DNA of 64,000 nucleotides from Porphyridium purpureum (taxonomy: Eukaryota; Rhodophyta; Bangiophyceae; Porphyridiales; Porphyridiaceae): positions 1,984,001 to 2,048,000 of the forward strand of contig VRMN01000001.1 in assembly GCA_008690995.1 (NCBI GenBank). The letters are read 5' to 3'. The translations under genes and the position numbers were made by a program. The notes under the pieces were generated by a model. That model was not told the origin of the DNA. It searched no databases and saw only the letters and a list, made by a program, of their open reading frames with translations. Shown here one piece after another: positions 1 to 64,000 of this stretch (its first letter is position 1; each line of letters begins with the position of its first letter).

Positions 1-13
1 GTCAGAGAAAACC

Positions 14-814
14 ATGAAGGAGCTGGGTATTGCGGGTGGCCTTGAATATGATTTACCGGATAACGTACTCGAAGTCAATGACGGGAACTTTTTCCCGACA
101 TCGCTATTGCATGGGGCACTGGAAACAATTGCTACTTCGTCACTTTCAGAGAGGCTCGCGTGCTGGACTGCGGGAGGCTACAAATTCGCCGCACATGTCA
201 CGTCAGAAGAGGACACTTTTCGTGTCCAGCGGGACATTCTCGAAGCAGGTCGGGCCCAAGTCCCAGTACCGATGGATACCGCTCAGGAGAGGGAAGCACT
301 GAAGCTGATGACCCTAATTTCAGGTGCTGGGGCCGAAGGTTTGGTGTTGCCAGTTCAACATCGTGCGGTTCTAGTACATCTGGAAGCTAGGGGGCTCATA
401 GCGGTGGCTTCAAAGCCGAACCTGAAATGTTCATCGGTTGAGATAGAGCAGAACCTTTTTGTTATTGACTCTGAGCATGCGTCGCGTTTCTTTGTAAGTA
501 GGAGCTTTGGAGGTGTAGCTCCAACGTGGGTTTTGCCAGCGCCTTGGAGATTACCTTTCGACTCGATGGACAATTGCACCACTTTCAATAAGTATTTGAA
601 ACTTTTGGCCCTGCAGATGAAAGGAGTCAGGGTAAGGATATCTTGCGAGGAGCTTGGGAATTTTCTCGAGAGCCAATTCGCTCTCTCTCCGCGCATGTGT
701 GAGGAGTTGATTGGATATTTTGTCCAGAGTCAAAGAAAGGAGCATGGCGCGAGCGCAATAGAGCCTAAGTGCATGCTTGCCGGTGGGTTATGGCATTCGG
801 CATTTGTCACCTAG
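14..814 (+). CDS. Unrecognised protein, possibly 5'-truncated by the window edge
   Basis: A frame of 266 codons starts at an ATG at position 14, but it is also open through the twelve bases before that ATG, so the true start may lie outside the window. I recognise no domain. The product looks soluble, with mixed composition, several Cys residues and no obvious signal peptide or membrane segment. Its 3' end lies only 15 bases from the 3' end of the convergent HAD phosphatase gene. Length and ordinary amino-acid composition favour a real gene over chance, but no function can be given. Confidence 0.5.
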   Translation: MKELGIAGGLEYDLPDNVLEVNDGNFFPTSLLHGALETIATSSLSERLACWTAGGYKFAAHVTSEEDTFRVQRDILEAGRAQVPVPMDTAQEREALKLMTLISGAGAEGLVLPVQHRAVLVHLEARGLIAVASKPNLKCSSVEIEQNLFVIDSEHASRFFVSRSFGGVAPTWVLPAPWRLPFDSMDNCTTFNKYLKLLALQMKGVRVRISCEELGNFLESQFALSPRMCEELIGYFVQSQRKEHGASAIEPKCMLAGGLWHSAFVT

Positions 815-828
815 CACATGCAATCGAC

Positions 829-1713
829 CTACGTAGGAAAGAAGATAGACTTGGAGGCGTCTGCAAAGTCATGCAAACTCCATGCGCCATGAATCGCACC
901 ACCAGTCGGATCCTTGCCGGTACATACCCGGGAAGCCTGATGTGCGTCTCGTAGATGGGCCAACTCACACTGACAAAATTGGTCGCCAATAATCACACCT
1001 TTCACGCCCAATTGCTGAGCCGCTCTCACGTTTCGAACGCTGTCATCTAGAAAGAGGCACTGCGCAAAGGTACCAGCACGTGACAGAGCCAGCGCCCGCT
1101 GGAAGGCAATCGGCTCGGGCTTGTTCGCGAACTGCATGGCCTCGACGTCAATCACACCAGTGAATGTCGACTCTGCCAAATGTAATGCGCTCAGCACTGC
1201 GCGCACATGCGCTGCGTCTGCGTTCGTCAAAATCCACTTGTTCTTCAATGGGATGGCGGAGGAGACGACGTGCTCCAGCGCCGGATCCGGATGAATGAGT
1301 GAGGCATAAGGCAACGCAGCGTGAATCTCATCCCAGTACTTGTGTGCATCGACGTGATATTTTTCCTGTAAGCCGCGCAGCGTGGTTCCATACCGCAGAA
1401 AGAGCTCTTCACGCATCTTTTCGGCACGAAGGACGAGCTCCGGTGACACATTTCCACTGCCCGTCGTGTCCAGAATGTGACGAAGGATGTACTTGTCAAT
1501 ATTCACACGAACTTGCTCTGCCACTCCACACGAACGTGGGTACAACGTGTCATCCAAATCTAGCCACAAGGTGTCTAGCTCGTGACGCGTACCTGCGCAA
1601 AACACTCCTCTCTCTGATACCCAGTGAATGCCTTCGACTGCGGCGTCTTGAGTGCGCGCCTTCACCATCACCACATCCACACCGTTCGATTCGACAGCCT
1701 CTGGCGGATGCAT
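829..1713 (-). CDS. HAD-superfamily phosphatase, pyrimidine 5'-nucleotidase (SDT1/PHM8) type
   Basis: The 294-residue product carries all four HAD motifs: DLDDT at 52-56 (nucleophile and acid/base Asp), ILTNAD at 161-166, the Lys of KPEP at 198, and FLDDSVRN at 221-228, whose Asp residues bind Mg2+. The DLDDTLYP form of motif I and the helical cap between motifs I and II are typical of the yeast SDT1/PHM8 and plant pyrimidine 5'-nucleotidase group, which dephosphorylates UMP/CMP or lysophosphatidate. The substrate cannot be fixed from sequence. The roughly 45 residues before motif I are longer than in cytosolic family members and could be a weak targeting sequence or a start called too early. 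No membrane segments are seen. Confidence 0.85.
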   Translation of the reverse strand: MHPPEAVESNGVDVVMVKARTQDAAVEGIHWVSERGVFCAGTRHELDTLWLDLDDTLYPRSCGVAEQVRVNIDKYILRHILDTTGSGNVSPELVLRAEKMREELFLRYGTTLRGLQEKYHVDAHKYWDEIHAALPYASLIHPDPALEHVVSSAIPLKNKWILTNADAAHVRAVLSALHLAESTFTGVIDVEAMQFANKPEPIAFQRALALSRAGTFAQCLFLDDSVRNVRAAQQLGVKGVIIGDQFCQCELAHLRDAHQASRVCTGKDPTGGAIHGAWSLHDFADASKSIFFPT

Positions 1714-3087
1714 GGCGTTTCCGTTCCCTTTCTTCCTGCACTCAAGCGATATTCAGGACGACGCGTTTCAGACAGGGCCGGAGTCTGCAAAATGCGTGCG
1801 CACGTATCGGAGAATGCGAAAGGGACACGCGCAGCTGATTTACTTTCTCGTCCCGTTCAACCAAGACGTAAAGAGCTCATGTTTCAGAATTTTTCTTTAT
1901 CTTTTGGACTGCTGATTATGAGGACCAATCAAGCGCGGGCTCTCAGAAAGGGATTTGGGTAACCTGGCCTGTTTATTGGCGGCCGCGCCGCGGGCGATTC
2001 AATGCGGTCATTTTCATTTTCCTTCGCCGCTCGCGTTCGCTTTGCAGCCCACATGTTCCAAGCCCACTGCTTTTGCTCGGCACCTCACGGCGTGATCCAG
2101 TCGGCGGTCTACTCGTCAGCCTTGAGCACGAGGCCCGTATGGACGGGAGCGGCCTACTCTTTCATTGCCCATGCTTCTGTGTCCAGTCTCCGCAGTGGGC
2201 TGCTCCTTGCTTGTGTCTGTTGCTACACATCGGATTGTGAGCTCACACAACTGCCTCTCGTTTGCCACGGGCATCACATTGGTAACTGGAGCCTGATTGT
2301 CAGGCAGTGGATTCTTACGCCATCACCAGGTTCAAGCCTTTCAAGACTCGCCGACAGCAATGCGTGGACGCTCCACGCCGACCACATTTTGCGTGGTTGT
2401 GAATATCATCTGCGCGTGCTGTGCAGCACGAAGGTCGTGCAGCAATCAGCAAGCAGGCAGGCTGCGCGAGCGCCATTGCGGAATGCATACAGGACTCCTC
2501 GCATCATTCACGCTCTCTCTATAGATGCTCCCCAAAAAATGACAAGGAATCTCGTCCAGACTGAAGGAGACGGACGAAACGACCGACACTGTACGAAAGG
2601 TGCAGAGAAGTCTCGAAATAGGACAGGCTCCAATGGCGCGATGTATGCCGTGGAAATTCTTCACACGCATCTGCTTGTTCACATTCCCGGTTCCATGCCT
2701 AGACCATACTCTTGGATAAGGAGCCGCGCGAGAGAACTTTGTGCGACTGCTAGCACTGCCCCGACGAGCTTGCAGAAAGGAATGCGTTCTCACAGCTTAT
2801 GCCAAACTGCAGGTCTCCCATCGTGGTCGGAAGATTCTGAACGAGATGTTTGGAGCGCGGAATCCTTTCCCGGCACACACATTAGATCCGCTGCTCGTTT
2901 GAACAGACTTTGACCATGCTCTATCGCTTCAAAGGAACGAGTCGACAATTCCGTCTCAAATCGCGGTGCATCATACAAACGAGGACAAATGAGTGCAGCC
3001 GAGCTCGCCTATGTGCTTCCGTGAACCAACGCATTGGAAATTTGCTCACGCTGGCGCTCGAAAGCACAGATGGCTTCTCACCAGCAG
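1714..3087. other. Intergenic, about 1.4 kb, no convincing gene
   Basis: This lies between the starts and ends of the flanking minus-strand genes. A 303-codon plus-strand frame (2002-2913) begins with ATG, but its product is rich in Cys, His, Trp and Ser, has no recognisable domain and resembles translated non-coding DNA. The first part should hold the promoter of the HAD gene. I see no RNA gene or repeat. Confidence 0.5.
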
Positions 3088-4065
3088 TCATTGCTGTTTT
3101 AATATTTGTGATGCTGTTCGTGGAGGAGGCGCGCGCTCACCAGGAGCACTCTGTGTCTGCTGAGTGGGCGCCGGCGCGGAAAGCTTACTCGCATCCGAGC
3201 CTGCCCGCTCCCGCGCCTCGCGCTCGTACCTGCGCGCGGCGCGCTGCAGCTTGCGGAACCGGAATTTAACCTCCTGGTCATCAAATGCACCGCCGAGCTC
3301 GGACGCAATCATTCCCCACCAGCCGCCGTGGCGCTCCGCGAGCTCGAGGATGAGCGCATCTTGCTCTGGCGTGAATGTCCGCGGGGGCCGATTAGGTTTG
3401 CTTACATAGTAGACCCAGCGAGCTCGCAGCTGCTGACCAGTGCGGTACGGAATGTGTTCTTCCGCGAGCCGTTGCCAGGAAAGCCCCTGCGAGCTTTGCA
3501 CGATTTGTCTAAGCAGCTCGTCCTCGTCTGGCGTCCAAGGTCGCCGCCGCGGCGGTTTCGTGACGGGGCTACCGCTTAGAGCGTCTGGCTCTTCGCAGAC
3601 CATGCTTCTGCCTGCCCCAACGCTCGTTTTCGCAGGCGAGCTTGCGCATTGCTCATGGGCAGTGTAGTCCGACACGCCACTTGACGACTGTGACGTCAAC
3701 GGCGGCGCACTGTGCAAGTGCTTGCGTTGCGCGCTGTCCACAGAGGTTGCAGGCGGGAGCCATCGCGTCGGTTTACCTGCAGAATGTGGCGCCTGCGCTG
3801 GATAAGGCGTCGCGGGCGGCACCGGATTCAAAATGAACGCCAGCGACATCTTATCCAGCGAGGTGATTTGGTCGTCTTGCAGAGCGTTGAATTGCGACCC
3901 CTCACTGCTTCTCCTCTGCGCGGCCCAAGGCGCCGGCAGCTGGCTTGCAAACCCCTGCGGATTCCGCTGCATGTCTGATTCTGTCTGGTCGAGCAAGTGC
4001 CCTGCTCGAATCAACAGCGCCGATCGGGCGTGCCAGGCGACAGCGAACAGCGGCGCCAGAGCCAT
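3088..4065 (-). CDS. Myb/SANT DNA-binding protein with two repeats
   Basis: The C-terminal half of this 325-residue protein has two Myb/SANT repeats. The first (about 173-220) starts RRRPWTPDEDELL and the second (about 228-274) starts RTFTPEQDALIL and contains GGWW. Both keep the spaced aromatic residues of the Myb fold (W-W-W/Y and F-W-F). They are followed by a basic helix and a Gln/Pro-rich tail. The first 170 residues are low-complexity, rich in Ser, Pro and Gln, so the true start could be one of the internal Met codons (32 or 73). The family points to a nuclear transcription regulator; targets are unknown. Confidence 0.8.
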   Translation of the reverse strand: MALAPLFAVAWHARSALLIRAGHLLDQTESDMQRNPQGFASQLPAPWAAQRRSSEGSQFNALQDDQITSLDKMSLAFILNPVPPATPYPAQAPHSAGKPTRWLPPATSVDSAQRKHLHSAPPLTSQSSSGVSDYTAHEQCASSPAKTSVGAGRSMVCEEPDALSGSPVTKPPRRRPWTPDEDELLRQIVQSSQGLSWQRLAEEHIPYRTGQQLRARWVYYVSKPNRPPRTFTPEQDALILELAERHGGWWGMIASELGGAFDDQEVKFRFRKLQRAARRYEREARERAGSDASKLSAPAPTQQTQSAPGERAPPPRTASQILKQQ

Positions 4066-5382
4066 AGACGCAGGCTAACACCTGCCACGTTGTTGCTACT
4101 GTCGGCCTCACAGCGTCGCTGCTCCAAACTCCAGTGCGCAGGAATCGCTTCCCGCGTCCGTTTCGGCGCAATGAGGTTGGAGCGTTCTGACTGACTCCGT
4201 GTTAGGCCCCGCTCCACCGCAGTTGCAGCGCGGTGCCTTTTACAGAAGCCATTGGTCTGCTCACGTTGCGTGCGCTGTCTGCCTGTCTATTTGGCGCGCC
4301 TGGCCAGAGCTTGCTTGCAGACGTCGCTCGGTAAGGGGCCAAAATAACATGTAAGGATCTCGTGCTTGATCACATGAAGTCACAGGAAGTCCAAAAATGA
4401 CCAACCGCGCAACCAAGACTTCGCTCACGTCTCCCGGCAAACCAAACAAAAAACAACAACACAACGAGCGCTTAACACGGTATCTGGCATGATACTGCAA
4501 TCAGCGAACGGAAATCATCGAAATCGCCTCGATGTGGTGCGATTTGCGATGATGTGAACCGCACCGATCGACCGCCCGCGGTTACGCCTTCATCGTGCTC
4601 GGTGGAAAGAGGACTCGCGCGGAGCTATTGGTAGGACGCGCCGAATATTAGAAAGGGGGAATAACGACGCCAAAGTGGCTCCTGAAGAGCCAGCTGGAAT
4701 CCGCTTTGGAAGGGAAAAAAAGAAGAAGAGCGTGCATCGATACTTGAGGGCGGAACGGGAACGTCTCGTCGTGCACACAAAACACACAGGCGCGTGAGTC
4801 GACCCACACTGCACCGTCTCGCGTGGCAAAGCGGTTGGTCGTGTGCCGATGGCCACTACCGAGCGTGTCTTTCGCGCGTCATCAAGCGTCCAATCGGTTT
4901 GCATGCTGGCGCGTCCTCCTCCGCCGAAAATGAAAAATCAAAAATCAAAAACCACCACAAAAGAGGGATAGATTTGTTTCGATGAAAATGGGGCGGAATG
5001 GGCATAGTGACGTGGCAACGTTGACCTTGACCCACATAATCTCGCAGCACATGCAAGCGAACGCACCAAAACTCACTAGAATAGCACATGTTGTGGTGGA
5101 TGAACGGCATCCGTTTTTTTCCATCGGAAGGGTGCACTGCTGAAATGATGACCCATCAGGTTGCACGGAACAAGGTGGATCAGGAAGGAGCGTGCACGCC
5201 GCTGGGGCATGCGACTCGCTCACCATGCCACGTCCACTCGGGCTGATTTCGCTTTGGGTCAGCGTTTGTCTTCCCCTGGTCACCATGCCTCCCGCTTCCT
5301 ACGACGTGCAACAACGTTCTTGTTTCTAAGCCTCTAGGTCGAGCGCCCGCACAATCTCGTCTTGGCCTCCACTTCCAACGTT
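4066..5382. other. Intergenic, about 1.3 kb, nothing recognised
   Basis: Only short overlapping frames are present, with no family resemblance. There are A-rich runs near 4448 and 4928-4975, but no tRNA-like or repeat structure that I can support. The part next to 4065 should contain the promoter of the Myb gene. Confidence 0.5.
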
Positions 5383-6276
5383 TCATTGACCACGTGCACG
5401 CCACGCAGCAAAGTCCTTGGAAAGTCCGGCGAGCAAAGTTGATTTCGCGCGCTCCAACACAGTGCTACACACGCGGTTGCCCATCGCTTCGAATGCCGCG
5501 ACGGGAATCAGCGCCGCGGCGCCTCGCGGTCGCGGCAGCAGGATCTCAATTTCCACCGAGCCGTGGAGCATGTCGCCATGCGCGACGGCGACCCCGCGGG
5601 TACCTTGTTGACGGAGCCGCCGCTCGCGGCGGCGCTGCTGTTCGGTCGTCGCGGCTTGGTCGCGCTCGCGATCCTCAGCTCGCGTCGAATTGGGCGACTT
5701 GCGGTCTACGCGCAGCGTGCCCGTCACGCTGAGATCCACGTGCTTGAGCACGTCCGGACCCAGCACGCGCGCAAGCCCCTTGAGATCCCACGCGACTGTT
5801 TCAAACTGCAGTCCCTCGCTCGATTCCAGAACGCGAACACGCATGACGGTCTCTGGCTCGAGCCTGATACCCACAATCTCAAACGCGCCAACGCTAATGC
5901 GGTACAGCTTCCCGGCATCATCGCGGCTGTTTGGTCTGCTGGTCATACGCTTGTCGCCCCACTCCCTGTCGCTCCACGGCGCCTCGGCGCTCAAGGGTGA
6001 AATGCGATGGCGTTCAAAGCATGCAAGCAGCACATTCTGCGGCACTGTTTCAAAGTACTCTTGCCAAAGCGCAGCGTCACCGTCCCTCGCATCAGGATTC
6101 AGCACCTGCAACCGCTCGCGCATCTGCGTTTGCGCGCGAAATTGCACGCGCGTGTCGTGCGCCACTTGCATGTGCAGCTTCCCTGTGCGCGACGACAGAG
6201 GCCTACACATGCCCTCGCGTTCACGCGACCGCCATTTGCCTGGCGAACACAGCCATATGCCGAATGCTGCTGCCAT
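5383..6276 (-). CDS. DUF1997 plastid/cyanobacterial-type protein
   Basis: This 297-residue protein matches the DUF1997 family found in cyanobacteria and plastids. The central part (about 115-185) has the beta-rich core with GKLYRISVGAFEIVGIRLEP and the DLSVTGTLRV segment. The C-terminus has the family's signature order: a Pro-rich segment (LLPRPRG), then IPVAAFEAMGNRV and a final FAAW. A charged insert of about 35 residues (around 190-225, rich in Arg, Glu and Gln) splits the domain and is not usual. The first 60 residues are probably a transit peptide; MAAAF at the start fits red-algal plastid targeting. The function of the family is unknown. Confidence 0.8.
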   Translation of the reverse strand: MAAAFGIWLCSPGKWRSREREGMCRPLSSRTGKLHMQVAHDTRVQFRAQTQMRERLQVLNPDARDGDAALWQEYFETVPQNVLLACFERHRISPLSAEAPWSDREWGDKRMTSRPNSRDDAGKLYRISVGAFEIVGIRLEPETVMRVRVLESSEGLQFETVAWDLKGLARVLGPDVLKHVDLSVTGTLRVDRKSPNSTRAEDRERDQAATTEQQRRRERRLRQQGTRGVAVAHGDMLHGSVEIEILLPRPRGAAALIPVAAFEAMGNRVCSTVLERAKSTLLAGLSKDFAAWRARGQ

Positions 6277-6639
6277 GCCACGACGGCTCGGCCAACCGTG
6301 CGACGCACGATTTTAACCGCCCCGCCCAAGCTCCCTGATCAACCTCTTATGTAAACTTACCTCCCCTCCCCCCTCCTGTTCCCGAATTTCCCCTCCTTCC
6401 AGTTGCTCCTCCGGGGGGTTTCAAAGGTACAGTTCCGCGAGAAAGCAGTTCGCCTTGTCTCCGCCGCGGGAGCTGTACACCCACTCTACCTGCTCATCAG
6501 AGTATCGAATCTGTAGAGGCCGTCATTTGTAGGATCAGTTGATTCAATGCTTGCGTGCATCCACCACATGTGACGGCCGGCTCTATTTCAACTGAAACAT
6601 GACCGAGCAATAGTTCGTGAACTTATAATAACTGAGATT
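6277..6639. other. Divergent promoter region with pyrimidine tract
   Basis: This lies between the divergent DUF1997 and OTU genes. A C/T-rich stretch at about 6360-6400 is the only marked feature. No RNA gene or coding frame is supported. Confidence 0.4.
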
Positions 6640-7671
6640 ATGAGCACGTCTGCATTGGTGAGACGGCGCGACTACAGTGCATGCGTGATCGTGATTGACG
6701 AGTCAGAGTTTCATGTTGGCATATGCTGTAGCACAAGGATGAACAAGGCGATTGTCGAAGGAAAGTACTACGCCTCGCCGCCCACGAGCCGGGCGTCGAC
6801 GGCAAAGCACGAGCGCACCGACTCGAGCTTCTCGCTCGACTCGCTCGCAAGTCGAAAGGTGGTTGGAAATGTAGTGCTCTCGCCGCGATCCGCCGCGTCG
6901 AGTTCCTTGGAACATCTGAGCCGCGAATCGTCTTCGAGCTCCAACACATCAAGTTCGTTCCTTCGCTCAAGTTCCGGCCGCGCCACGACATACATTAGTC
7001 AGAAGCTGGCGGGGACCAAGACGACACCCGTGGGGATGTTGGCCTCGACACCGCAAAAGGAGCCGCGAAAAACGGGCAACAAGGCGCCATTGTCAGATAT
7101 CGCGATGCGCGACGTACTGACAAGGAAGTGGAACGCTCAACTCAAAGAGAACAAGATGCGAGGTGATCAAGTGCGCCTGACGATCAAGGATACGGAGAAC
7201 CGCACGCTCGAGTTCCGTCCGATGCATTCGGATGGTAATTGCGGATTCAACGCGATTGCAGCAGCCATGACGCGGCACGGTCGGCCAATAGACGCGCTGG
7301 GCGTCCGAACAGCGCTTCAACGGGAGCTGCAGACTAACCGCCTGTTCTACCGTCAGGAGGCGCGGATAAACGAGGCGTTCCGCTACCAGAGAGCAAGTGT
7401 TTCGACTGGTAAACTCATAACGCTTGTGGGGCAGAATGGACCCAACGGGTTCTGGCTCGGCTCGGCGTGGGGACCCATGGAGGTGCTTGCGATCGCCAAA
7501 GCGCTAGGTGTGACAATTGAGCTGATGTCGTTTGACAGAAACGGCACTCAAGTGCGATCGTACGCGAAATACACGTACGGTGACGCGTGGATTGGGTTGC
7601 TTTTCACTGGCAAGCACGATCACGGGCATTTTGACATGCTCTGGCTCGATGTAGAGGCCGACCGACTTTGA
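6640..7671 (+). CDS. OTU-domain cysteine protease (deubiquitinase-like)
   Basis: The 343-residue product has an OTU domain from about 190 to 340. The catalytic loop is DGNC at 198-201 (Asp198, Cys201) followed by GFNAIAAAM, and the catalytic His is His330 in HGHFDMLWL. The GxWxG-like FWLGSAWGPMEVLAIA segment at 271-286 matches the centre of the fold. The first 150 residues are Ser-rich and low-complexity, typical of a disordered regulatory region. OTU proteases cleave ubiquitin or ubiquitin-like chains, or process viral or transposon polyproteins in other settings; here the context is ordinary host genes. The linkage preference cannot be told from sequence. Confidence 0.85.
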   Translation: MSTSALVRRRDYSACVIVIDESEFHVGICCSTRMNKAIVEGKYYASPPTSRASTAKHERTDSSFSLDSLASRKVVGNVVLSPRSAASSSLEHLSRESSSSSNTSSSFLRSSSGRATTYISQKLAGTKTTPVGMLASTPQKEPRKTGNKAPLSDIAMRDVLTRKWNAQLKENKMRGDQVRLTIKDTENRTLEFRPMHSDGNCGFNAIAAAMTRHGRPIDALGVRTALQRELQTNRLFYRQEARINEAFRYQRASVSTGKLITLVGQNGPNGFWLGSAWGPMEVLAIAKALGVTIELMSFDRNGTQVRSYAKYTYGDAWIGLLFTGKHDHGHFDMLWLDVEADRL

Positions 7672-7989
7672 CTGCCAACTGAGATAATGTAATTTATGAG
7701 CTTGATGTAAAAAAATTAAAAGAAAACAAATACGGACGAAATCACGTTGCCAATCGGTCAAGGCGAAGGAATGGTACAGCTGCATGAACGCCACTATGTA
7801 ATTTGAATGCGCCCAATGCGATGTCGCACAGTGCCACGGCTTCGAAGTTATGCTACCTCACACTTGGCGCGGCTGCAGACCTTTCAGAGCGGCCGCAGGG
7901 TCAAGTCCGTTCAGTTGAAATAACATAATTGGAATCTCGTGCTTGGACGAAAACAGGGCGTGCATAAATAAGTGCGAGTCTCGTACGGG
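7672..7989. other. Convergent intergenic region
   Basis: Shared 3' region of the convergent OTU and LLPH-like genes. An A-rich stretch at about 7706-7730 could serve 3'-end formation of the OTU gene. Nothing else is recognised. Confidence 0.4.
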
Positions 7990-8532
7990 TTACCACTTAA
8001 TACGGCGCGCCTTGTTTTTCGGATGGCGCGAGCTCTTCCGAATCACGCTTGGGTGCACACCGACTAGTTTTTCACGTTTTTTCCGGTACTCCTTTTTTGT
8101 GCCCTTCTTTGAGGATTTCCACACACCTTCTACTTCCATCAGAACATCCTCATCGCCGTCGTCTCCCACGGCCATCGCCACATCCTTCACCCTCTTCTCC
8201 TTGCGTGTGGCCATGCTTGCCTGCTCGAGCGCAGCGACAGCCATCTCCTCCAGGTGCGCGTCATCCACCCCCGCGCGCGGGCCATGTACGCGGTTCAGTG
8301 CTGGACGCGCGTGGTTTGGCACGTAATTTGTGCGCGGCACAAACCCGCCATGCTTGTAGACGGCCGCCTGGGCATTACTCGGCAGCTCAGCGTCCACGTC
8401 CTGCGCAAACCCGGCAATCGCGTGCTGCTTACGCGCAAGCTTGTCCAACCGTTCGTCCTCCTTGCGCTCAATCACCTTTCGTTTGAGCCCGCGGTACGTC
8501 CGCTTCACCTTACTCCTCAGACTCTTCGCCAT
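7990..8532 (-). CDS. LLPH-like / DUF2423 nucleolar protein
   Basis: The start is placed at the ATG giving MAKSLRSKVKR, the hallmark N-terminus of the DUF2423/LLP homologue family; an in-frame ATG five codons upstream is less likely. The product has about 180 residues, is very basic at both ends and has an acidic patch (DDGDEDVLMEVEG) near residue 130. The C-terminal KSSRHPKNKARRIKW is also typical. Family members are small nucleolar proteins linked to ribosome biogenesis (LAPS18-like in animals, ROQ1/YLL-type in fungi is less certain). Nuclear localisation follows from the Lys/Arg clusters. Confidence 0.8.
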   Translation of the reverse strand: MAKSLRSKVKRTYRGLKRKVIERKEDERLDKLARKQHAIAGFAQDVDAELPSNAQAAVYKHGGFVPRTNYVPNHARPALNRVHGPRAGVDDAHLEEMAVAALEQASMATRKEKRVKDVAMAVGDDGDEDVLMEVEGVWKSSKKGTKKEYRKKREKLVGVHPSVIRKSSRHPKNKARRIKW

Positions 8533-8855
8533 CCTGCCCCACAACACGCACGAACGCTCCCACCTGTTTCGACTCTGTCGTCAGCCACCAGACGCCACCG
8601 CACGCGACCGCCACTCACACTCGCACGCCACACCGGCCGCCAGCGCGAATGTTGCGGGTGTACATTGTTTACTGTACCTTTACGCGGATGCTGATTCTGC
8701 GTAATGCACATTATAATGTAATGCTGAATTCCACCGCTGGCTTCAAAAGCGGTCGCTTGCGGAGCCGGGATGCGGAACGTGGGTCGCGTGGGTGTGGGTG
8801 TGCATGTGAGAAGGCAGCAGAGACGCGCGGCGTGTTTGTTGTGCATGCGGTGGAC
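8533..8855. other. Divergent promoter region
   Basis: This lies between the LLPH-like and HAPSTR1-like starts. The frame of the downstream gene stays open upstream to an ATG at 8649, so an N-terminal extension of that protein is possible but looks non-coding in composition (Cys/Gly/Arg-rich). No RNA gene is seen. Confidence 0.4.
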
Positions 8856-9548
8856 ATGGAGCGGAAGGGCGCGCGCGATGAGTTTGTACTGGCTGCAAAT
8901 GCGGTTACGCAGCTGTACCGCGCGGGGGAGCGCATGTGCGAGGAAGCGCGTGGCGCGGGAGAGCGCGACGCGTACATGAGCGTGCTGGACTGGCTTGAAG
9001 GTGGTAGCAAGAGGCAACGACATGACCTCGGTGAAAGCCTAAATAGAGACCGAGCAGAATTTGTCGTAGATGGAGACGCGCTGGCTGCGTTCCTGCGCTC
9101 GCGGCTTGCTCACACTGGCGGTGAGGTGTCGCGAGGTGATTCGTGGGACATCTGTGAACGCCGCACGGAACGAATGCCGACCTTGCATGCACAGCTCTGT
9201 CCTCCAGCATGCGAGAAGGAGAGCGTTCACCGTGCGGCATCTGTGCCGGTAGTATCGCGTCCAAGAAAGAATGGGAAGGGGAACACCGCCCATCACCCGC
9301 GCACTGACTCTGCGAATCGTGCCTTGTCCGGGCCACATCATTCAGACGTTGAAGGACTTGACATTTGCATAACTTGCGGTCAGCAGAAAGCAGGGCCTGA
9401 GAATGAGCACATGCGCAAACGAGCGCGTTTCTCTGACTTCGTGGCCGACGATGACCATGCCAACCGAAGGCATGCTCCCGAGAGCGATGACGAGAATGCT
9501 TGGGCGCATCCCTTCGTGCTGAAAGTGAACAACATCTCGCTCAGATAA
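8856..9548 (+). CDS. HAPSTR1-like (C16orf72 / DUF4588) protein
   Basis: I chose the ATG giving MERKGARDEF because the family core begins immediately after it; an earlier in-frame ATG exists at 8649. The segment at about residues 10-50 (AANAVTQLYRAGERM, then AGERDAYMSVLDWL) matches the conserved helices of the HAPSTR1/C16orf72 family, which in animals works with the ubiquitin ligase HUWE1 in stress signalling and in fungi is a small nuclear protein. The middle is disordered. The C-terminal part has a CITCGQQK Cys pair and a basic RKRARF nuclear-localisation-like cluster. Assignment rests on one conserved block, so it is probable rather than certain. Confidence 0.65.
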   Translation: MERKGARDEFVLAANAVTQLYRAGERMCEEARGAGERDAYMSVLDWLEGGSKRQRHDLGESLNRDRAEFVVDGDALAAFLRSRLAHTGGEVSRGDSWDICERRTERMPTLHAQLCPPACEKESVHRAASVPVVSRPRKNGKGNTAHHPRTDSANRALSGPHHSDVEGLDICITCGQQKAGPENEHMRKRARFSDFVADDDHANRRHAPESDDENAWAHPFVLKVNNISLR

Positions 9549-9835
9549 GCCGCCCAGGACGCATGTACGCAGCTAGTATCAGGTTTATAGCGTTCGACGG
9601 CACCGTGTCTGCATGTGCTGCCTGGCAGAGGTGGAAGGGCACGAGGCGAACGTCTGCCGAATCTCCATATACCTTTGCCGGGTTGGTCAATGCCTCTAAC
9701 ACGGAAGGAGTCTTGCAAACCTTGCACTCCAGTGACGGCATTCAAGCGTTCTCGGAGTCTCGGCAAAAGAAGCCACGTCGCTCATTAAAGAAAGAAATTT
9801 ATTTGCAGCTAGTAAATGCGTCGCTACAGCTCGGC

Positions 9836-11362
9836 TTAGAGGGAAAACATGCTTTCTAGGCTCCTCAGCAGGTTCGCACGTTCCTCAACATCCTGGGTGC
9901 CTCTTAGTTGAGCCATGGGCCCATGAATCATCTTCGAAACAATACCTCGGGTAAGCTTCTCTACCGCGGCGCGCTCGGCGTCTGTGAGCGCGCTCAGCTT
10001 GCCACTCATTTTGTCAAGCTCTTCCTGGCGAATCGTTTCGGCGCGCTCCTGCAGCTTGGTGATGGTGGGTACACTTCCAAGCGAATGGTGCCAGTTGTTA
10101 AAATCGGCGCGCTCCTGTTCGAGCAGCTTCTCGGCCTCCAAAAGTAAACGACGACGGCGCGACTGGTTTCGTGCAACTACCGCCTTGAGATCATCCACGT
10201 TGTACGCATTCACGCCATCAATGTTCCCAACGTCTTCAGCCACGTTGCGCGGCACCGAAATGTCGATAAGCATGGCGCGATTCCCGTCCAGGACGGGGCG
10301 CAAGTTGTCCTCAAACAAAATCGGCTCCTCAGCACCTGTTGACGCAAAGGTGATGTCCGCTTTGCTCACGGCGTCCAGCATACTTTCCATACCCAGCAGC
10401 TCAAGCTCAAAGTCTGGGAACATCTTTTGCAGCTCGTCCATTCGTTCCCTCGAGCGATTTACGACGGCGATGTGCTGAACGTTGCGTGACGTCAGGTGCT
10501 GCACGAGCAAGCGCGACATTTTTCCGGCCCCCAGAATGCAAATGCGGCAGTCCTGGATCATCTTCAGAACATCTCCGTCGCACTTGAGCTCCGCAAGCTC
10601 CACGGCCGCCGAAGAAATCGACACCGCGCCCTTGGCAATCTGCGTCTCACTGCGGACACGCTTTCCTGCAGACACCGCAATGTTCAACAGTTTGTTCAAA
10701 ACCTTGCCGGCACCACCTTTCTTCTCAGTTGCGATTTGGTAGCACTTCTTGACCTGAGCCAGAATCTGGCCTTCGCCAATCACGAGCGAGTCAAGACCCG
10801 CAGATACGCGCAGCAGGTGCCAAATGGCTTCCTCGGCTGAAAGCATAAACAGATACTCTCTGAGCTCCCGCACTGGCACTCCGCTTCTCTTTGACAGGAA
10901 CTTGCACACGTGCAGAATCGCGGCAGGCGCCATGTCACCTTCGGCGACCAGATAGACCTCGAAGCGATTGCAGGTCGAGAGCACTGCGGCCTCCTTCACG
11001 AACGGAAGCGTGCACATCTCGGCGCCGACCTCCAACCATTCTGCCTCCGGGATACTCAGCTTCTCTCGCACGCTCACGGTCGCGGTATGGTGGCTCAACC
11101 CGACCGCGACCACGCACCCGGTTGTGGCGGCCGACGACTGGCTTACCTTCACCTTCTCGACCGTCACCTTCACACCGTTCGCCGCGGCCGCAGACGCGTC
11201 CGGCTTCTCCTGCTCGACCTTCTGCATGCACATGCGCGCTCTGGACGCCGAGCTGGCCACTGCGCGCTGACCGGCCACCCCGTGCCGCTGCGACGCCGCC
11301 ACCGCCGCGGCCTGCACGCGCGCGTGCACCGCGTGACCCGCCCCGCTCACAAACGCACTCAT
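9836..11362 (-). CDS. HEMA: Glutamyl-tRNA reductase, plastid
   Basis: This enzyme reduces glutamyl-tRNA to glutamate-1-semialdehyde, the first committed step of tetrapyrrole (chlorophyll, haem, bilin) synthesis. From the chosen ATG the product is 508 residues, of which the first 75 or so are an Ala/Arg/Ser-rich transit peptide starting MSAFVSGAGHAV. The mature part begins CVVAVGLSHHTA; the catalytic Cys is Cys131 in LSTCNRFEVY. A Rossmann NADPH domain follows (ICILGAGKMSRLL) and the C-terminal dimerisation helix region ends the protein. The frame is open 42 codons further upstream, but that part is Trp/Gly/Arg-rich and the red-algal type Phe motif sits right after the chosen Met. Confidence 0.95.
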   Translation of the reverse strand: MSAFVSGAGHAVHARVQAAAVAASQRHGVAGQRAVASSASRARMCMQKVEQEKPDASAAAANGVKVTVEKVKVSQSSAATTGCVVAVGLSHHTATVSVREKLSIPEAEWLEVGAEMCTLPFVKEAAVLSTCNRFEVYLVAEGDMAPAAILHVCKFLSKRSGVPVRELREYLFMLSAEEAIWHLLRVSAGLDSLVIGEGQILAQVKKCYQIATEKKGGAGKVLNKLLNIAVSAGKRVRSETQIAKGAVSISSAAVELAELKCDGDVLKMIQDCRICILGAGKMSRLLVQHLTSRNVQHIAVVNRSRERMDELQKMFPDFELELLGMESMLDAVSKADITFASTGAEEPILFEDNLRPVLDGNRAMLIDISVPRNVAEDVGNIDGVNAYNVDDLKAVVARNQSRRRRLLLEAEKLLEQERADFNNWHHSLGSVPTITKLQERAETIRQEELDKMSGKLSALTDAERAAVEKLTRGIVSKMIHGPMAQLRGTQDVEERANLLRSLESMFSL

Positions 11363-12103
11363 CCCAGCACACACGCAGAGATCCCTCGATCCTTCTCGCC
11401 ACGATTGGCCACCACCCCACCTCCGAGATTCGCCCCTTCCCCACTTTCTTCCCATATTCTCCCACTTGCTCACTCCCGTCCAAACCATCCAAACGTCCCG
11501 TCTTTCCGGCCTCTATCAGCGACGGCCCACACGGAATCGTCACAAACGAAACCCTGGCAGGAAAATTGGTGCGTGTCGAGCTCACAGCGCATACATGTAC
11601 CACAAAGTAACGATCTTTCAGCGACACATAACGCGCTCCGCCCATCGCGCGCCTTGTGTTCAGCTGCAGCTCGCGCTGCGGAGAATCGCCGCCGCGGAAT
11701 ATCTCTCACAGGTGGGATGGCGTCCATACCAAAAACAGCCGGTTTTGATAGAAAGCGCCCGGGTTTGGGCCGAGGAAACGGGGGTGAGTGTACCCCCTTC
11801 GTCATGATGTACAGCGATTTGTGAAATGGGGCATGCATATGTCATTCTGTGTCAAACGCTTGTGAGCGCGCGGTTTTTTGGGAGCGACGCAACAGGGCAA
11901 AACGCGCATGAAACCGCTACGCGCTGTGGCCATGCGGGGTAAAGTGGCCGTCAAGCAGTGCGCGAGAGACAAGTCGGCAAGGAGCAAACGCGCGAAGACG
12001 ACTTGACTTGCCGCACGCAAATCGACGCGTACGACTTTGGCGTCCAAGCTGGGAAGATAGATTGCTCGTCTCTGCTGCCGTTTTCCTTCATTTGCTCGTG
12101 ACC
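11363..12103. other. Divergent promoter region of HEMA and a Tudor-like gene
   Basis: About 740 bases between two start codons. It contains several short frames that are shadows, with no repeat or RNA gene I can support. The upstream region of HEMA is pyrimidine-rich on the plus strand. Confidence 0.4.
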
Positions 12104-12517
12104 ATGAAACGCTGTCTCTCGGACGTTTACGACGGAGCATGCAAGGAAACGGGCCGAGGCGACAAGAGCACGCACGAAATGGCCTCCAGTGCACAGAGAC
12201 TCGAAGCGGGGAGGAATTCGCGACGTTTTCAAATTCCCATGCTGCCTCACAAGCTGGAACTGCTCTGGGACGGTCACTGGTTCAGTGCGACGGCCGTTGC
12301 AAAGCAGACTGTCCCAAACCCCGTTCTCGGCGGACCTTTCGGCATGCTCCAAAAGTATGAGATCCTGTATGACGACGAGTCCACCGAGAACGTGTTCTAC
12401 GATGGCCAGATGCTGTTGTTCGATCGAGAACTCAAACAATGCATCCAGTGGCGCGTGGACAAGAATGATGTCATTGCGGAAAAGATCGCTACACGCATGC
12501 TTAAGGTTATGGCGTGA
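12104..12517 (+). CDS. Small protein with a Tudor/agenet-like domain
   Basis: The start at MKRCLSDVYDG gives 137 residues; an upstream in-frame ATG at 12008 would add 32 residues that look like 5'-UTR translation. From about residue 48 the sequence LLWDGHWFSATAV followed by KYEILYDDESTENVFYDG has the spacing and aromatic/acidic pattern of a Tudor or agenet fold (W-x-x-A/G entry, then Y-D-D-x-x-x-E). Such domains bind methylated Lys or Arg in chromatin or RNA-processing factors. The rest has no family I recognise. The assignment is by pattern only. Confidence 0.6.
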   Translation: MKRCLSDVYDGACKETGRGDKSTHEMASSAQRLEAGRNSRRFQIPMLPHKLELLWDGHWFSATAVAKQTVPNPVLGGPFGMLQKYEILYDDESTENVFYDGQMLLFDRELKQCIQWRVDKNDVIAEKIATRMLKVMA

Positions 12518-12803
12518 GCACGTCGACTTATGCACAAAATGTTTGATGATGGCTTGCGTCGCGTCTTTGCGTGTGCATTCCTTCCGCTCAGGTGGGACAG
12601 CAGCGCAAAAGGGCGTTGGTTGACATGGTGGGAAATGCACAACGAGGCGTGTTTGCTGCGCTTGGGATGTAAAGATGCACCGTGGCTCACACTCTTGCTC
12701 GAGTCGTAATAATAGTAATAAATGATTCTGATCTTTTCTTTTGCCCGAAAAGGCAAAGCAATGTGCATACACACAGACTTATTGCCTGCATTCCACCATG
12801 CGA

Positions 12804-13514
12804 CTAGCTCCTAAAGCGCCGCAAATCACGTCCGCGCGGTGCAGGAAAGTCTGTTGACGCAGCTGCCGGGCCGACAGGAGCTGGGGCGGTGACCCCTGGA
12901 CTACTTGATGGTCCTGTGTTTTGCTCGCGCGAGACGGCGACGCCTGAGCTCAAAGCGTGCAGGGAGTTGAGAATTTCCAGCACGGACGGCTGGATTCGGG
13001 CAATCTCCATGCGCGACAAGTCATTGAACTTAAAGACGGCTCCGGCTGTATCGGCGGTGATATTCCGTCGCATTGTTGCGCGCAGCTTGTTGGCGCGCAC
13101 GTTGGTGATGTCTTCGAGCAGGAAGCGTACGCGGCGAAGGTGGGGAATATCGTCGGGCGCGCAGTGGAGGAGCACAGACGACAGCTCCAGAAACGCCGGC
13201 GGCATTGTCTGCAGCAGGTTCTTTTCGCGCTGCTCCTCCTCCAGCTTTCGTGCTAACCACGGCACCTCCATCCAGAACGGCGGCGCGATGCGGCACTTCT
13301 TCAGCTTCTTGAGGGACAGCGCAAGCCACAGCGGCACCTGCATCGGAATGCCTGCCTCAAATGGCCCATAATCGCCACAGATCAGATGCACCTGCTCGGC
13401 CATGCTAAAGTTCGGCACCATCACAACCAATTGCTCCATGGCCACGTGCTCCAGCTCCAGGTACCTTACCGCTGGTCCCCCCAAAAGCACCTCATTTTCT
13501 TCGCTGGCGTCCAT
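12804..13514 (-). CDS. PSF2: GINS complex subunit PSF2
   Basis: PSF2 is one of the four GINS subunits that, with CDC45 and MCM2-7, forms the replicative helicase. The 236-residue product (start at MDASEENEV) shows the family's layout: an N-terminal beta-rich part with GDYGPFEAGIPMQVPLWLA, then KKLKKCRIAPPFWM and the helical block with LLHCAPDDIPHLRRVRFLLEDI. This PxxW-x-A and KK-x-x-K-x-R-I-x-P-P pattern is diagnostic. The C-terminal 50 residues are a Ser/Pro/Ala-rich tail. It is an essential single-copy gene in eukaryotes; another replication gene, ORC2, lies 38 kb away in the same window. Confidence 0.92.
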   Translation of the reverse strand: MDASEENEVLLGGPAVRYLELEHVAMEQLVVMVPNFSMAEQVHLICGDYGPFEAGIPMQVPLWLALSLKKLKKCRIAPPFWMEVPWLARKLEEEQREKNLLQTMPPAFLELSSVLLHCAPDDIPHLRRVRFLLEDITNVRANKLRATMRRNITADTAGAVFKFNDLSRMEIARIQPSVLEILNSLHALSSGVAVSREQNTGPSSSPGVTAPAPVGPAAASTDFPAPRGRDLRRFRS

Positions 13515-13871
13515 CGCACTTTTTCTCAAACCGACGACTGCACCAATCTACTCACCATCCCGCTCGTCTGTCCACCTCTCTTCCTCTCGCGACGTCCGAG
13601 CAAACGTCCGCTCTGGCGTCCGCTTCCGTGTCGTCACGTCTCTTGCGCTTGGCTCTCATCACACACCTTCCCTGCCCTCGATCGGCTACACGCGCCGGCT
13701 CCACCAGTTTCGCGCCAATTTTACGGATGACACAAATGTCATCTTTAAACCATTAGTGTACACCCATCAAATCGCAAGGAGTACAGCGTGAATGATTCAA
13801 GTAATGCGAGAAGGAAAGAAGGGTTTGGGAGGGGAGCTGGCTAGTTGGATCAACACGGGCACGAGAGCGTC
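13515..13871. other. Divergent promoter region (PSF2 / nicotinamidase)
   Basis: About 360 bases between two divergent start codons. No motif was recognised with confidence. Confidence 0.4.
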
Positions 13872-14552
13872 ATGGACAATTTGGGGATTCTGGTGATCGA
13901 TTGTCAGAATGATTTCTGCGAGGGCGGGAGTCTGGCAGTGCCACACGCTGAACGCGCCATCGCGCAAATCAATGCGCTGCGCCGCGTGGTGCCTCGCGAC
14001 AAGGTGAGTCTCGTGGTGACTACCGCTGACTACCATCCGCCACGGCATGTCTCGTTCGCGGCGACGCACGGCGACGCGGTCGCTCCGTTCACGACAATTC
14101 AGGTTCCGGCGAGGAGATCTGACGACGCAGAGGTCCAGCGGCCGGCGCACGAGCAGATTCTGTGGCCACAGCATTGCGTGGCAGGTACGAAAGGCGCAGA
14201 CTTGCACCCGGCGCTCGAGTTAGACGGCGCCGAGCTGCTCTTTCATAAGGGTGTGGAGGAGCACGTCGACGCGTACTCGGCGTTCTTCGATAACACGCGC
14301 ACCTTGCACACAGGACTGCACGACGTCCTCAGCTCCCACAAGGTAACGCGGCTAGTGTGCGTGGGCATTGCCACAGACGTTTGCGTCTATGAAACGGTCA
14401 AGCACGCGCTAGAGTTGGGCTACCAGGTTCTCGTCGTCACGGAATGCTGCGCGGCCGTCAGCGAGGAAAACGCCCGCGCCGCTCTTGCAGATATGCAAGC
14501 GCGTGGTGCCATCGTCGTCCCCGACGCCAACGCTTTGGTCCAAACCATCTAA
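13872..14552 (+). CDS. PNC1: Nicotinamidase (isochorismatase family)
   Basis: Nicotinamidase hydrolyses nicotinamide to nicotinate for NAD salvage. The 226-residue protein has the catalytic Asp in VIDCQNDFCEGG near the N-terminus, the metal-binding DYHPPRHVSF (Asp/His/His), the Lys in FHKGVEEHVDAYSAF, and the catalytic Cys in GIATDVCVYETV, all in the expected order. The start at MDNLGIL is preferred because an ATG or near-start nine codons upstream adds only unconserved residues. No transit peptide is evident, suggesting a cytosolic, peroxisomal or nuclear enzyme. Confidence 0.92.
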   Translation: MDNLGILVIDCQNDFCEGGSLAVPHAERAIAQINALRRVVPRDKVSLVVTTADYHPPRHVSFAATHGDAVAPFTTIQVPARRSDDAEVQRPAHEQILWPQHCVAGTKGADLHPALELDGAELLFHKGVEEHVDAYSAFFDNTRTLHTGLHDVLSSHKVTRLVCVGIATDVCVYETVKHALELGYQVLVVTECCAAVSEENARAALADMQARGAIVVPDANALVQTI

Positions 14553-14653
14553 ATAAAGGGTGCACAGTTGACTGCCAGTGGTGAATTTGTCGGAAGGGGG
14601 AAAGCGGGATTCGGGAGGGCCAGTGCGGGAAATCCCTTTTCGCGTGTGAGGCG

Positions 14654-14827
14654 ATGAGTGCGGTGTCCGAATTCCTGTCAGACTACGGCCCGGAAGCATA
14701 CAAGTTTGTGAAGGGGGCCGTCCTTGTGCCGTTCATGACTGGCCTGTTTTCGGGTTTCTTCGGCGAGGCGTTCAGCGTGTACAAGTTGCGAAAGACAAGC
14801 GCATCCGTGCTGGTTGCGCGGAAATAA
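14654..14827 (+). CDS. Possible 57-residue single-membrane-span protein
   Basis: A short frame from ATG to TAA encodes 57 residues. It starts MSAVSEFLSDYGPEAYKF, has one hydrophobic segment (about 20-40, with GAVLVPFMTGLFSGFFGEAF) rich in Gly and Phe, and ends in a basic tail. This small-Gly/Phe membrane pattern and the plausible start resemble small organellar membrane proteins, but I recognise no family. It lies 101 bases after nicotinamidase on the same strand and could instead be chance. Evidence is coding-like composition only. Confidence 0.45.
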   Translation: MSAVSEFLSDYGPEAYKFVKGAVLVPFMTGLFSGFFGEAFSVYKLRKTSASVLVARK

Positions 14828-15041
14828 GACCTCTTCCGCGAGATTCAAGTGGAGATCTCTATGACCCGTGTTGCGCAGCAGCTGAAGTAGAAGAGGAGGA
14901 GGGAGATCGGTTCCGGAACGGCGCGAGCGCCCAACGTGTTGTGATTACTGCCTGGCAGGGAGGAGTTCTGTTTATGTAGAAAAGCGTCAAACATAGTTGA
15001 GCCGAAGCCGTTGGGGAGGTGAAGGTTTTCGTCGAAATCGA

Positions 15042-16142
15042 ATGCATGTAGGTGCAGAAAAATCAAAAGGCCCTCGGTCCAGGATGCTTGGCCCGTGTGG
15101 AAATGCGGTGAGGAAATTCGTGCTCGGCGATGCGCGCCTGCGGCCCATTCTGGGGTGCGCCGATGTTGTCGCATGCGCAACGCCGCTGTTCTCTCTAATC
15201 ATTGCCATTGGAGCCGGCGAGTATTTGGTGGTTTTGCGTTCGATTTGGTTCGGTCAGGGTGCAGACAGCTCCATGTCATCCGGAATCAAAAACCTCTCGA
15301 TTGCGGCATGGGCATGGATCGTGCTCTTTCAATTCCTGGTGTCCAGTATTTTTGCTTGCTTCGCTCTTTGCGTTCTGGTGGATCCGAGCGTCCGAGCGCT
15401 CGACTTGGACAACGGCTTAGAAGCAGCTCCGAGCCGGACGCCTCGCTTTTGCAGCAAGTGCTCCATACACAAGCCCCCGCGCGCGCACCACTGCAACAAG
15501 TGCGAGGCATGTGTTTTACGCATGGATCATCACTGTGCATACCTTTCCAACTGCGTGGGCCATGCCAACCTCAAGTTCTTTGTGTTGTTGCTGCTTTTTA
15601 GCGAGACTGCATGTGTCTGGAGCGTGGCCGTAAGCTGGCGTCCATTCATGCACGCCATTCGTGTGCACGACCAATTCATGGATAGCCCTTCGAAAAGCCT
15701 GCCGCCTGAGGTTTTCGCAGAGTTCAAGCACATGCCAATCCTGTTTGTATCGTTTACCGTCATCGCAGCCCTCGCCTTTGCGCTCTCTTTCTTTGTACCC
15801 TTCCATCTCTATTTGCTGTGCAAGGATCTAACGACCATTGACCTTGCCCAGGCGTACAGATCGAGAAACAGCCGCGGTGCCAGCAGTACGTCTAGCGTGG
15901 GGGGTGGAGGCAGTGTGCTGGAGAATTTGCGGCTCAACTGTGGAGATGCAGGCTGGTGGTGGTGGTGTGTGCCCGTCCGATACGGTATTCGAAGTCCTCT
16001 GGAATACGGAGTCCAAGACTACAATGTCGCTGTTGCACCCAGCGACGCGCGTGGATACACAGCCGTGACTCTCTCCGATGAGCAGAAACCCGAGAACAAC
16101 TTGCTTACTGTACCCCCTCTTGATGAAGTACAGTGCGTGTAA
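15042..16142 (+). CDS. DHHC-type protein S-palmitoyltransferase
   Basis: The enzyme attaches palmitate to Cys residues of membrane proteins. The Cys-rich domain runs FCSKCSIHKPPRAHHCNKC to the active-site DHHC, with all Zn-binding Cys/His present. Four hydrophobic segments are arranged as two before and two after the Cys-rich domain, the usual topology, placing it in Golgi or plasma membrane. After the DHHC the sequence reads AYLSNCVG where most members have PWINNCIG or similar, so the common Pro-Trp is replaced by Ala-Tyr. The C-terminal tail is Ser/Gly-rich with a Trp run. The frame extends upstream of the first ATG without another ATG, and MLGPCGN is an alternative start 15 codons later. 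Confidence 0.9.
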   Translation: MHVGAEKSKGPRSRMLGPCGNAVRKFVLGDARLRPILGCADVVACATPLFSLIIAIGAGEYLVVLRSIWFGQGADSSMSSGIKNLSIAAWAWIVLFQFLVSSIFACFALCVLVDPSVRALDLDNGLEAAPSRTPRFCSKCSIHKPPRAHHCNKCEACVLRMDHHCAYLSNCVGHANLKFFVLLLLFSETACVWSVAVSWRPFMHAIRVHDQFMDSPSKSLPPEVFAEFKHMPILFVSFTVIAALAFALSFFVPFHLYLLCKDLTTIDLAQAYRSRNSRGASSTSSVGGGGSVLENLRLNCGDAGWWWWCVPVRYGIRSPLEYGVQDYNVAVAPSDARGYTAVTLSDEQKPENNLLTVPPLDEVQCV

Positions 16143-16559
16143 GCAAGACCCGTCCCGCGCGTTTCACGTCATATTTACCAGCATCACGTGAAGGGACCTC
16201 AAGTCGAATAGCCTGCGTGTCGTCTCTAGAATGGGATTGCCGCTCACGATAATGATGATGACCATGATGCCACGGTGCATGCGAGGATTGTGCCAACATT
16301 GATTTCGTTCGCAGCGATGTCGCACACTTGGCACCACGAGCCGTCGGTGGTCTTAGCTTCAGTCATTTCCTCGTCTATAAAAGAGCGTGAAGTCGAATCT
16401 GGCGGATGGCTGCAACAGACATGTAATTCAAGGCGGGAAGAGGAACAGGGAAGAGGATAGTGGCTTGAACTGTTGACGTTAGGGAGTGGACATCGTGTCG
16501 GGTACTGTTTTCCTCGGATTTGCTTTCGGTCAAATATCTACCGGGCTTTGATTGCAGCC
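16143..16559. other. 5' flank of the first Hcp-like gene
   Basis: No gene is seen. The region includes a clear TATA element listed separately, and the short (atg/atgatg) motif near 16250. It presumably holds the 3' UTR of the DHHC gene and the promoter and 5' UTR of the Hcp-like copy. Confidence 0.5.
16376..16383 (+). promoter_or_regulatory. TATA box, Hcp-like copy 1
   Basis: TATAAAAG lies 184 bases before the first ATG of the Hcp-like copy 1. The same octamer stands at a similar distance before copy 2, which supports a real promoter element. Confidence 0.55.
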
Positions 16560-17060
16560 ATGATGCGCGCATCGCCTCTGCTGTTTACGGTTTTGGTCGG
16601 CGCTGCCTGCCTGTCTGTTGCGGACGCTGCCGTTTTTGCTTAGTACGAAGGCGTCAAAGGAGACGTGGCTGCGGAAGGCTTCGTCGGTTGGATTCCAGTG
16701 CAGCCGGCTTTAGTGACCTCTGTGCAGGGCCCATATCAGCTCACGTTCAAATCAAGTGCCGAGGCTATGCGCTTAGTACAGTACATGGTGCAGACGACGC
16801 CGCTGGAAGAGGTGGTGATCGAATTTTATCCGGACGAAGGAGGGTGCACAAGGCTGCCTTATCTTCGCTACAAGCTGAAGAGCGTTCCGGTGACGAGCTA
16901 CTTGTCGTCTGCGGGGACATCTGGATTGCCGACTGAAGAGGTTGCGTTCCTGTACGACGAGATCGAGGGCACCTTTTTGGAAGCCGACGCGGCGTGCTCT
17001 GAAGCGAAGCCGCAGGAGGCGTTCTTTGTCCGTTGTGATCGTTCCACTTCGACACGTTAG
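16560..17060 (+). pseudogene. Secreted Hcp-family (type VI tube fold) protein, copy 1, interrupted by an in-frame stop
   Basis: Starting at tandem ATGs, the frame encodes a signal peptide (MMRASPLLFTVLVGAACLSVADA), then meets a TAG, and continues in the same frame through a complete Hcp-like domain to a normal stop. The domain part reads YEGVKGD..., then TSVQGPYQLTF, VVIEFYPDE, LPYLRYKLKSVPVTSY and GLPTEEVAFLYDEIEGTF. It aligns over its whole length with copy 2, 0.8 kb downstream, at roughly half identity. Because the protein part after the stop keeps all motifs, the gene is either recently inactivated, read through, or affected by a base error. Function in the alga is unknown; see copy 2 for the family. 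Confidence 0.7.
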
Positions 17061-17849
17061 ATTATCTCAGTTTTGAAAAGGCGCCGCACCAATTGACCCT
17101 CGCCACTTGCCACTCGAACATAAAGCATTCCGCGTGGAGTTGTCAAAACAAGCCTGACCATTGACGAGCAGAAAGGTCCAGGTCCGTTTGTCACACAGAA
17201 ACACGCGAAGCCGCACTTGCCCGAGACCGGCACGTCCACGTGAATTGAAATGGCGTAAACTAACAGTACTTATCACTGTACTTTCGGAAAGGCAGACGTT
17301 TTGATTCTTGCTGACCGTGGCACACACGACACGCATTACACGAGATACGCAGCGTGAGATGCTGCAGCTCGCTTGCTGCCACGCTGCGAACATTACAGGG
17401 TCCGACACATCCGTGGCATCAATCACGACACGTACGCAAGCAAGCAAGCCACGAACTCGTCCACTCAAAGGTATTCGACTGCGCGATTCCCACGGTGGAT
17501 TGCGAAGGCTCGGTTCAAAAACCAGCCAGACCGTAGATAAAGAATTTGGGGCACGGCAAGCAGGCTACGGCGCCCTCTGGTGCCTTTTGCCTGGCATGCA
17601 AGCGTGCCAACACTGGCCCGCGCAGACGATGTCAGTTCCATTACACCTCGGGAACCAACAGCTGAGCCCACAAATCTCCTATAAAAGGACATCGTGTCCC
17701 CAACGCTGCGCCTCGACTCGGTCTTTGATCGAAAGGCACGACATCAAAAGAAGAACAAGCCAGAGAGGATCGAGCAAAAGACGGAGGCATCGAAGAAAAT
17801 CGAGTAGTCCTGAGACGGCCAGGGCCTACGCGTCCACTCTTTGAAAATC
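17061..17849. other. Spacer between the two Hcp-like genes
   Basis: About 790 bases without a supported gene. It carries the TATA element of copy 2 listed separately. The 11-base word ggacatcgtgt also occurs in the 5' region of copy 1 (about 16489), perhaps a remnant of the tandem duplication. Confidence 0.5.
17680..17687 (+). promoter_or_regulatory. TATA box, Hcp-like copy 2
   Basis: TATAAAAG lies 170 bases before the ATG of copy 2, mirroring the element in front of copy 1. Confidence 0.55.
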
Positions 17850-18353
17850 ATGCGTGCATCGATCGTGGGAATTCTCGTGCTGCTTTGCGCGGTCTGCGTG
17901 TCGTGTGTGCACGCCGCGGCTTACATAAAGTTCGATGGAGTTGATGGAGAGTCTACGTCGAGCGACGACCCTCACAAAGAATGGATTCCAATCTTGTCTT
18001 CGTCCTTGACATCCGTGCAGGGACCTTTCCGGCTTTCGTTTCTTGCAAGTGCGAAAACCATGCGTCTGGTGCAGCATTTGGTGGCACGTGAACGTCTAAC
18101 GGAGGTGGTCATCGAGTTCGTCCAGGACGATGAGACCCCGCAGAACAAGAGCGATAACTGCGCGCTTCCGTATCTCAGGTACGAGCTCAAGGATGTACTG
18201 ATCAGCAGCTACTCTGTCTCTGGAGCAGCCTCGGGTGTGCCCACGGAGGAGGTCGCATTCAACTATGCTGTCGTTCAGGGAACATTCTATGAAGTAGATT
18301 CTGATTGCACATCTTCCAGGCCTGCCCAAGCGTTTTCCGCGATGAATCAGTGA
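17850..18353 (+). CDS. Secreted Hcp-family (type VI secretion tube fold) protein, copy 2
   Basis: The 167-residue product starts with a clear signal peptide (MRASIVGILVLLCAVCVSCVHA), so the mature protein begins near AAYIKF. The mature part carries the Hcp family signature: YIKFDGVDGESTSSD then HKEWIPIL at the N-terminus; TSVQGPFRLSF and VVIEF in the middle; and LPYLRYELKDVLISSY followed by VPTEEVAFNYAVVQGTF at the end. In bacteria this fold forms hexameric rings that stack into the tube of type VI secretion, related to phage tail tube protein. Here it is a eukaryotic-type secreted protein without any sheath, spike or ATPase gene nearby, so a borrowed extracellular or wall/vesicle protein is the best inference. 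A Cys pair present in both copies could form a disulfide. Confidence 0.85.
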   Translation: MRASIVGILVLLCAVCVSCVHAAAYIKFDGVDGESTSSDDPHKEWIPILSSSLTSVQGPFRLSFLASAKTMRLVQHLVARERLTEVVIEFVQDDETPQNKSDNCALPYLRYELKDVLISSYSVSGAASGVPTEEVAFNYAVVQGTFYEVDSDCTSSRPAQAFSAMNQ

Positions 18354-18497
18354 AAACGGCCGAGCACTGTTCATTCATGGATGACACAGCCACAATATCT
18401 CACGGCATCCCTTGTGCACGCAAGCCCTAAGCGATGAGACTTCGTGAAAACCCCTGATCAAATTGAATTCCCCAATCTTCAGACAATAAAGTACGAC

Positions 18498-20177
18498 ATG
18501 TTCACTGCGCATAGAACGTTGTGGTCCTTCGACGGGCTGAAGTGCTTTGGAACAAAGAGCTTTGTGCCAATGGAGCATGACTCGGCACACTCCGCACGCT
18601 CGTCGTCTGCTTCGACCTCTTCTGCGGTGGCGGCCGCGACAGTTCTAAAAGGGGAAACGTCGGCTGCAGCCGCGAGTGAGCGAGAGCTTGCGATGCAAGC
18701 CGATTTTGACGACGAAGGCGATAGCGTTGATGAAGCGCTCGTGCTGGATGAAAACTGGATTTACACACTGAGCCAACAGAGCCAGGAGGCGAAAAAAGGA
18801 GAAGAGGTCCAAAATCATGAACGAAATGAATCTGGGCAGAACGATGGTGATACAACGGACGGGGCCGCAAACACAGCCACGGTAAGGCGGACGTCGCGGA
18901 GATTTAGCGAGAAGTACACCACAGTCGCAGGGGCATCAGGCGCAAAGGGAGACCATTTGCCTCGTCAATCTTTGAGTAGCGAAGAAGCATTTGACGAGGA
19001 ATGCCTGACTGGCGAAGGGAAGCGGAAACGAGGACTTGCGTTCGAGGGTCATTTCGTGAACGGAAGGAGAAAGCATTTGTCGGCCTCCGCCTCGAAGCGA
19101 GGGAGACGGCGACCAGATACCAGCCGAGAGTTGACTTTGGAGCAGATTCGATTGGTCAACACAAAATTTGACGAGGCGTACCCAAAAAGCTCGTCAAATT
19201 CGGATCTTCTGAACAGGCTGGCGGACAGGGAGTACCAGGGAAATGGGACAGAAGAGCTGCTTAGAGTGCTAAAGAGTTGGTCAGATCGGCGCTGGGGTTT
19301 GCAGTTCAAATTTCAAAAGATGATACAGGAGTTGTACGTGACGGACGACAAAATTTTGCGGGATGGAGAGCTTCGCAAGCGGATTAAGGCTTTCAAATTC
19401 AACCATGGAGCTTTGCCAGTACCAGAAACTCTTTTGCCCTTTTACCCGGAGCATGAGTCGAAGCAGAATACTAGAAAAGCAAGGAAGAATAGAGGAGAGC
19501 CTCTCGCTGACGACGTGGTGGCATTCCGCAACGACAAGGATGACGAACGTCGCTGCTGGCGGCTTGGCGTGATTCGTCGTATTGAAATTGCAGGCTCCGT
19601 TTTGGTGCGGGACGTGTCGCCACTGTTTGCTTGTTCTGAGACAAGCTCCAAGGATGGGGAAGAGCTCGAATTTCGGGATTCTCAGGACGCAATGTCGCTC
19701 TGTGCCGCGACGCCTGCAGACCAGAACGACCAAAAGAAGCCGCCATCGCAGCGAAAGAGCCGTCGACTGTCTGGCTCTGGCCGCAGCAACAATCTGCTTG
19801 ATTTTGAAAGAGCGCTTCAGCGCGTGCGTGCAATGTCATCGAAAGAGGCCGCAGTCGAAAACGCTGGAACCACATTATGCACAGTCCCCGACGATGAGCA
19901 GCACTTGCGCGTTTTGTGTCGTGGCGGTCTGGAAACCTGGATCGGAATTTTACTGGCATGTCACAGACAGAAGCAAACCGCACTGGCGAAGAATGTCAGG
20001 CCACGAAAAAGCTTGGCGTTTGGCGACCGCGTGTGGGCGTTCTGCTCGAACCTACTTGAATCTGGTAGCTTTCATCCGGCAAAAATCGAGGACCCAACTC
20101 CAAGGAATTTGCCGTACGTGCGATTTGATGAGGACAACATGCTACGGCGCGTCCCTTTCAATGCGATATTCATGTGA
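18498..20177 (+). CDS. Large unknown protein with Tudor-like segments
   Basis: From the first ATG the product is 559 residues; Met at codon 25 (MEHDSAH) is an alternative start. The N-terminal 200 residues are Ser/Glu-rich with basic RRTSRR and KRKRG clusters, typical of a disordered nuclear protein. A helical region (about 215-310) follows. Two stretches look Tudor-like: ADDVVAFRNDKDDERRCWRLGVIRRIE near 345-375 and FGDRVWAFCSNLLESGSFHPAKIED near the C-terminus, the latter ending in YVRFDEDNMLRRVP. This pattern suggests a chromatin reader. The C-terminus resembles the small protein encoded at 12.1 kb in style but not clearly in sequence. No family is recognised. Confidence 0.75.
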   Translation: MFTAHRTLWSFDGLKCFGTKSFVPMEHDSAHSARSSSASTSSAVAAATVLKGETSAAAASERELAMQADFDDEGDSVDEALVLDENWIYTLSQQSQEAKKGEEVQNHERNESGQNDGDTTDGAANTATVRRTSRRFSEKYTTVAGASGAKGDHLPRQSLSSEEAFDEECLTGEGKRKRGLAFEGHFVNGRRKHLSASASKRGRRRPDTSRELTLEQIRLVNTKFDEAYPKSSSNSDLLNRLADREYQGNGTEELLRVLKSWSDRRWGLQFKFQKMIQELYVTDDKILRDGELRKRIKAFKFNHGALPVPETLLPFYPEHESKQNTRKARKNRGEPLADDVVAFRNDKDDERRCWRLGVIRRIEIAGSVLVRDVSPLFACSETSSKDGEELEFRDSQDAMSLCAATPADQNDQKKPPSQRKSRRLSGSGRSNNLLDFERALQRVRAMSSKEAAVENAGTTLCTVPDDEQHLRVLCRGGLETWIGILLACHRQKQTALAKNVRPRKSLAFGDRVWAFCSNLLESGSFHPAKIEDPTPRNLPYVRFDEDNMLRRVPFNAIFM

Positions 20178-20331
20178 CTCGATGACTCAGTCTATTTTGT
20201 CCCGGGAGAAAAGTCTCCCGATGATTTTGAGCGTCAAACTATCAAAGAAAAGATCCAACCTTTGACGCAAAAACGTCATTCTCACTGCCTTTTCCAATGG
20301 ATAGCTGGAGAACGCAACGCCGCAAACGCCT

Positions 20332-21735
20332 CTACTCGGACGGATTTTTCAACAGCCGAAAGAGCCCTGCAGCCTCTCGAATGCGACTGAACTCGATACA
20401 GAACGCTTGGACCTCGACAAATAGGTCCTGCACGTGAATGTTCTTGTTTCGGATCAAGTTCTGCAGAAAGACGCTCACCAGCCTCACAAGACGGTTTTGC
20501 ATGTACTTGTCGCGGATGTTCTCGCAGCTGTGTATGCAATTACTAATATACATATGCACGAATTCAGACGGCAGGTCGACCGAGCTGATGAGGCGGTTGA
20601 CGACTTCCATGCTGTGGATACTCATGTCCATTGCCAGCAGTGCGTCCAAAAACTCACTGATGCGGTTACTACTTGACATGCGTAACATCATTTCCACCGC
20701 AATTTCCGGATTGTACTCGACCAGGTCAGGCAGCTTACTTGGAGTGAGACCAACGGTGAAGACCATGCCTGGGTCCCGCTCGAACTGGCTGGCCAGTATT
20801 TGTTGCTGTGCTGGTTGCAGCGGCGACTTGAAGGCTTTGGCCATGAGCTCGTGGATCTCTGCACCGCGTGTCTCGGCGGATGTATCGTGAGACATGTCCC
20901 AAACAGAGTCGCAAACTGGTTCCGGTTGCAGCCACATGAGCTCTGAGTCTTGGATGGGTAATAATGGTGGCACTGGCCGGATGAAGCGAGGTACAAAGTC
21001 ATCGGTGCGCAGGGAGTCCGCCCCACCCACAGCTTCCGCAAACGACGCCGGTTGGTGAAAAGAGGAAGCCTTTCCATCCTCAGGAGCTGGGATAACGTTG
21101 CTGACGAGGTGTGATGGGCGAAACCCTGATTGAAATACGGTCTGCTCCAGTCTGGCCTGAAAAGTAGCACGCAATGTGTGTATGGCATCTGAATCCGGCG
21201 TAATACTGGGCGAAACGCCCTCTACGTCTTTCGCGGCAGCAACGTGTAGCACATTGGCTAGTTGCGCGGGCGTCATTTCCATAAAGTTGCGAGGCAGAAC
21301 AGAGTGTTTCTTCTCATTCTGGTTGCCCGTCGATGGCAAAAGCGCGGCAATAAATAAGCGCTCCTCATATCTCGTTGCGCTACCAAGAGCATCAAGGAGA
21401 AGCACCGTCGCGGGTGACTTGGAGTAAACCTCCAGAGCTTCTGCGGCCTGTGTGTCAAAGACAAATTCCGCGGTCCGATGCACGGAACGTCCAGCTTTCA
21501 CCAACACTACGTTCCACAATGCAAACCACCCCAGCAACGCGGCCGATAACGGTGAGTCTCGAAGAAGCCCGAGCTGGATTATCGCAGCAATGGCGGCCGC
21601 CAGCGCGCCATCATCATGAGACGTGTGTTCGGGCCCAAAAACCGACGTGATAATCGCAAGGAATGAAGTCCCTTGAAGCACGCCCTGCCGCTCATCCAGC
21701 GCATCTAGGAGTCGAGATATCCCATTTGCGCCCAT
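20332..21735 (-). CDS. CNOT11: CCR4-NOT complex subunit 11
   Basis: CNOT11 (C2orf29, DUF2363) binds CNOT10 and the N-terminus of CNOT1 in the cytoplasmic mRNA deadenylase complex. The 467-residue product contains the diagnostic C-terminal block starting at [17 protein letters not shown], then [30 protein letters not shown], and [17 protein letters not shown] with [15 protein letters not shown] at the end. The N-terminal half is the helical scaffold part. The start at [15 protein letters not shown] is the first ATG of the frame. It has a few long loops (Ser/Pro) between the halves. No transit peptide is seen. Confidence 0.92.
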
Positions 21736-21908
21736 AATCGACTGTCTCACCTTTCCAGCGCCAATCGACACTTAGATGAACCGCCTCCCGCACCCTCACG
21801 CGACAGCCGATGAAGTGAACTTTCCCGCGATTTCAGTTCGCACCTTGTTTCTGAAGAATCGCCCGTTTTTATTCGTCATTTTGGCCTCGATCAATCTACG
21901 TGCCGTGC

Positions 21909-24478
21909 AGAATCATGCAGCACCAAACGAAGTCAGGAAGCGGGAGATCTCGGCTTCAAGCATGGGCGCCAGCGCAAGCGCGGCGGCGACGGACAAATGA
22001 TGGTCGTCGATGTCACACACTTGGAATCCTTCAAACACAGCCAAGCTGAACTCCTTACGAATCTCGCTCGTCATAGAATCACTCGCGGAATCGTTCGACG
22101 TGCTCAGCATGGCGGACTCCGTCTCTGCAGGTCTCCCGCTCTTCGCTTTCACCTCGAGAGCAGGCAAAAAGTCTATCACCCCAACCTCAATCTCCGACTC
22201 TGTCAACAGCCGCAGAATCTCCAAGTGACGAAAGGACCACTCCGGGTCCATCGCAAACGTCTTCGGACAGTTTTGCAGCCCGCGGTTCTCGATGCAACGG
22301 ACCAACTTGTCTGGAAGGTGTGGGGGGTTCAGAATGAGCACCACACGATGCTTAAGCGATCGAAGCCACTGCACGGTCTCGCGCAGCCGGAAACGACATG
22401 CCATCAATTTGCCAGACTCTTCCGCAATCCACTGGTTGGGCCTCCTGCACCATCCGTCCATGTATTCAGTGACGAAAATGACGCTCGGCTCCATGGCCTC
22501 AAGCTTTTTCTTCACGGAATCGAAGAGGGCTTTGCATTCAGAAACCTTGCCACCGCTAACTGCTTCCCAGTCAAACATCAGGTCCGCACGGCACCCGCTC
22601 CATGCGTGCATCATAAACGACACGTTCCGGTTCACTCCAATGTTGTGAATCGCGGGACGCAAAGCTAGCATCATCGAGTCCCCGACAAACACCGCCTTGC
22701 TGCGAGCTCCGTGCTCGACAGCGCCGAGCTCGCAGTTCTGGCTCCTGTCTGCGTTAGTCTTGTTTCCCTTGAAGCAGTAAATGTCGTGCTTTGGAAAAAC
22801 CGGGAGCTCAATGGGGTACGGAAAGCAGGAGCGCGCCACCGCATCAGAAAGTGGGTCTCCAAATGCCAGCGCTTCCCCCTTGTCTTTACACATGCGTGTC
22901 AAGGAATAGATGTCGCCTGCCCCAGCGTCCTGCCATCCTTCCGCGGGATGGGTTGCATACGCTGCTGGTGCACCCCCAAATAGCGCCACGCTGTCGACTC
23001 GGATGCCGGCTTGCGCCCCCAGCACCATGCTCACAGTAGCCGCAATGCCGCCTGCCATAGCCAGCATTCGCAGTGCGCTCACAGACCCGCCCGACGACCC
23101 GCCCGACGACCCGCCCGACGACCCGCCCGACGACCCGCCAAGCCGCAGTCTCGCCTCCACCGCTTCGTACTGCACCGTGCCCAACATCATCGACCCCACG
23201 AACAGCAGCACTCCAACAACCACGCGCGGCACCGAGCATGCCCAGCTGCCATCTCCAGACACAAGGCAGTACCCGTCAAACGCCACGCGTAGCGGCCAGT
23301 GCACCAGGTACACCGAGTACGACACCTTGCCCACGAACCGCAGCAAACGGTGCGACAGCACCCACGTGCACAGCCAGCTGCGCGGAAACAGGATCAGCAC
23401 CGCACCGCCAACCACACACGGAAAGATCGCCACCGCGTTCACGCGTCCCACGGCTTCCTCGCTCACAAACGCACACGATCCCACAATGGCAAAGAGCCCG
23501 CAGAACGAGCACACATCGACCCACAGGCCTTCCCACCCACTCACAATACCGTACAGCTCCACCAGAACACCACCCACGCAGAACTCCCACGCCCGGAACG
23601 GAACCAGGAAGAACACCGCAGACCCGTCCGTCTTGGACAGCACCTGGCTGGCCACGAGCGACGCTACCCCAACCACGCTGATCCCCAAGCTCCGCCGCAA
23701 CGAAACCACACTCCAAGTGCTTTCTTCATCTCCGCCGCTCCAAACCACGCACCGCGCCGCAAACGTGAGCACGATCAGCACTGCCGGCCACACCACGTAG
23801 AACTGCTCCTCCACCGACAACGACCACGTGTGCAGAAGCGGCTTGGTACCCGCGCTCGCATCCCAGTACCCGGCCTCGCTGTAGAACACAAAGTTCGACA
23901 CCGACGCCAGCGAGCCCAGCGCAGACACGGCGTACGGCTGCACCCATGACCGTGGCATGCACGTCAGCGCATACACCGCCGTCCACGCCACCGTGAACAG
24001 TGAGCTCGGGTACAGACGCCAGAAGCGGCGGACGTAGAACTGGCCCAGCGCCGCGCACAGGTTGCTTGGCACGCCTGTGCGCAGCATGGACGAATACAGG
24101 TTGCGCGTGATCAGAAAGCCCGACAGAACAAAGAACAGGTCCACGCCCAGGAAGCCACCGGGCATGTACAGGTCAAAGTGAAACGCGAGCACGCCCACCA
24201 GCGCAAGCGCGCGCAGGCCGTCCAGATGCTCGAGGTATATGTGGGTATGTGCGCTCTTCACAGGCGAGTGCAGCTCGTCCTCCGCACGGCCGGGCTGCGT
24301 GCTACTCCAGTCCTTGGCGTTCTTGTGGTCTGTCTGCGCACGTGCCGGGCCCTCCAATCCAGGGATCGAGACGCACACCGCGCCTGGCGCACCAGCATGC
24401 TCGAGAGGAGCACGCTGGTGCAGCTCGTGCTGTCTTGCAGTCTGAGAAAGCTCACTCGCAGGCGATTGCTCAAGGTCT
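21909..24478. repeat. Segmental duplication, copy 1
   Basis: This 2.57-kb stretch is almost identical to 26567-29135 on the same strand; I see roughly 2-3 percent differences by eye. It covers nearly the whole acyltransferase gene but not its N-terminal codons. Confidence 0.9.
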
Positions 24479-24549
24479 CGGTCTGCAAGCGCGCCATTCG
24501 GCACTGCCTTCGGCAGCTCCGTCTGGCGCGTCATCCAAGCGCTCCACAT
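21913..24549 (-). CDS. Membrane acyltransferase-3 (OafA type) fused to an SGNH hydrolase domain, copy 1
   Basis: The 878-residue protein has an N-terminal acidic/Gln-rich cytosolic part (about 110 residues), then the acyltransferase-3 membrane domain starting YLEHLDGLRALALVGVLAFHFD with the catalytic His in AFHFD and GGFLGVDLFFVLSGFLITR. About ten membrane spans follow. A linker of repeated GGSS units precedes a last span and an SGNH esterase-type domain: block I VFVGDSMM and the catalytic Asp/His in DIDDHHLSVA. In bacteria this fusion (OafA, OatA) O-acetylates cell-surface sugars; here surface or Golgi polysaccharide is the likely substrate. Transfer from bacteria is plausible. The first ATG giving MWSAW is chosen as start. 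Confidence 0.88.
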   Translation of the reverse strand: MWSAWMTRQTELPKAVPNGALADRDLEQSPASELSQTARQHELHQRAPLEHAGAPGAVCVSIPGLEGPARAQTDHKNAKDWSSTQPGRAEDELHSPVKSAHTHIYLEHLDGLRALALVGVLAFHFDLYMPGGFLGVDLFFVLSGFLITRNLYSSMLRTGVPSNLCAALGQFYVRRFWRLYPSSLFTVAWTAVYALTCMPRSWVQPYAVSALGSLASVSNFVFYSEAGYWDASAGTKPLLHTWSLSVEEQFYVVWPAVLIVLTFAARCVVWSGGDEESTWSVVSLRRSLGISVVGVASLVASQVLSKTDGSAVFFLVPFRAWEFCVGGVLVELYGIVSGWEGLWVDVCSFCGLFAIVGSCAFVSEEAVGRVNAVAIFPCVVGGAVLILFPRSWLCTWVLSHRLLRFVGKVSYSVYLVHWPLRVAFDGYCLVSGDGSWACSVPRVVVGVLLFVGSMMLGTVQYEAVEARLRLGGSSGGSSGGSSGGSSGGSVSALRMLAMAGGIAATVSMVLGAQAGIRVDSVALFGGAPAAYATHPAEGWQDAGAGDIYSLTRMCKDKGEALAFGDPLSDAVARSCFPYPIELPVFPKHDIYCFKGNKTNADRSQNCELGAVEHGARSKAVFVGDSMMLALRPAIHNIGVNRNVSFMMHAWSGCRADLMFDWEAVSGGKVSECKALFDSVKKKLEAMEPSVIFVTEYMDGWCRRPNQWIAEESGKLMACRFRLRETVQWLRSLKHRVVLILNPPHLPDKLVRCIENRGLQNCPKTFAMDPEWSFRHLEILRLLTESEIEVGVIDFLPALEVKAKSGRPAETESAMLSTSNDSASDSMTSEIRKEFSLAVFEGFQVCDIDDHHLSVAAALALAPMLEAEISRFLTSFGAA
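23084..23139. repeat. 12-bp minisatellite coding for a GGSS linker, copy 1
   Basis: Four complete units of gacccgcccgac and one partial. It encodes the Gly-Ser linker between membrane domain and last span of the acyltransferase, in frame. Unit number is the same in both gene copies. Confidence 0.9.
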
Positions 24550-24864
24550 CGCGGCTCCCACGAAGAACACCTAGCTCGCTCTGGAACCGACCTTGACGGT
24601 CGTTCCAACATGCAAGCTTGCGCCCTTGTCATCCCTGTGCGTGCCTTTAAGTCGGCGGGCGCGCGGCGCTCCTTGTTTGGGGCGGTTTCCTGCCAGACAA
24701 CGGAGACTGCATAGTGTGGAGCGCGCTGTTGTGATTTTCCACGTCCGGAACAGAATCAACACCGCGCGTTTCGTTTACGCCGTGTCCACAGTTGGCCCAC
24801 ACTCCCCCCCCTCCATCGCATTCAAAGGCATGGTTTGACGTGCACAGTTCGAAACACGCAGTTT

Positions 24865-24891
24865 CATGCATGCATGCATGCATTCATTCAT
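24865..24891. repeat. Tetranucleotide repeat (catg/catt)
   Basis: A run of catg units turning into catt units. Simple repeat without coding role. Confidence 0.8.
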
Positions 24892-25402
24892 ACACGCACC
24901 TCATCCGCAAGCGAGTGACGCGTGTCCATCCATCGTGCGGCGGCCCTTTGCGCGCGCGCGGCGCCACAGCAACCGCTGTACGCATCCATAGTGGAACGCC
25001 CACGCCTTGACATCCCCGCTCACCACTCGCTCCACGTGACACGCCGCATCCCGAATCACACACGCCCCAAAAAAGGCAAACACCCACCGTTGAGTTCACC
25101 GAATCAAATAGACAGTTCAGTGCTCCTTGGTGGGTTCAACGCGTCGTGTGTGTCAGCATTCCACGGCTAAAATTGAAGGAACACACGCAACCGTACTTAC
25201 GTACAAGTGCACGCCACAATCATCATTCGACCGCGTTCTATTCTTAACTCACACTGGGACACCCACGCACTGACAATGACAGAACGTGGAAGAAAAATAG
25301 GAATGCACCAAACAGTGCACGACGTTTAATTTTTGTTCTTCATTTTTTCGAATTATTTGTGGTTGTTTAGGAACTCACCCGCCGCGAGGTGGAAGCAACG
25401 CC

Positions 25403-25404
25403 GT

Positions 25405-25435
<31 letters not shown>

Positions 25436-25440
25436 CGTGC
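25403..25440. repeat. GT microsatellite
   Basis: About 18 GT dinucleotides with one interruption. Simple repeat in the spacer. Confidence 0.9.
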
Positions 25441-26566
25441 GTCGGTAGGCGAGCTTGCGCGAGCAAAAGGCGTGGCGGAAGGCGCAGCGGCGATCTTTCG
25501 GCGTCGCCGTTCCGCTGCCGCCCTGGCCTCGGCCGCGCTCGAGCCCGCGCGGTTCATGGCGCTCTGTCGCCATTGAGCTGCAGCGCCGTCTGTTTCATTC
25601 GGGATGGGGACAGGCATATACGTGTGCTCCGGTGATCCCCAACATTACACATCAGCCGGCCAAAGGTCGCAGCCGCCTTGAGGATTTTACATGTGCGCGC
25701 GAGTGCAAGCCTCAGCTACACGACAGTGCATGTCCTTGCTCGAGCGCCGGCTGCCTTGGGTGCCGCGTCGTACTCGAGCTTCGTGCGTCCGGGACAGGCG
25801 GACTTTGGGATGACTTTCTCGCACGGGAGCTTCTCGTACAGCGTGGAGGAAGCGACAATGGTGCTTGCGTCCTGCAGTTTTGGCCACGAAGCAACACACG
25901 TGACGGGACATCCCGGCGGCACTGCAGGCCTTCCCCTCCCGACCACAAACGAGGCAAAATGTTTGAACGAACTGCGAGGATCGGTCACTGCCTCAGAGGC
26001 TCAGGCCCGTGGCAGAGGATGAGAAGAGAACTTGCTTGATGCAGGCAATCGACAGGGATCCTCGTCGCAAGATGTTCAAGACGAAGGGCTGGAGTGCTTA
26101 TCGGCCGCCGCAGGCAGTCTGGCACGCTCTTACAATAATCGCTTAGCGTGGCCCACCAAGAGTCGGGCACGAGTGAGTTTCCGGCTCGGCCTTTGCTTGC
26201 GTAAATTATGGCTCGTAGCTGACGGCCTTCATCGAACTCACCAGAGTGGCACGTGAACAGTAGGGCAGGCTTCCTCAGGGTAGCACGCAAACTAGGAGCT
26301 ATATATCGCGCGGCTACGAGCCGCACGTGGACACCCTTGTAAACTGCGCATGTCAAAGGCTAGAACAGGTAATGAGGTTCCCTTTCTGTCTCATCCATGC
26401 ATTTGTCGTCGCGTCGAATCGTCCTAAAGTTATGTTAGCTACATGATCACGACCTTTTGCGCAATCTCACGCGCTGGTGCGCTGGGGACAAGATGTTAGT
26501 GATATCCTTTCTCTACACGTGCTGTCATGGCAGGAAGTGTGGCCCCGATCATTCAATATAGCATGA

Positions 26567-29135
26567 AGAATCATGCCTTACCAAACAAAGTCAGAAGGCG
26601 GGAGATCTCGGCTTCAAGCATGGGCGCCAGCGCCAGCGTAGCGGCCCGGGATAAATGATGCTCATCTATATCATGCACTTGAAATCTTTCAAACACAGCC
26701 AAGCTGAACTCCTTACGAATCTCGCTCGTTTTCGAATCGCTCGCGGAATCGTTCGACGTGCTCAGCATGGCGGACTCCGTCTCCGCAGGTCTCCCGCTCT
26801 TCGCTTTCACCTCGAGAGCAGGCAAAAAGTCTATCACCCCAACCTCAATCTCCGACTCTGTCAACAGCCGCAGAATCTCCAAGTGACGAAAGGACCACTC
26901 CGGGTCCATCGCAAACGTCTTCGGACAGTTTTGCAGCCCGCGGTTCTCGATGCAACGGACCAAATTGTCTGGAAGGTGTGGGGGGTTCAGACTGAGCACT
27001 ACACGATGCTTAAGCGATCGAAGCCACTGCACGGTCTCGCGCAGCCGGAAACGACATGCCATCAATTTGCCAGACTCTTCCGCAATCCACTGGTTGGGCC
27101 TCCTGCACCATCCGTCAAAGTATTCAGTGACGAAAATGACGCTCGGCTCCATGGCCTCAAGCTTTGTCTTCACGGAATCGAAGCGGCCTTTGCATTCAGA
27201 AACCTTGCCACCGCTAACTGCTTCCCAGTCATACATCAGGTCCGCACGGCACCCGCTCCATGCATGCATCATAAACGACACGTTCCGGTTCACTCCAATG
27301 TTGTGAATCGCGGGACGCAAAGCTAGCATCATCGAGTCCCCGACAAACACCGCCTTGCTGCGAGCTCCGTGCTCGACGGCGCCGAGCTCGCAGTTCTGGC
27401 TCCTGTCTGCGTCGGTCTTGTTTCCCTTGAAGCAGTAAATGTCGTGCTTTGGAAAAACCGGGAGCTCAATGGGGTACGGAAGGCAAGAGCGCGCCACCGC
27501 ATCTGAAAGTGGGTCTCCAAATGCCAGCGCTTCCCCCTTGTCTTTACACATGCGCGTCAAGGAATAGATGTCGCCTGCCCCAGCGTCCTGCCATCCTTCC
27601 GCGGGGTGGGTTGCATACGCTGCTGGTGCACCCCCAAAGAGCACCACGCTGTCGACTCGGATGCCGGCTCGCGCCCCCAGCACCATGCTCACAGTAGCCG
27701 CAATGCCGCCTGCCATAGCCAGCATTCGCAGTGCGCTCACAGACCCGCCCGACGACCCGCCCGACGACCCGCCCGACGACCCGCCCGACGACCCGCCAAG
27801 CCGCAGTCTCGCCTCCACCGCTTCGTACTGCACCGTGCCCAACATCATCGACCCCACGAACAGCAGCACTCCAACAACCACGCGCGGCACCGAGCATGCC
27901 CAGCTGCCACCTCCAGACACAAGGCAGTACCCGTCAAACGCCACGCGCAGCGGCCAGTGCACCAGGTACACCGAGTACGACACCTTGCCCACGAACCGCA
28001 GCAAACGGTGCGACAGCACCCACGTGCACAGCCAGCTGCGCGGAAACAGGATCAGCACCGCACCGCCAACCACACACGGAAAGATCGCCACCGCGTTCAC
28101 GCGTCCCACGGCTTCCTCGCTCACAAACGCACACGATCCCACAATGGCAAAGAGCCCGCAGAACGAGCACACATCGACCCACAGGCCTTCCCACCCACTC
28201 ACAATACCGTACAGCTCCACCAGAACACCTCCCACGCAGAACTCCCACGCCCGGAACGGAACCAAAAAGAACACCGCAGACCCGTCCGTCTTGGACAGCA
28301 CCTGGCTAGCCACGAGCGACGCTACCCCAACCACGCTGATCCCCAAGCTCCGCCGCAACGAAACCACACTCCAAGTGCTTTCTTCATCTCCGCCGCTCCA
28401 AACCACGCACCGCGCCGCAAACGTGAGCACGATCAGCACTGCCGGCCACACCACGTAGAACTGCTCCTCCACCGACAACGACCACGTGTGCAGAAGCGGC
28501 TTGGTACCCGCGCTCGCATCCCAGTACCCGGCCTCGCTGTAGAACACAAGTTCGACACCGACGCCAGCGAGCCCAGCGCAGACACGGCGTACGGCTGCAC
28601 CCATGACCGTGGCATGCACGTCAGCGCATACACCGCCGTCCACGCCACCGTGAACAGTGAGCTCGGGTACAGACGCCAGAAGCGGCGGACGTAGAACTGG
28701 CCCAGCGCCGCGCACAGGTTGCTTGGCACGCCTGTGCGCAGCATGGACGAGTACAGGTTGCGCGTGATCAGAAAGCCCGACAGAACAAAGAACAGGTCCA
28801 CGCCCAGGAAGCCACCGGGCATGTACAGGTCAAAGTGAAACGCGAGCACGCCCACCAGCGCAAGCGCGCGCAGGCCGTCCAGATGCTCGAGGTATGTGTG
28901 GGCGCGTGCGCTCTTCACAGACGAGTACAGCTCGTCCTCCGCACGGCCGGGCTGCGTGCTACTCCAGTCTTTGGCGTTCTCGTGGTCTGTCTGCGCACGT
29001 GCCGGGCCCTCCAATCCAGGGATCGAGACGTACGCCGCGCCTGGCGCACCAGCGTGCTCGAGAGGAGCACGCTGGTGCAGCTCGTGCTGTCTTGCAGTCT
29101 GAGAAACCTCACTCGCAGGCGATTGCTCAAGGTCT
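26567..29135. repeat. Segmental duplication, copy 2
   Basis: Direct-repeat partner of 21909-24478. One base shorter overall because of the frameshifting deletion in the coding region. Confidence 0.9.
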
Positions 29136-29314
29136 TGCTCGGGCGGTAACGCTCTGCTCTGGTCATGGTCTTGTTCACGCCCCAACGGAGCTTCGTGCCC
29201 ATGGTCTCGCTCGACACGCTCGCCGTGAACTGCTCCCAGTAGACGCGCCTTTCTGCGCGCCACCTTGGCAGATGCTTTCCACATCACATTTGTCTGCCAA
29301 AAGCAACGAAGCAT
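26571..29314 (-). pseudogene. Acyltransferase-3/SGNH gene, copy 2, frameshifted
   Basis: It has the same domain order as copy 1 and almost the same sequence, but one A is missing from the run AAA at about 28547-28549. This splits the gene into an N-terminal frame (to about 28433) with the cytosolic part and first spans, and a C-terminal frame carrying the remaining spans, linker and SGNH domain. The SGNH motifs are intact (VFVGDSMM; DIDEHHLS). The N-terminus before DLEQSPAS differs from copy 1: it is about 26 residues longer, very basic and His-rich, though both begin Met-Trp-x-Ala. The start is the ATG at 29314 or the next at 29284. A base error in a homopolymer is as likely as true inactivation. 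Confidence 0.75.
27742..27797. repeat. 12-bp minisatellite coding for a GGSS linker, copy 2
   Basis: Same unit and number as in copy 1 of the acyltransferase gene. Confidence 0.9.
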
Positions 29315-29570
29315 TCATACGGTCCCATGAACACTTGCCCTTGAGCTACCGACATACATTCCTCCGCCCCGAACCCCGAGTCCGCTGGGAGCCCGTGTCT
29401 CGGTGGTAACCCGGACTGATCGAGCAGCGGACGTTGTCAGTTAGGGCACCGTGCAGCTTACGTCTCTACCCTCTGCAAGTCTTCCAGATTGCGCGAGAAA
29501 ATGCTTTTGCCCTCCCTCGCACCTCCCGCAAACGCGAACCTTTTTCTGAGAGTCGGGGTTGGTCGTCAGC

Positions 29571-31553
29571 ATGCGGAGCTCCGTCTTTGTCATTCTGTTG
29601 TTGATTGTGATAGAACTGCTAGTTCCGCGCCATGCGGAAACATGCGTGGACATATCCTTGGCGCCACCGTTTCCGCCAGAAGCCTGGAGTTGGCAATGTG
29701 CGGCTTCAGACCGCAGCTCGGATGGACCGGATGCTGACATGAGCTACGCATCGTCCGCACGGCATACGTGTGTCGATGCTGTCGTGACCGTGTACACATA
29801 TGATCGTCCGCGCTATTTGCTCGCTCTTCTGCGCGACTTGCGTCGCGAGAGCCGCGCGGCGGAGATTCGCGTGGCCGTACACGTGATCGACGACAATTCC
29901 ATGGACTGCACGTTTGCGTCCTCAGACGTCAATTATTTCGAATCGCAGACGAGAAGCAAAGACGCAACTGATTCTTTGCTGGTTGAGGTGACTCAAGAAT
30001 GGTTCCATGGCGACCGTCAGGAGAGTCAGCGACCGAGGTGCGTTTCTGCAGCGCGGATGAAAGACGCGGCAGACTTTATTTTTGAGCAAGAAGAGCCGCA
30101 GTGGCGGCTGTACACGAGCAAGTACCGTCACGGCAGGCGCCGGTACTGGAATTTAATTCGCGAATCGTATGCGCTTTTGGAACAATGGGGACTGCCCGAC
30201 TCGTCCTGCTCAACTGATGCGCACCCCTTGTATTTTTACTTCCTGCCGGATGACGTACGTCTTTGCAACAACTTTTTCTCCAGAAGTATGGCGCTGTGGA
30301 ACATGATCCGTGACGAGGATGAGGGCTCAAACGGTGAGGAGAAGATCAGTCTCATGCTGCATATTGAGAAAAGTCGCGAGCACGAAGCGGTGTGGACAAA
30401 TATACGGCCTTCACGGCTTTCTTACAGTGAGAAGATTTTGCGCATAGGGTGGGTCGAATCCGGCAACTTTATGGCCTCGCGCAGATTCTTAGAAGAGATG
30501 GGCTTTTCTTTTCCATACTTGTCACCTGAACGATGGATCAATAACCCGAATATCTCATCAGGCGTGGGCGCCACGCTTTCCGCGCTCTTTGTGCAGCGGA
30601 AGAAGGCCATGTACCGCACATCACATTCGCTCTTGGCTCACGTGGGCGTGGGCGCGAGGAGCAAAATGAATGCCGGCATTGAGCGTGGATCAACGCACCA
30701 CACAATCCATTACATGGACGGCGAGAGTGCGTATAAGCACCTGCTCCGCAAGCATGCATACACGGTGGCGGTGAGTATTGCGTCTAAATGGAGCCGCGCG
30801 ATTGCTCTACATGGCGTGGTGGATTCACTTGCCTCACAAGTCGACTCGCTGCACGTATATCTGAACGACTATGAATTTGTGCCTTCTTTCTTGTCCGGGG
30901 CGTCGTGGATTCACGTGCTTCAGAGTCAGAGTGACTCCGCAGGTGGCGACATTGGCGATATCGGCAAGTTCTGGTGGGCGGGCGGGGTCCACTTTTCATA
31001 TATGGAAAGCCACTTTGATTATCATTTGACATGTGATGACGATCTGATGTATCCGAGTGACTACGTGGAACGAATGGTCGCTGCCGCGCAAAGTTACGAT
31101 GGCGCGGTGTTTGTAGGATTGCATGGAATCCAAATCGACTCGGGTCGTCTCATGGGAAGGGGTCGGAACAGTGGATATTATGCGTCACGCACCGTGTTTT
31201 TATGGTCGGACAAACTGGAGCACGACACTGTTGTGCATGCGCTCGGTACTGGGACGCTTTGCTATGACATTCATCAAGTCGGGCCAATTCCTCTCGGCTT
31301 GTTTGGAGCACCAAATATGGCCGACTTATGGGTTGCGAGGTTTGCACAGGGCCGTCAGATCCCGATGGTCGCCGTTCAGAGGCCACAGGGCTGGTTGAAG
31401 GAGGTGTCCGGTACCTTTGAGGATAGTCTGTATGTGCAGCTCAACAAACGAGAGAACAAGAAGAAGGAACGGTTCGTCACACAGGTCGCAAAAGACGGCG
31501 TGCCTTGGGCCCTCTTTCCTGCAGCTCTTAAATCCAAACAGGATGAAGGGTGA
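29571..31553 (+). CDS. Putative two-domain glycosyltransferase, secretory pathway
   Basis: The 660-residue product begins MRSSVFVILLLIVIELLVP, a signal anchor or signal peptide, so it acts in ER/Golgi. Two GT-A-like halves are visible. The first (about 65-320) starts VDAVVTVYTYDRPRYLLALLRDL and has VHVIDDNS. The second (from about 400) starts VSIASKWSRAIALHGVVDSLASQ and has a DDD metal-binding motif in LTCDDDLMYPSDYVE followed by VGLHG. The layout of start strand, VYLND and DDD is typical of nucleotide-sugar transferases. Donor and acceptor are unknown. It follows the acyltransferase copies, so a common role in extracellular polysaccharide is possible but unproven. Confidence 0.75.
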   Translation: MRSSVFVILLLIVIELLVPRHAETCVDISLAPPFPPEAWSWQCAASDRSSDGPDADMSYASSARHTCVDAVVTVYTYDRPRYLLALLRDLRRESRAAEIRVAVHVIDDNSMDCTFASSDVNYFESQTRSKDATDSLLVEVTQEWFHGDRQESQRPRCVSAARMKDAADFIFEQEEPQWRLYTSKYRHGRRRYWNLIRESYALLEQWGLPDSSCSTDAHPLYFYFLPDDVRLCNNFFSRSMALWNMIRDEDEGSNGEEKISLMLHIEKSREHEAVWTNIRPSRLSYSEKILRIGWVESGNFMASRRFLEEMGFSFPYLSPERWINNPNISSGVGATLSALFVQRKKAMYRTSHSLLAHVGVGARSKMNAGIERGSTHHTIHYMDGESAYKHLLRKHAYTVAVSIASKWSRAIALHGVVDSLASQVDSLHVYLNDYEFVPSFLSGASWIHVLQSQSDSAGGDIGDIGKFWWAGGVHFSYMESHFDYHLTCDDDLMYPSDYVERMVAAAQSYDGAVFVGLHGIQIDSGRLMGRGRNSGYYASRTVFLWSDKLEHDTVVHALGTGTLCYDIHQVGPIPLGLFGAPNMADLWVARFAQGRQIPMVAVQRPQGWLKEVSGTFEDSLYVQLNKRENKKKERFVTQVAKDGVPWALFPAALKSKQDEG

Positions 31554-31944
31554 AAGGTGTACGGGCAAGTGACTGTGTGGTTTCACCGCTCGCACTTGGA
31601 TACTCGCGTGTGAGTTGAGTTGGGCACAGCAGTATTACACATGCCATACATTTTCTGTGGAAGCAGATTGTATGCTATTCATCGCGCGATAGATACGTGA
31701 ACATTGTCCGCGCAGCAGTGTGGACGCGAGAGGCATGCAACATGCCTTGCGACAGCCTTCGAAGCGTGCTCCGCACTTGGTATGATGAGGCAAACCTGCA
31801 ATCGCCATTTAGCCGTTTAGCCGTTTAGCCGCCCAGTTGATTGAATGGCGCCCAGCTGATCCAAGTGCTGTGGTTTCTGGACTCGCGGTTGCGCTCAAGG
31901 CATCGGAGAGGGAGCGGGGAGAACGCAAGCTTGACCGGCTCATC
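31554..31944. other. Intergenic with a short 8-bp tandem repeat
   Basis: No gene is supported. The frame of the downstream SNARE is open upstream to 31837 but without an ATG. The 8-bp repeat is listed separately. Confidence 0.45.
31808..31831. repeat. Three tandem copies of tttagccg
   Basis: Three exact 8-bp units about 115 bases before the SNARE start codon. Meaning unknown. Confidence 0.85.
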
Positions 31945-32643
31945 ATGAGCGAGACATTCCGGCTCTATGAGCGAGAGGCGCAGGACATGTTGTCCAGCGG
32001 ACTCGGCTTGTTGTCCAGTGCGCGCGGGAGCGGAGCAGATACAGGAACCGTAGGGACATCGGCTCTGAGCGCGACAGCGCACAAGGAAGTGGACGCTCTG
32101 CTTGCGGAACTTCAAGCGCTCGTGCGATCAATGGAGCTGGAGGCAGCGTCGCACCCGTCGCGCAGAGACAGCGATATCCGCAAGTCGATGGACGCGCGAG
32201 TGGGTGATGTGCGCGCGCAGATTGTGGAGCTACGTGCTCAGCTCAAGCATGACAAGCAGCAGCTGCAGAGCCGGATGCTGCTGGATGGTGGAGGAGGAGG
32301 ATCAAGTGCGGCGACGCGGGAAGGTGATAGGCGGAACATGCAGAAGCAGACGGAGCAGCTGGAACGGGCCAGCGAGAGGGTCAAGGAGAGCCAGAGAGTC
32401 GCGGCAGACACAGAGTTGATGGGTGCGCAGATCTTATCTGACCTCAGCGGCCAGGGCGCTGTCCTAGCTCGCGCGCGCGAAAACTTGGGCGGGGTCAATG
32501 AAGACTTGACGCGAAGCCATGGCGTCATGGGAGCGATTAACCGGCGCGAATTCACCAACCGGCTTGTCATGTATTCCGTCGCAGCGGCGGTGGTTCTGGT
32601 CCTCCTGATCGTGCTGTTCTTTCGCTTCAACCGACACAGTTGA
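31945..32643 (+). CDS. VTI1: Vti1-type Qb-SNARE
   Basis: Vti1 mediates fusion of Golgi, endosome and vacuole membranes. The 232-residue product (start at MSETFRLYE, the first ATG) has an N-terminal helical domain, a C-terminal SNARE motif (about 138-200) with the family's ADTELMGAQIL and zero-layer Gln170, and a C-terminal membrane anchor (about 208-226) with few residues behind it. The SNARE motif ending and the helix before the anchor (AINRREFTNRL) are characteristic of Vti1 rather than GOSR1. A Gly/Ser run near 115-121 separates the two parts. Confidence 0.85.
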   Translation: MSETFRLYEREAQDMLSSGLGLLSSARGSGADTGTVGTSALSATAHKEVDALLAELQALVRSMELEAASHPSRRDSDIRKSMDARVGDVRAQIVELRAQLKHDKQQLQSRMLLDGGGGGSSAATREGDRRNMQKQTEQLERASERVKESQRVAADTELMGAQILSDLSGQGAVLARARENLGGVNEDLTRSHGVMGAINRREFTNRLVMYSVAAAVVLVLLIVLFFRFNRHS

Positions 32644-32842
32644 CATGCCCGCCATCACAGCGCAGTCAAGTATTTCCGTACGCAACGCAGTCACAGCTCA
32701 TACAGTAAAACGGTACTAATGTTTAAGAACCCTGATTCTAACCGCGGAGAGCAGTTAAGTTTAGGGTCGCGGGAGCTCTCCTTTTCGATGCGAGAACGGC
32801 CGGACGGACCTCCGCGCATCCCATCCGAGCAAGTTTGTCATA

Positions 32843-34705
32843 ATGGCGTGCATCTCTGAGGCTTCAAGTGCGGCGTTTGCGCTCGCCTGCAGCGGTGCTG
32901 CTCTGTTTCACCTTGATAAATCGACATGTCGCGCGGTGCGCCCTTCTCTGGCGAATGTCCGAAGAAGCCGCCGGTGCGGACGGGCAAATCTGGCCGCGGG
33001 AAACAGTCGCATAAACATGGTGTTGGAAGAAGACGCCGTGTCGAATACTGACGGCAGTGTCGTCGCAGAGAAACGCGAAATTGAGCGACGACGGAATTTG
33101 GCAGTCATCTCGCACCCGGACAGCGGAAAGACAACATTTACGGAGAAGCTTTTGCTTTATGGAGGCGCCATCAACCAGGCTGGCGCGGTTCGTGCGCGCC
33201 GCAATTCGGCTCAGAAAATGGCTGTGTCGGACTGGATGAAAATGGAACAAGAGCGAGGCATTTCAATCACGTCGACCGTGCTCACCTTTGAGCACAACGG
33301 CATGTGCGTGAACATCCTTGACACCCCGGGCCACAACGACTTCTCAGAGGACACTTTCCGCACACTGGCAGCTGCCGACAACGTAGTTATGCTCATGGAC
33401 GCGGCTAAAGGCCTCGAGCCTCAGACGCGCAAGCTTTTTGAAGTCGCACGCATGCGCCAGCTTCCGCTCATGACGTTCGTGAACAAGATGGACCGACCGG
33501 CCATGAGCCCGTACGAACTTTGCGACCAGATAGAGCTCGAATTTGGAATTCAAACGTGCCCAATGGTGTGGCCAATCGGAGACGGCGAGCGATTTAAAGG
33601 AGTCCTCGAGCGAGATACGCAGCTCGTGCATCTATTCCAGCGCGCGGAGCGCACCAAGAAGGCTACGGCGCAGGCTGTGCTACACATGGAGCGCGACGCG
33701 CATGCACTGCAGGAGCTTTTGGAGCCAGATTTGTGGGAGCAACTGCAAGAAGACCACGCCATTCTTTCGGAGATGGCGCATGCATGGGATCTGGACGCCT
33801 TTCTGAGCGGTGATCTCACACCCGTTTTTTTCGGAAGCGCAATCACCAACTTTGGTGTCGAACTCCTCTTGAAATATTTTCTTCAGTATGGTCGCGCGCC
33901 AGCGCCGCGTGAATTAGCATCAGGTGAGCACATAGAGCCGAACCATTCCGAGTTCACAGGCTTCATTTTTAAGTTGCAGGCGAATATGGACCCAAAGCAT
34001 CGTGACCGCGTCGCGTACATGCGTATCGTGTCGGGCAAGTTTTCACGCGGCATGAAAGTTTCGCATAGTCGCTTGAAGGCCGGCAAACAGCTGACGCTGT
34101 CGCGGCCGAGCAAACTATTTGGGAGTGATCGCGAAATCGTAGAAATTGCGTACCCAGGAGATGTGGTGGGTCTCGCAAATCCGGGGGCATTTGCAATCGG
34201 TGATTCGTTGTACACGGGAAGCTCTCGTATCCGCTTTCCAGCGATTCCGAGTTTCAGCCCGGAGCTGTTTGCGTACGTACAAAACCCTCAGCCTGGCCAG
34301 CGCAAGAATTTTCTGAAAGGTTTGGACCAGCTCCTCCAGGAAGGGGCTGTGCAGATGCTACGAGCGCGTTCAGATCAAGGTATGGAAACACCCATCTTGG
34401 CCGCTGTAGGCCAGCTGCAGTACGAAGTTGTATTGCAGCGCCTGAAGGACGAGTACGGAGTAGACGCAAGGCTGGAGCCATTGCCATATACAATCGCGCG
34501 ATGGGTGGCGCCGCCCGCAGGCTCGAGCACCAGCGCTTGGGATGCTTTAGACTCGTGTGGGAAATTGTACAACGTATTTTACGCGAAGGACGCATACGAG
34601 CGGCCCGTAATTCTGCTCAAGAATGAGTGGAATCTCAACGCGCTTGTAGAAGATCATCCAAAACTCGAGTTGCGCAGCTTTATGTATGCACCAGACGAGG
34701 ATTAA
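32843..34705 (+). CDS. prfC: Peptide chain release factor 3 (PrfC-type GTPase), organellar
   Basis: RF3 is a translational GTPase that removes RF1/RF2 from ribosomes after termination. The 620-residue product has the G1 loop SHPDSGKTT at 91-99, switch segment with QERGISITST, G3 DTPGH at 160-164, and G4 NKMD at 214-217, then domains II and III with GQLQYEVVLQRL. It is closest to bacterial RF3 rather than to EF-G. The first 75 residues are a Ser/Ala/Arg-rich extension like a plastid (or mitochondrial) transit peptide, so it probably serves organellar translation and came from the cyanobacterial or another bacterial ancestor. Its stop is 38 bases from the stop of LETM1. Confidence 0.92.
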   Translation: MACISEASSAAFALACSGAALFHLDKSTCRAVRPSLANVRRSRRCGRANLAAGNSRINMVLEEDAVSNTDGSVVAEKREIERRRNLAVISHPDSGKTTFTEKLLLYGGAINQAGAVRARRNSAQKMAVSDWMKMEQERGISITSTVLTFEHNGMCVNILDTPGHNDFSEDTFRTLAAADNVVMLMDAAKGLEPQTRKLFEVARMRQLPLMTFVNKMDRPAMSPYELCDQIELEFGIQTCPMVWPIGDGERFKGVLERDTQLVHLFQRAERTKKATAQAVLHMERDAHALQELLEPDLWEQLQEDHAILSEMAHAWDLDAFLSGDLTPVFFGSAITNFGVELLLKYFLQYGRAPAPRELASGEHIEPNHSEFTGFIFKLQANMDPKHRDRVAYMRIVSGKFSRGMKVSHSRLKAGKQLTLSRPSKLFGSDREIVEIAYPGDVVGLANPGAFAIGDSLYTGSSRIRFPAIPSFSPELFAYVQNPQPGQRKNFLKGLDQLLQEGAVQMLRARSDQGMETPILAAVGQLQYEVVLQRLKDEYGVDARLEPLPYTIARWVAPPAGSSTSAWDALDSCGKLYNVFYAKDAYERPVILLKNEWNLNALVEDHPKLELRSFMYAPDED

Positions 34706-34743
34706 AAGTAGATGGTTTACATAAGAGCCCAGCACATCAGCAC

Positions 34744-37167
34744 TCATTGCCCATGTCCTTCTTGGGTCGCCGCGAGTTTCTTCAGGCTCTTGCGCAAGTG
34801 GTCGACCGAGTAAAGATCCACGCCATGCTGGTCTTTTCGGAGCTCCTGCAGAACATATTCGCTAGCAAGTTCCATGCCTTCCTTGTTGCCTATTGAACTG
34901 ATTTGGATGGCTTGCAGGATCTCATCCAGGCGCACCATGCCGTCGTTATCCACGTCCAATAGCTTCAGCTTGATTCCGACTTTCATGTCCACCTTTTCGA
35001 TTTCCTTCTCTAATTTGAGAATCATCTTATTCAGCTTTTTCACCTGGGAGTCGCCCTTGGACTCGTCTAGCTTACCAGTTGCCTCACGGAGCTCAGCTTT
35101 CAGCTGCTCCAGTTCAAGCCGTTCCTGGTTCACTGCGCTCACGTCCATCATGCGCAGCAACATCTGAGCCACCTTTTGTACGTTTTGCTGCGACTCAATG
35201 TTCGACTCAACATCAACGTGTTCTTGCTGTGATGCAGGAGGTTGAGCCTGAAGCTGAGGCGGCAGCGTCGGCGCTTGCTGCTGTTTCTGCGGTGATGATG
35301 GGTACGAAGGCGTCGAGATGCCTTCTTGTGGCGCTGCGGCAGCTTCCGCGGAGTCGCCAAACAGTTGCTTCTCGAGCATTGCCTCCTTTTTAGCAATGTC
35401 AGCTGACTCTTCCCAGGCACCGAATTCTTGGTCAGGTGCCGTCGGTGCTACGCCAGGTTCTGTGACTACTTTTTCTCCCTCAAGCTGTGGAGCACGTCCA
35501 TCCAACCCACCACTTTCTTCCTCACGCTTCATTTTGAGCTCAAGCTCCTGTTGCATTTTTGCCTTCCTTTTCTCTTCTTCTTCTTTTTCGCGAGCTACTT
35601 CAATTTCGACGAGCTTCTCCTGTCTTCTCACCTCCTTCAGACGCTCTTCCGATGACATACTCGACTCGCTTTGTGTAGCACCATGCACGTCATCCAGCAC
35701 GTCCTGCGGCAAAGAACTTAGCGTTTCCTTGAGCGCCTCCTTCGGAAGATCCGTGTAAAACAATGCGCGGCTTATAATCATCAGTGTCGCAGGCACTTCG
35801 CGGTTCTGACTCATCTGGAGCCAGTCACTGAGCTGCGCACGGAGACGACGCTTAGAAACCGATGACGTTCGTATGCCCCGATCCCGGCAGGCTTTCAACA
35901 GCTCGTCTTCGGACAGCGAGTCCACGCCTCCCTCCCACATGATCTGCATATCGTCTTGCTTGATACTCGCCAGTCGCTGCCGCAATCGAATGCGCAAGAA
36001 GGCATCAGATCCGTACGGCTGAATGCCCATGTACTTGCACATGGCGACAAGCTGCGGACGAACTGCCCCTTCGAGAGTGTATTCGTCCGAGAAGAGACGC
36101 GCGAAACGGAACACATCTGTTTCGATCACGGGCTTACCCGCTCGCAGATCGCTCAAGAAGTTAGACAGCTCTGTAGCCTGCGCTTTGACTTGATCGTCCT
36201 TGTTGGAAGAGGTACGAATAACTTTTGCCTTTTCCTCCACGACGTCCTGCAGGTACTTTGCAAGCTCGAGACGCAGCTTCAGCTGTCTTTTCAAGTCCTC
36301 CTCGCGCTTCACACTGTCTTGAAATTGCGACGGCAGCATGTTTGGGAATAGCTTGAGCGCAAAAGGAAGCGCAAATTCCATGAACGGCACAATCAAGAAG
36401 AAGCTGAAGGGGACAAGTCGCGCAAGATCCGCTCCAGTCGACACCAGCAGGTTCCTCTCTCGCCGTGACAGCTGCTTACCTGCGAGCACGCGCTTCACAA
36501 TTTTGTACGACACACGCACGTCCGCCGCAAGGAGTTTCATGCCAGACCATGTGTGCTTGAGGAAGTGAACCAGGTCTGATGGTGCTCGTTTCAGTAAGAT
36601 CCATAGCTTTTTTGGGTCACGCGCTTCTTTCCACGACACCGTTGCTGGATCGATTGGCCCAGCGTGATCCGCCGCGCTTTTCTTTTCGCTTCCTGCGGGC
36701 TCTGTTATGCTAGCTGTTTTCGAGGACGCGACGTTCTCGGCGGCGTTCGGATTCGGTTTCCCGTTCTGCACAGAAGATGACGTCGTACTTGCTGATGCGG
36801 ACGTCGATATCGCTCCCAATTCAGATCGGGCACCTGATGGAGTGCTTTGACCCGGCATACTCGCTTCGGATTTTTGGTCCTGTTCTTCTCGCTGCTGTTG
36901 CTGCTGTTGTTGCAAAAGCGTGCGCACGCTGTTTGTGATCTGACGCTGGTACATACCCTGGTCGAGGAGCTGCATGCGCTCCGCCAGCGCGCGGTTTTTC
37001 GCACACAGAGACCGATATTCACCGAGGACATAACTGGTCGGGCCGCGCTGGCTCACTGATGGCATACACCATATCTCTCGGCGCGCCGTCGCGCCGGCAG
37101 ACAGAGGCGCACGGAGCGTACGCGCGGGACTTAGAATGCCCGCTAGCCTGCTTAGCCTCAGCGACAT
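34744..37167 (-). CDS. LETM1: LETM1/MDM38 mitochondrial inner-membrane protein
   Basis: LETM1 is involved in K+/Ca2+-H+ exchange and mitochondrial ribosome docking. The 807-residue product has a mitochondrial presequence (MSLRLSRLAGILSPARTLRA), a coiled poly-Gln stretch near 88-95, the LETM domain from about 190 with KRVLAGKQLSRRERNLL and one membrane span (LVPFSFFLIVPFMEFALPFA), and the ribosome-binding-like region behind it. The C-terminal half is a long coiled coil, followed by one EF-hand loop, DVDNDGMVRLDE at 738-749, with all Ca2+ ligands present. Repetitive Gln/Glu/Pro segments make it longer than many orthologues. Confidence 0.95.
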   Translation of the reverse strand: MSLRLSRLAGILSPARTLRAPLSAGATARREIWCMPSVSQRGPTSYVLGEYRSLCAKNRALAERMQLLDQGMYQRQITNSVRTLLQQQQQQQREEQDQKSEASMPGQSTPSGARSELGAISTSASASTTSSSVQNGKPNPNAAENVASSKTASITEPAGSEKKSAADHAGPIDPATVSWKEARDPKKLWILLKRAPSDLVHFLKHTWSGMKLLAADVRVSYKIVKRVLAGKQLSRRERNLLVSTGADLARLVPFSFFLIVPFMEFALPFALKLFPNMLPSQFQDSVKREEDLKRQLKLRLELAKYLQDVVEEKAKVIRTSSNKDDQVKAQATELSNFLSDLRAGKPVIETDVFRFARLFSDEYTLEGAVRPQLVAMCKYMGIQPYGSDAFLRIRLRQRLASIKQDDMQIMWEGGVDSLSEDELLKACRDRGIRTSSVSKRRLRAQLSDWLQMSQNREVPATLMIISRALFYTDLPKEALKETLSSLPQDVLDDVHGATQSESSMSSEERLKEVRRQEKLVEIEVAREKEEEEKRKAKMQQELELKMKREEESGGLDGRAPQLEGEKVVTEPGVAPTAPDQEFGAWEESADIAKKEAMLEKQLFGDSAEAAAAPQEGISTPSYPSSPQKQQQAPTLPPQLQAQPPASQQEHVDVESNIESQQNVQKVAQMLLRMMDVSAVNQERLELEQLKAELREATGKLDESKGDSQVKKLNKMILKLEKEIEKVDMKVGIKLKLLDVDNDGMVRLDEILQAIQISSIGNKEGMELASEYVLQELRKDQHGVDLYSVDHLRKSLKKLAATQEGHGQ

Positions 37168-37717
37168 CGCGATGGAAGTCTACGGCCGCTGACGATGGCA
37201 CGAAGCGCTGCAGAGCCAGTTCTTTTGAGCCCGCTCCGCACACTGAGGGGCAGCGCCGCGATAGAGCGGGGGGAGCCCCTGTGCCGCTCCCTTCGGTGCG
37301 TGCGCCCGGAAATCACTTCTCACCGTTTCCACGCGCCCGCTTTTGCTCCGCGTCAGGCACGACTGAATGGTTCCGCACGTCATCTGTCGCTCCCTTCACC
37401 ACAAGCTCTGTGACACCAGTCACGCAGAGCACTCAGTGGGGTGACAACCCTAAAAGTTGGAACGGCCTGTGCCTGTAGGACGAGACGAGAGACCGGACAA
37501 AATCGAGAAAGTCGTTTTATTCCGAGATACGCAGCAGCGCATAGCTCGCAAGTGACACCCTGAAACGCGCGCACTGCCAGCTTGGCTATCGTGCGACAAT
37601 GTGAGACACGCCTAGTGAAATGCGGATCAGGACACACAAAACGACCCACGAGGCAACAAAGGCCAGCTAAACACAAAACAACGAAGAAACGGAAAAGGAT
37701 CAGTGTGGGCGTGTGCC
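37168..37717. other. Intergenic between LETM1 and plastid L10
   Basis: About 550 bases. Short frames only, with no support. The part near 37168 should hold the LETM1 promoter and the part near 37717 the L10 3' UTR. Confidence 0.45.
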
Positions 37718-38365
37718 TTATTCCGGTTGCTTCTCCCCTGCAAGCTTGACGGCACGGGCGACCTTGACGGCCGGCGCATTGATGGCACGCGCAACCTTGG
37801 TGTTGACCTGGTTGATACCCACCGCAATCTGCTGGTAAAGCTCCTGTTTTGTCGGCAGCTTGGAGAGTGCCACAATGCCATCGGCGTCGTATGCCTCGCC
37901 GCCAAAGACGCCTCCGTTGATTGCGTTCGTGTCGGCCTTCTTGGACGTTTTCAGAAAGCCGGTGATGCCCTCCACGGTGCCGCGCACACTCTCCTCCGGG
38001 ATGAACACCCACAGGTTATGACCCTTGGTCAGCTCGCTTCCAGATTCCAGAACGGAGTACTCTGTGTCTGCGACGGCGCGCTTGACGATCGTGTTCTTGA
38101 CGCAGCGCACCGTGACGCCTTCCGGCACCGCGGCCTTCAGCTCGTTGACCTGCTTGACCGTGAGCCCCTCCAGCGGCAGCGAGAGCACCATGGTGCTTTG
38201 CTGCATGGTCGCACTCACCTCGCTCACCAACTTGGACTTCTTCTCCAACGCCGAGGCGCACGCCATCCGCACCACCGAGCGCGCGCACGTCGCCCTTCTC
38301 TGCGCGGCCGCCGCCCGCGCACCTCCTACCACGCCCGCTCCATTCGCGCTCACAAAACCAGCCAT
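37718..38365 (-). CDS. RPL10: 50S ribosomal protein L10, plastid
   Basis: L10 anchors the L7/L12 stalk on the ribosome. The 215-residue product starts MAGFVSANGAGVVGGARAA, a transit peptide with the Phe motif also seen in HEMA here, and the mature part begins near ALEKKSKLV. The L10 fold follows: VVLSLP-like LEGLTVKQVNELK, VTVRCVKNTIVKRA, LTKGHNLWVFIPEE and GGVFGGEAYD, with the L7/L12-binding C-terminal helix. The 39 codons before the chosen ATG are Gly/Arg-rich and rejected. It is nucleus-encoded, as usual for L10 in algae. Confidence 0.93.
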   Translation of the reverse strand: MAGFVSANGAGVVGGARAAAAQRRATCARSVVRMACASALEKKSKLVSEVSATMQQSTMVLSLPLEGLTVKQVNELKAAVPEGVTVRCVKNTIVKRAVADTEYSVLESGSELTKGHNLWVFIPEESVRGTVEGITGFLKTSKKADTNAINGGVFGGEAYDADGIVALSKLPTKQELYQQIAVGINQVNTKVARAINAPAVKVARAVKLAGEKQPE

Positions 38366-39443
38366 CTCTCCTTCTCTCTCTCCCCCTCCCCTTCTCCCTC
38401 CCCCGTTCCCTCTCCTCCCTCTCACCGCCCAAGCCCTCGCTTCACCCCACTCCAATCTGGCCCCCATGTCACAAGAGCTCATTCAATCACACCACCGCCA
38501 TTTCCACGACTACCCTTTACCACTACTACTACTACTACCACTACTCCTACTACTGTTCCTAATAAAAACCATCTAACTGCATAGAAAACACACCGCTTCT
38601 CTCTCAACCCACGCGGGGGTTCCCGTCGCCGACGACTCCCCGCCTTCTTCCCTCTTCCTCCCCTAGCTCCCCCCTCCCTCCCTCCCCATCCACCTTTTCA
38701 CCTTTTCACCTTGTTCCTTTAAGAAACAAAAAAAAAACCCTTCTAGCCTCTCCACCTCCTTCTTCAGTATTTAAGCCTACTACGTTGCTGTACAACCCTT
38801 GTACTAAACATGCGATGCAATTCACATTACATCGTCATCCTCCTCTTCTTTTGTCCTCGTGTGTGTGTGTGTGTCCTGTACTTTGTTGAACGCAGCAACG
38901 GTGAGTTGATTGTACTCACGTGCTTGTGGGTACAGCGGTTTGGGGCGCTCGGGCGCTCCGGTTCCTCATGCGCGCTGCTTCCACCATCTACGGCAGGTCC
39001 AACGCCGGTCGGAAACGGTTGCGGTTGTGGTTGCGGTTTGGGATTTGGCCGCTTTGGATGGGGTTTCTGGTGGGGAGGGGGGCGGGAATGCGAAAGCTCG
39101 GTTGTGCAGCGAGCAGGAGCGCGTGAGCCAGAGCTGGCTCCAACGCCGCACGCACGTTGCGCGCCGCAAACGCTCGGAATGGATGGTTCTGCTTCAGACA
39201 CCCGTGCGCGCGCACGTGGACGCCGCGCACGTTGGCCGAAACGGCAGCGACAGAGCGCCACGCATCATAGCAGACCTGACAGGATTTCTCCCGCGCCACC
39301 CTGGCCAGACAGCTTGCGTATAAGTAGCCGTGAGATTTCTTCTTGTTCAGCGGGAGGTCTGAGAACGTGAAGGATACTGCAGTGGAGTGCAGGTCGGGTT
39401 GCTACGAGATACGGTCAAGGTGAGCAGGCGTTGGAACTGCAGA
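38366..39443. other. Divergent promoter region, about 1.1 kb, pyrimidine tracts
   Basis: This separates plastid L10 and an ABCG gene. It has long C/T-rich tracts (about 38365-38420 and 38640-38700), an act repeat and possible TATA elements (tatttaag near 38769; gtataagt near 39317). A 186-codon frame at 38810-39370 has a Gly/Cys/Arg-rich product without any domain and is rejected. Confidence 0.5.
38521..38555. repeat. act trinucleotide repeat
   Basis: A run of act/acc units, slightly degenerate, in the L10 upstream region. Confidence 0.75.
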
Positions 39444-41487
39444 ATGGAAGGCGCGCACATCATAGAAGTGCAAGGCCTGGGTGACGCCGTCCAGCCCAGT
39501 GGCACGGACCTCGGCGCGCCAGGCAAAGTCGCAAAGAGCGGAAGTAGTGAAAGCGACCAGTCGCAGTGGTTTGGCACACAAGCGCCGCAGAAAGCTGGCA
39601 TCGACTTTGATCCATACTTCACGGAACATGATGATATCGAAGCGCAGCGCCACGACGAGACATCGTTCACAGAGCGTCGCCGAGTTGATTTGCACTGGAA
39701 GGACTTGCGCTTCGACGTCGGAATCAAGCGCAAGCTCGGCGGCAAGGTGGACGACTCGAACCGCAAGACAATTCTCAGGGGCATTTCAGGCGAGGTGCGA
39801 GCGGGCACCATGCTGGCCATCATGGGCAGTTCGGGCGCTGGCAAGACAACGCTCCTCAATTTGCTGGCGGGTCGGCTGACGAGCAGCAAGGACTATGAAG
39901 TCTCAGGCGAGATCTTGGTGAACGGCGCCAAGCGCAACCCATCCACATTTAAGCGGCAGTCGGCGTACGTCGAGCAGGAAGATAAGATCTTTGCCGAAGT
40001 GACCGTGTACGAGCAGCTCAAGTTTGCCGCCGACTTGCGTCTTCCCAAAAAGATGCCTTCGGACGTCAAGGAGCAGCGCGTGCTGAGCACGATTCAGGAA
40101 CTCGGCTTGATGAAGGTCAAGGACTCGTATGTGGGCGGCGAGCAGGTGCGCGGCGTGTCTGGCGGCGAGAAGAAGCGAGTGAACGTGGGAACCGAGCTTG
40201 TGACAGACCCGTCGCTGCTGTTCCTTGACGAGCCGACGTCCGGGCTTGACAGCTTCAACGCGCTGAACGTGATGTACACGCTGCGCAAACTGGCGTCGAA
40301 CGGGCGCACGATTGTGACCACGATTCACCAGCCGCGCTCGAACATCTTTTCGATGTTTGACTACTTTTGCCTGCTAGCGGAGGGGCAGGTGATGTTCTTC
40401 GGGCCGGCGCAGGACGCGGTCGAGTACTTTGCGAGGCTGCACTTCCGGTGCCCGGAACGGTTCAACCCGGCGGACTATTTCGTGGACCTGGTTTCGGTGG
40501 ACCCGCGTTATCCCGCAGGCCGAGGGCAAGTCGCGCGCGCGCATCGAATACTTTGCGGAGGAGTTTGAAGAGACCAAGAAAACCATTGATGCGGACTTCA
40601 GCAAAGTAGAGTCGACAGTATCTTCTGACACGGCGAAGAGCAAGTTTGCGTCAAGCTGGACTTACGAATTTGGCAAGGTGCTGAAGAGACAGTGGCAATT
40701 GACAACGCGGGAGCGCGTCGCTAATACTGCGCGCATTGGGCAGACGGTCTTTTTCGCCATCTTGTTGGGTCTCATTTGGCTGAACAATGGCCGGGTCGAT
40801 TGGAGCGATCCTGATGTTGCCAGTTCACAAGCATTTAACATTGGGGGCGTAATCTTCTTCACTGTCGTGAATCAAGCGTTTTCGGGTATCTTCAACGTAC
40901 TGTTCGTCTATCCACTCGAGCGAAACGTCGTGCTCAAGGAGCGTGCGTCCGGCACGTACCGCGTTTCCACCTACACCTTTGCTCGCATGGTAGCCGACCT
41001 ACCCCGGTCCTTGTTCCAGGATATCTTTTTCGTGTCGGTCTTGTACTGGATGGTCGGACTTCGCGCTGACGTAGGCGCCTTTTTCCTGATGTGTTATATT
41101 GTGCTGATGGTCGCGATGATCACAGAGGGCTTCACGTTCGCGCTCATGACTGTGTTTCCGGATCCGCAGGCTGCTGCGGCTCTGGCGCCGGTTTACGTCA
41201 TCCTCTCTATGTTGTTCGGCGGGTTCTTGATTGACGTGGAAAGCATTCCGGCCGCAGTGGCGTGGATACGATGGGTGTCATTTGTGAACTATGCATTTGG
41301 CGCGGCTATGCAGAACCAATTTGGATGTGGCCCAGAATGCGGTGAGCAAATCCTCTCGAGTCCGTTCCAGGTTGAAATCAGTCTTACGGCTGGTTGCCTT
41401 GCGCTGCTTGGATTTAATGTTTTCTTCCGTGTCCTGTGGTACGTCATCTTGCGCGTGAACGGTCCGAAGCTCGCCAAGGCGTTGTAG
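39444..41487 (+). pseudogene. ABCG half-transporter, copy A, frameshifted
   Basis: The ATPase domain is N-terminal, as in the ABCG (white/breast cancer resistance) family: Walker A GSSGAGKTT, signature VSGGEKKR, Walker B LLFLDEP and the His in TIHQPRS. Six membrane spans follow in the second half with YPLERNVVLKERASGTYRVS between spans, typical of eukaryotic ABCG. One extra base near 40508-40511 (cgttatcc against cgtaaccc in copy B) shifts the frame between ATPase and membrane parts, leaving two overlapping frames. Both parts keep all motifs. Start is the first ATG (MEGAHIIEVQ). A base error or recent inactivation are both possible. Confidence 0.8.
39770..40605. repeat. Inverted repeat arm 1 (ABCG ATPase region)
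   Basis: Nearly identical to the reverse complement of about 42590-43430. Identity falls sharply on both sides within the coding region, as in a gene-conversion tract. Confidence 0.75.
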
Positions 41488-41709
41488 TATTGTGAAAGAA
41501 ATTATTCATTTGACAGGTAAACGCCTTGTGGACACGTGATCGTACCGATATTATCGTGCGAAACAAGAATGTTTAGACGATGACACACCGTGCCTAAGGT
41601 CGCTAACGTCCCACACATAGATGAAAGAACAGTCGCAGAGATAATCAACTAGACAAGCAGGACAGTTTTACCAGAATTTATCGCTCCCACGACACGTCGT
41701 AATTGTCAC

Positions 41710-43761
41710 TTACAGCTCAGACGCGAGCTTGGGACCCGTGAGTCTCAGAATGGTGTACCACAAGACACGGAAAAACACGTAAAAGCCGAGCAACGCAAGA
41801 CAACCTGTGGCAAGCGAAATCTCGACGGTAAATGGGTCGGTGAGCAGAGCCTCCCCACATTCTGGGCCACATCCAAACTGGTTGATAATCAGGGTTTGAA
41901 ATGCATAGTTGATAAAGCTCACCCAGCGGATCCAACTGATCCAATCGTATATGGCGTCCGGATTGATGAGAAATCCACCGAAGAGCATAGACAAAATAAT
42001 GAATACAGGCACAATGGCACTGGCCGCCTGCGGATCGGGCAAGACAGTACTGATGCAGAATGTGAGGCCCTCGGCAATGTTTTGCGTCATGAACACCACG
42101 TACAGCATAACGAAAAAGGGTCCAGCTTCCGAGCGGAAACCAACCATGAAGTAAATGATCACAACGAATAGCAGAACTTGTAAAAGTGTGCGCGGAAAGT
42201 CAGCCGTCATTCGAGCCAACACATATGCAGACACGCGATACGTGCCAGACGCACGCTCTTTCAGAACAACACTCCGCTCAAGAGGATAAACAAACAGCAC
42301 GTTAAAAACGCCTGCAAACGCCTGGTTGATAGAAATGAAGAATACAATGCCACCAATATTGAAAGCTTCCTGACTCGCAACCACTGGATTGCCCCAGTCG
42401 ATTCGACCATTGTTCAGCCAAATCAGGCCCAGGAGAACAGAGAAAAATATTGTCTGGCCGAAGCGCGCGGTGTTCGCAATTTTCTCTCGCGTATTTAACT
42501 TCCACACCCGCCCTGTGAGTTTCGAGTACTCATGGAACCAATTCGATGCGTATTTGCTCTGATGCTCTTGCTGCACCGTTGAATCGACCTTGCTGAACTC
42601 CGCATCAATGGTTTTCTTGGTCTCTTCAAACTCCTCCGCAAAGTATTCGATGCGCGCGCGCGACTTGCCCTCGGCCTGCGGGTTACGCGGGTCCACCGAA
42701 ACCAGGTCCACGAAATAGTCCGCCGGGTTGAACCGTTCCGGGCACCGGAAGTGCAGCCTCGCAAAGTACTCGACCGCGTCCTGCGCCGGCCCGAAGAACA
42801 TCACCTGCCCCTCCGCTAGCAGGCAAAAGTAGTCAAACATCGAAAAGATGTTCGAGCGCGGCTGGTGAATCGTGGTCACAATCGTGCGCCCGTTCGACGC
42901 CAGTTTGCGCAGCGTGTACATCACGTTCAGCGCGTTGAAGCTGTCAAGCCCGGACGTCGGCTCGTCAAGGAACAGCAGCGACGGGTCTGTCACAAGCTCG
43001 GTTCCCACGTTCACTCGCTTCTTCTCGCCGCCAGACACGCCGCGCACCTGCTCGCCGCCCACATACGAGTCCTTGACCTTCATCAAGCCGAGTTCCTGAA
43101 TCGTGCTCAGCACGCGCTGCTCCTTGACGTCCGAAGGCATCTTTTTGGGCAGTCGCAAGTCGGCGGCAAACTTGAGCTGCTCGTACACGGTCACTTCGGC
43201 AAAGATCTTATCTTCCTGCTCGACGTACGCCGACTGCCGCTTAAATGTGGATGGGTTGCGCTTGGCGCCGTTCACCAAAATCTCGCCTGAGACTTCATAG
43301 TCCTTGCTGCTCGTCAGCCTACCGGCAAGCATGTTGAGGAGCGTTGTCTTGCCAGCGCCCGAACTGCCCATGATGGCCAGCATGGTGCCCGCTCGCACCT
43401 CGCCTGAAATGCCCCTGAGAATGGCCTTTCGATTTGAGTCGTCTGTTTTCCCGAGTTTTTTGTGCTTCACGCCTACATCAAACGACAGGTGCCGCCAGCG
43501 CAAGTCCACTCGGCGGCGTTCCGTGAACGACGTCTGCCCGTGCTTCTCGCCGTCCTCTCCCAAGTCCAGCTCTGCAGTTTCCGTGAAGAACGGGTCAAAT
43601 TCCAGCCCTTTCGTGCCTTGCATATCCGTCGGAGCCTCGACATCCTCGAGCATCACATCCGAAGCGCGCTCACCTCCATTCCACGCCATGGCTTTCGCAT
43701 CCGCGCCGGCATTCGCCTGTGCTTCCGCGGCCGCCACACTCGCATACGCCGCTGCGTCCAT
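41710..43761 (-). CDS. ABCG half-transporter, copy B
   Basis: This 683-residue protein is a complete ABCG half-transporter: N-terminal ATPase with Walker A GSSGAGKTT, signature VSGGEKKR and Walker B LLFLDEP, then six membrane spans ending at FFRVLWYTILRLTGPKLASEL. It would work as a dimer to export lipids, sterols or other hydrophobic compounds, probably at the plasma membrane. It is convergent with copy A (stops about 220 bases apart). The ATPase part is nearly identical to that of copy A, whereas the N-terminus and membrane half share only about two thirds of residues. Confidence 0.95.
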   Translation of the reverse strand: MDAAAYASVAAAEAQANAGADAKAMAWNGGERASDVMLEDVEAPTDMQGTKGLEFDPFFTETAELDLGEDGEKHGQTSFTERRRVDLRWRHLSFDVGVKHKKLGKTDDSNRKAILRGISGEVRAGTMLAIMGSSGAGKTTLLNMLAGRLTSSKDYEVSGEILVNGAKRNPSTFKRQSAYVEQEDKIFAEVTVYEQLKFAADLRLPKKMPSDVKEQRVLSTIQELGLMKVKDSYVGGEQVRGVSGGEKKRVNVGTELVTDPSLLFLDEPTSGLDSFNALNVMYTLRKLASNGRTIVTTIHQPRSNIFSMFDYFCLLAEGQVMFFGPAQDAVEYFARLHFRCPERFNPADYFVDLVSVDPRNPQAEGKSRARIEYFAEEFEETKKTIDAEFSKVDSTVQQEHQSKYASNWFHEYSKLTGRVWKLNTREKIANTARFGQTIFFSVLLGLIWLNNGRIDWGNPVVASQEAFNIGGIVFFISINQAFAGVFNVLFVYPLERSVVLKERASGTYRVSAYVLARMTADFPRTLLQVLLFVVIIYFMVGFRSEAGPFFVMLYVVFMTQNIAEGLTFCISTVLPDPQAASAIVPVFIILSMLFGGFLINPDAIYDWISWIRWVSFINYAFQTLIINQFGCGPECGEALLTDPFTVEISLATGCLALLGFYVFFRVLWYTILRLTGPKLASEL
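42590..43430. repeat. Inverted repeat arm 2 (ABCG ATPase region)
   Basis: Partner of the arm in copy A. Boundaries are judged by eye. Confidence 0.75.
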
Positions 43762-45443
43762 CTCTCCAGCACTGCCTCCTTTCCTCGCGCCTCTCAGCCA
43801 CCCACTCCGAACGTCAGGCGCGGCTGCTCAGGCACCTTTATACACCTACCTGACGCACAGCCTTTGCCGCACCACTAGCCCTTCGGCTCACTCACTCCCA
43901 CATCGCTCGCCGCCCAGGACGTGCGCGCATGTTTCTACTAGAACAGCCCCATTCTTCTAATACCTTGCGCTCCACGCGTGTGCCGTTTTGGCAGCCGTGG
44001 TCGTTCTCCCATTCCTCCACATTCCACATCTGCGCCTGCCGTTTTCATTTTCTTCCGTGGTTGCAAAGCAGCCACGCATCGGCGTGCTCGGTTTGCGCGT
44101 TGGGTTTCGATGAGCCGGAGGGGCGAATGTCGCGCCGAGATGCTAGTTGCGCAGCACTGCGCACGCACTGATCTGGCGCAACGTCCTGACGCCATCAGCG
44201 ATATGCAGTCTCGCCAGCAAGGCGATGGCTGTGACGGACGGAATGGTGGGATGCGTGAATGGCTGGTTTGGCGCAGAAGCGATGAGCTAGAGCCGGGTAT
44301 GAATCACGGAAGGAGTTTCTCTGCGCGAGGAATGGCTGGTTTAAAAGCGCAGAAGCGTAGCGGCGGGATGCTCGGCTCCTGTTCGTTCGCAGGGGAAGAA
44401 AACACGTTCGTGGTCGTGGAATCGTTCAATGGCGAAGAACGTCTCGCGCTGGTCCTCACGCAACGGCAAACTTTTCCGAGGCCCCCGCCGCGCGGAAAAT
44501 TGTTTCGGTACCTTCGGCTGCGACGCCGACCTATGGAGCGCGCCGTCTTGACAGCTGGCCATAGACGACATCAGCTGCGGCGCATCTTGGTGTCACGTGG
44601 ATGTGTGCTGATTTTACGATGACTGGGTACATGCGCATCATTCGGCTCGTCACTCACCGCTTGGCTATGGCTATACTTCAGGTGATCCAAGAAAGCGAAC
44701 ATGCTCGTCGCTCGTGCTCTTGTGCCCATGAGCCAAGGCAACGAATTTTCACTCAATGGCAAATGTGGAGTGCGTATGTAATTGCATCGAGCCTTTCGCT
44801 CCCTCGTGGGGTCATCTTGGCACCCTGCTCCTAGAATCACTGCACCTCGTGCACCTTTCTTTTACCCTCAACTGTCTTTAATATGAACGCATGCGTCCCG
44901 TCGACAGAGACTGGATTGTTCCGGCTATCAAAGCCAGCCATGTGCACTGAAACACGTGCAACTCTTGGTCCTGTCTTTTTCACCCATCCTCACGCGGCTT
45001 GCGCGTCACATACCGAGGTGTCTACGCCGCCGTCTATCGAGGGTTGATCTGAGACGCGATTTCAACAAAGGCTGCCGGCGCTCTGAGACGGTGCAGCGTT
45101 TCTTCACGTCAAACGCCTTGCCTCGGCAGCAGGCAGCGAGCAGCCAGGCCATCGCGAGACGCGTTTTCAGATAATGGTTATTTTAACACTTTAATTAACA
45201 ATAAATTAATTATACTTGTAGAGTGTCACTGTACACAAAAAACACGATCGTGACGTTTTTAAATGTTTGAAAAATGAGGACGAGTCGGGGAAGGGTCGAG
45301 GATGGGCACGTGCAGAGCCGAGAGCGCAAGGGTGGATTGACACAGGAAGGCCTCGTCTGTCTTGGCAAGTAGCACACACAGGACGCACGCAAAAGAACAG
45401 CGGAAGGAGACAAGCCGCAAGGTAGGTGGCTTAATTCTGGAAT
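43762..45443. other. Intergenic, about 1.7 kb; a doubtful frame at 44110-44622
   Basis: This lies between the divergent ABCG copy B and a coiled-coil gene. One frame, ATG at 44110 to 44622, would encode 170 residues with a basic C-terminus and a stretch GEENTFVVVESFNGEERLALVL that looks protein-like, but I recognise no family and cannot support it as a gene. AT-rich sequence lies at about 45175-45240. Confidence 0.4.
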
Positions 45444-46043
45444 ATGCCCGACGCGCGTCTGGACGCGGCGCGGATTGCGTTCCATGCGGCCGTGGAGGAT
45501 GCACTGAGAAACGGTCTAGCAGACCATGGGGCGTTCTTTCACGCAGTGTGGAAGTCGCCACAGGAACAGCTCTCGAGCGATGCGGACATGAGGTCGGACA
45601 AGGCGCAGGAATCACGGCTCCGCCCTGATGTCCTGCAGCGGGAAAGAACGCGTATGTTGAGAATCCAGTTCGAGCAGCTACTTCGCAGAAATGTGCTCGC
45701 ACAGTTTGAACGCGTGAGCTCAGAATTTGACTGTGAGCAGACAATAAGCGCCAATGAAAGTGCTCGCGCGCACGCGGCCACCATGGACGTCCTAGGCGGC
45801 GCAAGAGTGGGAATTGATGACGAATCCTCACATGCGCTTCGTTCAGAGCTAGACACAGCTACCGCAAACGCGCCCGTGGAAGCCCTTCGCGCCGCACTTG
45901 AGAAAGAAAGGCAACTTCTCGACGAGGAGCGGGAGCGCGCTTCGCAGGCCCGCGAGCAACTCGACACGTACCGCGCCGCACTGGAGCAGACCGTCAGGGC
46001 CGCAGTCAGTGCTGTGAACGATTCAGCCGCATCTCGAGTTTGA
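45444..46043 (+). CDS. Unrecognised coiled-coil protein
   Basis: A 199-residue frame with an ATG start. The product is acidic to neutral and highly helical: an N-terminal helix pair (about 1-50), a middle region with QFEQLLRRNVLAQFERV, and a C-terminal coiled coil of regular heptads (about 150-190). It has no signal peptide. The combination of short length and two coiled segments recalls small kinetochore or tethering subunits (for example of the MIS12 complex), but this is only a resemblance in shape. The opposite strand is also open, but its composition is poorer. Confidence 0.6.
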   Translation: MPDARLDAARIAFHAAVEDALRNGLADHGAFFHAVWKSPQEQLSSDADMRSDKAQESRLRPDVLQRERTRMLRIQFEQLLRRNVLAQFERVSSEFDCEQTISANESARAHAATMDVLGGARVGIDDESSHALRSELDTATANAPVEALRAALEKERQLLDEERERASQAREQLDTYRAALEQTVRAAVSAVNDSAASRV

Positions 46044-46352
46044 CACAGAAAAAGACCATTGGGCCAAACACGGTTCTCCGATGTTGTGAAAGGAGCCCGT
46101 ACGACGGATCGAATCAATCCACGGTACTCCTGGAGTGCGCTGTCTTAAGGAAAACGCCTGCCCGGGAAACTCTCTGCGCTGACATATTAAAATGGCCAGC
46201 ACGTGCAAGTCTTCCATAGATCCGCATTCTTCGCGGCCCCGGCTCCGCGTCTTCTACCCCGTCGACGGCCCATTACCTAACGACGTACGCCGGACGACGA
46301 GAGAGGAGTAGAGAAGAGATTGGGGCGACGTGTGCGTACGCAGCGCCGGAGT
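46044..46352. other. Intergenic, about 310 bases
   Basis: Between two plus-strand genes. Nothing recognised; it should contain the promoter of the WD40 gene. Confidence 0.4.
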
Positions 46353-47597
46353 ATGTCTGATGGCACTGACGCGCACAGCGCGCCTCGTAATGAGGATGAC
46401 ACCAGCACAAAAAATGCAGTGAGTGTGATTGTGGGGACGTACGGCGCCGAGCTTGCAGGAGCGCGGCTCGATCTATCGAACACGCGGTTGGTTCCGACGT
46501 TTGGCTATGCGGCGCATCGCGCCGCGGTGCGCGCGTTAGACTCGCACGGTCATCTGCTTGCGTCCGGGAGTAATGACGAGTCGATCAAGGTATATGATTT
46601 GCGCGTGTGGCGCGAGATAGCAGAGGTCAGCACCGAGGGTGCGACGGTGAACGCGCTGTCTTTCTCCGCAGCCGAAGAGTGTCTGCTGAGCGGCGGCTCG
46701 GATGGCATCGTGTCTCTATGGAATAGTGGTGGGGAAGAAGATTTTGCCTTACTACGCACACGCAAAGCCACAACAGCGCCGATTTTGGAGCTCGCCGCAC
46801 ACCCTTTCTTGCCGGCTTATGCCGCTCTGTCCAGCTCGGATGAGCTCGTTCTTTCATCGCTTGCATTCCGCAAGGTCGCGCGCGTGCGTTTGCAGGCGGC
46901 GCGCGGGCTGGCGCTTGCCTGGCAGCCGTCTGGAGAAGCTGTTGCGTTCTCTGCGTCAAAAAGCATAGCCGGTGCAAACGTGCGAAGTGCAAGTGGTAGT
47001 GGAAGTGCTCGCATTGATGCCCTGCATCAGGTGCGACTAGTGTCCGCCCAGGCGGCCTCCGAGGATGCTCATGCATCGGCCGTTCTACCGCATGAAAGCC
47101 GTGTGACCACGCTGTGCTTTGTAGACAATCAAACTCTCCTGACTGGTTCGGATGCGGCAGAAGTGCTACTTTGGGACTTGCGGACGAGCTCAAAGCAGGC
47201 GGGTGCCATCGCAAATCATGCCTCTCGCGTACGTGGGCTCGCTGTTCTCCCGTCCGGTGCTGCCATCGGCTCGGAAGCAGGCGCCTCGCACCTTGTGGTA
47301 AGCGTGGACTCCGCAGCCGAACTGTATATTACGGATTTGAGATCGCCTGGCGAGCCGATGGTCAAGTTCTCGTTCGGACAAGGTCTACGTGCCACCTGCA
47401 TGCAGATAGCGTGCGTTGGTTCACCGCCCGTGCGGCCAGGATCCAGATCTAAACGCGGCGGTATCCCGTCTCGCGCGGCGCGGCAAACCGGAAACAAGCC
47501 GCAAAATTTAGAGCATGAACATCGCAGCGGTGACATCTCAACGCAGGCCAAGAAACGAAAAAGTCACAGGTCCGCAACCAAAGAATCGAAGCCGTGA
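46353..47597 (+). CDS. MAK11: WD40 protein of the PAK1IP1/MAK11 family
   Basis: MAK11/PAK1IP1 is a nucleolar WD40 protein needed for 60S ribosomal subunit assembly. The 414-residue product starts at the first ATG (MSDGTDAHS) and the beta-propeller begins at VIVGTYGAEL. The first blades read GYAAHRAAVRAL, LLASGSNDESIKVYDL and LLSGGSDGIVSLWN, closely following PAK1IP1 in spacing. Middle blades are degenerate, as usual in this family. The last 60 residues are basic, with KKRKSH, a nucleolar-type tail. It fits the family's length and order. Confidence 0.82.
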   Translation: MSDGTDAHSAPRNEDDTSTKNAVSVIVGTYGAELAGARLDLSNTRLVPTFGYAAHRAAVRALDSHGHLLASGSNDESIKVYDLRVWREIAEVSTEGATVNALSFSAAEECLLSGGSDGIVSLWNSGGEEDFALLRTRKATTAPILELAAHPFLPAYAALSSSDELVLSSLAFRKVARVRLQAARGLALAWQPSGEAVAFSASKSIAGANVRSASGSGSARIDALHQVRLVSAQAASEDAHASAVLPHESRVTTLCFVDNQTLLTGSDAAEVLLWDLRTSSKQAGAIANHASRVRGLAVLPSGAAIGSEAGASHLVVSVDSAAELYITDLRSPGEPMVKFSFGQGLRATCMQIACVGSPPVRPGSRSKRGGIPSRAARQTGNKPQNLEHEHRSGDISTQAKKRKSHRSATKESKP

Positions 47598-47780
47598 ACC
47601 AGACACACGGTTCATGGGCATCAAGTAAGTTCAGATAGTCGCGTAAACGCGGGAGACTTGGAATCAGGCGAGATTTTCATCTCAAATATGTCCGCACAAA
47701 TATTGACAGACCCGACGTCGGGCATGTCACTGGTCTTTATACAGTCATGTTCAAGCAGAGCAAGACTCAAAACTCTTATC

Positions 47781-48392
47781 CTAGTGGGGAGTCACTTTCT
47801 TGCCGCGGGAAAGGATGCGTGAGAACATAAACTTATTGGACTGGTCGCGCTCCTTCAAGGACTTGCCCGGAATAAACTCGACGTGCGTAACTTCAAAGTC
47901 ACCTATGCTGTTGACATCGACAAAATCCGCCGTCGCTGCTGAAGGCGGAGAAACAGATCCCGTGAGCCGTTTTAGAGACATCACGGGAGATATTATTGTG
48001 CTTGTTGTGATATCCTCCACGTCATCTGCACTTATCGAGCTCTGGCTCTTCCGCCCAGAATGCCGAAGATACACAGACAGATCGTTTTTGCTTGACGTCG
48101 TTGTGCCTGTCTCAGATATGAACCTATTTGTGCGCGTGCGCTTGATTTCTTCTTTGCGCACTCCCGCGGGTGAACTCGTGCTCTTCTCCGAGGTCGCTCG
48201 GGGTAAATGAAATTTAAACGTGCCACTATCACGTGTGGCCGTGTGAGACGACCTCTCAGGTTCCATGGACGCCGGACTCACGAAATCTGCGTAAAATTTG
48301 ACGGCGTGCATGTCTGACCGAGGACGATCCTCACGGTTCCCTGTCAGATTTGTCACCCCTGACAGCGAGTGCTCGTGACGCAATGTATCCAT
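47781..48392 (-). CDS. Unrecognised Ser/Thr-rich basic protein
   Basis: The first ATG (MDTLRHEHS) gives 203 residues. The product is rich in Ser, Thr, Arg and Lys, without hydrophobic segments, and has several SP/TP-like sites and KR clusters. The C-terminal third (DFEVTHVEFIPGKSLKERDQS and FMFSRILSRGKK) looks like a short structured or linear-motif part. This is the style of a phospho-regulated nuclear protein, but I recognise no family. Its stop lies 180 bases from the WD40 gene's stop, convergent. Confidence 0.55.
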   Translation of the reverse strand: MDTLRHEHSLSGVTNLTGNREDRPRSDMHAVKFYADFVSPASMEPERSSHTATRDSGTFKFHLPRATSEKSTSSPAGVRKEEIKRTRTNRFISETGTTTSSKNDLSVYLRHSGRKSQSSISADDVEDITTSTIISPVMSLKRLTGSVSPPSAATADFVDVNSIGDFEVTHVEFIPGKSLKERDQSNKFMFSRILSRGKKVTPH

Positions 48393-50107
48393 CGCTGCTC
48401 GGTGCCGGGTGGGCTTCAACTGCGCCGTCACTTTCCGGTCGTTTTACTTCCCAAAACTTGCGCCGCTCCCGCGAGTCCCGGGGTAGCAAATATGTCAACG
48501 CAACCAGCGAATGATGGAAGACCCGCTCGCGCCTTCCAAGCTGCACTCCCCTGCAGCGTTCCACAACTGGAGTTCCGAGACCCGCTCGGCTCCCACGTTC
48601 GTCTCAGTAGGTCCGACCAAACCCAAAGCGCTCGCCGCGCTCGCCGCGCTCGCTGCTTCTACCGCCTTCCTGCCCTTATCCTCGCTACGCCCCAACCCGG
48701 GAGCCTGGACGATATGCCGATCCGCACGCCAAATTGCCGCCGCGCGGGAAATGCAATGAAAGGACCCACGCACGCACTGCCGCGACCCCACACCAACGTT
48801 TTTGCACACGCAAATCCGAGCCACGCAATGCGGTTCTTCTTCTCCTTCTGGTTCCGACTTGCGTTTCAAACGCACCGCGGAAACTCCCTACCGCGCCCGA
48901 GCAGCGCGCCTGGCACCCACGCGCACGTCCCAGTCCCCAACGCACACCGCGCACCGTCACGCGCCCCACCTGTGAGTCCGTCTCCGAATTCAGCGCCCTC
49001 TACCCACGCCTCTCGTTCCAACGCGTGTCCCCGCCGCGCTTGAAATCCTCACTTTTCGTCGCGGCCCCCTTCGCAGTTCCCAACACTCTCACCAACCGCA
49101 AGAACCGCAAACACTCCAAACGCCTTCGCTCTTCCAACGTCATACACCCCCCTAATTTTCACCCACGCCCTCATACAAATTCGCGGCTGGTTTAGTAGTC
49201 ATCCCGCCCTATCCCACATTTGAATCTGGCTCGGTCATCCCTGCTTTCTGCTTCTTTCTTATTTTCCGCACTCGGCTATTTTTATCAATTGTGGTGCGCC
49301 CGTGTGCCAAAATTCCGAGAATCGCTTGAAACAGCATGTTTTTATTTCTGCCGTGTTTCAACAACACAGTCATCAGCATCTCAAACAGCTTTGGGAACGA
49401 ATTTTATTCGAAGAAGAAGAAGTGCGGCAGAGGGAATGGGAGGGGAGGAATCGGAAAGGGAGGGTGGTGGCCCTGAGCGCTCTAAATCTGGACCGGGTGA
49501 CCGACAGACACTCACAGCAAGAGAAAAGGAATAGGAGTAACAGTCGGAGTACTGAGGACCCAATATGAGTTGATGTGAGCGTCATGGGCGCCGGTCGGGA
49601 AAGCGATATGCTTTGAACACCAGCGAAGGAGCCGGAGAGAGAGAGGGAGGAGGGCCGCAACAGATTGGTGCTGCTGAGGTGGAATGCTGCGGTGTGCGTG
49701 TGTGCGAGCCGTGCTGCTGCTGCGGCTGCGGTGCACGTGGCGAATTCGCGCGTGAGTGCGCGATGCAGCGGCAGACAGGGCGGTGGGGAGACACGCTGGA
49801 CTTACACTGATCCCGAAGTAAACCCTGGAACTCACCGCGGCAAAGAGTGGCTTCGGTGCCAGTCACGGTTAGAATGAGGGTTTGGGTGTTGAGTGCGCGG
49901 AGTACAGTTGGAGCGGTCAGTTGGTGTTGGGTTCAGGCGCAGACATAAACTGCAACACGCGGAGCAGGTGAGAAAAGACGGTCTGGGACTGTGTGGCTTA
50001 GTGAGAGAGTGGTCGCGAGGGGGAAAAGGTGTGAGGGGAGTAGTCTTGGGAAGAAAGGAGGAGCGCACGGGTAGGAGAGTCCGCGGCTTGCATTCTGAAC
50101 TCGCGCC
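48393..50107. other. Divergent promoter region, about 1.7 kb
   Basis: This separates the Ser-rich protein and the oxysterol-binding protein. A 224-codon plus-strand frame (48369-49043) is Pro/Arg/Ser/His-rich with no domain and is rejected. The half next to 50107 is purine-rich on the plus strand (long g/a runs at 49410-49530 and 49620-49660), perhaps a long 5' UTR. Confidence 0.45.
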
Positions 50108-51313
50108 ATGTCGACCGCGGCGCCCGGGAATCTGGACGGCGACCTGTCTGCGTCGCTGCAGGGCATGAAGGTCGAGGAGGTGGGCGATCATCACAAGTAC
50201 ACCGACGAGCGCGAAATCGACTACGGGGAGCACGCGCCGGACAGCGGCGTGTCCGTGATTAAGGTGGCAAAGGAGCTGCTCGGGAGCGTCAAGAAGGGCT
50301 CGGATGTCACGGGCGTGAACCTCCCGGCTTCGGTGCTGGACCCCATGAGCTCGCTGGAGAAGGGCGCAAAGTCGCTCCAGCGCGGCGAGCTCATTCCGGT
50401 GATCTGCAGCATGAAGACGCCCGAGGAGCGCTTCCTCGGTATCGTCAAGTTTCAGCTAGCCGGACTGCCAAAGGAGCGGTTTGGCAAGAAGCCGTACAAC
50501 CCGGTTTTGGGAGAAGTCTTCCGCTGCTGCTTCAAACACAAGGACAGTTCGGTCACAATGCTGTACGCAGAGCAGGTCTCGCACCATCCGCCGATCACGG
50601 CGCTCCATCTGCACAATCCGACGCACGGCTTCACCATGAACTCGTTCATGCGGCCTGAACCAAAATACTGGGGAAACTCGGTCGAGGTGCGGCTGTCTGG
50701 TCTGATCCGGATCTCATTGGACAAGTACAATGAGACATACGAGCTCGTGCGCCCGCAAATCTGGACCAGCGGCCTCCTCGGCATCGGCAAGCAGCGCGTT
50801 GAGTTTTTGGGTGAAACAACGATCCGATGTGAGGCGAGCGGGCTCGAAGCCTCTTTTGAGTACAAGGGGAAGGGCATGATGGGCATGCGCGGAGACGCCA
50901 ACGTAGTAACGGGCACGGTGAAGGAAATCGCGTCAGGCAAGACTTTGTATGAGATCAACGGGATCTGGGACCAGCAAGTCAAGGTCAAGGACGTGCGAAC
51001 AAAGCAAGAGTCGGTGCTGTTTGATTATGAACAGGTGAAGAAGGACTATTCGATGAAAATGTGGGTGCCACCCAAGGAAGACCTGGAGCCAAACAACTCG
51101 CTCGTCTTGTGGGCCAAGTGCTCCGAAGCGATCTGGGCTGCAGACACACCTGGGGCAAACGAGGAGAAGAAGCTGGTGGAGGACTACCAGCGCTCTCTTC
51201 GAAAGAAACGTGAGGAAATGAACATTGTTTGGGAAAGCGCGTACTTTGATGTAGATGGCGATGGGTACAAGTTCAAGTCTCACCTGGAGGACCGCCTCAA
51301 GGCGGCAAATTAA
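50108..51313 (+). CDS. Oxysterol-binding protein-related protein (short type)
   Basis: ORP proteins carry sterols and phosphoinositides between membranes. The 401-residue product is almost only the lipid-binding ORD domain, like yeast KES1/OSH4. It has the fingerprint EQVSHHPP at 155-162 and the lid-proximal KPYNPVLGE at 128-136. The C-terminus carries RKKREEMNIVWESAYF and ends FKSHLEDRLKAAN, as in short ORPs. No PH domain, FFAT motif or ankyrin repeats are visible. The N-terminal 45 residues are acidic. Confidence 0.94.
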   Translation: MSTAAPGNLDGDLSASLQGMKVEEVGDHHKYTDEREIDYGEHAPDSGVSVIKVAKELLGSVKKGSDVTGVNLPASVLDPMSSLEKGAKSLQRGELIPVICSMKTPEERFLGIVKFQLAGLPKERFGKKPYNPVLGEVFRCCFKHKDSSVTMLYAEQVSHHPPITALHLHNPTHGFTMNSFMRPEPKYWGNSVEVRLSGLIRISLDKYNETYELVRPQIWTSGLLGIGKQRVEFLGETTIRCEASGLEASFEYKGKGMMGMRGDANVVTGTVKEIASGKTLYEINGIWDQQVKVKDVRTKQESVLFDYEQVKKDYSMKMWVPPKEDLEPNNSLVLWAKCSEAIWAADTPGANEEKKLVEDYQRSLRKKREEMNIVWESAYFDVDGDGYKFKSHLEDRLKAAN

Positions 51314-51504
51314 GATCCCAGTAAATACTTAAATATTCGCATTGAGATGGAGCCACGTGCGGCTTGCCTTTATATCTTTATAGAAAACGGGCACCATAAA
51401 CCAGCGCTACGCCGGCGCTCGAAGTTGCAAAGGGAAGGGGTTCGTGCTGCCAGGCTATTGTTCATCTCTTGACAGGACGGCACCTTGAACGAATTCGTTT
51501 GACG

Positions 51505-52830
51505 ATGCCCAGGCGCTCATCGATGAGGCGGAAGGGCCGCGACGAGCTTGAGGATTCTGCGTCGCCGACAAAACACCACCCACGTTCTTCGGCAAATGGC
51601 CTTAATCTGGAAAGAGGACGTGGTCGCAGTCGTGGACGCGGCACGTCTCCTGCGCCGCGCGTGGAAGAACCTGACGTTTATAAATCGCACGAAAGAAATG
51701 GAGCGCTTCAGCATGACATCGAGAATGATGCGATCCGAAATGAGAAGGCAGGGCACGTGGAGCTCGACCACGACTGTGCGCCGCATGTACCTAGAACATT
51801 CAACTATTTCCAGGCCGCAGAAAAGAGCCGGAAAGGAGGCGCGGCCGCCAGCAAGAGGCATGCGCAAGTATCCTGGCCCAGCGCCACGGAGATCCAGGCA
51901 TCCTTGCTCCGTCAATATGAGCGTGGTATCTCGCTGGATCAAGTACCGGGCTTCAAGGAGCTTGAAGCGCTCGAGTTTGAGCGCTGGGCGCGTCTCCTTA
52001 GCCATGGCGCCAACTTGCTAGTATACGGCGTAGGTTCAAAGCAGGCGCTGCTGCAACATTTTGCCGAGCGGTATAGCGCTGAGGCTGGCGTATCTGTGAT
52101 ATTCGGATACCATCCTCGCGCAAGCGTTTCGGATCTTTTGGTCAACATCCAAAAAGCGATTGAGCCGTCGCTTCATGTTGACGAGAGCGCTGCGCGTGTC
52201 GAAGCTGCGAATGATATGCTCGACTGGATTGCTGGCCATCCACAAGCGCACGTATGGGTGGTCGTACATAATATAGATGGTGCTAATTTGCGCTCGCAGG
52301 AGGATCAGGAGGTATTGTGCCGTCTTTCCGTACTTGAAAACATTCACATGATTGCTTCAATTGATCACATACATGCAGAGATGATGGGGAGCAGCGTGAT
52401 TCACGCAAAGTTTGCATGGATCAAGATATGCGTCGACACTTGTATGTACTATGCGAATGAAAGCTCATTACTTCCAAACTCGTTTGGTAGCTTTGATGAA
52501 AAGCCCGAACTGCAGCTAGAAGGTGCCATCATCACTTTGCAGAGTCTGACGGTGAATGCGCGCAAGGCATTCGCACTGCTGGCGGCGGCGCAGGCAAAGA
52601 GTGCCGAGGGCGGCACTGCAGCTGTAGGCTCCGCCGTGGGCTTTCATGAGCTGCTCGATAATTGCCGCATGGAGTGGATTCTGGCCACTCCGGCTGATCT
52701 GAAGCTTGTATTAAACGAGCTTCGAGATCATGGGCTCATTCAAATCGACCGTACAGGCGAGCAAGGCGATCGAATAAGCATCCCGCTTGCGCAAGAGATG
52801 CTCGACAGTATTCTTCAGACTATTGCATAG
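51505..52830 (+). CDS. ORC2: Origin recognition complex subunit 2
   Basis: ORC2 is part of the six-subunit complex that marks replication origins. The 441-residue product has a basic disordered N-terminus with RGRGRSRGRG, then the ORC2 AAA-like core: FERWARLLSHGANLLVYGVGSK (degenerate P-loop, normal for ORC2), VWVVVHNIDGANLR in the Walker B position and LENIHMIASIDHIHAEMM. The C-terminal winged helix follows, ending LAQEMLDSILQ. The chosen start is the first ATG (MPRRSSMRRKG). The stop is 63 bases from that of the convergent gene. Confidence 0.92.
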   Translation: MPRRSSMRRKGRDELEDSASPTKHHPRSSANGLNLERGRGRSRGRGTSPAPRVEEPDVYKSHERNGALQHDIENDAIRNEKAGHVELDHDCAPHVPRTFNYFQAAEKSRKGGAAASKRHAQVSWPSATEIQASLLRQYERGISLDQVPGFKELEALEFERWARLLSHGANLLVYGVGSKQALLQHFAERYSAEAGVSVIFGYHPRASVSDLLVNIQKAIEPSLHVDESAARVEAANDMLDWIAGHPQAHVWVVVHNIDGANLRSQEDQEVLCRLSVLENIHMIASIDHIHAEMMGSSVIHAKFAWIKICVDTCMYYANESSLLPNSFGSFDEKPELQLEGAIITLQSLTVNARKAFALLAAAQAKSAEGGTAAVGSAVGFHELLDNCRMEWILATPADLKLVLNELRDHGLIQIDRTGEQGDRISIPLAQEMLDSILQTIA

Positions 52831-52893
52831 ACTGATGGAAAAAATTTTCCCCAAGTGTGACGTAGGGCACCAGCTTTTGTGTGACAAAGATCG

Positions 52894-54984
52894 CTAAAGC
52901 TTAGGGTCCTCGTAAAGGACAATGTTCACCAATCGACTAAGCAGGTACATGAGGACCGCAGAAAACGCAGAATACGCCTCCACATCATTTTGAGCGGGTT
53001 TCAGAAGTCCAATACTCGTCCCGGGGGGGATATCTAAAGTAGACGCAAGGTCAACCTTGTTGCGAAGCATTTCAGACATCATCGCCAGTTCAGTACCTTG
53101 AAATATTTCAGATGTGCCGGAGCCCGCTGAGACCTCGCTCAAGCGAATACGTGCTAGGGGCGTTCGTCCATTCACAATTTCTGTGATCTGAGCCTCCGCT
53201 GCGCGCGCAGGTGGGAACTCGCGCCAGTCTATCACGATGATGTTTGCAGCAGGCGATGCAAGATTCTCAATCACGCTCTCTACGTGGCCCCGGTGTAGCG
53301 CCTCGAGATACCACAGCTCGACAGCAGATTCCGAGTCGTCCCCGCGGAGACGCATGCGATCGTAACAGGTGGCAGGGTCCGCATGAAGGTACAGAATCCA
53401 GTCAGGCGCATGCGTCTCGCGCTCGGCAAGGGAGCAGTATACACTGTACTCGTCGGGCGAAATGCGCCCCAGCATGCGATTGGTGTTCGCAAAGACTCGA
53501 TTTCCGAACAAAGACCGATCAATGATTGAGACGGCGGAAGCCGTACGCTTCGAGTTCTGTGATGTATCTCGGGCCTCGCGAAACGCGTCTGCACTCCTTG
53601 CAAGACAGTTTTGAAGCATGTATATTTGAAACGCAAAGCCATACCGCGACGCGTCCTTGTAGAATTGATCGAGAAACAACTTGTTTGGCCTCTCCTGATG
53701 TACAATGCATCGAACTTTGTTTGGCAGAAAAAAGTCATCGCGCAGGCTCTGAGCCCATGTTGATTTGCCAACGCCGATGTTGCCTTCAATTGCGAACACA
53801 GATCCCGTCCAACTCTGCCACGGACCTGGTGTTTCTACGTCGGGTTCCGCCGGCGCGATATCGAGGCGCCCTGACTCTGTAATCCTCGCTTTCTCATTTT
53901 CAGCCCCAGTCAAAGACGATGATGGCTTCTTTGGTGAGACCAGTAAGAAACCATCCGAGATGGGTGCAATTAGAGAATAAACACGCGGATCGGTTGCCGC
54001 AACCTCGTTTGTCTCCCGGATGCCAACAGTCTCCGGGTCTCGTACCGACGCATCCGCAACACGGCCAGACCAGAGCGCGTCGTCAAATACGATAACCCCG
54101 TGAGGAGCTACTAGCTTCAAGCACAGCTCGTAGTAAGTCGGATAAGCTTCCTTGTTCGCATCGATAAAGATCAAGTCAAAACGCTGATTCTCACTGTTCT
54201 CCTCCACAAGTTGCCCCAGAACGGCTACGCCATCACCGCACCGCAAAGTAATCTTTGCGCTCAAGCCAGGATCTTCCCGCACTGCAGCCTGCGCGAAAGA
54301 CAACGCACGAGCATCGCAGTCGATGCTCAGCAGTGAGCCGTCGCTAGGCAATGCCGATGCCATGCTGATGGTGCTGTAGCCTGTGAAACATCCTACTTCG
54401 AGGCATCGCGCTGCTTTCGATGTTCTCACGAGCATGGCAAGGAATTGTCCTTGTTCGGGAGACACCATCATCATGCTCTGGTCGCTCGGGAAATTGAGTA
54501 CGGTAGTCGCCCGAATTCTACGAAGTACATCAGACTCTGCTTGCTTGCAGCGTTCTTTCAGATATCGCGCAAGTTCGGTGCTCTTGCTAACCGAGGATTC
54601 GAACCCCTCTCCGCCGTACAACCCTGCTAGATCCTGGCCCAGGGAGCTCTGCGTATCTCCGCTGATCACCGAATGCAGGTCGGCAAAATCCGACGGCAGC
54701 AAGCCACCGAACACCGTGCCCGGATCCGTGCTCAGAATGGGAACATCAGAAGCTGGACGCACGCTTCCGTTCTCCCGAATGCTTTCTTCGTCGCGCGCTT
54801 CACCGTCTGCATTGGACGCGCACGGCGCTGGCGTGCTCCAACGCCATTGTTTCACCGTTCGATAACTGCTGGCGGCTGGCTTGGTCGAGCGCCCGGTGCT
54901 GCATCTCTGTCGTGCCGCGCCATGTGGACCAGTGCGGAGCTCTATCCCACCGTGCACTGCGACAAAGGCGGCTCCCTTCCCCAT
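52894..54984 (-). CDS. O-methyltransferase / deoxynucleoside kinase fusion
   Basis: One uninterrupted frame of 696 residues joins two enzymes. Residues about 172-349 form a class I SAM-dependent O-methyltransferase of the caffeoyl-CoA/catechol type: CLEVGCFTGYST (SAM loop), LIFIDANKEAYPTYYE and VFDDALWSGRV (metal ligands). After a 45-residue linker, residues about 395-597 form a deoxynucleoside kinase: P-loop IEGNIGVGKST, the DRS motif in IIDRSLFGNRVF, and a LID region with DRMRLRGDD. The start MGKGAAFVAVHGG followed by an Arg/Ser-rich stretch looks like a red-algal plastid transit peptide. I know of no standard enzyme with this pairing. The join is inside a single open frame with no sign of a missed stop. 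Confidence 0.88.
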   Translation of the reverse strand: MGKGAAFVAVHGGIELRTGPHGAARQRCSTGRSTKPAASSYRTVKQWRWSTPAPCASNADGEARDEESIRENGSVRPASDVPILSTDPGTVFGGLLPSDFADLHSVISGDTQSSLGQDLAGLYGGEGFESSVSKSTELARYLKERCKQAESDVLRRIRATTVLNFPSDQSMMMVSPEQGQFLAMLVRTSKAARCLEVGCFTGYSTISMASALPSDGSLLSIDCDARALSFAQAAVREDPGLSAKITLRCGDGVAVLGQLVEENSENQRFDLIFIDANKEAYPTYYELCLKLVAPHGVIVFDDALWSGRVADASVRDPETVGIRETNEVAATDPRVYSLIAPISDGFLLVSPKKPSSSLTGAENEKARITESGRLDIAPAEPDVETPGPWQSWTGSVFAIEGNIGVGKSTWAQSLRDDFFLPNKVRCIVHQERPNKLFLDQFYKDASRYGFAFQIYMLQNCLARSADAFREARDTSQNSKRTASAVSIIDRSLFGNRVFANTNRMLGRISPDEYSVYCSLAERETHAPDWILYLHADPATCYDRMRLRGDDSESAVELWYLEALHRGHVESVIENLASPAANIIVIDWREFPPARAAEAQITEIVNGRTPLARIRLSEVSAGSGTSEIFQGTELAMMSEMLRNKVDLASTLDIPPGTSIGLLKPAQNDVEAYSAFSAVLMYLLSRLVNIVLYEDPKL

Positions 54985-55690
54985 CTTCGACACTTCACCA
55001 GCCTACAATGCAACTGGACGAGAGGATGGAGGCTAGAGAACGCTGACAGAATGACGACCAAATACATTCAGGCGCGACAGCGATTAAACAGAGCGTGGTG
55101 TGCCGGGGAACGCCTGGCAGGTCGTTGGCATGGACAGGCGGAGGAGACGCACGTCATATGCCGGAGCGCATACGTCTGACGCTTGAAACGCTAGAAGCCT
55201 GCGTGTATGCGGCGGAACTTAAACACAATGTTCGGAGCGCAGTTTGACGGCTTCTCGAGTACTAGGTGCTGGGTCTACATCCGCGTCCGTACCGTACAAA
55301 GTTGTCATGTCATCCAGACGTGCAGCGTTCTTTGTGGATATTGCGGATGTTAAGAATGACGCGATTAATTGTGAAACTTTGGACGCATGTGCCAGAGACG
55401 ACGCTGCCGTTTTCGCGTCAAGCCGTATTCAGGCGTCGACGTCGGTCGACGTCAAAAGCGCTGCGATATGCGACTCACCCAGTGAGCTGCGCTCTGGTCC
55501 TGTCGTGGGGAGTGCTGATGTAAACACCGACCAGACATTTCAATACCACTCGAGAACTTGACCGGCCCCGCCCACGTTCCGCACTTCTGCCTTTCTGCCT
55601 CTCGCCGGAGTCACGAGCAGTCCAGTTCGCAAAGTCCTGCATTGGCTTGCTGCGCAAGCTTTCATTGCATTCGCTGCAGAGGAGCGTGTG
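54985..55690. other. Intergenic flank of the LTR element
   Basis: About 700 bases. Short frames (54673-55179 and 55244-55561) have no family resemblance. It should contain the promoter of the fusion gene and, beyond the insertion, the original upstream region of the dehydrogenase. Confidence 0.45.
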
Positions 55691-56082
55691 TGTTGAACAG
55701 GCGTGCCCGAAAGAACCGTGGGGATGGTGTTACCGAAGGTGAGCGCCATGATGATTTGCAAGTGAAGACTGCTATTCTCCTGTATCACCTTACTTCCTTT
55801 ACTGAAGCCCTACGCATGCAATCGTGGGGCGAGGCGCTCTTTATATAATGCGGCGGTGTGCCCTGCAGGGCAGGTGAAGGCAACACGCGCTGCATGTGCG
55901 GACGTGCTTGTCCCCGAGAGTAATTGCACGGCAGCCCGGACGGGTTGCGACGCCCTGCCAGCACGGCAAGGGGTCGTCACGCCCTTTCCGCCTTTTGCGC
56001 CATCCGCAGGACACGTCGCGGTTCGCGACCCCACGTGCTCCGGCTCCTGCATAAGGTGGCTGTGTACAGTGATATCTTCACA
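55691..56082 (-). repeat. 3' LTR of the copia element
   Basis: 392 bp, starting tgtt and ending ttcaca on the plus strand, so with the usual TG...CA ends. It is identical to the other LTR and carries the tail of the polyprotein frame. Confidence 0.95.
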
Positions 56083-59000
56083 CGCCCCCTCGCTGGCAGC
56101 AGCCACCTGCACAACCTGGTCTCGATGTCGGAGGAACTTGTCAGCGCTTAAAGCCTTGGTAAACATATCCGCAGTGTTCGCCTTTGTATCAATCCTCACC
56201 AGTAACGCCAGCCCTGCTAACTCGGTAACTTCGTGGATCCACGCGACTTCGACTCCATGTGTTTTTGACATATGCAGTAGCTTATCTGACCACCCTCTCC
56301 TCACGCATGCAATCGCAGCCTCATTATCGCAGCGCAAGATTGCGCGCATTGGACCTCTTTTGTCATTTGGTGGCATCAGATCTTCTTGCATCAACCAGGC
56401 AGGCATTAAACCAATCTTCAGTGAACTAGCCATTGCCGCAAGCTCAGCTTCAGTTGTGCTTGTGCTGCATGATCGCTGCCGGCTAGAGTGCCACTCCAAC
56501 AAATACACAAGCGCCCCCGATCGGGCAAAAACCACAAAGCCTGTAGTCGAGCGTCGAGTACTCAGACATCCCGCGAAATCTGCGTCACAAAATACCTCCA
56601 GTCGAAATGAGAGTAGACCGTTTTTGTCTGCCTCCGGTGGGCGCGGATACACAACGCTAGCGTTTTTGTGCCACAACAGGTATCGCAGTACTCGGTCGAG
56701 CGCCGACGAAGCGCGGTCGTCCCAAGCGTCGACGTACCGCGCCACCCACGCAGCGGCGTGGGCAAGATCAGGCCTGGCAGCTCTTGCAAGCCACATGAGC
56801 TGGCCGACAGTAGTGCGAATCCATGGCTCACACGCAACGGTTCCTGATGAGCGCTGGGTCTCACAGCTTGCCTGGACATCACTGAGCGGTGTTTTCGCTT
56901 TGCGACACACCCAGCTCCCATTTTCGAATCGATACCCAAGTTTGGGAAGCGCGTTGTTCAGTATTAATGTCGAATAGCCGTTACTGTGCAATGACCATGC
57001 GTCCGGGCCTGCGTCTACTGTCATACCCAGGAAGGTAACTTTTCCACCCTTCGACATTCTCTCAATTGCTTTGGATATTTTGAAGATGGCGCAGATCTCC
57101 AGAATGGCCTTGTCGACTGCCTCCGGGTCGCCCGCAAGCAGACCGTCGTCCACGTAAAGAGCCATGAGGACCTTCGCGCATCCGAAAGCTTTAAAGTACA
57201 TGTTCATATCTCCGGATGCCTGAGCCCACCCTTGCTTGATAATCTTCTGCCTTGCATCCGCCCCAAAGTCTGCGCCTGACCGCGGCAACCCATATAGCGC
57301 TTTAATCAGTGGGACGACGGGTCGAGCGAAGCGAATTCCCCACGACTCAGGGCGTGCTTCCATTGGCAATTCCAGGAACGTTTTCGGCCCCTTCAGTTCC
57401 GTCGAAAGATACGCAGAGTCTACGTCGAACGTTGCCAAATCTCCTGCGATCCTTCCATGCGCAATGGCGATTCTGGCTGATCGCAACCCGATGGGCTTTT
57501 CGTACTGGAATGTATTGTCTCGCACGAGATGTCCATTGCAGTCGTAGATGAGGCATCCTTGTGCTACAAGCCGAGCTTTCAGAACTCGCCGATTAGCGTC
57601 CTGCTCCACGAATTTCTCAGATACGATTAGTTTGCCTCGTACAAATTGCGCACCGATATGTTTTCGAGCCTCGTCATATTCGATGACGGAGTCTGGGTCG
57701 AATACGGACATGCTGATCATGGCGCCCAATTCCTTCTTGATTGCCTCCTTTGCCTCCATAGTTTCAAGCTCTTCCTTCTGCGTGATTAATCGTGTCACAT
57801 AGGCGCACGGAGTTGGCTCCGTAGCCATCACGACAGATAAGTGCGCATCTTCCGGGCTGTTCCAAAAACGCGCGGGTGGTCGCCGGAGACGTTCTGAACG
57901 CCTCGGCGCGGGTGGCGGCGAGTCCTGCTGCACTGGTTCGCCTCGTTCATGCTGATATCGTGGCGTCATCGTGTGCGTCAAACCTTGCTCTTCGCTCGCA
58001 CTGCGTCCGCGTTGTGCTCCAGCGTCTTCTTCGCTCTCATTCACGTACAGCATTTCGCGAAAGTTCTGTTCGGTGAGGCCAAGATCACGTGCTCGCTGGA
58101 GGATCTCCAGAGGTGACCTCCGACGCAGATCATCGTGTTCCGCGGCTCTCTCGAAGTTCCACCCATTGGAGATGAGCGAATTGGCCATCGCCTCATCCTC
58201 ATCAAGCGTCCAGGCATGCTCTTCCGTCGTGACTTGTCGGCGTTCGCTGGCCAGACCGGTATTGTCAGCTGTGTCTCCGCCGGATTCGTGCAGTAATCTT
58301 GGTACATCTGGTCCGTTGTTGTGTACAAGTCCGGTCGCTGTTTCCGTCTCGGCGCGCGTCGCCTCCAGCTCATGTGCCTGGTCTTCCTCTATTATTCTCA
58401 CATTCGTTGCCTCGACAACTGTTTGTGTTCCATTCAGCAAGATTCTGTACACTTTGTGTCTTTCACCGTAGCCGACCAGGATACCTGCGCGAGCTCGGGC
58501 GTCGAGCTTGTCTGGGCCCCTTTCGTAAACATATGCGCGAGAACCGAGTACACGTAAGTGGTCCAAATCGCCCGATTTTCCACAGGCCACGATAGGAACT
58601 GTTCCTCGTGTATTGGGGCTTCGATTGAGAACGTAACAGACTGCCGGGGCCAATTCCGGCCACAAATGTTTGTTCAGTCCCTTCGCCAGTACGACCGCAC
58701 GGACTCGCTCGAGTAGTGTTCGATTGAAGCGTTCCGCGCTTCCGTTCATCTGCGGCACGAACGGAGGTCCAGATTCAAGGCGTATTCCTGACGCATCGGC
58801 CCACGCTCGAGTGGGTGCGTTAACGTACTCAGTACCTTTGTCCGTGCGAAGCGCCCGAACGCTATGCCCGCACATGGCTTCCATTGCGCGCACCATGCTT
58901 TTCAGAGCGGTGAGCGTTTCACTTTTGTGTCGTATCGGGAAGCAACCCGCCAACCCAGTTGCGTCGTCCAGCAGCGTAACCACGTATCGCTCACCTCGGA

Positions 59001-60489
59001 ATCCTTGCGGTGTTATCGTGAGCAAGTCGGAGTGAACGAGCTCAAGGGGTTTCTCTGCTCGCTGGCTTGATGCCGGATAGCTGCGTCGTGCGGCTTTTGC
59101 TCTTACGCAAGTGTCACAAAATGATTCATCAGATGGGTGACACAGCCTTTGGTGCTCGAGCTTTGCGCGGGTTTGAGCGGTACTCGAACGAAGCGCGTAC
59201 AGTCCACCTTGCAGCTTTCCTTCCAGTTTCCAGTTGACATTTTTGCCTTCGACGCAGCAGCGGTCATGCTCAAATTTGACCCTTGCTCCTTCTGCCGTGA
59301 GCGCAGGAACAGATATGAGACTGTGTGCGAGTCCGGGGACGAAGAGTACATTGGAAAGCAACACATTAGAAACCCAAGCGTCCCCTACCGCTGACGCCGA
59401 CACCTCTCGGTCGTCTGCCACTCGTATGCGTTCCGAACACGCTCTTATGTTCTCAAGAAGGTTTCGATTTGCTGTCATGTGTCTCGACGCCCCGGAGTCA
59501 ATTATCCAGCGAGCGTCCGGAATCGTTGATTTCGTTGGCTGCGTCTTGGTAAGCACATGCGCACGGGCGGCGTCCGCGTATGACTTCGTCATCAGAGCGA
59601 AGCACGCTGCTCCAAGGCTTCCGACTGGAGAGGAGCCATCTGTTCCATGCCCACCCTTGTCCGTGTTTTGCGGACAATTCCGCCTAGTGTGGCCCTCGCG
59701 CCCGCATTTCCAACATGCTCCGCGGAAGGTCGTGCGTGCTTGTGCTGATCCGTGGGAGTGACGGTAATCGCCCGGATTTCCCCGCGCGCGCGTGAGCAGC
59801 GCTGCGCCCTCGACGGCTGCGTTTGCATGTCGCGCCATCTGTCTTTCAACGGCGAGCAACATGGCGTGCAGTTCATCTACGCTTGCTTTTCCGCCGCCGG
59901 ATATCCATGCTTGCTCCGTGGCCGCGAACTCGACAGGCAGTGCTTCGAACAATGCCTGTACGTATTCTGCCTCAGATAGTTCCACACCCAACAAACGCAA
60001 TTCTCTGCGCAACACTGCCATGATTCCGAGCAAATTCCCAACCGGCTTACCGGTGTTTTGGCCAAAATTAGCGAGCTGTTTGCGGAGCTCGCGCTCGTAA
60101 ACCGGCGCGGCGGATTTCGCCATCTTCTCAAGCTTGGTCCATGCTTCTGCCGCCGTCTCCGAGTCGGCCACAACGTGCATCAGCGTCTCATCGACCATGG
60201 ATCCAATCAAGCCCTTCGCCTTCTGATCTTTCACGGCGTCCACTGCTGTGTCTCGAGATGTCGACATTGATGCACCTGCAGTCGCCGCTTCTCCGGGCGC
60301 CGCACCAGTCGTTTTTCCTCCAACGACTACTTCCCATACTTCCTTCTCGCAAAGAAGCAACTTCACCCTCACGCACCAACTCGGAAAATTCGCACAATCG
60401 GCTCGCAGCACAAAGGCTGGGCTCATAACCTGTTGAACAGGCGTGCCCGAAAGAACCGTGGGGATGGTGTTACCGAAGGTGAGCGCCAT
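55810..60489 (-). CDS. Copia gag-pol polyprotein
   Basis: A single frame of 1559 residues from the first ATG. In order it encodes gag with a zinc knuckle, protease, integrase (HHCC then DDE core), reverse transcriptase and RNase H, which is the copia arrangement with integrase before reverse transcriptase. As in other copia elements gag and pol share one frame. The last 90 or so residues lie in the 3' LTR and have no recognisable domain. The frame looks whole. Confidence 0.93.
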   Translation of the reverse strand: MALTFGNTIPTVLSGTPVQQVMSPAFVLRADCANFPSWCVRVKLLLCEKEVWEVVVGGKTTGAAPGEAATAGASMSTSRDTAVDAVKDQKAKGLIGSMVDETLMHVVADSETAAEAWTKLEKMAKSAAPVYERELRKQLANFGQNTGKPVGNLLGIMAVLRRELRLLGVELSEAEYVQALFEALPVEFAATEQAWISGGGKASVDELHAMLLAVERQMARHANAAVEGAALLTRARGNPGDYRHSHGSAQARTTFRGACWKCGREGHTRRNCPQNTDKGGHGTDGSSPVGSLGAACFALMTKSYADAARAHVLTKTQPTKSTIPDARWIIDSGASRHMTANRNLLENIRACSERIRVADDREVSASAVGDAWVSNVLLSNVLFVPGLAHSLISVPALTAEGARVKFEHDRCCVEGKNVNWKLEGKLQGGLYALRSSTAQTRAKLEHQRLCHPSDESFCDTCVRAKAARRSYPASSQRAEKPLELVHSDLLTITPQGFRGERYVVTLLDDATGLAGCFPIRHKSETLTALKSMVRAMEAMCGHSVRALRTDKGTEYVNAPTRAWADASGIRLESGPPFVPQMNGSAERFNRTLLERVRAVVLAKGLNKHLWPELAPAVCYVLNRSPNTRGTVPIVACGKSGDLDHLRVLGSRAYVYERGPDKLDARARAGILVGYGERHKVYRILLNGTQTVVEATNVRIIEEDQAHELEATRAETETATGLVHNNGPDVPRLLHESGGDTADNTGLASERRQVTTEEHAWTLDEDEAMANSLISNGWNFERAAEHDDLRRRSPLEILQRARDLGLTEQNFREMLYVNESEEDAGAQRGRSASEEQGLTHTMTPRYQHERGEPVQQDSPPPAPRRSERLRRPPARFWNSPEDAHLSVVMATEPTPCAYVTRLITQKEELETMEAKEAIKKELGAMISMSVFDPDSVIEYDEARKHIGAQFVRGKLIVSEKFVEQDANRRVLKARLVAQGCLIYDCNGHLVRDNTFQYEKPIGLRSARIAIAHGRIAGDLATFDVDSAYLSTELKGPKTFLELPMEARPESWGIRFARPVVPLIKALYGLPRSGADFGADARQKIIKQGWAQASGDMNMYFKAFGCAKVLMALYVDDGLLAGDPEAVDKAILEICAIFKISKAIERMSKGGKVTFLGMTVDAGPDAWSLHSNGYSTLILNNALPKLGYRFENGSWVCRKAKTPLSDVQASCETQRSSGTVACEPWIRTTVGQLMWLARAARPDLAHAAAWVARYVDAWDDRASSALDRVLRYLLWHKNASVVYPRPPEADKNGLLSFRLEVFCDADFAGCLSTRRSTTGFVVFARSGALVYLLEWHSSRQRSCSTSTTEAELAAMASSLKIGLMPAWLMQEDLMPPNDKRGPMRAILRCDNEAAIACVRRGWSDKLLHMSKTHGVEVAWIHEVTELAGLALLVRIDTKANTADMFTKALSADKFLRHRDQVVQVAAASEGACEDITVHSHLMQEPEHVGSRTATCPADGAKGGKGVTTPCRAGRASQPVRAAVQLLSGTSTSAHAARVAFTCPAGHTAALYKERLAPRLHA

Positions 60490-60822
60490 GATGATTTGCA
60501 AGTGAAGACTGCTATTCTCCTGTATCACCTTACTTCCTTTACTGAAGCCCTACGCATGCAATCGTGGGGCGAGGCGCTCTTTATATAATGCGGCGGTGTG
60601 CCCTGCAGGGCAGGTGAAGGCAACACGCGCTGCATGTGCGGACGTGCTTGTCCCCGAGAGTAATTGCACGGCAGCCCGGACGGGTTGCGACGCCCTGCCA
60701 GCACGGCAAGGGGTCGTCACGCCCTTTCCGCCTTTTGCGCCATCCGCAGGACACGTCGCGGTTCGCGACCCCACGTGCTCCGGCTCCTGCATAAGGTGGC
60801 TGTGTACAGTGATATCTTCACA
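60431..60822 (-). repeat. 5' LTR of the copia element
   Basis: 392 bp, identical to the 3' LTR. On the minus strand it has a TATATAA element at about 60580-60590, about 95 bases before the first ATG of the polyprotein (60489), a sensible promoter layout. Confidence 0.95.
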
Positions 60823-60859
60823 GTGTGCCTCCAGATCAGAGCGCCAGCTGCGCGGAAAA

Positions 60860-61783
60860 ATGCTGCCCTTCGATGGCGTCGTCCTCGGCGTGGTTCTTGC
60901 CGCGACAGCGGCCGTGGTGTTGGCAGTTGAAGGTTCGAAGCAATACGCCCGGCGACGCACGCGCGCTTGTTTTGCCGGGAGGCATGTTTGGGTGGTCGGT
61001 GCGTCGCAAGGAATCGGCGAGGCATTGGTGAAGCGCCTCGTGGCTCTTGGCGCGCGTGTGACCGTGTCAGCTCGCAATGAGGCGGCCTTGCACCGCGTGG
61101 CGGCATCTGCGGTGAAGCTAGCACAAGGAGGCAACGTGCATGTGCAGCCATTGGACGTCACGGCCGGCGCCGAGGCGATTCAAAGCGCGCATGGAGCGAT
61201 CGTGCGACGGATGGGACGCATTGAGATTCTTATCGCTAATGCAGGCGTCAATCACGGGGGCAAGTGCTTCAAGGAACTGAAGTACGAAGAGATTGCGCGC
61301 GTGGTCGATGTGAATTTGCTTGGTGTTGCATACTGTATCCGCGTCTGCTTAAACGACATGCTCGAATTGGCTTCGTCTACTGCCCCTCATCCTGTGATTG
61401 CCGTCGTGAGCTCACTCTCTGCGTACCGAGGTCTACCAGGGGGAAGCGTGTATGGTGCTTCAAAAGCGGCGGCTTCGCATTTGTTAGAGGCGCTGCGCGT
61501 AGAAAATTACGGCTGCGGGATTCAGTTTACGAGCTTGAACCCGGGCTTTGTGGCTACGCCTGCTATTGAGCACCTGCACCACCCCAAACCGTTCCAGATA
61601 AGCAGCGACACATGCGCCGAGCTCATGTTGGACGCCGTGGCGAGCGGTAAGCGCGACTACGGCTTTCCATTTTTCATGGAACACGTCGCGATGCGCTTTT
61701 CCCGTGTCCTGCCTGGTTGTTTGTATGAACCTATTCTCTTCCTGGTGCACAGCGCGAACGCCAAGAAAGAAGCTAAATCATAA
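60860..61783 (+). CDS. Short-chain dehydrogenase/reductase, membrane-anchored
   Basis: The 307-residue product begins with a hydrophobic N-terminal anchor (about 4-24), then a classical SDR: cofactor loop VGASQGIGEA, NANAG-type IANAGVNHG, catalytic Ser in VVSSLSAY and Tyr/Lys in VYGASKAAA. The C-terminus with NPGFVATP is usual for classical SDRs. It resembles the ER-bound DHRS7 or ketosphinganine reductase groups, but the substrate cannot be decided. The start codon is only 37 bases after the LTR, so the native promoter has been displaced. The frame is open upstream into the LTR without an ATG. Confidence 0.88.
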   Translation: MLPFDGVVLGVVLAATAAVVLAVEGSKQYARRRTRACFAGRHVWVVGASQGIGEALVKRLVALGARVTVSARNEAALHRVAASAVKLAQGGNVHVQPLDVTAGAEAIQSAHGAIVRRMGRIEILIANAGVNHGGKCFKELKYEEIARVVDVNLLGVAYCIRVCLNDMLELASSTAPHPVIAVVSSLSAYRGLPGGSVYGASKAAASHLLEALRVENYGCGIQFTSLNPGFVATPAIEHLHHPKPFQISSDTCAELMLDAVASGKRDYGFPFFMEHVAMRFSRVLPGCLYEPILFLVHSANAKKEAKS

Positions 61784-61806
61784 GGAAAAGCTGCGTTCAT
61801 GATTTT

Positions 61807-63633
61807 CTAATCCGGATTGTTGTCTGACGCATCCTCCTCCATACCATCGTCTTGGTCTTCGTCTTGGTCTTCGTCTTCGTCGTCATCCGGATCGCTGCCA
61901 CCGTCCACATCGACGTGAACTGTCCCGTTGAGATTGATTGCGTCGAAGCGAGTCAGCAAGTCATTCAGTCGATGAAGATAGGTTGGCGGCGACTGAGTCA
62001 AAGCCCTGTATTGTTCCACGGGGTTGCGGCTAAAGAACACACTTGCAATCCAGTACGCGAGCAGGAATGGTTCTCGGCTCGGATCCGGGTATCTGCCTAG
62101 CGAATCTTCGACTAGAGACATGGTTTGCGGGTTCACAAAGTGCTGGAACGTTTCATTCAACCGAAAGGCGACTTGGCGGTCTTCATCTGTCGGAGAGGGA
62201 TCATCCATGTACTCAATCCTGGCCTGGTGATACCCGTCCAGCATTCCTCGCTCAAGCACTCGGAAGCGCTTGTAACCCACTGTCTCGATGAAGGAGCGAC
62301 CATCCGGGAGGACGGACTGCGAGGTGATGTGCATCATGGTTCCGATCGATGCAAACGGCATATCCGCATCAGCCCGGTTCCCAGCGAGCATCGACACATC
62401 GCCGTGCGTGCAAATACCAAACTTACGATCTCCAGCGATGGCGCGCCGCATCATCAAACGGTAGCGCGGTTCAAATATGTGGAGATTGCACGGCAGGCCC
62501 GGGAACGAGACCGACAACACAAAGATGGGGAAGAACCGATTTGCCGTTGATTGGCTCATCTCTGCCGCCTCTCGCGCGACATCCTCTTGACGCTTGGCAA
62601 ATTCCTCGGGCAGACACTGCTCGCAGAGCCACGCCAGCATCCTGTTCGCAAGCTGCGGCTCACCAGACAGCCAGTCGTTTGAATGAAACCATGCAACGTA
62701 TGCCTGCAACGGCATGCGCGTCATCGGACAAATGGGCGGCGCAGCCATTCCTGTGCTGGGGTCGGTTACCTCCAGGCAACGAATGACGCACTGCTGACAC
62801 AAGGAGTGACCGCTTGGCAAAGTGGTCGGCTTGTAGACCAGGCACGAACAGAGCAGACACTCAAACTCTTCTCGCACGTCCTGCGTCACCTTTTCAGTCG
62901 CAATATTCGATGGTAGGGCGTCAAGATGCGCCTCACCTTCCGGAAAGATTGACGCGGCTACATCGCCGTACGTTTCGTGTACCCCGACCGCTGCAAGAAA
63001 CACGGCCTTTTCCTCGCTGACACGAAGCGCTTCGCTCAGCGTATCAAGGGCGCAAATTGTCATATAGCGCGAGGTCCTACGCGGGATCTGCAACATTAAG
63101 ACTATTTTTTGTATACTTTCCGCAACACGTCCCTGTTTGAGTAAGCGCGCCGCAAGTTGCACGCACTCTTTCGCCGCTGCGTCTGGTGACAAGCCTCTCA
63201 ATTTCTCAGAGCTGAGCTCGACAGTTTCGCTGATCCCGACGCTACTGCATCGCGTCCTGTCCAAAAGTCTTGGCACAAGCCATTTCAGCTTGATGTCAGG
63301 CACTGGGTCGGTGGCATCCACGCCCGGCACAAAGAAATCGGCGTAGTAAGGCTCACCGCGTACTGCTTTGTAGCATTGCTCGCAAAGCGTCCGACCCTTG
63401 ACGGTCGTCGTAGGATGCAAAGGAACAACACTGCATACTGGACACAGCCAAGTAGCGTCATCCAAGCACCCTTCATCCTCGCACCCCCGTATGGCTAATG
63501 GTGCTGCGGCGCCGCGCCCAAACCGTTCGGCACACAGCTCAAGAAACACTTGCAGAGCCGCGACGCGCTTTTCCACCGAAAGCCTTGTGCGCAAGACATC
63601 GTTCCATGCCTGCAGACGCTTCGACTGCTGCAT
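61807..63633 (-). CDS. LON-domain and RING-finger protein (LONRF type)
   Basis: The 608-residue product combines an N-terminal Cys-rich zinc segment (CEDEGCLDDATWLCPVC, then CEQCYKAV), a helical repeat region resembling TPRs (about 170-250), a second RING (CLLCSCLVYKPTTLPSGHSLCQQC with CPMTRMPL) and a C-terminal LON substrate-binding (ATP-independent) domain from about 370 with PIFVLSVSFPGLPCNLHIFEPRYRLMM. This is the LONRF architecture, an E3 ubiquitin ligase family. It ends in a long Asp/Glu tail from a ctt/gtc-type repeat. The chosen start is the first ATG (MQQSKRLQAW). Confidence 0.9.
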   Translation of the reverse strand: MQQSKRLQAWNDVLRTRLSVEKRVAALQVFLELCAERFGRGAAAPLAIRGCEDEGCLDDATWLCPVCSVVPLHPTTTVKGRTLCEQCYKAVRGEPYYADFFVPGVDATDPVPDIKLKWLVPRLLDRTRCSSVGISETVELSSEKLRGLSPDAAAKECVQLAARLLKQGRVAESIQKIVLMLQIPRRTSRYMTICALDTLSEALRVSEEKAVFLAAVGVHETYGDVAASIFPEGEAHLDALPSNIATEKVTQDVREEFECLLCSCLVYKPTTLPSGHSLCQQCVIRCLEVTDPSTGMAAPPICPMTRMPLQAYVAWFHSNDWLSGEPQLANRMLAWLCEQCLPEEFAKRQEDVAREAAEMSQSTANRFFPIFVLSVSFPGLPCNLHIFEPRYRLMMRRAIAGDRKFGICTHGDVSMLAGNRADADMPFASIGTMMHITSQSVLPDGRSFIETVGYKRFRVLERGMLDGYHQARIEYMDDPSPTDEDRQVAFRLNETFQHFVNPQTMSLVEDSLGRYPDPSREPFLLAYWIASVFFSRNPVEQYRALTQSPPTYLHRLNDLLTRFDAINLNGTVHVDVDGGSDPDDDEDEDQDEDQDDGMEEDASDNNPD

Positions 63634-64000
63634 CGCAGTGGCTCCACCGCGTCCCGACTTCCGCCGGGATCCCGCACGTCTGTGTGCCACGGCTTACTTG
63701 CCTGCTGCCTCTTTGCCTTCGTGCGCTTTCTCACGCGTGGAATAATCTCCTAACGGTTCAAGGCACTTGCATTGAACCGAATGTGTGGCGCACAGCCGGA
63801 ACATAGACAGACTGACAAACAGACAGCCGGACATGGACAGCCTTTGACGGAGCCTGGTCCAAGCGGATGTCTCGGACTGCGAAGCTCTAGTTCTTGCCAT
63901 GGCCTGAGCGACGTGCGTCGTAGGTGTATCGGAGGTATGTAGCCATTGAGTCCTTCGGTTTATGATAAGATTATGTTGTTAGCTTTCAGGACGGCTCGAA
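63634..64000. other. Upstream region of the LONRF-type gene
   Basis: About 370 bases to the window edge. It contains a minus-strand 68-codon frame (63694-63900) without support. The short repeat acagacagactgacaaacagaca lies near 63805-63830. Promoter of the LONRF gene is expected here. Confidence 0.4.

What the first reader, a model, noticed from the sequence alone, without database searches (positions are those of the whole stretch)
16560..18353. Tandem pair of secreted Hcp-family (type VI tube fold) genes in a eukaryotic, probably algal, genome
Two adjacent genes encode proteins with eukaryote-style signal peptides followed by a domain with the complete Hcp signature at both ends (YIKFDGVDGES; then YLRYELKDVLISSY and PTEEVAFNY). 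Hcp is known as the bacterial type VI secretion tube, related to phage tail tube protein. No other part of such a system (sheath, spike, baseplate, ATPase) lies in the window, and flanking genes are plainly eukaryotic. A secreted ring-forming protein taken from bacteria and reused by an alga, perhaps in the cell coat or against microbes, would be new to me.
Basis: partly seen in the sequence, partly recalled or inferred. Interest (0 to 1): 0.82.

Follow-up and report, generated by a model that had tools for sequence, protein, structure and literature searches.

The report
Secreted Hcp-fold protein in red alga
A red alga's nuclear genome carries an apparently exported relative of the ring protein that bacteria use in their type VI injection tube; it was most likely acquired from prokaryotes that already exported it without an injection machine, and its tandem twin has an early stop.

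Summary
Copy 2 (17850-18353, 167 aa) is a genuine Hcp-family protein: PF05638 55.8 bits, cut-off 23.5; a confident model (pLDDT 87) matches solved Hcps over residues 21-167. Copy 1 (16560-17060) has an in-frame TAG at 16641-16643, right after its leader, and is probably a pseudogene. The segment lies on a 5.7 Mb contig among eukaryotic genes of, very probably, Porphyridium purpureum. Its genome shows only these two Hcp places and no match to four other type VI families. The best-scoring relatives are leader-bearing Hcps of prokaryotes; genomes with that kind mostly lack type VI markers (TssC 3 of 24, against 23 of 24 with leaderless Hcp only). A leaderless source is not formally excluded. Bacterial leader-type genes are often tandem too, but the algal pair arose by its own duplication. 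The algal proteins lack most of the loop that joins Hcp rings and have two unusual cysteines. I read copy 2 as an extracellular Hcp ring, not a tube part; expression, ring formation and role are untested.

The parts
17850..18353 (+). Copy 2: intact gene, 167 aa, signal peptide plus Hcp domain (residues about 24-167)
17850..17918 (+). Probable signal peptide of copy 2 (about residues 1-23; MRAS, hydrophobic core, ..VHA); exact cleavage site by inspection only
   Evidence: sequence; leader-bearing relatives have the same ..A-AAYIKFDG junction
16560..17060 (+). Copy 1: interrupted copy (probable pseudogene); leader 16560-16640, remainder 16644-17060
16641..16643 (+). In-frame TAG stop in copy 1, directly after the leader
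16376..16383 (+). TATAAAAG box upstream of copy 1 (consensus match only)
17680..17687 (+). TATAAAAG box upstream of copy 2 (consensus match only)
18485..18490 (+). AATAAA downstream of copy 2 (possible poly(A) signal, consensus match only)
18009..18026 (+). Short turn (residues 54-59) at the place where bacterial Hcps have the extended loop L2,3
   Evidence: (strands 50-53 and 60-65) against (strands 57-59 and 80-85 in the Luteolibacter model); spacing counts

Best explanation
Copy 2 encodes an exported Hcp-fold protein of Porphyridium purpureum that works outside any type VI system. Shown here by computation: Hcp profile and fold; nuclear gene in a eukaryotic contig; four type VI partner families without a match in the genome; the best-scoring sequences are leader-bearing Hcps of prokaryotes; the two algal copies are each other's closest kin; copy 1 carries an early stop; the inter-ring loop is largely missing and two unusual cysteines are present. 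Inferred: an ancestor of the alga took one gene of the leader-bearing, type VI-independent kind from a prokaryote (Verrucomicrobia-like is the best guess), leader included; the gene duplicated in tandem; copy 1 later decayed. Copy 2 enters the ER through its leader, folds as an Hcp barrel, assembles into rings (probably hexamers), and is released to the cell surface or mucilage, where single rings, not long tubes, act as a structural or binding element of the coat.
Against: No expression, proteome or localisation data were available. Leaders were called by eye, without a dedicated predictor. The place beside leader-type Hcps is not significant against trees that put the alga with the leaderless kind (p-AU 0.213; 0.326); 17 leader-type rows lie on the other side, with the leaderless rows; and the nearest relative changes between trees (P0010/Luteolibacter, P0002). 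Over more than half of its length copy 2 is at most about 40% identical to any listed protein. Ring formation was not tested; known Hcps can be weak oligomers (EvpC is dimeric at low and hexameric at higher concentration, PMC2944823 passages). Seven of the ten relatives scanned show no export-linked Pfam module. The decay of copy 1 raises the possibility that the locus matters little.
Confidence: 0.6

Rival explanations
1. Direct domestication of a type VI tube protein: the alga took a leaderless TssD from a bacterium with a type VI system (for example a planctomycete) and added its own signal peptide.
For: The AU tests do not reject trees with the algal rows beside leaderless Hcps (p 0.213; 0.326). 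Leaderless relatives also score well (P0013, P0015, P0019), and three leaderless rows lie in the same set as the alga.
Against: The three valid free trees place the alga next to leader-type rows; the best-scoring homologues carry leaders with the same junction; the NCBIfam TssD model scores 15.0 bits against a cut-off of 58.9.
Confidence: 0.2
2. Extracellular defence or competition protein: copy 2 is released against bacteria that live in the algal mucilage.
For: Export predicted from sequence; prokaryotic origin. No direct evidence.
Against: No second domain in the 167 aa (one Pfam family only); among ten leader-type relatives or partners scanned no toxin family was found and three showed anchor- or matrix-type modules.
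Confidence: 0.12
3. Decaying, functionally unimportant acquisition: copy 1 is dead and copy 2 is on the way out.
For: TAG in copy 1 and its long end branch, 1.19 against 0.12 for copy 2.
Against: Copy 2 is fully open, with a TATA box and AATAAA nearby; differences between the copies are concentrated at third positions; the short branch of copy 2 suggests continued constraint.
Confidence: 0.15
4. Bacterial contamination or misassembly.
For: Prokaryotic family; no relative labelled as eukaryotic in the listings.
Against: 5.7 Mb contig of an alga whose phycobilisome linker matches PDB 6kgx_d9 over 342 of 342 residues; eukaryotic genes on both sides; GC3 0.61 and 0.64, within the range of five neighbours, 0.56-0.77; no near-identical bacterial sequence listed (best about 40% over more than half the length).
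Confidence: 0.02

Closest known systems
Type VI secretion tube protein Hcp/TssD (PF05638; solved for example as 1y12, 3eaa, 3v4h, 7fcf)
   Same: Profile match, complete beta-barrel fold, N- and C-terminal signatures.
   Different: Has a leader; no sheath, TssK or VgrG match in the genome; extended loop L2,3 largely missing; below the NCBIfam TssD cut-off.
Leader-bearing Hcps of prokaryotes mostly without type VI markers, e.g. Luteolibacter marinus (P0005/L007), a Nitrosopumilus MAG (P0046/L006), Verrucomicrobiia, Omnitrophota, Woesearchaeota and Dehalococcoidia MAGs
   Same: Leader ending at ..A-AAYIKFDG in most; no TssC in 21 of 24 genomes; tree neighbourhood; often tandem.
   Different: Only about 30-40% identity; the bacterial partner gene has a C-terminal extension and is not the origin of algal copy 1; algal loop shorter, two unusual cysteines.
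[not shown]
   Same: Related barrel fold.

Membership tests
Hcp superfamily (Pfam PF05638) | Profile score above Pfam's gathering cut-off | tested here: met
   copy 2 55.8 bits, copy 1 piece 31.9 bits, cut-off 23.5
Hcp superfamily (Pfam PF05638) | Hcp beta-barrel fold | tested here: met
   [not shown]
Hcp superfamily (Pfam PF05638) | Ring (hexamer) formation | not testable with these tools
   only monomers can be predicted here
Type VI tube protein TssD | NCBIfam TIGR03344 above its cut-off | tested here: not met
   15.0 bits (copy 2) and 16.6 bits (copy 1 piece) against 58.9
Type VI tube protein TssD | No classical signal peptide (as stated for EvpC/Hcp in PMC2944823, passage) | tested here: not met
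   hydrophobic leader with ..VHA before AAYIKFDG, by inspection only
Type VI tube protein TssD | Encoded in a genome with sheath, baseplate and spike genes | tested here: not met
   PF05943, PF05591, PF05936, TIGR03361: no match at E up to 1 in G000; other parts not searched
Type VI tube protein TssD | Extended loop L2,3 that contacts the next ring (PMC4650826, passages) | tested here: not met
   21 residues between W45 and S67 against 36-40 in 33 leaderless rows; 6-residue turn in the model against a 20-residue gap in the Luteolibacter model
Leader-bearing, type VI-independent Hcps of prokaryotes | Leader directly in front of the Hcp domain | tested here: met
   same ..A-AAYIKFDG junction; by inspection, no dedicated predictor used
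Leader-bearing, type VI-independent Hcps of prokaryotes | Phylogenetic grouping with that set | tested here: inconclusive
   beside leader-type rows in the free trees, but the alternative is not rejected (p-AU 0.213 and 0.326)
Leader-bearing, type VI-independent Hcps of prokaryotes | Tandem partner gene with a C-terminal extension (10 of 21 single-domain leader loci, not a strict requirement) | tested here: not met
   algal copies are sisters at 100/100 and neither has an extension; bacterial partners

The most novel reading that the evidence does not exclude
A eukaryote has domesticated an Hcp ring as an extracellular protein. It descends from a wide family of exported Hcps that works apart from any injection machine and that my paper searches did not find described (tandem pairs in bacteria and a Nitrosopumilus, 7-8 domains in one protein in Thermoplasmatota). 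The algal form has given up the loop that stacks rings and has a cysteine in the 93-106 loop and one at 153; by strand order these may lie on opposite ring faces and could staple rings by disulfide bonds in the oxidising cell coat.
Probability: 0.3. Interest if true: 0.78.

Novelty: new variant of a known kind. Interest (0 to 1): 0.6.

Why it matters
Hcp is known as a moving part of an injection machine. A leader-bearing Hcp in an alga, and the leader-bearing Hcps of archaea and bacteria whose genomes mostly lack the machine's markers, suggest that the ring is also used as a free-standing extracellular building block. If so, many database entries named 'type VI secretion effector/tube protein' are something else, and the alga offers a eukaryote in which the free role could be tested.

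Tried and rejected
Contamination was considered and rejected (contig length, neighbours, composition). An intron that would remove the TAG in copy 1 was considered by hand: the stretch before the stop ends like a 3' splice site (gtttttgcttag), but in-frame GT donors within the leader would cut away the leader core, and the ATG I noticed between the TATA box and the gene (16406) opens only a six-codon frame; I did not adopt it, and no RNA data exist here. Stop readthrough was considered unlikely from context (recalled). Transfer of the bacterial pair as a pair is not supported by the tree with partners. Viral contigs gave 2 loci of leaderless type at 28% and 24% identity (L064, L065); not followed. 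PHROGs: a family of unknown function at E 1.2e-8 and one chance-level row. Paper searches for a eukaryotic or exported Hcp gave nothing on the point in what was listed; the library holds only open-licence papers. A protein with an intron-like insert (P0088) was looked at as a possible second eukaryote and left open. Tail-tube families appear lower in the VIA list; their weaker rank is no proof of distance.

Limits of the counts: the leader/leaderless labels are mine, read. The 24 'leader' genomes include G021 and G023 (L058, L060), whose leaders are doubtful and which supply 2 of the 3 TssC matches; G023 also holds a leaderless locus (L018). L010 lacks a visible start. Four Chloroflexota/planctomycete rows (L012, L026, L031, L043) look more like membrane anchors with a spacer than like cleaved leaders. 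The TssC and TssK searches were given 50 of the 58 loci (left out: L039, L040, L042, L046, L049, L051, L052, L063). Many of these genomes are MAGs, so absence may be incompleteness. Tree rows were chosen: 46 of the 58 loci, 37 of the 125 proteins then held, and 2 algal rows; one search dropped 13 of these rows (12 leaderless) and added 11 partners and 11 repeats of the multi-domain proteins; one search dropped 19. The bootstrap had not settled. The tree used the wrong frame for copy 1 and is discarded.

Full report
WHAT IS THERE. Copy 2 runs from ATG 17850 to the stop at 18351-18353 and encodes 167 aa with a hydrophobic leader followed by AAYIKFDGVDGES. It matches PF05638 with 55.8 bits (cut-off 23.5), profile positions 1-126 of 129. 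Copy 1 starts at ATG 16560, has a leader, and meets TAG at 16641-16643; the rest is open to 17060. Its open piece 16665-17057 matches PF05638 with 31.9 bits. The two copies share 50% identity in the MAFFT alignment of copy 2 with the open piece, or 46-48% by other alignments.

WHERE IT IS. The window is G000:C43:1984001-2048000, on a contig of 5,717,864 bases in a 22,164,627-base genome. Neighbours include a DHHC palmitoyltransferase (14997-16142), CNOT11 (20332-21771, minus strand) and, further off, an oxysterol-binding protein (50108-51313). A phycobilisome linker from the same genome aligns without a difference over all 342 residues of PDB 6kgx_d9; that 6KGX is the phycobilisome of Porphyridium purpureum is recalled, not shown by the call. 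GC3 of the copies is 0.61 and 0.64; five neighbours range from 0.56 to 0.77. TATAAAAG lies upstream of each copy (16376, 17680) and AATAAA downstream of copy 2 (18485); these are consensus matches only. Contamination is very unlikely.

NO INJECTION MACHINE FOUND. In the whole genome PF05638 finds only these two places. VipB/TssC, VipA/TssB, TssK and VgrG (TIGR03361) find nothing at E up to 1, while each search was positive in the E. coli control genome. Other type VI families were not searched.

RELATIVES. In three searches of the 5.8-billion-protein set (the last two list 120 of 203 and 120 of 1424 matches) no listed protein other than the window's own is more than about 40% identical over more than half the length; higher percentages occur only over a fifth to two fifths of it. 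The organisms named in the listings are prokaryotes (Luteolibacter, Aureliella, Novipirellula, Nitrosopumilus, planctomycete MAGs); most rows name no organism, so eukaryotic ones among them cannot be excluded. The best-scoring relatives have a leader and then AAYIKFDGVDGE or a close variant, as copy 2 does.

TWO KINDS OF PROKARYOTIC HCP. A scan of one genome per species gave 58 loci. By their N-termini most fall into a leaderless kind, MAA-YIKFDG, or a leader kind. Among 48 genomes (50 of 58 loci), TssC/VipB is found in 3 of 24 with the leader kind and in 23 of 24 with only the leaderless kind; TssK in 3 of 24 and 24 of 24. The three differ in part: G011 and G023 have both, G021 has TssC only, and G007 (a Woesearchaeota MAG) has TssK only. 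Fisher p values are about 4e-9 and 2e-10; they treat genomes as independent, which they are not fully. Members of the leader kind include Nitrosopumilus, Woesearchaeota, Verrucomicrobia, Omnitrophota and Dehalococcoidia. Of ten leader-type proteins or partners scanned with Pfam, three show export-linked parts: TSP3_bac in the partners of L055 and L062 (the latter, 23.1 bits, under the cut-off of 25) and a dockerin at its cut-off in the Aeoliella protein L053. PEP-CTERM is annotated on P0037.

TANDEM PAIRS. A second Hcp domain lies within 400 bases, on the same strand, in 11 of 21 single-domain leader loci (one of them, L054, fragmentary) and in 1 of 33 leaderless loci. In the ten clear leader loci the second open frame is longer than the first; seven of these ten partners were also scanned with Pfam. 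Two Thermoplasmatota MAGs have 8 and 7 Hcp domains in one open frame of 1452 and 1261 aa. The algal pair is not this pair: in the three valid trees its members are sisters at 100/100, also when ten leader-type partners are included. So one gene was acquired and then duplicated in the algal lineage.

TREES. In 85 rows the alga lies in a set of 33 leader-kind, 3 leaderless and 2 algal rows (96/84); the other side holds 30 of 33 leaderless rows but also 17 leader-kind rows, so the two kinds are not two clean clades. With partners, the neighbours are P0010 (92/87) and then Luteolibacter (90/94); in a reduced set the neighbour is P0002, and the smallest supported set beyond the pair has 5 leader-kind rows (95/91). 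Tests that force the alga beside the leaderless rows give p-AU 0.213 (leaderless rows alone) and 0.326 (with the two leader-kind rows nested among them), so this is not rejected. A Verrucomicrobia-like donor is a best guess only.

ALGAL CHANGES. Between W45 and S67 both algal copies have 21 residues; 33 leaderless rows have 36-40 and 50 leader rows 28-45. In a wider set of 218 other rows the shortest have 22 (P0025) and 24 (P0037), median 38, so a short loop is rare but not unique. In the model this is a 6-residue turn between strands 50-53 and 60-65; in the Luteolibacter model the corresponding strands are 20 residues apart (57-59 and 80-85). By position this is loop L2,3, which in Burkholderia Hcp1 contacts the next ring and whose double substitution left only hexamers (PMC4650826, abstract and passages), and the loop that protrudes about 20 A in EvpC (PMC2944823, passages). 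A cysteine in loop 93-106 and one at 153 occur in both algal copies; in the wider set a cysteine in the first region occurs in 1 other row and in the second region (150-156) in 2 others, never both. That the two lie at opposite ends of the barrel is my reading of the strand order, not a measurement.

SELECTION. Between the copies, 43, 36 and 85 of 126 codons differ at positions 1, 2 and 3, so amino acids were constrained for much of the time since duplication. Synonymous sites are saturated (no usable dS). The end branch of copy 1 (1.19) is ten times that of copy 2 (0.12).

HOW IT PROBABLY WORKS. Export by the leader is well supported by sequence, though no predictor was run. Assembly into rings follows from the fold and from known Hcps but is untested. 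Tube formation through the usual loop is unlikely. A structural or binding role in the algal coat is the most economical guess, given the matrix- and anchor-type modules on some exported relatives; it is an inference.

NOVELTY. No paper on a eukaryotic Hcp, or on an exported type VI-independent Hcp family, appeared in what the searches listed; of these I saw listings and abstract beginnings only. PMC5874247 (passages) classifies Hcps of Gram-negative bacteria, and its main text holds no mention of 'signal peptide'. I rate this a new variant of a known kind.

Noticed in passing
L006, L007, L008, L010, L013, L035, L047, L048, L055, L062: Leader-bearing Hcp genes in bacteria and a Nitrosopumilus sit in two-gene tandem units whose second gene is longer; this looks like an extracellular Hcp system that I did not find described.
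   Followed up: partly
L057:8108-12463 and L059:9743-13525: Thermoplasmatota MAGs encode single proteins with 8 and 7 Hcp domains in a row, possibly a covalent ring.
   Followed up: partly
L053:10001-10819: An Aeoliella Hcp with a dockerin-type repeat and a C-terminal tail that looks like a PEP-CTERM signal (the tail by eye).
   Followed up: partly
protein P0088 (metagenomic): An Hcp with a leader and a charged insert of about 58 residues absent from five relatives; it looks like an unspliced intron, so it may be a second eukaryotic Hcp.
   Followed up: partly
window 21913-24570 and 26571-29314, minus strand: Two tandem acyltransferase-3/SGNH genes, nearly identical in long stretches by eye; the second is split over two overlapping frames, which suggests a frameshift.
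   Followed up: no
window 52894-54993, minus strand: One open frame joins an O-methyltransferase domain (PF01596) to a deoxynucleoside kinase domain (PF01712), which looks like an unusual fusion.
   Followed up: partly
window 55810-60528, minus strand, with similar ends near 55.8 and 60.6 kb: By eye a Copia-like retrotransposon frame of 1572 aa whose terminal sequences recur at the other end, next to the start of a short-chain dehydrogenase-like gene at 60596-61783.
   Followed up: no
window 39387-41487 and 41710-43761: By eye two ABCG-type transporter genes on opposite strands with almost identical nucleotide-binding parts; the first is split over two frames.
   Followed up: no
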